Under the pieces are notes generated by a model, which worked only from the letters and a program-made list of their open reading frames with translations, was not told the DNA's origin and ran no database searches. From a virus: DNA of 30,002 bases. How positions within the stretch are numbered: the first letter of the stretch is position 1; every line of letters starts with the position of its first letter. This document shows, piece after piece, positions 1-30,002 of the stretch. The position numbers and the translations under genes are program-made. The stretch lies in IMG/VR virus record IMGVR_UViG_3300025086_000149, positions 1 to 30,002 of that record; one strand, 5' to 3'.

Positions 1-735
1 ACTTTCAGCGTGCGCACGCGTGCCGCACTTGTCTTTGCTGACGACCTCGCGTCCAAGGCTATAGTAGAGCCACTTGGCACTGTGCATCGGCAATTCGATA
101 GCGCCGCCGCTGTGATGCACCTTGCCTGTCTGCTGAACGGCAACCTGTCGACCAAGACCGACGACGTGGTACGAGTGCAAGTCAACCGTTGTGTCGGGCA
201 ACGTCATGAAACTGGCCAGACCGACGAACTGGTCGATGAGACTGACTTCCTTGGAACTGGCTGCAGCCGTGTTTTGCACGTTGTTGCCGTCACCCTGCAA
301 CGTCGGCATGCCGAGAGAGTGGATGAACATCGCATCTCCTGTCGCGCTGCTCAGACCACTACCGATGTTCTGAAGCGCCGGTACGACCTTGATGACGGTC
401 GCGTTCGACTCGAACGTGTGGTCTACGATGGTGAAGATACGACTCTGGAATGCGCTGACGTAGTGTGAGCCATACGCACCAGTTCCAGTGCCAGTGTTGT
501 GGAAGGTCAACTTCTGACCAATGAGCATTCCAATAGGCACCTTGAGCACGGGCTTGGAGGGCTCGAAGATGCTGCTGGCGCTAACGGTCGTCGTGCCTGT
601 GAACGTGATGGTCGTGAAGTCGGTGTTGTCGGTAGACGTCCATTCACGAGGCAGGCCATGCTCAATGTAGACGCCCGTCTCATGACCCATCACGACTTCA
701 GAGACGTCGCCCTTGAAGTGGCCGCCGAAACTCAC
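1..735 (-). CDS. Probable tail-tube / major tail protein, 3' end outside the window
   Basis: The minus-strand frame is open from a GTG at 735 to the window edge (245 codons, no stop), so the C-terminus is missing. The GTG overlaps the TGA of the preceding gene as GTGA, which fixes the start and suggests coupled translation. The product opens MSFGGHFKGDVSEVV and is rich in Thr, Ser, Gly and Val with many predicted beta strands. Near the edge is the segment LPMHSAKWLYYSLGREVV. Its place after the head-closure gene is where tailed viruses usually encode the tail tube or a tail-completion protein. The function is inferred from order and beta-rich composition only; I do not recognise the family. 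A minor tail or baseplate protein is also possible. Confidence 0.6.
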   Translation of the reverse strand, partial: MSFGGHFKGDVSEVVMGHETGVYIEHGLPREWTSTDNTDFTTITFTGTTTVSASSIFEPSKPVLKVPIGMLIGQKLTFHNTGTGTGAYGSHYVSAFQSRIFTIVDHTFESNATVIKVVPALQNIGSGLSSATGDAMFIHSLGMPTLQGDGNNVQNTAAASSKEVSLIDQFVGLASFMTLPDTTVDLHSYHVVGLGRQVAVQQTGKVHHSGGAIELPMHSAKWLYYSLGREVVSKDKCGTRAHAES

Positions 736-1205
736 GGAATCAACTCCGCAAGGATGACGACTTCGACTTGGAAGGTATGTCGGAACAACTTCTTCGTGCG
801 GTCAGACAGGTCCGTGCGCGTCTTCAGAATCATCCTGTCGAAGTTGACCCCGTCTCCCTTGCGCGACACGTGAATGATGCGACGCATCTCGTCCTCCATC
901 TTACGCAAACGAGAACGCCCACGAGCCGTGCGCATGTCCACCGTGATGTTGACGCGCGTCGTCACGAAGTTATACAGAAGGTCAGGGACCTCTTCATTGA
1001 GGGCTGTCTCGTAGCACACGATGTAGTCGTGACGTTGCAGGTCCAGTCGCTTGCCGCGCTCAGGCCCTTCACTGGCCACGTCGATAATGATGGGCTTTAC
1101 GTTGTCCGTGTTGCCTCTGTTCCAACCTGTTTTGGTCACAGCGTTGTGGTCAGCCTTGAGCAGGTCAATGACCGTCTGCAGCGGCTCCTTATACGTCGCC
1201 GTCAT
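732..1205 (-). CDS. Probable neck / head-closure or tail-completion protein
   Basis: A 157-residue soluble protein starting MTATYKEPLQTVIDLL. Its ATG overlaps the upstream TGA as ATGA, and its own stop overlaps the next GTG as GTGA. The N-terminal helix, central strands (VKPIIIDVASEG, RHDYIVCYETA, NFVTTRVNITVDMRT) and later RRIIHVSRKGDGVNFDRMI resemble the small alpha/beta neck proteins that join connector to tail tube. That comparison rests on size, position and general strand pattern, not on a recognised signature. It lies between the connector protein and the probable tail gene, the usual slot for head-closure or tail-terminator proteins. Confidence 0.6.
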   Translation of the reverse strand: MTATYKEPLQTVIDLLKADHNAVTKTGWNRGNTDNVKPIIIDVASEGPERGKRLDLQRHDYIVCYETALNEEVPDLLYNFVTTRVNITVDMRTARGRSRLRKMEDEMRRIIHVSRKGDGVNFDRMILKTRTDLSDRTKKLFRHTFQVEVVILAELIP

Positions 1206-2770
1206 GCGAAGACCACCACTTCCTTGTAGCGAGCAAGGATGTCCATGGCCTCCCTACGGAACAACTGTGCCTTGGAGCCGAGGTCAATGTTCTGACTCCC
1301 CTCGGGAATCAGCACGCTTCGGTCGTCCGACATCAGCAGTTCGCTCGCCACAAGTTTGGTGGCTGCCTCCTCAATCGCCTTTTCCAGATACCGCTCTCCG
1401 TAGATGTAGGACACCTTGATGGCGTTATACTCGAAGAAAGGGTACGAGTTGTTGAAGTAAATGATGCCCATTTCGTGGTCAAGCCACCAGTCGCGCAGAC
1501 GAGCGCTGTCTCCGCTGGCACTGCCACCCTGCAAATCAAGAAGCAGAGATTGCTGGGTGATAGTACCGCTGACTGCCGTGTGGTCACCAACTACGTCGGC
1601 GCACCCAGTGAACGATGTGCCCGTCTTTCCAGTGTAGCGAAACACGATGGCTCCGTTAATAGCCACACCTGCATCCACGAACCCTGTCGTAGAGTCCACG
1701 TTGATAGTCCCCGAAGAAGCCGAGGACACGGTCGCTGAGTTCCCTTGAGTCTGGTCAATGGTGATGTCGCTGGAGTTGGTTACGATACTGCACTTCTCGC
1801 CTCCTTTGACGGCGCGCATGCTCGTAAGTTTCACCACGCCCGTACCGTAGTCACTGTTGGCTGATGCCAAGAACTCGTTGTGGACTGCCACGTTTGAGGT
1901 CGAGCCCTCAAGAGTGAACGCGGGTGAGAAGTCGACAACGGCTTTGCTGACGCGGTCCTCTTTGTTGATGAGGTCAGCAAAGTTCTGAGCGACAGTGGTA
2001 GAATCAAAGTCGTCACGCCACTGAGTCGCACCGGTGCCTTGAGCGAGCGTGGCAACGCTGCCGTTGCCGGGTGAGATGAAGATGGATGAAGAGGCAAGGT
2101 TGCTCACGTCGTTGAACTCGATGCGGGCCTCTGCACCGCAAATCTCTCGGTAGTCGTCACCTTGCCAAAGTTCGATGCGCAGAATCTGCTGAACGTTTCG
2201 GAAGAGCAGTGGGGCTGTGCCCACGTAATCTGTGAAGTATCGGCGTCGGTAGGGCTTGTACGTGTCGAAGTTGATGTACTCTGCCGCAACGAGGTAGGGC
2301 CTCCACGCGTTGTGCGTGTAGTTGTCGATGCGGTCCTGAATGCGGCGAATGTGGTCTTCGACAATACTCTTCTTGACGCCGCGACTCTTGCCGTTGGTGA
2401 AGATGGTCAGGTTCTGAATCTCCGTGTTGGCCGTCGTCGTGTAGTTGGAATGGGTGCTGACGGTGGTGGGCAACTTCACGTATTTCGTACCGCTAACGTC
2501 CTCGACTACAGGCGTCGTAATGGTGAACTCTGTACCCAGAGGGTCGAGGTCGCTGAAAACGAGAATGGTATCGCCGCTTTCAAAGCCGTGCTCACGGAAA
2601 TCCGTACCTGTGATGTAGAAACCGGTCGATGCTGAGTTTGCAGCAGCAATCACAGGCTCTCCCGCTGCGATGCCGAGTAGTTCGCCCACCTTGTTACCCG
2701 TCGTGTAGACGACAGCCGAGGGTTCGAGTGGACGAGTTTCTGGCTCACCGGGGCTGAAGACGACAGGCAT
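1202..2770 (-). CDS. Head-tail connector (adaptor) protein with a large beta-rich insertion
   Basis: A 522-residue protein. Residues about 135-210 (helix with HIRRIQDRIDNYTHNAW, then strands) and 428-520 (IIYFNN, then helices with YLEKAIEEAATKLVA and REAMDILARYKEVVV) look like the two parts of an HK97 gp6-type adaptor, which sits under the portal. Such adaptors are usually about 100-200 residues. Here residues 1-134 and about 210-428 add Ser/Thr/Gly-rich beta material, including IVFRYTGKTGTSFTGCADVV, a motif style common in virion beta domains. The start is supported by GAGGTGA four bases before the ATG; this ribosome-binding site overlaps the upstream stop. Position between capsid genes and neck gene fits. 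The adaptor call is a motif-level judgement; a separate decoration or fibre role of the inserted part is possible. Confidence 0.62.
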   Translation of the reverse strand: MPVVFSPGEPETRPLEPSAVVYTTGNKVGELLGIAAGEPVIAAANSASTGFYITGTDFREHGFESGDTILVFSDLDPLGTEFTITTPVVEDVSGTKYVKLPTTVSTHSNYTTTANTEIQNLTIFTNGKSRGVKKSIVEDHIRRIQDRIDNYTHNAWRPYLVAAEYINFDTYKPYRRRYFTDYVGTAPLLFRNVQQILRIELWQGDDYREICGAEARIEFNDVSNLASSSIFISPGNGSVATLAQGTGATQWRDDFDSTTVAQNFADLINKEDRVSKAVVDFSPAFTLEGSTSNVAVHNEFLASANSDYGTGVVKLTSMRAVKGGEKCSIVTNSSDITIDQTQGNSATVSSASSGTINVDSTTGFVDAGVAINGAIVFRYTGKTGTSFTGCADVVGDHTAVSGTITQQSLLLDLQGGSASGDSARLRDWWLDHEMGIIYFNNSYPFFEYNAIKVSYIYGERYLEKAIEEAATKLVASELLMSDDRSVLIPEGSQNIDLGSKAQLFRREAMDILARYKEVVVFA

Positions 2771-2779
2771 GTTTTCACC

Positions 2780-3064
2780 TCAGTGCTGCTTCACTCCCAG
2801 ATTGAAGTCCATGGCTTTCCCGCACGTGCGACAGGTGTCGACCCAGCAGAAGTACAGCATCCCGCAGTGTTTGCAGCGAGTACCAGAACCGATGTTGAGA
2901 ACGTCCCCTGCAGCACGGTTGCGGTTGCGCTGCTTCAAGGTAACGCCCTCAAGGGGCTTGTCCTCGTTGGTTCGGACTGAAGCGCCGTAGCCTTCGTTGA
3001 GGCGAATGCCTCGCTTCTGCATCCGCTCGATGTCGTCGAGGCCGAGGCTACCGAAGTCGTCCAT
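2780..3064 (-). CDS. Small zinc-ribbon protein
   Basis: A 94-residue protein starting MDDFGSLGLDDIERMQ. Its C-terminal half holds a Cys4 zinc ribbon: C64-x2-C67-x10-C78-x2-C81 (RCKHCGMLYF ... CRTCGK), with an extra Cys at 73. I chose the ATG at 3064 because AGGGGGTG lies about five bases before it; an in-frame GTG two codons upstream (3070) overlaps that site and is less likely. Its TGA is fused to the ribosome-binding site of the connector gene. It may be a small structural or assembly protein. No enzymatic motif is visible. Confidence 0.65.
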   Translation of the reverse strand: MDDFGSLGLDDIERMQKRGIRLNEGYGASVRTNEDKPLEGVTLKQRNRNRAAGDVLNIGSGTRCKHCGMLYFCWVDTCRTCGKAMDFNLGVKQH

Positions 3065-3082
3065 TCGCACACCCCCTATGAA

Positions 3083-3256
3083 TCAGGAGGTGACGACCAC
3101 AACGTAAAGATTGCCGAGCATGAGGTAGGACGTAACACCTTCCACGGTCTTGCCGTTGGTGTAATCGTCCAGTACCTTTTGGACACCGCCAGCCACAGAT
3201 GCCCCAGTCTCCTTCGCATCGGAAGGCTTGAACTCGAACACTTTGGTGTCGGACAC
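3083..3256 (-). CDS. Small hypothetical protein (57 aa)
   Basis: A short reading frame starting GTG at 3256 and ending TGA at 3083-3085. The product begins MSDTKVFEFKPSDAKETGAS and ends NLYVVVVTS. It fills the gap between two well-supported genes, has GAGGTGA four bases before the GTG, and starts nine bases after the upstream stop, the same arrangement as its neighbours. The first half is charged, the second half carries a short helix (VQKVLDDYTNGKTVEGV) and a beta-prone tail. I do not recognise it. Its place suggests a minor head or connector component. Confidence 0.6.
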   Translation of the reverse strand: MSDTKVFEFKPSDAKETGASVAGGVQKVLDDYTNGKTVEGVTSYLMLGNLYVVVVTS

Positions 3257-3265
3257 TCAGTCACC

Positions 3266-3586
3266 TCAGGAGCGGCGACCGATGGCCATGAACGTGCCAC
3301 CAATGGTAGCCTGAGCCGCACCGGGGGTGTTGACGGTAATCGTCGTTCCACTAACGGTGGCAAACTCACCAAAAGTGAAGGGAGCGGCATCAGATTGGTC
3401 AGCCGCAGTTCCGGGTTCAAGAGTCTGAGGAGCCAAAGCACCGGTGGGGGTGACGACAGCCATGTCCACACTGATGAGAAGGCTGCCCAGTTCAATCGTA
3501 GTATCGGACGCAGCGTAGGAGCCGGTCACAACCATGCGGTCGCCAAAGTAGGTTGGTCGGGGGTCAATCGTTACTGCCATTTTCAT
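3266..3586 (-). CDS. Small beta-rich probable head protein
   Basis: A 106-residue protein, beginning MKMAVTIDPRPTYFGDRMVV. It is rich in Thr, Gly, Ala and Val with alternating hydrophobic residues, as in small head-decoration or capsid-associated beta-barrel proteins. The ATG at 3586 overlaps the upstream TGA as ATGA; a second ATG two codons on (3580) is also possible, with GGAGAG upstream of both. It is the second gene after the probable decoration gene. The family is not recognised, and the structural role is inferred from context. Confidence 0.6.
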   Translation of the reverse strand: MKMAVTIDPRPTYFGDRMVVTGSYAASDTTIELGSLLISVDMAVVTPTGALAPQTLEPGTAADQSDAAPFTFGEFATVSGTTITVNTPGAAQATIGGTFMAIGRRS

Positions 3587-3984
3587 TCACTCTCCGTGGT
3601 AAGTTCTTCCGAAGCCTCTTCGACTTCAGGAGTAGGTGCTGCTTCGGGCTCAGGAGCCGGAGCGGGGTTGAGGACGCCTTCGACCGCGGCGAGCAGTTTG
3701 CTCTTGGTGGCGTAGCCGCCAACGGTCTGACCGCGCTCAACGAGCCATGCGGTAATGTCCTTCTTGGTCCAGCCAGCGTCAGGAAGGCCGTCAGAGCCTT
3801 CGTCCACCGTCACGCCCTCGTCGCCTTCAACGAGGAAGGCGGTTGGGTTAGTGCAGATGGCGACACGATGCTCGTCCAGATACGCCTGCGAAACCTCAAC
3901 AGGTTCGCCGCGTGGCCAGAGTACTCCGGTGCCGTCAGGCTTCTTCCGGTAGACCCGGCTGCCAATGTAGGTCACGGTGGGCAC
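3583..3984 (-). CDS. Head-associated protein with a HeH/SAP-like segment
   Basis: A 133-residue protein. The N-terminal 45 residues (MPTVTYIGSRVYRKKPDG, WPRGEPVEVSQAYLDEH) resemble the short beta module common in small phage head proteins. Residues about 70-104 (GWTKKDITAWLVERGQTVGG then ATKSKLLAAVEGVL) look like a helix-extended-helix, SAP/LEM-like fold, which in virion proteins can bind nucleic acid or protein. The tail is Pro/Glu-rich (PAPAPEPEAAPTPEVEEA). It starts with GTG at 3984, six bases after GAGGTGA. The stop overlaps the next ATG. The domain assignment is by eye and moderate. Confidence 0.6.
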   Translation of the reverse strand: MPTVTYIGSRVYRKKPDGTGVLWPRGEPVEVSQAYLDEHRVAICTNPTAFLVEGDEGVTVDEGSDGLPDAGWTKKDITAWLVERGQTVGGYATKSKLLAAVEGVLNPAPAPEPEAAPTPEVEEASEELTTESE

Positions 3985-3995
3985 GAAGGCTCACC

Positions 3996-4460
3996 TCAGT
4001 TCAGCATGACGACAGTCACAGTTCCTGCGCCAGCCGCTTCGCCGTGAAGGACGATGGCCGGGAGAGAACCCCCAGTCTTGGTCGCTGGGGCGGTACCGGT
4101 GTTGGTGAACGTGGCGGACAGAGTCTTGTCTGCCACTGCGAACGTCTGTCCGAGGACACCAATGATTTTCGAGGCGCCTGCGCTGATGGTCATCGTTTGC
4201 TCAGCAGCGTCGGCCAAGGTGAACGCGATGGTCACCAAGCGCATGCTGCCGACAGCGTTTCCGTCAGCGTTGCTGGCGGTAAAGCCCGTCAGGCTTCCGG
4301 GGTAGGAACCTCCGGTGTTGCCGCTGAGCCAACCAGTCTCATCGACAGGTGTGCCCGTTCGCATGTCGAGGTCCAAGAGAACCGAAACCGTACCGTTGGT
4401 GAAATCACCGTCATCGTAAGAAATCGTCAGTTGCTTGTTTTCTGCCGTTCGTGTAGTCAT
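3996..4460 (-). CDS. Probable capsid decoration (cement) protein
   Basis: A 154-residue, Thr/Gly/Ser/Ala-rich protein with many predicted strands (KQLTISYDDGDFTNGTVSV, DKTLSATFTNTGTAPA, GAGTVTVVMLN) and no catalytic motif. It directly follows the major capsid gene, the usual place for a decoration protein. It also has the same 19-nt initiation sequence as the capsid gene, CATGGAGGAATGAATCATG, as if both were made at matching high levels. That supports, but does not prove, a stoichiometric virion role. A head fibre protein is an alternative. Confidence 0.62.
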   Translation of the reverse strand: MTTRTAENKQLTISYDDGDFTNGTVSVLLDLDMRTGTPVDETGWLSGNTGGSYPGSLTGFTASNADGNAVGSMRLVTIAFTLADAAEQTMTISAGASKIIGVLGQTFAVADKTLSATFTNTGTAPATKTGGSLPAIVLHGEAAGAGTVTVVMLN

Positions 4461-4476
4461 GATTCATTCCTCCATG
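4458..4476 (-). promoter_or_regulatory. 19-nt translation-initiation element, copy before decoration gene
   Basis: On the minus strand this reads CATGGAGGAATGAATCATG, ending in the start codon of the probable decoration gene. GGAGGA is the ribosome-binding site, eight bases from the ATG. The same 19 bases occur before the major capsid gene, while the flanking bases differ. Confidence 0.7.
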
Positions 4477-4495
4477 TGTTCTCTTCAGCACGCCC

Positions 4496-5623
4496 TCACT
4501 TGAGGTCGCGGATGCTCCCCTGTCCACCGAAGAAGGTGGTCCAGACTTCGCCCATGGTGCGGTACAGGCCTTCCTGACCGAGCCGGTTGATGGCGAAGGG
4601 GTCGCCCGTCTCAATGCCGGACTCGAAGTACTGAGTCGGCTTGGCGGTGCTGAAGTAGAGGTAGTCCGTGTCCATCATGTAGATGCGGCTGATGCCGTCA
4701 CTGGCCATTTCCTTGGTGGGGATGATGGGGACACCGTTGTAGGTCGCCACGATGAACCCGGCTTCGATACCGGGGACACCCTTGACGCCGTTGTAGGTGG
4801 GAACCACACGCTTCTCTTCCATGAAGCGCTGTTGCGCCTGCAGGAGTTGCTGGATGCGCATGAGGGTGTCGTACCCGGTCAGCATGACCTTGGGGTTGCC
4901 ACCGCGCTCCCAAATGAGGCGGAAGAGTTCGTCAAGGTGGTCGAGGCTCAGAGTCCGGTTGGTGGAACTTGAGTCAGCGGAGTCCTCGGCGAAGGACCAC
5001 GTGTTGGCGCTGCGGTCGATGGAGTAGAGGTCCTCGTCGTTGGTGTCGTAGTGCGTACCGGAGGTCATCGAGTTGTTGCCCGTGGTGATGCGGTCGAGCG
5101 ACTCAATGTCGTTGCCCGCAACCGTGGTGACGTCCTCGGTGAGCATGTCGTTGATGTGCTCTGCGTGGTGCTTGCCCATTTCCTCCTTGAGGACTGAGCG
5201 GATGTCGCCCAGACCGTCGTCCTTGTCGTTGAGGAAGATGGCCGTCTCCGACATGTCGAAGGAGTGAGCCACAGTCTTGGGCTTTGCAGCCACGTTCTGG
5301 AACGTTGGCTTGGTGGTGTCCGGCAGAGTGCCGTTCTCAGCGATGCCGCCGCCAACAACCTTGGAAGGCTTAGCGGTGACGACGCGCCATCCACTGCGGT
5401 CCCAAGGCTTCTTGGGAAGGATGGAGAAGGCGTTGAACTCTTGGTTCAACTGGCTCCAGACCTTGCGGCCGTAGATGGCTTGGTAGGTACCAGCCGTGGT
5501 GCTGAGGAGCGGAGCGTCCGCCTTCAGCAACTCACTGCCGGAGTAGGAGTAGCCCATCGAGGACCCTGCCCCGTAGTAGTACCGCTCCATGTCGTTGACT
5601 GTTCGCATGTAGTTTCGTGCCAT
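4496..5623 (-). CDS. Major capsid protein, HK97 fold
   Basis: A 375-residue protein, typical length for an HK97-fold major capsid protein without its scaffold domain. It follows the protease/scaffold gene as in HK97-like viruses. Features that fit the fold are an N-terminal arm; an E-loop-like region (GWRVVTAKPSKVVGGGIAEN and PKTVAHSFDMSETAI); a spine-helix segment (RSVLKEEMGKHHAEHINDML); P-domain and A-domain segments (LDHLDELFRLIWERGGNPKV, MRIQQLLQAQQRF, GFIVATYNGVPIIPTKEM); and a final strand (GLYRTMGEVWTTFF). It starts at the ATG at 5623, preceded by GGAGGA in the 19-nt initiation element. The insertion around residues 165-220 (rich in Ser, Thr, Asp, Asn) may be surface exposed. I saw no covalent cross-linking signature that could be assigned with confidence. 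Confidence 0.85.
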   Translation of the reverse strand: MARNYMRTVNDMERYYYGAGSSMGYSYSGSELLKADAPLLSTTAGTYQAIYGRKVWSQLNQEFNAFSILPKKPWDRSGWRVVTAKPSKVVGGGIAENGTLPDTTKPTFQNVAAKPKTVAHSFDMSETAIFLNDKDDGLGDIRSVLKEEMGKHHAEHINDMLTEDVTTVAGNDIESLDRITTGNNSMTSGTHYDTNDEDLYSIDRSANTWSFAEDSADSSSTNRTLSLDHLDELFRLIWERGGNPKVMLTGYDTLMRIQQLLQAQQRFMEEKRVVPTYNGVKGVPGIEAGFIVATYNGVPIIPTKEMASDGISRIYMMDTDYLYFSTAKPTQYFESGIETGDPFAINRLGQEGLYRTMGEVWTTFFGGQGSIRDLK

Positions 5624-5639
5624 GATTCATTCCTCCATG
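5621..5639 (-). promoter_or_regulatory. 19-nt translation-initiation element, copy before capsid gene
   Basis: Minus strand CATGGAGGAATGAATCATG, identical to the copy before the decoration gene. It holds the ribosome-binding site, the capsid start codon and a tiny reading frame ATG-GAG-GAA-TGA that stops three bases before the capsid ATG. Confidence 0.7.
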
Positions 5640-5652
5640 ATTTCTGTTTGTC

Positions 5653-5668
5653 CGAGGCTCAAGCCTCG
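5653..5668 (-). terminator. Hairpin with the protease/scaffold stop codon in its loop
   Basis: A perfect 6-bp stem (CGAGGC / GCCTCG) with a 4-nt loop, and the TGA of the protease/scaffold gene lies in the loop. There is no T-run after it on the minus strand, so a simple intrinsic terminator is unlikely. An RNA processing or protection element between the scaffold and capsid cistrons is an alternative. Confidence 0.35.
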
Positions 5669-6525
5669 AAGACGCTCCCGGCGAGGCGGTGAACCTCGTC
5701 CCAACCCATGTTGGCGAGGTCCTGAGTAGACGGGACCTCGACCGTGGTAACCGACTTGCGGATGGCCGGAGCCTCAGCAGCGGTGGAGCCGATGTTGTCG
5801 ATGCGGGTGCTGAGGTCGCTCAGCGCCTTTTCGATGTTTGCCAGTGGGGTGCGAGCGTCGAAGGAAGATGCGGCGCGCGCCTCAGCCTCAGCGTTCATTT
5901 CCTTGGCGAGGCGGTCAGCGAAGACCTGTCCGAGGTTGCCCTTGAACTGCTCTTCGATGGCCGCAGCCTTGTAGACTTCGTAAGCGGCTTCGAGGTCAGA
6001 AGCGCTGACGTCAGCCGGAGCGAGGTAGCCCTTGGAGACTTCGCCGCTACCGCCGGAGTTCAACTTTCCAACGGCGTTGGTGGAAGGGGAGCCGCTTTCT
6101 TGGGCACGTCCCTTGACCTGACCAGCGAAGTATTCGGCACCGTCACCAATGGCCTCGGGCGTGGAGCCGAGGTTGGCCTTGGAGATGTCGTCAAAGTGAG
6201 CGCGAGCCGCCATGGTGTCGACGCCCTGAGACTTCAGAGTGTCCTCCATCCACGAGAGGTACTCGCTGGAGATGACGTCACTGTATTCGCCCTTGGCCAT
6301 ATCGCCGTGAGCCATCTTGTGAGCGCCGCCGTACATGCCTTCCTTCTTGTCCTCGCTCGCCATTTCCTTGCCTTCGTCTTCTTCGGACTCAGGCTTGTCC
6401 TTTTTCTTGCCTTCCATGTGCTCTTTCAAGCCTTCAGGCATTCCCTTTTCCATGGCATCAAGTCGCCCGTTCAGCCGGTCAAGCACGCCGGAAAGGTCGT
6501 TCAGTACGTTGTCTTCGTTCGTCAT
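5659..6525 (-). CDS. Nested scaffold protein from internal start in protease gene
   Basis: In frame with the protease, an ATG at 6525 (residue 179 of the full protein) is preceded by AAGGAGG eight bases upstream, one of the best ribosome-binding sites in the window and better than that of the full gene. Starting here removes the whole protease domain and gives a 288-residue acidic, helical scaffold. Nested scaffolds inside protease genes are known for other tailed viruses (for example lambda C/Nu3). The internal start is inferred from sequence only. Confidence 0.6.
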   Translation of the reverse strand: MTNEDNVLNDLSGVLDRLNGRLDAMEKGMPEGLKEHMEGKKKDKPESEEDEGKEMASEDKKEGMYGGAHKMAHGDMAKGEYSDVISSEYLSWMEDTLKSQGVDTMAARAHFDDISKANLGSTPEAIGDGAEYFAGQVKGRAQESGSPSTNAVGKLNSGGSGEVSKGYLAPADVSASDLEAAYEVYKAAAIEEQFKGNLGQVFADRLAKEMNAEAEARAASSFDARTPLANIEKALSDLSTRIDNIGSTAAEAPAIRKSVTTVEVPSTQDLANMGWDEVHRLAGSVFEA

Positions 6526-7059
6526 TGTGGTGTCCTCCTTCAAAATTCGGAATGTGGCCTCAGGATTGATGCCTTTCTCGCAAATGGTCACTTCGTGTAG
6601 TTCCAACTTCGAGATTTCGGTGTAATCACCGTGACTGGCGTCGCTCTTGCGCATGCGCTTGAACGCCTGTCCCCCGATGCTGAAGCCACGAAGAGCCCCC
6701 TTGCGAATTTCAGACGCGACTTCGCGCGCCTTCTCAATGTCGTCGCGCAACTGAATGACGACAAACATGCCGGCGTCGTCGACACCGGACTTCCAAACAC
6801 GGCCATCTGAGTCCACGTAGGAGGGGATGACCTTTCCAACTTGAATGTTGGAGTGAGCGAGTTGCACGTTGCGGAAACCATCCGCCTTCATGAAGCCGTC
6901 AAAGGCGTCACGGAGAGCGCCGCGGGTGATGAGGTCACCCTGCTTGTCCACCATTTCGACAGACGCGTAGCCAGCGATGACGAGGTCATCGGCCGCCTTG
7001 AGGATGCTGATGCTCCCGCCGTGGTTGACGGCGGAGGTCCTCAGCGCGGCGGTGGCCAT
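5659..7059 (-). CDS. Prohead protease (HK97 S78 type) fused to scaffold domain
   Basis: A 466-residue protein. Residues about 24-170 match the HK97-type prohead serine protease: VIAGYASVEMVDKQGDLITR at the start, H69 in QLAHSNIQVGKV, S127 in LRGFSIGGQAF and E156 in LELHEVTI, the expected His, Ser and acidic positions. The protease cleaves scaffold and capsid N-termini during head maturation. Residues about 179-466 are charged and helical (KEHMEGKKKDKPESEEDEGKE, coiled segments after 340) and act as a scaffold-like domain. An internal ATG at residue 179 has a strong ribosome-binding site and would make free scaffold. The start ATG at 7059 has only a weak upstream AGG. The gene is 31 bases after the giant-protein gene and directly before the capsid gene. 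Confidence 0.85.
   Translation of the reverse strand: MATAALRTSAVNHGGSISILKAADDLVIAGYASVEMVDKQGDLITRGALRDAFDGFMKADGFRNVQLAHSNIQVGKVIPSYVDSDGRVWKSGVDDAGMFVVIQLRDDIEKAREVASEIRKGALRGFSIGGQAFKRMRKSDASHGDYTEISKLELHEVTICEKGINPEATFRILKEDTTMTNEDNVLNDLSGVLDRLNGRLDAMEKGMPEGLKEHMEGKKKDKPESEEDEGKEMASEDKKEGMYGGAHKMAHGDMAKGEYSDVISSEYLSWMEDTLKSQGVDTMAARAHFDDISKANLGSTPEAIGDGAEYFAGQVKGRAQESGSPSTNAVGKLNSGGSGEVSKGYLAPADVSASDLEAAYEVYKAAAIEEQFKGNLGQVFADRLAKEMNAEAEARAASSFDARTPLANIEKALSDLSTRIDNIGSTAAEAPAIRKSVTTVEVPSTQDLANMGWDEVHRLAGSVFEA
6534..6540 (-). promoter_or_regulatory. Internal ribosome-binding site for nested scaffold
   Basis: AAGGAGG on the minus strand, placed eight bases before the in-frame ATG at 6525. 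The codons it spans are within the ILKED segment that ends the protease domain, so its location at the domain boundary is what a nested scaffold needs. Confidence 0.6.
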
Positions 7060-7081
7060 TGTCTTCAGAACCTGTCGTCAT

Positions 7082-7089
7082 TCTACTTA
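7082..7089 (-). promoter_or_regulatory. Possible TATA-like element before protease gene
   Basis: The 31-nt gap before the protease ATG contains minus-strand GTTAAGTAGAAT, about 26 bases ahead of the start codon. In archaea this spacing would suit a TATA box serving a transcript with little or no leader. It would allow head genes to be expressed apart from the giant-protein gene. The match to a TATA consensus is weak. Confidence 0.2.
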
Positions 7090-7090
7090 A

Positions 7091-10000
7091 CTACCTACGA
7101 AGGACGGCCTTGTCTTCTGTGATGTCCAAAACACCTGCTTCTGTAGGCACGCTCATGCGCTTGGGAGGCTCGGAGTCTTCCGATTCTTCTTCAATGTCTT
7201 CGTCTTCTCCGGGGCGCTTTCGGTTGTCGTAGTCGGGCATGGTCTTCTCATCGTGGAGATTGGTCGGACCCATGGGTGATTCGATGGGTGTTGCGTAGTC
7301 AAAGCCCAGACCCTTCGCACCTGCGTTGGCTGCGCCTACAGCACCAATGCTACTCTTGAGAAAGCGGTCGACAAGTTCCAGACCTTTGACGAGCACCTTG
7401 GCCTTCTGACGATTGTCCCACCAAGAAGTGTCCTTGACCTTCTTGGGTTCAATGAGAGGTTCAGCCTCCTCTTCGGATTCATGCACCTCCTCTTTGATTT
7501 CAAGGTTAGCCTTGAGCAAAGCGCCTGCTACCGGTCCCCAGTAAGGTCGCTGACTTTCAGACAGGCGAATGATGTAGCGGTTGTCGGCCAAGGGACTATG
7601 CAGCGTCCACATGCCACCAGATTCTGTCGCCTTATAGAGCACGTCGCCTTGCGGCATGACGACACGAACGCCTGTGCTGGCTCGCTCGACTTCGCAAAGC
7701 CACTGCGGTCCGACTGACTTCGCCAGAAGACCCAGCGTTTCGCGGCTGACCAGAGGCTCGCCCTCGGCCTCACCTTCAATCTCAGAGCCCATGATGGTGA
7801 ACACTGGGTCTTCGACTGAGTTCTCAACACGACTGACGTTGGCGACGTTGACGCGAACGTGGTCACCTTCGTTGAACTTCTCAGGACTGTTGAACGCTGC
7901 GCCCACATCCATGTAGGTGTCGCCGTCGGCCTCGACCGCGCGGCTGCCAATGGCCTCTTCACGTGTAATAGGGCCAGTGCCGAGACGGTACGTGTAGGGA
8001 CCTACACCCCGTCGCTCAAGCACACGGAGCACCACGTCTTGGCCGGGACGTAGCATGACCCACTTGGGATGACGCATCTCACCAGCCATGTAGACCGACT
8101 TCGCGTCTCGGAGCAGAATGTTCTCATGGTCTTTCTGCAACGACTCAACGGCCAACTTCAGACCCTCGTCGTCGGTTAGGCGTGTGTCGCTGGCGCTCGG
8201 CGTGTGAATGTTGTCGATACCTTCCATGCCGCCACGTAGAATTTTGATGCGGTCGTTGAGGGGTACGTCGTGAACTTCCTTGCCGGCAAACTCAAGCACG
8301 TCGAAGATGTAGTAGCCGTCTTCCAACTTGACGACGTCCGCTTTGTACTCGTGGTCGGTGACCTTCTGAAAGTTCTCTTTGTCCTCGTCGGACAGCGAGA
8401 ACGTCGACGTGATGTCGTCGTCATCGTCCTTCTCAACAAAGCCTCGCTCGCCTTCCGGCATGTGCGAAACAATCCAGTCACCTGTGAAACCGCGCAGATG
8501 CTCCAAGTCTTCCAACTTGAAAATGCGGTGCATCGGCTGGAGCAAGGGGACTTTCGGACCCAACTCTTTGCGGATGATGTCTGGGTTGGTCAGGTCGGCC
8601 AGCCCCAACTCAGACTTCACCGAGTTCGTGCTCCCCTGATTGCGTGCAAGCCCTGTCGACGTCGGCTTCGTGTGAGCAGCCTGTCGCTCAAGCGTGTTGA
8701 GTGCTGTACGAGCACCGGCGTGGTCAGGATGCTTCAGCATGTGCATCCATGCGGCAGGGGCGACGGCATTCCAAATGGTTTCCGTGGGTTGGACAAGACG
8801 CATGGGGATGCCCTGCGCACTCGGCATAATGCTGACCTCGCCGTCGAATCCGATGCGGAAATTGAAGTTCGGATGGAACAGGTCGCCGTATTCGTGCGCC
8901 AAGCCCGAGGAGTTGTACAGACTGTGGACTGAGTGCCCATGCGGACCCGCTGCATCGACCGGCACGGGTGCTCTACCGCGCTTCGTTTCCGTGACCGACG
9001 AAGCCGCCTCGACTTCGGGCAGGAAGGTGACGAGGCTGTCGAGATGCTGCTTGGTGTTCCAATACTTGCGCTCGCGCTGGTTGCCGCCGCCAGCAGGCTT
9101 CTTGGTCAGAGGTTCGTATTCACTGCGCCGTGAGTCCGCGTTATACGCTTGCGTGAACTGCATACCCAATTGCTGGTTGCGCTCATCTGCCTGATAGCCG
9201 ATGGTGCGGTGAACGCGACCGACATCCAGTTGCACGTCCATAGCAGCGCGCTGCTTCTTCATCTTCTCAGCCTCGGCAGCGATGTCGCGGTCAGGGTGCA
9301 GTTTCTCCATCAACTGGCGCACGGACATCACAGGCGCAGGCGGCAGACCCGCACTCATTCGTGGAATGATGACCTCTTGCAGGTAGTCGCTTGCCAACTT
9401 CGTATCGTGAGGAGAGTTGGCGTCGAGACCAAGATGCTGGAGCATATTGTTGAACGTCTCTCCTACGTCTGCCATGGGGTCAAACTCGAACGGCTCTCCG
9501 TGCTCATGCCCAAGGCTCTTGATTTCATGACCAAGGCCAGCGTGACGCTTCTGTCCCACCTCATGCTCGGTCGTACCCATGGTGTGGATGCCGTGCGTTC
9601 CGTGAGGAGCGGCGTGAAGGAACTCGTTGCCCATGCGAGCCAGCATGCGCATGTTGGCCTCGACCGTTTCGTGAGGCAAGTTGGGGTTGAGGATGTGGTC
9701 CCGCGTTTCGGGGTCCATGCGGTCAACAATGTGCCGCACGGCTTGACCGATGGCGTGGTCGTCAGCACGGAGCCGGTCGGCGAGGACGTTGCGTTTTCGA
9801 TGAGCCTGACCTGCTTTGGGACTGAGTGTAGCAGTCACCTGAGAACCAGTCTCAGACAGCCCTGTTTCGAGGCGAGCCAACTCCTCGTTGAGTTCGGACA
9901 TCTGGTCGCGGTAAGCCTGAAGTTGACTTCGCGTCGCACCTTCGCTCTGAGCCTGAGCCATCTCATTCTGCAGCGCTCCGACACGCTCAGCGAGCATGAA

Positions 10001-12838
10001 GTAACGCTCTTGGTCTTCGGTCGCAGGCTGAGCCTCGCTGATGCGTGGCTCCAACTCACCGGAAGGAGCGGTGCCTGCAGGGAAATTGACGCCGTAGTTG
10101 ACCATCACGTTAGTATCGGGGTCGTCGTCCAGAGGCGCCTCGCCAAAGCGGTACATGCGGCGCTCGTGAGTCGAGTGCAATCGCTCTTTGCGACGAGCGT
10201 ATTCTTCTTCCAACTCTTGCTGGCGACCTTCAGGAGCGACGCGCATGCGCTGCTCAAACTCAGCGTCCAGTGCCGCCAATTCGCGTGCAAGGTCTGCGGA
10301 GGCAGGTGGCTCATCCCGATGCTGCAACTCCTCCATCTGCGCGTCGTGGTCCGCCAGACTGGACGTAAGGCGACCGCGGTCATCGGTCAAATGAAAGACG
10401 TGCTGCTGCGGGTCCATGGGGGCACGAGCAAAGCCCATCATGGTCGCAATGGCATGATGATGCTGACTGTGATGCTTGTCGAACGTCTCCTCGTTGTAGG
10501 CACCACCTGCAACACCGAAGGGGTTCTGCCCAGTCAAGTGCTCTGATTCTTTCCCAGTTCTGCGTTGATGAGCCAATTCCGCAGCCTCCCTGTCGCCAGA
10601 TTCACGGGCATCATGGTATTCACGCGCCAACGTGTTGTGGTATGCACCGTCAACCGTGGTCGCGTGGCGGTTATAGTGTGCGTTTTGGCCACCTGAGCCC
10701 TTGATGCGCGACGACACGGACACGTTGTGCGGGTTCATGGTCGAGCCCGCGTCAGCATAAGTCGGCTCCCCTCTTGGGTCTGAATCTGCGGTACCTTGCC
10801 CTACATTTTGAACAGTGACCAACTTTTTACCCTGCATCATGCGGAACAGTTGCGCTTCGCGCTGACCAAACGGCCCGATGAAGGGGACCATCGAGGCCCC
10901 GTCATCTTCGTGACGTGTCCTAATACCAGTGCGTGTGCGTGAAAACATCAGGCTGTCTTCTTGCTTTCCGCGAAGCCCAGCAACGCCAGTTCGCGCTTCG
11001 ACAGGGTTGAACTGTGTCGTGGTCTGAGGCACCAACTCTTCACCATAGAACTCGGCCAGCGCCTTCGCCTCTTCGTCGGGAGGGAGTTCAACTTCTTCTG
11101 AATCGAACAACTTCGTGTGATGGTGAAGCAGGTTGAACAGTTCGTTGGGGCGCTTACCCATACCGCCACGCATCCATGGCTTTTTCCAGAACGTGGCCAA
11201 CGTCGTGTGGTCGCCGTTCGCATAGCCGTAGTGTTCCGGGTCAACATGCGTGCCGAAATGGAAGATACCGTGGTTAGTCGCCATGCGAGAGGCAGCCGCG
11301 ACCTCCTTGGCTGATTCTTCACGAGTGCGGAAGATTTCGTCAATCTCGTCTTGCGTGAACACCTTGTCGGGTCGACTGTGAAACATACCGCCGCCCAGTC
11401 CCAAGTAATGTGGTGCGCCGGCCGGCAAAAGTTTCCGAGTTTCTGGGTCCACACCCAACATCGCAGCCATCACCAAGTAGGAAGGTGCAACGCCCGGCTC
11501 CATGCTTCCATCGGCTCTTTTTCGAGGTTCCGTCGAGCGGTGAGTGACGCTGACGGTGCCATCAGTATGCTGTGTGATGTGAGGTGTTTGACTGGTAAGA
11601 AGCAGGTCCTTAGGTTGCAGTTGATAGCCGTTCAATCGAGCATCCTCCTGCAAACGCAAGTTGTACTCCTTGACGGCACGCTCCCAAGCATTACCTTCCT
11701 TACCTGCTGTGCTATGGTTCCTCATGGCGCTGAGCCCGTGCACCTTCTCGACGTACTCAGCCTTCTCAGGTAGGCGGATGGGTCGATTCATCACAGGCTC
11801 AGTTGGCATGCCGACCGGACGCACCCAGTGGTCGTAAAGTCCAGAAAAGCGTTGGTGAAAGTTGCGAACAAAGCGAGGTATCAGATTGGCCCCGTTGGCT
11901 ATACCGGGGACACTGAACGGCTTCTGTGATTTGGAAGCACCGTGTTCGCGCAAGTGCTCGTAGAAATCGTGCCGCTGCTCAGGCGTCAGCCACTCAAGCC
12001 CCATGAGGTAGTCCATCAGACCAAAATCCTGTGACCACTCAGCCTTGCGCTGATTCATGTGAGCATCACGCTTCGCTTGCTCGCCCTGCTGCACCGTGAG
12101 TTCGCCACGACCGACAGCGTCGTCAATTTGACTGGACGCTTCTTGCCCTTGACCTCTCGACCATTTCAGGTAGTTCTCGTCGTAGAGACCATGGTTGGTT
12201 GCGTATTCAGTGTCCAGTTCACCGTAGTGGTGAGGCTTGAGCATGAAGCGGTGGTCACCTTCACGGGCATGCGTTTCCCAATCGGCCTCACGCGCACTGT
12301 CGTGTTCGCTTTGACCGCTGCTGTAAAAGTCCGCGACATGCTCGTGGTAGCGGTCGTGCAGTGGGTTGAACTGTGCGGAGCCCAACGGGTCGTGCGTTCG
12401 GTAGGGGTCCTCGGCGTTGCCGTCGACCATCTCAAACCCACGACCAGTAAGCGATTGACCGGGCTCAGGAGGGACGACGCGCATTTCGTCATAGGACGGG
12501 TTGTCGGCCAAGCCCATGCCGGCACCGTGACTCAGCGCATAACCGACTTGCGACTGCGCAAGGCCAGAGCCCACCATGGGACCTGCTTCAGCCTCAGCCT
12601 CCAGACTCACCGCGCCCTGTGTGCCAGTGGTCTGGGATTCGTCTTCCTTGCGGATGACGGCGTGGAACATCTTGACGAGTGCATCATCGCCAGCGTCGAG
12701 GAGGTAGCCGTGGCGCTCTGCGTTCACGACTGCGAGGAAGAAGTCTGCGCCGGCATCGGCCTTCCCAATGCCGTCGAGCAGTGAGGCGGTGAAGGTCTGC
12801 CTTGCCCTGTCGAGGGAATCGAGGGGACCGTCTCGCAT
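7091..12838 (-). CDS. Giant probable virion protein (1915 aa) with inactive DNA-ligase-like domain
   Basis: The largest gene of the window. Most of it is hydrophilic, rich in His, Glu, Gln and Gly, with no signal peptide or membrane segment. Residues about 830-1000 form heptad-like coiled coils (ELAALDAEFEQRM, ELEEEYARRKERL, MSELNEELARLETGL). Residues about 1435-1680 follow the order of ATP-dependent DNA ligase motifs: VSHMPEGERGFVEK for motif I (usually EpKxDGxR; Met1460 replaces the nucleotidyl Lys), YYIFDVLEFAGKEV for motif III, ENILLRD (1572-1578) for motif IV and KWVMLRPG (1592-1599) for motif V, then an OB-like stretch (EGDHVRVNVANVSR). The key lysines are replaced, so ligation is unlikely; DNA binding or a structural role may remain. 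The acidic C-terminus is low-complexity. The gene sits between small portal-side genes and the protease, suggesting an internal head or ejected protein. Confidence 0.75.
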   Translation of the reverse strand: MRDGPLDSLDRARQTFTASLLDGIGKADAGADFFLAVVNAERHGYLLDAGDDALVKMFHAVIRKEDESQTTGTQGAVSLEAEAEAGPMVGSGLAQSQVGYALSHGAGMGLADNPSYDEMRVVPPEPGQSLTGRGFEMVDGNAEDPYRTHDPLGSAQFNPLHDRYHEHVADFYSSGQSEHDSAREADWETHAREGDHRFMLKPHHYGELDTEYATNHGLYDENYLKWSRGQGQEASSQIDDAVGRGELTVQQGEQAKRDAHMNQRKAEWSQDFGLMDYLMGLEWLTPEQRHDFYEHLREHGASKSQKPFSVPGIANGANLIPRFVRNFHQRFSGLYDHWVRPVGMPTEPVMNRPIRLPEKAEYVEKVHGLSAMRNHSTAGKEGNAWERAVKEYNLRLQEDARLNGYQLQPKDLLLTSQTPHITQHTDGTVSVTHRSTEPRKRADGSMEPGVAPSYLVMAAMLGVDPETRKLLPAGAPHYLGLGGGMFHSRPDKVFTQDEIDEIFRTREESAKEVAAASRMATNHGIFHFGTHVDPEHYGYANGDHTTLATFWKKPWMRGGMGKRPNELFNLLHHHTKLFDSEEVELPPDEEAKALAEFYGEELVPQTTTQFNPVEARTGVAGLRGKQEDSLMFSRTRTGIRTRHEDDGASMVPFIGPFGQREAQLFRMMQGKKLVTVQNVGQGTADSDPRGEPTYADAGSTMNPHNVSVSSRIKGSGGQNAHYNRHATTVDGAYHNTLAREYHDARESGDREAAELAHQRRTGKESEHLTGQNPFGVAGGAYNEETFDKHHSQHHHAIATMMGFARAPMDPQQHVFHLTDDRGRLTSSLADHDAQMEELQHRDEPPASADLARELAALDAEFEQRMRVAPEGRQQELEEEYARRKERLHSTHERRMYRFGEAPLDDDPDTNVMVNYGVNFPAGTAPSGELEPRISEAQPATEDQERYFMLAERVGALQNEMAQAQSEGATRSQLQAYRDQMSELNEELARLETGLSETGSQVTATLSPKAGQAHRKRNVLADRLRADDHAIGQAVRHIVDRMDPETRDHILNPNLPHETVEANMRMLARMGNEFLHAAPHGTHGIHTMGTTEHEVGQKRHAGLGHEIKSLGHEHGEPFEFDPMADVGETFNNMLQHLGLDANSPHDTKLASDYLQEVIIPRMSAGLPPAPVMSVRQLMEKLHPDRDIAAEAEKMKKQRAAMDVQLDVGRVHRTIGYQADERNQQLGMQFTQAYNADSRRSEYEPLTKKPAGGGNQRERKYWNTKQHLDSLVTFLPEVEAASSVTETKRGRAPVPVDAAGPHGHSVHSLYNSSGLAHEYGDLFHPNFNFRIGFDGEVSIMPSAQGIPMRLVQPTETIWNAVAPAAWMHMLKHPDHAGARTALNTLERQAAHTKPTSTGLARNQGSTNSVKSELGLADLTNPDIIRKELGPKVPLLQPMHRIFKLEDLEHLRGFTGDWIVSHMPEGERGFVEKDDDDDITSTFSLSDEDKENFQKVTDHEYKADVVKLEDGYYIFDVLEFAGKEVHDVPLNDRIKILRGGMEGIDNIHTPSASDTRLTDDEGLKLAVESLQKDHENILLRDAKSVYMAGEMRHPKWVMLRPGQDVVLRVLERRGVGPYTYRLGTGPITREEAIGSRAVEADGDTYMDVGAAFNSPEKFNEGDHVRVNVANVSRVENSVEDPVFTIMGSEIEGEAEGEPLVSRETLGLLAKSVGPQWLCEVERASTGVRVVMPQGDVLYKATESGGMWTLHSPLADNRYIIRLSESQRPYWGPVAGALLKANLEIKEEVHESEEEAEPLIEPKKVKDTSWWDNRQKAKVLVKGLELVDRFLKSSIGAVGAANAGAKGLGFDYATPIESPMGPTNLHDEKTMPDYDNRKRPGEDEDIEEESEDSEPPKRMSVPTEAGVLDITEDKAVLRR

Positions 12839-12855
12839 CCGTCATCACCAGCCGC

Positions 12856-13254
12856 TCAGTTCAGACGGCTGGACAAACGGTCCACGGACTTCTTCACGTC
12901 GGTCATGGTTGGACCGTCACCGCCTTTGAAGTTCTCAAGAGCACCTGTCGTGCTGAATGCAGTTGGGTAGTAAGGCGACTCTCTGGTCAAGACGTCGCTG
13001 TTCTCGGAGATGGCGCCCTTGTTGGCCACGTCTTCAACCTCAGGGACTGAGTTGTTGGTGTAGTAATGTGCAGATTGCACGTTGTCTTTCCCACCGCTCT
13101 GCGTCATGAATTGAGTCTGGCCAATCGTAGAGCCCTCTTTCTGTTCGTAGGCGGGCATGCTTCCTTCCTTCTTGGCGATACGGTCTTCAAGGGCCTTGGC
13201 TGCCTTGAGTAGTTCGGTGGCTTTGTCGCTTCCGGCTTCGTATCGTGGACGCAT
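12856..13254 (-). CDS. Small hypothetical protein near portal (132 aa)
   Basis: A soluble protein that begins MRPRYEAGSDKATELLKAAK. The first 35 residues form a basic amphipathic helix (ELLKAAKALEDRIAKKEG); the rest is polar with little predicted structure, and a short C-terminal helix (DVKKSVDRLSSRLN) ends it. The ATG at 13254 follows GGAG by eight bases. A GTG at 13263, which overlaps the previous TGA as GTGA, is an alternative that adds three residues. The family is not recognised. Its tight packing between the coiled-coil gene and the giant-protein gene suggests a minor virion or assembly role. Confidence 0.6.
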   Translation of the reverse strand: MRPRYEAGSDKATELLKAAKALEDRIAKKEGSMPAYEQKEGSTIGQTQFMTQSGGKDNVQSAHYYTNNSVPEVEDVANKGAISENSDVLTRESPYYPTAFSTTGALENFKGGDGPTMTDVKKSVDRLSSRLN

Positions 13255-13259
13255 TTTTC

Positions 13260-13631
13260 TCACTCCATTCCCATTGGTTGGCCGATGGCCCCAGACTCCT
13301 TGGCTTGGTCAGCAAGAGCGTGAATGTCGGACCAGTCCATCTTGTGGAAATCTGCGTTGGTAGTTGGCACATCAATGTCTGAGCCGTCCTGACCCTTGAG
13401 GATGAAGTCATCAACTTCTCCTCGGAACCCATCTTGAAGCACGTCTTCAGGGCGCTGCGTTGCTGCCGACACGAAGCCAGCCTTGCGAAGCATTGCAGAC
13501 GGATTGCGCATCATACGCTTGAGTTCTTCATTCTCAGCCTTGAGGACCTGCATGTTGTTGTCCATGCTTTCCATCTTGCTGATGAGGGCGCCCATGAGGC
13601 GCTCAGCGGTGTTTCCCTCTCCCTCAGTCAC
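13260..13631 (-). CDS. Small coiled-coil protein (123 aa)
   Basis: It starts with GTG at 13631, four bases after GAGGTGA, which is fused to the upstream stop. Residues about 8-45 form a strong coiled coil (LISKMESMDNNMQVLKAENE). The C-terminal half is acidic with the segment FHKMDWSDIHALADQAKESG. That segment resembles in style the end of the scaffold domain (MGWDEVHRLAGSVFEA): a D/E-rich W-x-[DE]-[IV]-H-x-LA pattern occurs in both. The meaning is unknown, but both could dock to the same partner. No enzyme motif is seen. Confidence 0.6.
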   Translation of the reverse strand: MTEGEGNTAERLMGALISKMESMDNNMQVLKAENEELKRMMRNPSAMLRKAGFVSAATQRPEDVLQDGFRGEVDDFILKGQDGSDIDVPTTNADFHKMDWSDIHALADQAKESGAIGQPMGME

Positions 13632-13640
13632 GCGCTCACC

Positions 13641-13982
13641 TCAGATGGTGCGGTTGGACAAACGTCGGTTGACCATGCCCACGCGGTTGGTACGAACCAT
13701 GCCGGGGAGAATGTTCTCGGTGGGCGCGTGTACGTTGTGCACCTCACTGGTCATCTTGCGGACGGGGACGCCGCCAGCGTAAATGTCGTTGATGCCGATG
13801 CGGCGGTCATTGGCTTTGACGATGGAACTGTCGATGTCCCTTCCAAGGTAGTCCGCGAACTTCAGCACCTCGTTGATGTGGTCGCGTGCCGAAACGGTGT
13901 CTTGCTCTTCAAGCGCCTTATAGAAACCATCAACGTGAGTGCGCATCTTGCGCGCCATTGGGTCCAACTTCTTCAGGTCCAT
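13641..13982 (-). CDS. Small hypothetical protein after portal (113 aa)
   Basis: It begins MDLKKLDPMARKMRTHVDGF. An N-terminal helical hairpin (FYKALEEQDTVSARDHINEV, LKFADYLGRDI) is followed by an extended C-terminus with many Asn, Arg and Val. The ATG at 13982 is preceded by GGTGGGG about six bases away. A longer frame reaching back into the portal gene is open but its upstream part overlaps the portal and lacks a ribosome-binding site. The stop codon is fused to the next gene's ribosome-binding site. I do not recognise the family. Confidence 0.58.
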   Translation of the reverse strand: MDLKKLDPMARKMRTHVDGFYKALEEQDTVSARDHINEVLKFADYLGRDIDSSIVKANDRRIGINDIYAGGVPVRKMTSEVHNVHAPTENILPGMVRTNRVGMVNRRLSNRTI

Positions 13983-14022
13983 GCGAATCCCCACCACCGC
14001 TGTCGGCTTAAATGCTCCTGCG

Positions 14023-15759
14023 TCAAGCCCCCCGAGGACGGCGAGCGTCAAGGATGCTCTGGCCAGCCTGTTCGACGCCTCCCATAGGGGCGCCTCGTTG
14101 CTGAACACTGGAGAAGGGAGCGCCCGCACCCATGCTGGTGCGGTTCTGTGGACTGGCGGGACCGCGGTTCCTCAGACCGAAGCCCTCGCCGCCGGGGTTA
14201 GCCGCGCCGGGGACCTGTGCTTGACGACCCATCTGAGCAGCGAGTTGCGGCGGAATGTTCCGACCGGGCAAGGCTCCGGGCGTGCCCATGCCTCCACCCA
14301 TTTGCATACCACCCATGGGCTGACCCTGCGGCGGTGGCTGTGCGCCCGGCTCAGGTTGCTTGTAGATGAAGCGAATGTCTCGGCTGGCATCTTCGACCAG
14401 CGTGGGCTGATAACCCATCATCATCATGCGCTGCGCGATGTTGACTTCCATCTCATCGCGCCGTAGGCGTGTGACCTCGTCCTCTTCTTCGTTGGGATAG
14501 AGGCTCAACTTCCAATCGCTGACGTCCATCTGTTCAACCATGCGCGGGAAAAGATGCTCGGTGTAGACCTTGTGACCAAACTCAACTGCACGGTTGGTCA
14601 CCAGAATCTGCATACCTTCGTTGTTCAGGCCGCCGGACTTGCCGGTGTCCATCATGAACACGTTCGACACACCGTAGAATGCGGCGATGCGCTGGCGCAT
14701 CTCATCGCGTGCAGGGATGTACTGCATCTCCTCCAGAGAATCCATCAACTTGACCCAGTTCACGCCACCCTTACCATTACCTTCCGTAGCAATCTTAGGG
14801 ATGTAGTGCGGGTCGCGCTCCAACTTCTCATCCGTCGCCTTCCAAAACGACTTCATGGATTCAAGGTTTTCCGTGGTGATGCTCAAGATTCCACGAGGAA
14901 TGCGACGCTTCGAGTAGGCCGTGTACATGTAATTGTCCATGGCGGTCAACGTCATGGCTTGTCGCCAGAGCGTTGAGACAGGGCTTCGGCCGTAGAGTTT
15001 CGACGGCTGGTACTTGCTGACGTGGATGACTTCGCCTTTGAGGTAGTATTGCGTTTTGCCACTCCCAGCCGTGTTGACGTGATGCACGTCTTCCATCTCA
15101 GTGCCACACGTCGGGCAGAATTTGTCGTTCTCGGAATACGCCTTGACCTCGGTGCGGTGAATGGGGCAAACCCGGAAACGCCCGCCACGAACACCGCGCT
15201 TGTCGGCGATGATACGCATGAAGATAGGGTCGCCACGCACGACTTCTTTGATGCGATAGAAGGCCATTTCTTTCGTCTCAGGGTCCATGAAGTATTCTTT
15301 GATGAGGACGAGGAAAGCATCGTCGGTGATGTTGAGGTCGTACTCAATCTCACGCAGAACATCCATGAAAGTCTGTTCCATAGAGTTGCGTTGCTCAAGA
15401 AGCCAGCGAGCATAAACGAGTTGGTCGGGCTCAGGGTCACGCACTTCTCCACCACATTCGTTGCAGAGTTCAACGTCGTGCTGGTATTCTTTGTCGCATT
15501 CCGTACACTTCTTGTGAAACTTCTTCTCCCAACGGTAGCCACGGCGAAAGATTTCCTGCTGAAGCGTGCTAAGCACAGTGCGCAGGATGAGGTTTTCACT
15601 GGCCACGGCATACAGTGCAGGGATAGTGATACCTTGCACGAGGACAGGTTCTTGGATGCCTGTGGTCCACAGGGGCATCTGAGGCTCAGGCGTCGTCCTG
15701 CGACGGAACGGAGCACTCACAGATTCGAGCAAACGTCCGACACGACTCTTCTCCGCCAT
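14023..15759 (-). CDS. Portal protein with two zinc-binding insertions
   Basis: A 578-residue portal, the dodecameric head vertex through which DNA enters and leaves. Portal features are LVQGITIPALYAVASENLI at the N-terminus; EVIHVSKYQPSKLYGRSPVS in the stem/wing region; the long helix with LTAMDNYMYTAYSKRRIPRG; and AFYGVSNVFMMDTGKSGGLN before the crown. Two zinc sites are embedded in the wing part: C85-x2-C88-x10-C99-x2-C102 and C198-x2-H201-x13-C215-x2-C218. Such ribbons are not usual in characterised phage portals. The last about 100 residues are Gly, Pro, Met and Gln rich. The ATG at 15759 overlaps the TGA of the LAGLIDADG gene as TGATG, with GGAGGG about six bases upstream. A longer in-frame opening (to 15807) lies inside the upstream gene and is not needed. 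Confidence 0.85.
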   Translation of the reverse strand: MAEKSRVGRLLESVSAPFRRRTTPEPQMPLWTTGIQEPVLVQGITIPALYAVASENLILRTVLSTLQQEIFRRGYRWEKKFHKKCTECDKEYQHDVELCNECGGEVRDPEPDQLVYARWLLEQRNSMEQTFMDVLREIEYDLNITDDAFLVLIKEYFMDPETKEMAFYRIKEVVRGDPIFMRIIADKRGVRGGRFRVCPIHRTEVKAYSENDKFCPTCGTEMEDVHHVNTAGSGKTQYYLKGEVIHVSKYQPSKLYGRSPVSTLWRQAMTLTAMDNYMYTAYSKRRIPRGILSITTENLESMKSFWKATDEKLERDPHYIPKIATEGNGKGGVNWVKLMDSLEEMQYIPARDEMRQRIAAFYGVSNVFMMDTGKSGGLNNEGMQILVTNRAVEFGHKVYTEHLFPRMVEQMDVSDWKLSLYPNEEEDEVTRLRRDEMEVNIAQRMMMMGYQPTLVEDASRDIRFIYKQPEPGAQPPPQGQPMGGMQMGGGMGTPGALPGRNIPPQLAAQMGRQAQVPGAANPGGEGFGLRNRGPASPQNRTSMGAGAPFSSVQQRGAPMGGVEQAGQSILDARRPRGA

Positions 15760-17066
15760 CACAGACCCTCCGCCCAACTCATGACCGTATCGCGGTCGAC
15801 TCCCCATTCTCGCAACGAGTCCTCACCTTTGGCAGTTCCGTCTCGGTTCGAGAACTGCACAAGTCGCTTCAACTGCGTCTTTCGTACAGGGTTCTCTTCA
15901 CGGATGTAAGCCTTCACTGCCTTCGCCTGCATGTCTTTCATACGCAGATGAGGGGTGATGCCGTCCAACAACTTGTGCAAGTCGTCCTTTGCGTAGAACG
16001 ACACGCGGTGCTGACTCCGTTGAGTGTCCGAGTAGACCTTCTGGTCCAGTTGCAGAATGCCGGCTCCAATGTTCTTGTGCAACTGTTCGCAGTGCATGCG
16101 CCCTCGGTCGCCCGTAGCGATGAAGCCAGCGCGCGGCTCACCGCGCTCGGTAATGGTGATGTAACCGTCAGCGTCGAGGAAGCCCGCAGCGTAGGCCCAA
16201 GGGTCCTTCAGAATGAGGCCCTCTCGCGTCATGGAGATGAACTCTCCTCGGCGATGACCCTTGACGATGTTGACTTCCTCACCATACATGTTGAGCAACT
16301 TGGACAAGCGACCGGCCGTGATGCGACTGACGCCCTTCTCGACGAGGTTGCTGGTAATGGCACGAGCCGTCATAGCACCTTTCTCGTCAATCTCAGCCTT
16401 AGCCATCTGCATCCACTTCTGCTGCTCTTTGGTCAAGGAGTCAAACTGGTGCAGCGCTGTGCGCCACATTTTGCGAGCGTCCTGCTTTTGCTGCATAGCG
16501 CCGACCCACGCCTGCCGCTCTTCTTCACCCCAAACGTCAGCGAACTCGTCCAATTTTTCTAACGCATCCTCAGCCGCTTCCCAAACGTTGCAGGCTCGCA
16601 CGAGACTGGACTTACGGGTGTTGCCGAACAAGCGCAGCGAGCGCAAGTCCTTGTTGGACAGCCCCATCTTACGCATGGTATCTGCGTGCGGTCCAGCCCA
16701 GTCGAAGAGGCTCAGCGTCGCTTCGACCTCCGTTCCTTTGAGAGTGCGAATCCCGTGAATCAGTGCATCAATCTCTTCCTTGTCGTCTTTCAACACGCGA
16801 CGCGCTTTACGCAAATCTCGGATAATGGACGACGCACTCTTACCGATGCGGTCCTCGAACCAACCTTCGCCAGTTGGTGAAAAGGGAGCATACTGCGGCG
16901 CTGGTGCGGGCTCTCCTGTGACGATGACGGTCTCAGATGCAATCGACTTGGCGATGTCGCCGTCGACCAGAGGGTGCGCGGTCAAACTGGATGCGATGGT
17001 CGACAAGAGGTCATGGCCCATGTCGATGTGCTGGGTTGGACCCCCTACGCTCAGACTTGGCCACAT
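15759..17066 (-). CDS. Winged-HTH plus LAGLIDADG protein between terminase and portal
   Basis: A 435-residue protein. Residues 1-220 are mainly helical and unrecognised (RDLRKARRVLKDDKEEIDAL; ACNVWEAAEDALEKLDEFAD). Residues about 222-285 look like a winged helix-turn-helix (AITSNLVEKGVSRITAGRLS, then FISMTREGLIL). A single LAGLIDADG motif follows: YAAGFLDADGYITI, residues 292-305, with D300 as the predicted catalytic acid. Downstream residues to about 390 fit the rest of one LAGLIDADG domain, so a homodimer would be needed for cleavage. It could be a homing endonuclease, or a domesticated nuclease working with packaging. GAGGG lies about seven bases before the ATG at 17066, 28 bases after terL; its TGA overlaps the portal ATG. 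It is an intact free-standing gene, not an intein in terL or portal. Confidence 0.72.
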   Translation of the reverse strand: MWPSLSVGGPTQHIDMGHDLLSTIASSLTAHPLVDGDIAKSIASETVIVTGEPAPAPQYAPFSPTGEGWFEDRIGKSASSIIRDLRKARRVLKDDKEEIDALIHGIRTLKGTEVEATLSLFDWAGPHADTMRKMGLSNKDLRSLRLFGNTRKSSLVRACNVWEAAEDALEKLDEFADVWGEEERQAWVGAMQQKQDARKMWRTALHQFDSLTKEQQKWMQMAKAEIDEKGAMTARAITSNLVEKGVSRITAGRLSKLLNMYGEEVNIVKGHRRGEFISMTREGLILKDPWAYAAGFLDADGYITITERGEPRAGFIATGDRGRMHCEQLHKNIGAGILQLDQKVYSDTQRSQHRVSFYAKDDLHKLLDGITPHLRMKDMQAKAVKAYIREENPVRKTQLKRLVQFSNRDGTAKGEDSLREWGVDRDTVMSWAEGL

Positions 17067-17094
17067 GGTGTTCCCTCATTTTGGTGCACTATAG

Positions 17095-18573
17095 TCATAC
17101 CGTGAACCACGCACCCGCAACCCTGCGAGAAGGAGCATCGCCGAACCAGTCGTCAACTCCGTCGAGGTAATCGTCGAGCATCACAATGCTACCCTTGAAC
17201 TCCTTGGTCGCCCAGTTGGCCAGTGCGAGGCTGACGGCCAAGTCGTCGTGCGAGCCCACGGACTCCATGCGCCCGTTCTTCTGCATGCCGAATCGGCTCA
17301 GTTCTGTTTCAAGCGTGCGCGTGAATTCTTTGCTTCGCTCGTCACCCCACGGGGTCTTGATGTGGCCCTGCTCGAAAGCCATGAGCAGCGACATGAACAT
17401 GCTCTCTTTCTTCTGACGCGTCGTCATGAACGTCTTGACGGGAATGTCCTCGCGCATGTCGCGCAACTCTGCCTCGAACATGCGTTGGAAGTTGTTGCCT
17501 TCCAACTCGATGAGGTCGGGCTGGAAGCGGTTGTTGAGCATGATGATGTGACGCTTCTGCGCCGTGCTGTTCAGCCCCTTCTGATGAACGACGTGCACGA
17601 CTTCTTTCCGCTCGCTGCCCGGAGGCATGCGCATGACGGTCATGGCCGTGTAGTCAGCGTTCGAGTCGCTGGCGATGGCGGGGTCCCAGCCGATGAAGTG
17701 CTGACCAAACAAGCCGCTGGCTTCGCCTTCCTCGTCGTATTCGTTCTCTGCTCTGTCCATCAAGAACAGTTCTGAGTCGCGCGCCTTCTCCAGCAGCGTC
17801 ATCGGGAACATGCTCGACATGTCGTGAATCGGCTCACATAGATACTCACGTGCAAACTTGATGGCAGGCATGGACTCCTCACGCTGTTTGAGGGCATCAA
17901 GCGGCCATCGGTTTGGCCAGAGCGGCTCGCCGTTGGGCATAATCGCTGGATAGGTCTCGACGGTGAACGTGTCTTTGTCCTCCAACTCAGCATACAGGTC
18001 ATTGTACGAGAACGGGGTGCCGACCATCATCAGTCGGCCTGTGTGGTGCAGCACAGGGAGCAGAACGGTGTAGAACCAGTCGGCCGCACGCTGCAGTTCA
18101 GAACTGGTCGTGCCCCACAGAATGTCGTCGCAGACGACCACGTCGGGGTGGAACCCACGGGTTGCACCGCCCACGGACTTGGCCATGATACGGCTGCCGT
18201 TGGTGAACTCGAAGTAGGACTTGGCCCACGGCTTGCCCGCAGGCTTCAGGCCCTTGAGGATGTCCGAGGACTCAATGTTGTTGCGGATGAACCGCATGTG
18301 TTCCAGCGTCTGCTCCAGCGAGTGGGAGAAAATCATGACGTGTGTGTTGGGCTTGAACGCCGCCAACCAGAGTGCGTAGGACATGAAGAACACGGACTTG
18401 CCGTGGTCACGGCTCGCTTTCACGCAGTAGTAGCGGTGTTCGTTCAAGCCCTTGAGCCAATCCTCGTGATGGTCGGACAACTCGAACTCCAGAATGTCCG
18501 TGAAGAAGTATGCGAAGGACTTCTTGGACATCTGCGTGTCCATGTCGTGAATGAGGTTGTTGACGTCAGCCAC
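17095..18573 (-). CDS. terL: Terminase large subunit (packaging ATPase and nuclease)
   Basis: A 492-residue TerL, complete in both domains. The ATPase has a Walker A variant (SRDHGKS, residues 54-60), Walker B VVVCDD (145-150) and the coupling motif VGTPFS (184-189). The RNase H-like nuclease has D297 (GWDPAIASDSNADYTAM), E356/E358 (IELEGN) and D443/D444 (SHDDLAVSLALA), the acidic triad positions. It drives DNA into the prohead and cuts the concatemer, working with the small subunit and the portal. The second Walker B residue is Asp rather than the commoner Glu. The start is GTG at 18573, with GGGGTGG about six bases upstream; an overlapping ATG is in another frame. The upstream stop ends two bases before the GTG. 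Confidence 0.93.
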   Translation of the reverse strand: MADVNNLIHDMDTQMSKKSFAYFFTDILEFELSDHHEDWLKGLNEHRYYCVKASRDHGKSVFFMSYALWLAAFKPNTHVMIFSHSLEQTLEHMRFIRNNIESSDILKGLKPAGKPWAKSYFEFTNGSRIMAKSVGGATRGFHPDVVVCDDILWGTTSSELQRAADWFYTVLLPVLHHTGRLMMVGTPFSYNDLYAELEDKDTFTVETYPAIMPNGEPLWPNRWPLDALKQREESMPAIKFAREYLCEPIHDMSSMFPMTLLEKARDSELFLMDRAENEYDEEGEASGLFGQHFIGWDPAIASDSNADYTAMTVMRMPPGSERKEVVHVVHQKGLNSTAQKRHIIMLNNRFQPDLIELEGNNFQRMFEAELRDMREDIPVKTFMTTRQKKESMFMSLLMAFEQGHIKTPWGDERSKEFTRTLETELSRFGMQKNGRMESVGSHDDLAVSLALANWATKEFKGSIVMLDDYLDGVDDWFGDAPSRRVAGAWFTV

Positions 18574-18574
18574 A

Positions 18575-19660
18575 TCAATCCACCCCTACGAGCCTACTCT
18601 GAGGATTCTGCTGCGCCCGCGCTTCACGAAATTTCTCCTCCTCTTTTCGACGCTGTTCGCTCTGGCTCATCCCACTGAATGCGCGCGTCTGCAAGTCACT
18701 GATGCCTTGCCCCTCCTCACCCATTGGTTGAGAAGGCCTCACAGCAACATCACCGGGCTCGTTCTCAGTTTGCATGTTGAATCCAGTTGCATCCGTCACA
18801 CCTTGTCCTACACGGTCGGCTGTTTCGTTGCCACTGGCCACGCTACCGGGAGGAGCAGGAAGTGGGGGTAGTTGAACAGCAACTTCCTCTCCTCTTGCAT
18901 TGGTAGGCCCTTGCCTCGCGGCCATGGCTGCAGCGGTTCGATGCTCCAAGTCGTCAATGCCCATTCCTCCCACCATATTACCGAAGTTGCGAGCCACTTG
19001 CGCATAACGCGCATCTTCTGCACCGAACTCATCACCACGAGCCGCTGCACGCGCCTGTCTGAAACGTGCTCCTTCACGGCTCATTTGCGCTGCATCTGCT
19101 ACGTTTTGTTGAGCCTGTTGACGGACTCCAACATTCGCCTCATTCGCGCGCCGAAGAGCCTCTTGCCGTTCAAACGCACGGCGGCGATTGTACGCGCCCG
19201 GATTCATCACACCCGCCGCAGCCCGACCTGCGAATCGACGTACTTTACCCGAGTCATCGTTTTCAAGCATAGCGAAACTACCGAGGTTACGCCCTTCCTG
19301 ATACGGCTGCTCAAGTTCAGCCGCTCTCTCAGTAGCCCTGTCCAAGCGACGCTGTTCACGAAGGTCAGCACGGGCTTGCCCAGTGCGCGTAGTGAGTCCT
19401 CGACCAATTCCGCGACCAAGTGCAGAGCCCTGAGCACCACCCGAAATGGCGCTTTGGACCAGCCCACCGAGACTACGGTGCTGGCCGGTCAGCGCACCCG
19501 CTGCACCAGCGAGCATGCCAAGTCCACCGAGCGCACGCTGCCCACGAGTGACGCCGACAGCGCCTCGTCCCCGACCGCCGCCACCACCGGTAACCAGAAT
19601 TGGCGCACCGGTGACGGGGTACTGGACACCTACCGCTTTGCGAACAGCGACCTTGTCCAT
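18575..19660 (-). CDS. Gly/Ala/Arg-rich probable virion protein (361 aa)
   Basis: It begins MDKVAVRKAVGVQYPVTGAP. The N-terminal third is Gly/Ala rich (VTGGGGGRGRGAVGVTRGQR; MLAGAAGALTGQ) and the middle is a basic, helical Arg/Ala/Gln/Glu region (QRRLDRATERAAELE; RQQAQQNVADAAQMSREGAR). The C-terminus is low-complexity and acidic. A gene near the right end (27384-28388) has similar Gly/Ala/Arg composition. The ATG at 19660 shares its A with the upstream TGA (TGATG) and follows GAGGTGA by about six bases. The function is unknown; composition and location before terL suggest a minor head or DNA-associated virion protein. Confidence 0.62.
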   Translation of the reverse strand: MDKVAVRKAVGVQYPVTGAPILVTGGGGGRGRGAVGVTRGQRALGGLGMLAGAAGALTGQHRSLGGLVQSAISGGAQGSALGRGIGRGLTTRTGQARADLREQRRLDRATERAAELEQPYQEGRNLGSFAMLENDDSGKVRRFAGRAAAGVMNPGAYNRRRAFERQEALRRANEANVGVRQQAQQNVADAAQMSREGARFRQARAAARGDEFGAEDARYAQVARNFGNMVGGMGIDDLEHRTAAAMAARQGPTNARGEEVAVQLPPLPAPPGSVASGNETADRVGQGVTDATGFNMQTENEPGDVAVRPSQPMGEEGQGISDLQTRAFSGMSQSEQRRKEEEKFREARAQQNPQSRLVGVD

Positions 19661-21621
19661 CACCACTCACCTCGCAAGAAGCCGTCGAAGTAGCCCATCT
19701 TCTTCCTCAACAGGTCGAGGTCGGAGGCCACATCATTTGAGCGTTGCACCAACGAGCCAGTGCCGATGTCGAAGAAGGTCTGGTCACGCGGAGTGCCGCG
19801 GAATTGCTGATACTGCTCCTCCAAAGCAGTGGCCGGGCGCATCGGATAAGGTGCGATTTGAGGAGCAGGAGCCACGCGGGGCTGAGGTACAGGCGCAGCA
19901 GGTGGAAGAGCCTGAGCCGTGGGAAGTTGAGGTGATGCGGGTGCGCCTCTTCCCTGCAAGAAATCGCCACGGAGTTCGGATAGAGGGCGTCTGATACCCA
20001 CCTGCCCTTCAGATGCTTTCTCGGGAAGAGGTTGCGAAGGCTCCTTTCGGCCAATGGGCTCCACCTCGTTTGGAAAGTGCATTCTGTCCTCCCATACCAC
20101 AGGCGCCTTTGAGTCGCCAAACGCAATGCGCCCGTGCGATTGGATGCCCTGTGTCGGGATGCTGCCCAAGGAAAATGATTCATGACCCGTGCGACCAAGC
20201 ATGGCGTCGATGATGGACTCCGCTTTTTCGCGGAAACCGTCATGGTCCTCGTGCGGCCCAAAGCGCGTTCCCGCAGAAATGTCGGCTTCACGCACGCGTC
20301 GCATGACTTCGACCTTGGCCTCGTCTTCGGACATGCCTTGGTCCATCAACTTCGCAGCCACGTGGCTCATGTGCGCCGCAATGTCTGCCGCGTGCTTGTT
20401 CGCTTTACGACCAAAGTCGCTGCTCGCATCTTGCACAGCCGCTGCAGCGTGTTCAGCGTGAATGCCGAACGACTCTTCGTTGTGGTCGGAGCCAATAGCC
20501 TGAAGCAACTGCTGCGTCAACTTCTTCGTTGCACCGTCGCCGCTGGGCACGCCAACACGGTGACCCCCACTTTGGAACAGCATGCGCATGACGCGGGTGC
20601 TGGCCAACTTCTGCAACTCTTCGTCGCTCATATCGTCAGCAACGCCCATGCCACGGATGCCGCTGGCGATGCGTTCCGGCAACGTCGTGCCGTCCTTGCT
20701 CTTGCGGCCACCAACCCGAGCCGTGGTGGGATGATAGTACACGTCAGGAAGCAACTTGGCCATCTGGTGCGCGTGCACTTCTGGATGCGAGCGCTGTTCT
20801 GCGCGGGCTTGCTTCAATTCTTCACTCAGGTAGTGGGGTGGAAGCGTACCAGTACGCTCGTAGGCTCTGTAATCTCTTGGACCGACGCTCTTCACCAATC
20901 CACCAGACAACGTGCCGGGCTTGAGCGCACTGTGCTGTGCCCAGTATTCCGAGTTGACTTCCTGCGGATTCTTTCCATCCGCAATGAGGCGGTCGGCCAG
21001 TTGCTTGCCAATGTAGACCAGTCCACCGTCAATCCAGTTCCCTGTCTGACCGCCAGCCATGTTCCCCTGATTCATCGAATAGGTGATGAGATGGCGCTTG
21101 CCGGACGCCTCGTCAATGCGTTGAGAGCGAGACTGGCGGGCGTGAACGGGCAGGTTCTTGTCGTGGTACGGTCCGACGTGCACCTTTCGCCACTGCGGAC
21201 TGTCGGCCGGAGGCAGGTAGTGGTTGCTCTGGTCTTTTCCGTGCGTGTCGTCGTGTATGGCGTTATAGTCATCAATGGCACCGTTTGCCATCTCAAGCGC
21301 CCGTTCAGGAGTGTAGCCGAAGATGTCCTGTAATTGACCCAACATGTAGTCCATTGGGTGCATGCCGCCGGGGAGCAATTCACCGGTTTCGGGATGGTGG
21401 TTCCACGGAGGGTGGTCTGGGACGTTTGGGTCAGGGTTGACGGCGCTCTCTGGCGCCCAAGGTGGGTGAGGTACGGGCTCACCATTCGGTCCTCGAAGGT
21501 AAAGCAGACCAGCACTCTTCAGAAGCGGGGTGCCCCGCATCACGTCGAGAAAGTGGTTGGTGCCAAAGAAGGGGACCTGCTTGCGAAGGTACGACGTCGC
21601 GGGCAAATGCACCTTGAACAT
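19660..21621 (-). CDS. Large hypothetical virion-type protein (653 aa)
   Basis: A hydrophilic protein rich in His, Pro and Gly, starting MFKVHLPATSYLRKQVPFFG. Recognisable stretches are IFGYTPERALEMANGAIDDY; a region with TYSMNQGNMAGGQTGNWIDG; helices around EEAKVE-type segments (MSEDEAKVEVMRRVREADIS); and a Pro/Ala/Gln-rich linker (PTAQALPPAAPVPQPRVAPA) before a helical C-terminus. No enzymatic motif is recognised. In His and Gly content and polar style it resembles the 1915-residue protein, though I could not align them by eye. It starts with ATG overlapping the upstream TGA as TGATG and ends in the same way, so it is translated between two coupled neighbours. It is probably an internal or minor capsid protein. 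Confidence 0.6.
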   Translation of the reverse strand: MFKVHLPATSYLRKQVPFFGTNHFLDVMRGTPLLKSAGLLYLRGPNGEPVPHPPWAPESAVNPDPNVPDHPPWNHHPETGELLPGGMHPMDYMLGQLQDIFGYTPERALEMANGAIDDYNAIHDDTHGKDQSNHYLPPADSPQWRKVHVGPYHDKNLPVHARQSRSQRIDEASGKRHLITYSMNQGNMAGGQTGNWIDGGLVYIGKQLADRLIADGKNPQEVNSEYWAQHSALKPGTLSGGLVKSVGPRDYRAYERTGTLPPHYLSEELKQARAEQRSHPEVHAHQMAKLLPDVYYHPTTARVGGRKSKDGTTLPERIASGIRGMGVADDMSDEELQKLASTRVMRMLFQSGGHRVGVPSGDGATKKLTQQLLQAIGSDHNEESFGIHAEHAAAAVQDASSDFGRKANKHAADIAAHMSHVAAKLMDQGMSEDEAKVEVMRRVREADISAGTRFGPHEDHDGFREKAESIIDAMLGRTGHESFSLGSIPTQGIQSHGRIAFGDSKAPVVWEDRMHFPNEVEPIGRKEPSQPLPEKASEGQVGIRRPLSELRGDFLQGRGAPASPQLPTAQALPPAAPVPQPRVAPAPQIAPYPMRPATALEEQYQQFRGTPRDQTFFDIGTGSLVQRSNDVASDLDLLRKKMGYFDGFLRGEW

Positions 21622-22754
21622 CAGCCAACCCTCCCGCTTCCGCGGGCAACGAACATCGTGGACGGTGCGCCCCAGTTCTTGGGGTCATCTTCCAGATTCT
21701 CAGTCCCACCCTCAGGTTTGGTCGTGCTGTCTTGCCCTTCACGGTGACCCGCTTCGCGGTTGTTCCCCGGCCCTCCAGACACTGCCGCTTTGAGGCGACG
21801 CTCTTGTCGCTCAGCAGCCTCCTTCAATTGACGGAGGAGGCGGCGAATTTGAGTGAAGCGAAGGTAATCCTGCATCTTCTGCAAGTCTTCGATGTCCTCT
21901 TTGATGAGGTCGAGTGACTTTCCAAAGTTGCGACCCATTTCGCGCACGGTGGTTGGCTCTCTGAGTTTGAGACCCTGTCCGCTCGCAACCTTTGGTGAGC
22001 GCGGAGAATATGACGTCTCAGGGCCGAAACCATGACCGGCAGGATTGACGGGGATGTTACCCATCAACTTACGACGAGCCTGTGTGGCCATCTGATGACC
22101 ATACTTCTGAGGAAACATACGAAGCGGCTGCTTGGTGTCGATGCCAAGATGCGTGCGATGCACACTGAGTGGAGCGCGGTCAAGGCCCCGCTTCTTGCTT
22201 CCACCCATCGCACGGGACTGTTGCTTTGCACGACGACTGGTGGCCGTCTCAATTTGAGCCCCACCGGGCTGCGTCTCAAACTGAGTCTGCCTCCAGTTCT
22301 TCGGACGAGCCTTGCCCGCATCATCGAGTCGGGACTTCATCAGCGTAGACCACGCATCTGCCATCGGCTCACCCGTCGCCAACATGCCGCCGGGGGCAGG
22401 CATGGTGCCGGTCGCATTGCCAATGCTGAGGTTGCCCATGTCGGGCATGCCCGTCATGGCGCCAAACTGCTGACCTTCACTGAACTGGTCATCCATCATT
22501 GGAGGCTCTTCTTCCTCCTCAGGCATCATAGGAGGCATCTGTGGCTCGGGCTTGGGAATGGACAACTGAAGGTGAGGAAGGTCGTCAGCCGACGTAGACT
22601 GCTCCTTATCCTTCATCTTCTGGTCGCGGACCTGCTCCATGACCTCGGGGTCACCGATGCCGTGGTCGTAGCCACCGTCATCTTTGGAGTAGCCAAGATT
22701 GGACTCGCTACGAGGACTGTACATCCGCGTATCAGAACCGGTCGTCATTGGCAT
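21621..22754 (-). CDS. Low-complexity Met/Pro/Glu-rich protein (377 aa)
   Basis: It begins MPMTTGSDTRMYSPRSESNL. Residues about 65-150 are disordered in appearance and rich in Pro, Met, Glu and Gly (PEPQMPPMMPEEEEEPPMMD). The middle is basic (TATSRRAKQQSRAMGGSKKR). Residues about 280-330 form a long helix or coiled coil (GKSLDLIKEDIEDLQKMQDY; LLRQLKEAAERQERRLKAAV). It ends in a polar tail. The ATG at 22754 has GAGGTGA fused to the previous stop, six bases upstream; a second ATG two codons on is possible. It may be a scaffold-like or minor head protein. No family is recognised. Confidence 0.6.
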   Translation of the reverse strand: MPMTTGSDTRMYSPRSESNLGYSKDDGGYDHGIGDPEVMEQVRDQKMKDKEQSTSADDLPHLQLSIPKPEPQMPPMMPEEEEEPPMMDDQFSEGQQFGAMTGMPDMGNLSIGNATGTMPAPGGMLATGEPMADAWSTLMKSRLDDAGKARPKNWRQTQFETQPGGAQIETATSRRAKQQSRAMGGSKKRGLDRAPLSVHRTHLGIDTKQPLRMFPQKYGHQMATQARRKLMGNIPVNPAGHGFGPETSYSPRSPKVASGQGLKLREPTTVREMGRNFGKSLDLIKEDIEDLQKMQDYLRFTQIRRLLRQLKEAAERQERRLKAAVSGGPGNNREAGHREGQDSTTKPEGGTENLEDDPKNWGAPSTMFVARGSGRVG

Positions 22755-22765
22755 CTCATTTCACC

Positions 22766-23467
22766 TCACAACATTTCGAGGATGTCGGCGTTCACGTCTT
22801 CGTCCCCGCTGGCCATCAGACTGGCTTTGACGCGCTTCCACACGTCCGGGCTCTCCTTACCCAGTTCCACCTTCAACACATTGATGGTATTATTGGCGAC
22901 ATTTGTCGTCGGCTCAGCCCACTTCTCTTGATACATGCTCAAGTCCTTCAGCGTCTCTCGGACCTCTTTGTGCAAGCGTACCATGTCGCCGATGACGCCG
23001 TCATCATGAACACTACTTTCCTGCATGAATTGGGACAACTTACCGTTGAGGCTCTGAACGTTCTCACGTAGAATGTTGATTTCTTGACCCGCGTTGATGG
23101 CCACAATGGCCGCAGAACTCTGCTTGACGAGTGGCTGAAAGTGCTGTTTCATGTGGCGATAGACCGCTTCTTCGCTGCACTCCAGTTCAGCCGCGATGTC
23201 CTCCGTCGTCCGCTCACCTTCAAAGTACGCGACTTCCAACATGCGCCGGTCATCATCTGTGCACACAGCGCACGAGTGATTTGCACCAACGTGGTAGTCG
23301 CCCACGTGATTGCGCATATGTCGCTCAGCCGTATTGGCTCGCCAACCCATGTCTTTGTCCATCACGCGAACGTCTGCGACGCCATCAATGATGTTCTGTT
23401 CCAACTCTTCACGGTCTCCGTGTTGGCAAAACGGGCAGGACCGCTTGTTCTGCCGCCCAGCCCCCAT
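22766..23467 (-). CDS. Tandem zinc/HTH protein, candidate terminase small subunit
   Basis: A 233-residue protein made of two similar modules. Module 1 has CPFC (residues 11-14), DREELE, and ERHMRNH; module 2 has CAVC, DRRMLE, an HTH-like ERTTEDIAAELECSEEAVYR, and YRHMKQH. The shared pattern is C-x2-C, D-R-x2-L-E, G, and R-H-M-[RK]-x-H, giving four possible zinc ligands around each HTH. C-terminal helices (INILRENVQSLNGKLSQFMQ, LHKEVRETLKDLSMYQEKW) could oligomerise. A DNA-binding HTH plus an oligomerising tail, upstream of terL, fits a terminase small subunit, but it lies more than 4 kb from terL, so a transcription regulator remains possible. The ATG is at 23467. Its TGA is fused to the next gene's ribosome-binding site. 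Confidence 0.65.
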   Translation of the reverse strand: MGAGRQNKRSCPFCQHGDREELEQNIIDGVADVRVMDKDMGWRANTAERHMRNHVGDYHVGANHSCAVCTDDDRRMLEVAYFEGERTTEDIAAELECSEEAVYRHMKQHFQPLVKQSSAAIVAINAGQEINILRENVQSLNGKLSQFMQESSVHDDGVIGDMVRLHKEVRETLKDLSMYQEKWAEPTTNVANNTINVLKVELGKESPDVWKRVKASLMASGDEDVNADILEML

Positions 23468-23528
23468 GCGTTAGGCCACGACCTTGGCCATCATAACGGT
23501 TTTCAAGGCAAGTGCCCTCGGTTTGACG

Positions 23529-23810
23529 ATGCGTCTACCCCGCGCTCAGCCTCGAATCCGAGGTGTTCCGGTGTCCATTGAAACCGCCAGAAGCCTGAGC
23601 AAGGCTGCGCGAGACGTGTTGCTGCGGCGACGTGTACCCGAAATGGTGCAAACTCAGCGCCTTGAAAAGTGCCGCTCATGCACCAGTTGGGATGCTGTCT
23701 ACAGTCGATGCACAGAGTGCGGCTGCCAGATGCGCGTCAAAGCCGCTCTATCGTCAAGCGAATGCCCGCTCAAGAAGTGGGGACCTCATATCTCGGAAAT
23801 CCGAGAGTAG
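23529..23810 (+). CDS. Small zinc-ribbon protein, the only plus-strand gene
   Basis: A 93-residue protein with N-terminal basic residues and Cys positions C48-x2-C51-x9-C61-x2-C64-x1-C66, then C79 (LEKCRSCTSWDAVYSRCTEC, GCQMRVK, CPLKKW). The order R-x3-C-x2-C, C-x2-C-G-C-x-M-x-x-K and C-P-x-x-K-W is a recurrent small zinc protein of tailed phages and marine viruses, so the coding strand is clear even though all neighbours run the other way. I chose the ATG at 23529; an in-frame TTG at 23484 would add 15 residues. The ribosome-binding site is weak for either. The 3' end overlaps the end of the convergent two-TM gene by 25 bases. Its function is unknown. Confidence 0.7.
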   Translation: MRLPRAQPRIRGVPVSIETARSLSKAARDVLLRRRVPEMVQTQRLEKCRSCTSWDAVYSRCTECGCQMRVKAALSSSECPLKKWGPHISEIRE

Positions 23811-24028
23811 ATGCCGCCGAGCATGAAGAACGCGCCAAAGAGACCTGCCACCAGATAAGCCATGGTGTCGCTGTCTAATTGACCCGAGGCCAGAAGTAGA
23901 ATGGCTCCGAGTGCCACGATGATGGAAAGCAGTTGCACCATCACCATGTCGATGATGACGCTCTTCATAGGTGCAAAAATCTCCATGGTCGTCGAAGCAA
24001 AGCCGTACATTGAATCCTGAATCATCAT
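23786..24028 (-). CDS. Two-TM mini membrane protein
   Basis: An 80-residue protein with two hydrophobic helices, at about residues 23-48 (SVIIDMVMVQLLSIIVALGA and following) and 55-75 (MAYLVAGLFGAFFMLGGIYS), and a short polar loop with a Asp/Ser cluster. The ATG overlaps the upstream TGA as ATGA. The size and two-helix topology match small holins, but no lysis enzyme is seen in the window, so a holin call would be a guess. It belongs to a cluster with other membrane genes and the GTPase. Confidence 0.65.
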   Translation of the reverse strand: MMIQDSMYGFASTTMEIFAPMKSVIIDMVMVQLLSIIVALGAILLLASGQLDSDTMAYLVAGLFGAFFMLGGIYSRISEI

Positions 24029-24666
24029 CTCATCCCCATCATTTTGCCCATGAAGGTACCTGCGGCACCGCCAGCCTTGTCCATGAAACCGTCATTAGCC
24101 AGTGCGGCACTCAGAGCGCCACCCATCATGCTTTGTTGAGCAAATGTTGCGATTTGCTGTTGCTGCATTTCAGCCTGCTGAATGTTCTGCTGACTGGTCA
24201 TCTTCAAAGAATTGAACTGACTGGTAACGTTCTCCGCACTCATGGTCTGCAAGTTGGATGGTAGGCTCGTGATGTCCATTTTCATGGAGCCTTCGTCTTC
24301 GTCAATCGTGAACACCGCGTTCTTGAGAATCTCAAGCACTGAGAACGACACAAGGTCATTCATCATCTGCAAGAGTGTGGCCATGCTGGCCCCTGCGATG
24401 AAGCGGTCAATAGGAGCGAGCGTGCGCATCAACGCCATTTGAATTTCCATCTCACTGGGCGGCGCCACTGGTTGTTGCATCATGCCCTGCTGCATGCCCA
24501 TACCACCAGCCATACCACCCATGAATGGATGCTGCTGCGCTTGTTGCATCATACCACCTTGAGATGCGAATGGGTTTCCAAAGGATTGAGAGCCTGCTCC
24601 CGACTGAGGCATACCCCCACTGGCACCCAAATTAAGTGCCCCAGAGTTCTGCTGATTACCAAACAT
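24025..24666 (-). CDS. Met/Gln/Gly-rich protein with helical core (213 aa)
   Basis: It begins MFGNQQNSGALNLGASGG. The first about 75 residues are Met, Gln and Gly rich (GGMAGGMGMQQGMMQQPV). A more ordered core follows (LAPIDRFIAGASMATLLQMM; FSVLEILKNAVFTIDEDEGS), then a Gln-rich helix (NIQQAEMQQQQIATFAQQSM) and a Gly/Ala/Met tail. The ATG at 24666 has GGAGG eight bases upstream; an out-of-frame ATG lies between them. It ends overlapping the two-TM gene. The core shows no enzymatic motif. The function is unknown. Confidence 0.65.
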   Translation of the reverse strand: MFGNQQNSGALNLGASGGMPQSGAGSQSFGNPFASQGGMMQQAQQHPFMGGMAGGMGMQQGMMQQPVAPPSEMEIQMALMRTLAPIDRFIAGASMATLLQMMNDLVSFSVLEILKNAVFTIDEDEGSMKMDITSLPSNLQTMSAENVTSQFNSLKMTSQQNIQQAEMQQQQIATFAQQSMMGGALSAALANDGFMDKAGGAAGTFMGKMMGMR

Positions 24667-24679
24667 TTCATCGCCTCCC

Positions 24680-25690
24680 TTACTGTGTGAACAGTCCCGG
24701 CTCACTTTGAGGCAGTTCGGCCTGAGCCATAGAGGCTTCGACGACCGGATTGCTCTGCGCTACGTTGTGAGCCGGGCGCTGCATGATGCCCAAATTGGTG
24801 ATGGCATCGGATAACTGCGGTCGTGTGGCCAGCACTTCTTTTTGGAACAAGCGGAGGTCAAACACAATCATGGTCACGTCATTGATACCTGTCTCTGGAT
24901 TCTGATAGTGAAGGAGATTGATGCCCGGTTGCACCTTGGAATCCTTCTCCAGTTCCATGAAAAACGACTCGTACTTCTTGAGAAATTCAGGCGTGTTGTC
25001 CTTCTTCCTAACCACAGCGATTGGAACGGCCACAGTCGAAACACCTTTCTTGACCATTTCACGCATACCGGTCTTGGTCTTGTTGTGGTCCTTGTCGTTT
25101 TCAGACTCCCACTTGCAGAGCAAATGGTAGAGGTGCAAGTGCTCAGGGCAATACGTCCCCTTCATCTTGGCACCGTTGGTGACCTTTTCTCTTGCCACGA
25201 AGGGCTCAGGTGTCTGCGTCACCGGGTTGCGCCAGTAGAGTTCCCACAGACTTTTGCCTGTCTGCTCATCAGTAATCTTGGCATACAAATTGTCGTACTG
25301 AATGAGTTCTTCGCAATTGCAGCCATCGACCACGCACAAGTTGCTTTGTCGGTTATACCGATACTTGAGGCCGCCCAACCAACGAAGCGGGTTGTACCAA
25401 GGGCGCTTGGTCGGCTTGAGCAACTTCCGCGCTTGACGAATGTCTTGCTTGCGAGCCTTACGAGGGTCAGGGTGTCGGCTGGGGTAGAAGTTGACCTTTG
25501 GCACTTCGATGTTCTGCTTGCCTGCCATTTGTCGCATACCCTGCTGAGCGGCCTGCATCTCCAACAACTGTTCGTGACTGGCGTTCCCTTGCTGACTTAG
25601 AGCCACCAAATGGGCCTGACTCATTGTGGCAAGCCCTGCATCACTTTGCGGCACTTGCCCATATCCACCAAATCGCTTGCTCATCATCAT
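24680..25690 (-). CDS. Hypothetical protein with a zinc site (336 aa)
   Basis: The N-terminus is Gln/Ala rich, followed by a basic segment (DPRKARKQDIRQARKLLKPT). Residues about 119-192 hold possible zinc ligands: C119, C124 and C126 (CVVDGCNCEELIQYDNLYAK) and C181-x2-H184 with H186, H189 and C192 (CPEHLHLYHLLCKW). The later part is alpha/beta (VSTVAVPIAVVRKKDN; VTMIVFDLRLFQKEVL). I chose the ATG at 25690 with GAAGGTGA just upstream; two more ATGs follow at once, and a TTG at 25702 is unlikely. The gene follows the GTPase gene and could make a partner for it, but this is only neighbourhood evidence. The family is not recognised. Confidence 0.65.
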   Translation of the reverse strand: MMMSKRFGGYGQVPQSDAGLATMSQAHLVALSQQGNASHEQLLEMQAAQQGMRQMAGKQNIEVPKVNFYPSRHPDPRKARKQDIRQARKLLKPTKRPWYNPLRWLGGLKYRYNRQSNLCVVDGCNCEELIQYDNLYAKITDEQTGKSLWELYWRNPVTQTPEPFVAREKVTNGAKMKGTYCPEHLHLYHLLCKWESENDKDHNKTKTGMREMVKKGVSTVAVPIAVVRKKDNTPEFLKKYESFFMELEKDSKVQPGINLLHYQNPETGINDVTMIVFDLRLFQKEVLATRPQLSDAITNLGIMQRPAHNVAQSNPVVEASMAQAELPQSEPGLFTQ

Positions 25691-25698
25691 ATTCACCT

Positions 25699-26421
25699 TC
25701 AAATCGTAAGGAGGTCCATCATTGAATTTTCTACGTTCCAGCCAATGCGCGTCGCCATCATACCCCTCTTCGTAGGAATCCCCGCCTTTTGAAGACGGAC
25801 GAGGTCTTCGCGGAACGGGTCGTACATCTTGTGCTCACCGAGCCGCTGTTGCTGCCAAAGAACGTTGGCTTGTTCATCCCACCAATGGTCTGCCTTATTT
25901 GCCACGAGCATGATGACCTTCGGAACGTACTTCTTCCCCTTCATCCAAGAACGTAGGTTGCGATAGCGGTACTGCCGATGAAGCAAAGCGTCGACGAGGT
26001 ACTTGAACCCGCCAACGGCCTGTATTGCGGGGTCACCGCCCTTCGCACTGCGATGGTCAAAAAGAAACACGACTGACTCAACCTGACGATTGACCATGTC
26101 GTCAATCCAAAGGTTCCAGAACCGCTCTTCTCCGCCAATGTCGCTTGAGTACACAACGCGCGTATCGCCCTTATACGACACGCGTTTCCTCGTTGGGGAA
26201 GGAAGTAAAAAGCGGTTGATACCGGGCACCTTGAAGTGCTTGGTGCGTTCTTCAATGGGAATCTCCTCCATCTCTCCGGGGGTGGTCATGTATCGGTCAA
26301 GAGTCGTTTTGCCTACCAGAGGAGGACCATAGACGCCGACGCGTCGCGGTTTCCAGTAATGCCATAATTCACGAGCAAACACCATGCCTCCGACGAGTGC
26401 TGTACCACCAATCGCCGTCAA
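25699..26421 (-). CDS. Arf-like small GTPase with N-terminal hydrophobic segment
   Basis: A 240-residue protein with all small-GTPase landmarks. G1 P-loop GPPLVGKT is at residues 32-39. G3 DIGGE is at 94-98, the Arf/SR-beta style D-x-G-G-[QE]. G4 NKAD is at 175-178. A G5-like ATRIGWNVENSMMDLL closes the C-terminus (compare SAKxGxNV). T46 or T60 could be the switch I Thr. Residues 1-23 (TAIGGTALVGGMVFARELW) are hydrophobic and could anchor it in a membrane, as in SR-beta. The start is TTG at 26421, just after the upstream TGA, with GGAGGGA about seven bases before; the next ATG (residue 13) lacks such a site. It lies among membrane-protein genes. It could also be a more distant Ras-like NTPase. 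Virus-encoded enzymes of this kind are very unusual. Confidence 0.8.
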   Translation of the reverse strand: MTAIGGTALVGGMVFARELWHYWKPRRVGVYGPPLVGKTTLDRYMTTPGEMEEIPIEERTKHFKVPGINRFLLPSPTRKRVSYKGDTRVVYSSDIGGEERFWNLWIDDMVNRQVESVVFLFDHRSAKGGDPAIQAVGGFKYLVDALLHRQYRYRNLRSWMKGKKYVPKVIMLVANKADHWWDEQANVLWQQQRLGEHKMYDPFREDLVRLQKAGIPTKRGMMATRIGWNVENSMMDLLTI

Positions 26422-26422
26422 A

Positions 26423-26680
26423 TCAGTCCCTCCACGAAAAAATACTGTCCGACCACGACTGTAGTTTCAACTTCAACCAGTCACCTGTGACTTCCCACAG
26501 ACTCCAATCACTGTAGAACTCGATGCCACTGATGGTGAAACCGGTGATGATGGAAAACACAATGGCCTTGAGCCAGCCCCAGCCACGCTCGTAAGCCACG
26601 TCAACGGTGTTGGCGATGTGCATGCTGCGCAGCGTTTCCTCAACAGCATCGTCCGACGGCGTCTTGAAGATGCGCCCCAC
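26423..26680 (-). CDS. Small one-TM membrane protein (85 aa)
   Basis: An N-terminal polar helix (SDDAVEETLRSMHIANTVDV) is followed by one hydrophobic segment at about residues 33-55 (WGWLKAIVFSIITGFTISGI) and a Trp-rich amphipathic C-terminus (WSLWEVTGDWLKLKLQSW). It starts with GTG at 26680, nine bases after GGAG. Its stop is one base from the TTG of the GTPase gene, and the GTPase ribosome-binding site lies in its last codons, so the two are likely made together. It may recruit or cooperate with the GTPase at the membrane. This is inferred from position only. Confidence 0.62.
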   Translation of the reverse strand: MGRIFKTPSDDAVEETLRSMHIANTVDVAYERGWGWLKAIVFSIITGFTISGIEFYSDWSLWEVTGDWLKLKLQSWSDSIFSWRD

Positions 26681-26686
26681 GCATCA

Positions 26687-27241
26687 TCACTCCTTCTTCT
26701 TGAACTTCCCATCAGGCCCGCGCTCGCGCTTTGCTTCTTCTTCGGATGTGAAGTCCAGACCAAGGCTGAGTGGTGCCGTAGGCTTGGGTTCTTCGGGAAC
26801 AAAGTCAACCGTCGAAGACGTGCGTCCAGTCAACCTTGCCTCAATCCAAGGGGGCGTCTTACCGGGATTCTTCTCCATCCACTGAAGTTCGGCCTCCAAC
26901 TGAGCCTCCTGCATGCGCATCTCCATGTCTTGGCGACGACGGTCAAAGGTCATCTCCATCGAGCGGTAGCGATTTTTGCGCTGACGTTCCATGGACGAAG
27001 CACGTGCGCGCTCGTCCATGCCCTGCTGAAAGAACATCTTGAACAGGTAATAGGCCAAGCCTTGCACAGCGAAAGCGGCCATAGCATAGGTCACACCGTT
27101 CAAACTTGGCTCATCCAATTCAAGCCAGATGCCCGCATCGAAGATGGCGATGGCCAGTCCGATGGTGACGGCTTGAGTCAGAATCAGACCCATCAATCGA
27201 ATTTCTGCTTGGTCTCCGCGAGGTGGTTCAAGGTTGCTCAC
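26687..27241 (-). CDS. Two-TM protein with long charged cytoplasmic tail (184 aa)
   Basis: TM helices lie at about residues 16-40 (LMGLILTQAVTIGLAIAIFD) and 50-71 (VTYAMAAFAVQGLAYYLFKM). A highly charged Met/Arg/Glu-rich helix follows (ERQRKNRYRSMEMTFDRRRQ; MEMRMQEAQLEAELQWMEKN), then a Pro-containing linker and a basic C-terminus. It starts with GTG at 27241, with GGGGGAG about six bases upstream. It is the first gene after the 142-nt gap and likely opens a transcription unit that includes the one-TM protein and the GTPase. The long tail could bind the GTPase or the capsid. The family is not recognised. Confidence 0.65.
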   Translation of the reverse strand: MSNLEPPRGDQAEIRLMGLILTQAVTIGLAIAIFDAGIWLELDEPSLNGVTYAMAAFAVQGLAYYLFKMFFQQGMDERARASSMERQRKNRYRSMEMTFDRRRQDMEMRMQEAQLEAELQWMEKNPGKTPPWIEARLTGRTSSTVDFVPEEPKPTAPLSLGLDFTSEEEAKRERGPDGKFKKKE

Positions 27242-27383
27242 GCTGTTCTCCCCCTGATTGGCGGACGAGTACGGGCCTCTTAAACAGGCACCCTACCCAC
27301 TTAAGTACACCAAAATGGCGGAGCGGAGGACCGAGAGGGAGGCAAAGCCCTCCACCCCGGTCAAATGCAGGCAGTCATCTGCC
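27242..27383. promoter_or_regulatory. 142-nt intergenic control region
   Basis: The largest gene-free stretch of the window. In minus-strand order it holds the stop-proximal hairpin (27369-27384), a second imperfect hairpin (27337-27353, GGGAGGC/GCCCTCC arms), the palindrome ACTTAAGT (27299-27306), GTTTAAGAG (27277-27285) and GGGGGAG before the next GTG. GTTTAAG lies about 40 bases before that GTG, a spacing that suits an archaeal TATA box with a short leader that includes the ribosome-binding site. Promoter and terminator roles are inferred. Confidence 0.4.
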
Positions 27384-27384
27384 T
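27369..27384 (-). terminator. Hairpin directly after stop codon
   Basis: A perfect inverted repeat AGGCAG-ATGA-CTGCCT on the minus strand. It begins at the last base of the upstream TAA. No T-run follows, so termination by the usual intrinsic mechanism is not clear; it could mark a transcript 3' end. Confidence 0.35.
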
Positions 27385-28388
27385 TAGTCTTCCTTCTTTT
27401 CGGAGTCCAACTTTTCCCGCTTGCCGTTCTTCGACGGTCCGGGTCCAGCCTTGGAGCCAATGACGATGACCATGCCATGCGCAGGCTTCTTGCTCTTGTC
27501 GGCCTTGGCCATGCAGTGCATCTTTCCAAGGCAGTCTTTCTTGTTGCAGGTAGCACAGACGTCCTTCTTGGTAAGGTGCATCTCGTGCATTCGCGTGTTC
27601 ACTTCTTTGAGCAACTGGTCTCCAATTCGCATATTCTCACCTGTTTTGACGCCGAATCCTCCAAACTCCTGTTGCCCCTCGAATCCGGTCAGCGCCTGAT
27701 TACCCCGAGCGAGCGTGGGGTCAAAAATGACTCGGTCAGCCGTGGCGTTGCTGCTGACGTTCGCAAGGTCACCCGTACCACCCTGCCCAAAGCCCGCGGT
27801 ACCAAGCCGACCGGCTTCCTGTCCACCGAATGAGGATGAATCTGTTGGAGGGAGGTCAAATGGATTGAGGAGATTGGTCAGGGCAACTCCTGCAGCGGGA
27901 CCATACTGGCCGAGTGCCTGAACTGCGCGTCCGCCGTGACGAACAAACTTGTTACCACCAACGGAAGAAAGACCCCGTCCCACCGCGCCACGAGCACCAC
28001 CCGTGTAGCGAACAGAAGGGCCGGCTCTCGCTGCAGCGGCCGCTCTTGCACCCTGTCCTGCACGAACACCCTTACCGGTAAGTCGAACATATCCTCCCGG
28101 ACCCACACCTTGGAGTGCACCTGTTGCCGCTCCGGCGACACGTTGCCCCGTAGTCGGGTCTTCTATGACGTGCTCTCCAGCAATGCCAGCGGTGACTGGG
28201 TCTCGGAACGTTGCACCTGCATGTATGCCGGGGTCAAGGCGACCGGTTTCTGGATTAACGAAGCGCCCACCGTAACCTTGGTATGCGCCAACTCCTCCAA
28301 ACGCGCCTGCTGCAATCAAAGCAGCGAGTGGAATTGCCTTTTCGATGTGCAAGGCTTCCCATGCCGGCTCAAACGAGGACTCCGGCAT
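27384..28388 (-). CDS. Gly/Ala-rich protein with C-terminal Cys cluster (334 aa)
   Basis: It begins MPESSFEPAWEALHIEKAIP. A hydrophobic Ala/Gly stretch lies at residues about 19-38 (IPLAALIAAGAFGGVGAYQG) and a long Gly/Ala/Arg-rich region follows (RAGQGARAAAAARAGPSVRY; RGAVGRGLSSVGG). The C-terminus has C-x2-C-x4-C-x5-C (DVCATCNKKDCLGKMHCMAK), a possible zinc or iron site, then a Lys-rich tail. I chose the ATG at 28388, after GTGGGGGA; a GTG at 28400 would add four residues. It overlaps the upstream gene by 20 bases. Composition is like that of the 361-residue protein before terL. The function is unknown; a virion protein is likely. Confidence 0.62.
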   Translation of the reverse strand: MPESSFEPAWEALHIEKAIPLAALIAAGAFGGVGAYQGYGGRFVNPETGRLDPGIHAGATFRDPVTAGIAGEHVIEDPTTGQRVAGAATGALQGVGPGGYVRLTGKGVRAGQGARAAAAARAGPSVRYTGGARGAVGRGLSSVGGNKFVRHGGRAVQALGQYGPAAGVALTNLLNPFDLPPTDSSSFGGQEAGRLGTAGFGQGGTGDLANVSSNATADRVIFDPTLARGNQALTGFEGQQEFGGFGVKTGENMRIGDQLLKEVNTRMHEMHLTKKDVCATCNKKDCLGKMHCMAKADKSKKPAHGMVIVIGSKAGPGPSKNGKREKLDSEKKED

Positions 28389-28578
28389 GTTGTCCCCCAC
28401 GGCACCTGTCGAAATAAGCCTGCCGAATGAATTGGTACTGCTCTGCAGCCTCCATCAGCAGACAGAGCGCCTCAGGAGAGCCGTCGCTGTATTTCTCCAT
28501 CTGATGAACGTTGAATTCCGCCACACGCAACATTTCGAGGAAGAGGTCTTCCCACCAATCGTAGACATTTTCAGCCAT
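28369..28578 (-). CDS. Small acidic helical protein (69 aa)
   Basis: It begins MAENVYDWWEDLFLEMLRVA and continues with further helix (ALCLLMEAAEQYQFIRQAYF) to an extended C-terminus. The ATG at 28578 overlaps the end of the preceding gene by eight bases. The amphipathic helical pattern with aromatic residues suggests a small helical bundle. A longer opening to 28680 lies in the upstream gene and is not credible. The family is not recognised. Confidence 0.55.
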   Translation of the reverse strand: MAENVYDWWEDLFLEMLRVAEFNVHQMEKYSDGSPEALCLLMEAAEQYQFIRQAYFDRCRGGQHAGVLV

Positions 28579-29158
28579 TCTTGACGAGCACAAGCCCAGC
28601 GGGGTCCATGAGGGTTTCGGACTTAAGCGTACCCCTCGACTTGAAATGTCGGGCTCGGTTGGCATGCGGGCTCTCTGCAACGAGCGTACCTCGCTTGGTA
28701 TGGCTCATGTCGGGGCCACCCTTGCCCTCAATACCTCGCTTTCGACGCTCTCGCTTGAGGTCCGAGCGATACTTCACGCGCTCTGGCGTGGACTCGTACT
28801 TCGTGTCGTACTCCAACTTGTGACGCTTGGCTTCAGGCGAGACTGGATTTTTCAAAACGAGCACGCTCTTGACGACGGTCGGCTTCCCACCGACACCCTG
28901 CTTCTTTGCACGCTTGCGCTTGGTCGCCGCGCGCTTCTGACCGCTGGTCATTTCACCGCTGGTCTTCGGCGTTTTGGAACTGACGCGCACAGACGGGCGG
29001 CACTTAGGGTAACCTTTGCGCCCCTTCTTGGCTTTCGAGCGACCGCAAGGCGGATGCTTACCGTCCTTACCTCGACGGCTGACGTCGACCCACTTCTCCT
29101 TGAACCAGCGGTTCAAGTCCTTCACCACGAGGGTGTCGTAGCAGGTGCAGTGCTCCAT
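28571..29158 (-). CDS. Basic marine-virus conserved protein (195 aa)
   Basis: A Lys/Arg-rich protein. Residues about 18-72 (FKEKWVDVSRRGKDGKHPPC, CGRSKAKKGRKGYPKCRPS, then MTSGQKRAATKRKR) match a short Cys-containing family that recurs in marine phages and large viruses. Residues about 115-185 (YDTKYESTPERVKYRSDLKR; then DMSHTKRGTLVAE, NRARHF) look like a second recurrent module, often seen as a separate protein. The two are joined here. These resemblances come from memory of motif style; no reaction is known to me. The ATG at 29158 has AGGGG about ten bases upstream and follows the previous stop by five bases. Basic charge suggests nucleic-acid or capsid interior contact. Confidence 0.65.
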   Translation of the reverse strand: MEHCTCYDTLVVKDLNRWFKEKWVDVSRRGKDGKHPPCGRSKAKKGRKGYPKCRPSVRVSSKTPKTSGEMTSGQKRAATKRKRAKKQGVGGKPTVVKSVLVLKNPVSPEAKRHKLEYDTKYESTPERVKYRSDLKRERRKRGIEGKGGPDMSHTKRGTLVAESPHANRARHFKSRGTLKSETLMDPAGLVLVKNG

Positions 29159-29163
29159 GCGAA

Positions 29164-29574
29164 TCAGCCCCTTTTCTCCTGATTCTGCTTGGACGTTTTA
29201 TCGTCCTTGATTGGGCCACCTGCTGCCCACGTATAGCAGGTCCTGTCTTTGTGGCACTTGAAATCGTGCATCCAGCAATAACCCAAGTCGCCTTCCAGCG
29301 GCATGCACTCTTGCATGCGGGGACTCACGTCGAAGGCAATGCAGTTGCTGCAGTTTGACTGCTTTGCGACGTCGACTGTGGTGTTCCAGTGCTCGGCTGC
29401 ATCTTCCCAATATTGCTCGTCCGTAAGATTGAGTGGACCGTATCTGATGTGCTCGGATTTGATGGCGGCGTTCCGATTCTTGGTGTTCAATTCCAAATCG
29501 CGCGTTGCTCGGGGGCATGTTTGCCGCTGCTTAAGTAAATCCCAAGCGATTTCGAGCATCGGCTGGGACATCAT
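29164..29574 (-). CDS. Cys-rich HiPIP-like / metal-binding protein (136 aa)
   Basis: Six cysteines lie in the C-terminal half at residues 75, 78, 90, 100, 107 and 113 (NCSNCIAFDVSPRMQECMPL; GYCWMHDFKCHKDRTCYTW), ending in AAGGPI. This C-x2-C ... C ... C ... C ... C-x2-W-x3-GGP order recurs in small proteins of marine tailed viruses, and is sometimes likened to high-potential iron-sulfur proteins. The cofactor, iron or zinc, cannot be told from sequence. The ATG at 29574 overlaps the upstream TGA as ATGA; a longer frame to 29628 is in the upstream gene. A second ATG follows at once. Confidence 0.65.
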   Translation of the reverse strand: MMSQPMLEIAWDLLKQRQTCPRATRDLELNTKNRNAAIKSEHIRYGPLNLTDEQYWEDAAEHWNTTVDVAKQSNCSNCIAFDVSPRMQECMPLEGDLGYCWMHDFKCHKDRTCYTWAAGGPIKDDKTSKQNQEKRG

Positions 29575-29978
29575 TTCTTCTTCCCCTTCTTCTTGCGGAA
29601 CTTCCCTTTGCAGTATTGCACGGCCCAACCGTTGGCGTAGGCTGAGGGGTAGACCTTGAATTTCCGCTTGGCTGCAGCCTTGCCCGCAGGGCAGAGTTTC
29701 TTTTCCAAGAAGTCAAAGGCTGCATTGGTGCCGAGACAGTGACCGCATTCGCAACCTTTACTGACGTCTTCTGGGCGATGCGTGTAAATGTCGCCGTCTT
29801 CGTGAACGAAAAGGATGTCCCGACGAACCATGTCGTCGATTTTCGCCTTGAGTTTGCCCGCATCAGGCTCGATGCTCCTCAAGTTTTTCATGCCCAAGGC
29901 ACCACCTTCCTTCTCAATTTCACGAAGGATGGCTTGCTCGATGTCCTTTGATTGTTTGACGAGAATGAACGTGTTCAA
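29571..29978 (-). CDS. Winged-helix-like protein with YPSAYAN module (135 aa)
   Basis: Residues about 10-65 (DIEQAILREIEKEGGALGMK; KLKAKIDDMVRRDILFVHED) look like a winged helix. C-E-C-G-H-C follows. The C-terminus has LCPAGKAAAKRKFKVYPSAY and ANGWAVQYCKGK, a module common in marine viral proteins, then a Lys-rich tail. I chose the TTG at 29978 because AGGAGG lies eight bases before it; a GTG at 29987 overlaps that site and is unlikely. The stop overlaps the next ATG. The function is unknown; DNA binding is likely from the winged-helix look and basic tail. Confidence 0.6.
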   Translation of the reverse strand: MNTFILVKQSKDIEQAILREIEKEGGALGMKNLRSIEPDAGKLKAKIDDMVRRDILFVHEDGDIYTHRPEDVSKGCECGHCLGTNAAFDFLEKKLCPAGKAAAKRKFKVYPSAYANGWAVQYCKGKFRKKKGKKK

Positions 29979-30002
29979 CAGTTCCACCTCCTGAGAGCCG
30001 CG

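Follow-up and report, generated by a model that had tools for sequence, protein, structure and literature searches.

A conserved small GTPase of the Ras superfamily in tailed viruses that probably infect marine archaea

Membrane-controlling small GTPases are commonly regarded as equipment of eukaryotes and Asgard archaea, and those borne by viruses are known from giant viruses of eukaryotes. Members of the Arf family carry an N-terminal amphipathic helix, usually with a myristoylated Gly2, and in SR-beta an N-terminal hydrophobic segment is followed by an Arf-like G domain, at a length similar to that of the protein described here. This protein is a 240-aa small GTPase of the Ras superfamily, encoded on the minus strand at positions 25699–26421 of a window of 30,002 nt (the whole stretch of DNA analysed, positions 1 to 30,002 of the IMG/VR virus record IMGVR_UViG_3300025086_000149). 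Its family is covered by no family in PHROGs, Pfam or NCBIfam, and a switch of this kind seems to have gone undescribed in tailed viruses; we found no report of a small GTPase in magroviruses in the open literature, which leaves room for an earlier mention. In the terms of these three collections, a GTPase conserved throughout a lineage of tailed viruses of marine archaea would constitute a new viral protein family.

The reading frame starts with a TTG, preceded at a distance of 7 nt by a Shine–Dalgarno-like GGAGG, and its stop codon lies inside 25699–26421; most homologues have an ATG at the position of this TTG. Scans of IMG/VR retrieved 130 encoded relatives when the window protein served as the query, whereas the family alignment retrieved 215 and a distant member 142; the family thus counts upwards of 200 relatives among viral contigs. 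Conservation was assessed on 87 non-redundant sequences (<95% identity, minimum pairwise identity 48%). Invariant in all of them are G37-K38-T39-T40, D42, T47-P48-G49-E50-M51, R59-T60, H62, D94, G97, W102, N175-K176-A177-D178, M222-A223-T224 and G227-W228 (protein numbering, here and below). The dN/dS ratio between close pairs is approximately 0.03–0.08, and the GTPase is conserved almost as strongly as the terminase (median identity 67% versus 75%); the G+C content of the loci ranges from 37 to 59%. The frame is a real, strongly conserved gene, on which strong purifying selection acts. A sequence-only reading of the window had pointed out GPPLVGKT, DIGGE, NKAD and ATRIGWNVE(NS) within a single protein of 240 aa; all of these motifs are indeed present, and they are far above chance, with the residues listed above invariant in 87 homologues down to the identity given there.

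The G domain consists of a P-loop at residues 32–39, a candidate G2 at T60, G3 at 94–97, G4 at 175–178 and G5 at 222–224. G1 (GxxxxGKTT), the D and G of G3 (DxxG), G4 (NKAD) and G5 (MAT) are invariant in the 87 members and occur in this order within one alpha/beta G domain, each after the right strand in an AlphaFold2 model built from 48 sequences without templates (mean pLDDT 76, pTM 0.76). The order of elements in this model, beta1-Ploop-alpha1-beta2-beta3-G3-alpha2-beta4-alpha3-beta5-G4-alpha4-beta6-G5-alpha5, is the Ras topology, with G3 following beta3, NKAD following beta5 and MAT following beta6. Situated 22 residues past the P-loop Lys, T60 has a spacing that suits G2 and is, on this ground, the candidate for the threonine that binds Mg; T47 is also invariant, and the model gives switch I low confidence (pLDDT 55–66). 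The D-x-G-G-E form of G3 had been taken for that of Arf and SR-beta GTPases. DIGGE is present in the window protein, but the residue that follows DxGG is Q in 47 members, E in 30, D in nine and H in one, and because it varies in this manner, E is not a trait of the family, and DIGGE is a local variant of DxGGQ and no hallmark of Arf or SR-beta. GTP binding and hydrolysis are predicted from the motifs and the model, and fast hydrolysis is uncertain, since the position of the catalytic Gln is occupied by E or D in 39 of the 87 members, the window protein included.

When the model was compared with the PDB by Foldseek, 899 matches were obtained at E ≤ 1e-3 (E 8e-7), and the 50 of them that were listed are all small GTPases or complexes containing one. 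In VIA-align, Arl8b ranked first, with Z 13.5 and an rmsd of 2.9 for 160 residues, followed by Arl10B (13.4), Arf1 (12.8), a chain of a tubulin-cofactor complex in two rows (12.7 and 12.6), a Lokiarchaeal RagA-like protein (12.5), yeast Arf1 (12.4), Arl6 (12.2) and Rabs (at most 11.9); SR-beta is not among the 50 VIA-align rows listed. By sequence, the window protein has no match in Pfam, PHROGs or the PDB, and the GTPase passes no cut-off of Pfam, PHROGs or NCBIfam. Weak matches of 48 members are spread over several families: TIGR00231 small_GTP of NCBIfam matches 37 of them (best E 0.0014) and Roc of Pfam 21 (best E 0.0012), and the Pfam Arf model is touched by eight only (best E 0.02–0.046). 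The best small-GTPase chain in PDB profile searches was 8oun, a 'GTP-binding protein', at E 0.3–0.6 with G1, G3 and G4 aligned. In hhalign comparisons with the family profile, each made with a single sequence and therefore weak evidence either way, HRAS reached a probability of 89 (E 2.4e-6) and ARF1 one of 1.2, yet with G1, G3 and G4 aligned; adenylate kinase, a control, scored 1.7. The protein can securely be assigned to the small GTPases of the Ras superfamily. The narrower label 'Arf-like' of the sequence-only reading is favoured by the modelled structure, with Arf/Arl at the top but only about 1.5 Z above Rab, and is unsupported by sequence, where several families match and HRAS precedes ARF1; as a whole, this label is not secure.

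A non-GTPase P-loop fold, or G4 and G5 out of alignment, was not seen in the predicted structure, and the order of the motifs, the topology and the fold matches rule out a packaging ATPase, a kinase or another P-loop fold. RecA and acyl-CoA dehydrogenase matches in the PDB profile searches are short and were dismissed as noise, and an NCBIfam acyl-CoA dehydrogenase match (seven members, E 4e-6) reflects local similarity that the fold contradicts. A defence protein was likewise discarded, PADLOC giving no match.

Among the described systems, the Arf/Arl proteins (PF00025) provide the best structural matches, with Z 12.8–13.5 (Arl8b, 8jc5; Arf1, 8s5c), and the likeness extends to a hydrophobic helix that is N-terminal rather than C-terminal and lies right before beta1, to D-x-G-G at G3 and to A-T at G5. 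However, sequence identity is only about 15%, the viral GTPase lacks the conserved Gly2 and the Trp before the G3 Asp, and it has a longer switch I region and an insert before beta5. Ras, Rab, Roc and TIGR00231 share its fold and motif order, but the viral protein has no C-terminal Cys, and their structural Z is below that of Arf/Arl. In BFVD, a collection of viral proteins, the top-ranking matches come from the Rab/Ras proteins that giant viruses of eukaryotes encode (mimi-, pitho- and klosneuviruses; the mimivirus Rab, 5xc5, has Z 11.9), and no phage protein is close. Unlike the viruses studied here, these infect eukaryotes, and structural alignments with their proteins show 9–19% identity, with no sequence kinship seen.

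The N-terminal helix of the viral GTPase (residues 5–23) is hydrophobic, short, Gly-rich and conserved, with G6 invariant and G11 nearly so. Its 19-residue Kyte–Doolittle maximum is about 0.9–1.4 across 48 members, and none of 35 homologues reaches 1.6, the usual transmembrane cutoff for 19 residues on this simple scale; its hydrophobic moment is modest, and Gly occupies position 2 in eight of 119 members. Of the membrane-anchor-like N-terminus proposed earlier, the conserved hydrophobic segment thus stands, but as an anchor it is weak, being too short and too Gly-rich for a transmembrane call. A C-terminal Cys occurs in 0 of 119 members, so the GTPase has no prenyl anchor of the Ras/Rab type, and its membrane contact, if any, would be N-terminal.

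On the same strand, the window encodes the terminase large subunit (TerL; 17095–18573, minus strand), a portal, a prohead protease and an SU10/HK97-type capsid protein; together with the motifs and the fold, these bear out the earlier claim that a tailed virus encodes a complete small GTPase. Within the phage collection, the capsid protein matches archaeal tailed viruses only, best HVTV-1 and its relatives (32–33%). A 73-kb relative, the GTPase of which is 100% identical, encodes PolB, a clamp-loader ATPase, a PD-(D/E)XK nuclease, an ERCC4 nuclease, a group II chaperonin and possibly an archaeal primase large subunit, and PolB was found in 11 of 11 virus records. PolB, clamp loader, ERCC4 nuclease, chaperonin and halovirus-related head genes are also the gene content of the Magrovirales, tailed viruses of about 100 kb. 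In viruses of MGII, a thermosome has been reported for clade 1 (PMC5332604), as have PolB, ligase and ERCC4 (PMC10160649). On gene content alone, the GTPase carriers would be magrovirus-like viruses of Poseidoniales, and their hosts are probably Poseidoniales archaea. The carriers form a large ocean virus group, and Poseidoniales are one of the most abundant archaeal groups of the ocean.

The GTPase gene lies 7.6–8.9 kb before TerL in each of the 46 terminase contigs whose upstream sequence extends to 8.7 kb or more, and it is present in 20 of 23 long records that were selected by PolB, independently of the GTPase. The three PolB records that lack it are fragments: one is also devoid of the terminase, and in the other two the terminase starts less than 5.1 kb from the end, so that the expected place of the GTPase is beyond the contig end. 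HVTV-1, with its 33% identical capsid protein, has no GTPase match in 41 kb around the head genes, and around the head genes of two other archaeal tailed viruses no homologue was found either. Given its presence in 46 of 46 and 20 of 23 cases and the lack of a match in HVTV-1, the GTPase is a core gene of this lineage that stands outside the general head kit of tailed viruses. Named phages and plasmids contain no relative (one match at E=2 and one at E=1, respectively). Among 84,980 genomes of cellular species, a scan that detects close relatives only yielded two matches, both on MAG contigs with the viral block described below. These contigs (NZMJ01000140.1 and PAUP01000076.1), which had been assigned to Maricaulis and Cytophagaceae MAGs, contain most of that block and are probably viral contigs placed in the wrong bins.

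Upstream of the terminase, the GTPase is part of a seven-gene block (184aa-85aa-GTPase-340aa-226aa-80aa-233aa), the order of which is kept in 105 loci, a few of them with individual genes that escaped detection. Besides the GTPase, the block contains three membrane-protein genes, those of 184, 85 and 80 aa. The 85-aa protein (26423–26680, minus strand), encoded directly upstream of the GTPase with a gap of −8 to 11 nt in the 15 loci checked, has one membrane segment in 23 of 35 homologues. Its gene is always preceded by that of the 184-aa protein (26687–27241, minus strand), which combines an N-terminal membrane segment with a long charged tail, probably a coiled coil. This agrees with the earlier assignment of the two upstream genes to membrane proteins, and the co-occurrence of these neighbours with the GTPase in related contigs, suggested as a check, holds everywhere. 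The conserved 80-aa protein (23786–24028, minus strand) has two membrane segments and is, like the 184-aa one, clearly a membrane protein. Following the GTPase, the gene of the 340-aa protein (24680–25702, minus strand) is so close that, in the window, its start and the stop of the GTPase gene share 4 nt; this protein is the second most conserved of the block, with invariant C123, C185, H188, H190 and H193, and its poor model (pLDDT 68) matched no known fold. The remaining products are a Gln/Met/Gly-rich protein of 226 aa (24025–24705, minus strand), the true start of which may be an ATG near 24666, and a conserved 233-aa protein (22766–23467, minus strand) with Cys/His clusters and a helix-turn-helix-like stretch. 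Farther away, 28571–29158 (minus strand) matches PF19197 (DUF5872) above the cut-off (E 4e-12); its conserved stretch is found in 92 of 105 loci, and its position or strand relative to the block changes in some contigs.

Our preferred reading, to which we give slightly less than an even chance, is that of a membrane-associated GTP switch of the Ras superfamily that acts late at the host cytoplasmic membrane, in assembly or exit. The protein would serve there as a GTP/GDP switch or a slow GTPase, its N-terminal helix touching or partly inserting into the membrane, or else packing against the membrane segments of the 85- and 184-aa proteins, whose synthesis would immediately precede its own. The next product, the Cys/His-rich 340-aa protein, would be the likeliest partner or effector, and the block as a whole would organise a membrane site at which particles assemble or leave a host cell with no known peptidoglycan wall. 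Because its direction of transcription is that of the terminase, portal, protease and capsid genes, the block probably acts late, and because it is virus-specific and universal and the virus is thought to be lytic, assembly or exit is the most economical guess. We infer the membrane location, the physical partnership, the late timing and the role in assembly or exit, and nothing ties the block to exit over other membrane steps. That a membrane-docked Ras-superfamily switch and dedicated membrane proteins together run a membrane step of infection such as assembly or exit, which would make them the first membrane machine driven by a GTPase known in a tailed virus, is a bolder proposition that we consider rather doubtful. 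The GTPase may offer a handle on how tailed viruses leave or enter archaea that have no peptidoglycan wall, with candidate partners already named, since it sits in a fixed block of seven genes.

The proximity of the terminase fits a virion role equally well, and one explanation to weigh is that the genes of the block specify parts of the virion (such as neck, tail or injected proteins), the GTPase being packaged or acting in DNA delivery at entry. It is consistent with the strand and neighbourhood shared with the head genes, with the structural rather than enzymatic look of the 184-aa and the Gln-rich 226-aa proteins and with a GTPase conservation close to that of the terminase. However, no member of the block matches any virion protein family above noise, and the lack of a GTPase match in the 41 kb of HVTV-1 indicates that general tailed-virion assembly does not need this protein; we regard a virion role as less likely than the preferred reading, but still quite likely. 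The short N-terminal hydrophobic segment directly before an Arf-like G domain, approximately 215 aa long, and the adjoining membrane-protein genes would also suit an SR-beta-like function, in which a membrane-bound GTPase provides a docking site for a targeting complex and thereby enables the insertion or sorting of viral membrane proteins. We find this improbable, as the anchor, which falls short of the transmembrane cutoff, is weaker than in SR-beta, and no SR-alpha-like partner was recognised. Still less probable is a mimic or decoy of a host small-GTPase pathway (polarity, motility or division): the fold is that of signalling GTPases, but decoys and accessory genes tend to be distributed patchily and to evolve fast, whereas this gene is universal in its lineage, with fixed synteny, strong purifying selection and all nucleotide-binding motifs kept, and its two matches in cellular genomes are those on the MAG contigs carrying the viral block.

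Several other reading frames of these viruses deserve mention. The portal (14023–15807, minus strand; Phage_portal, E 1.5e-12) contains apparent zinc-ribbon Cys clusters at residues 94–122 and 224–242. In the interval between the portal and the prohead protease, a 1915-aa ORF (7091–12838, minus strand) has a partial ATP-dependent DNA ligase match around residues 1489–1597 (E 8.5e-7 in Pfam, 3e-8 in NCBIfam); at the equivalent position, HVTV-1 encodes a 1313-aa protein annotated as 'zeta toxin', and the 1915-aa ORF is possibly a giant head-associated multidomain protein. In the closest relative, IMGVR_UViG_3300006735_000027, a 5241-aa ORF (395–16120, minus strand) shares a 20-kb stretch with a Laminin_G_3/concanavalin-like domain protein and likely encodes a giant tail or adhesion protein.
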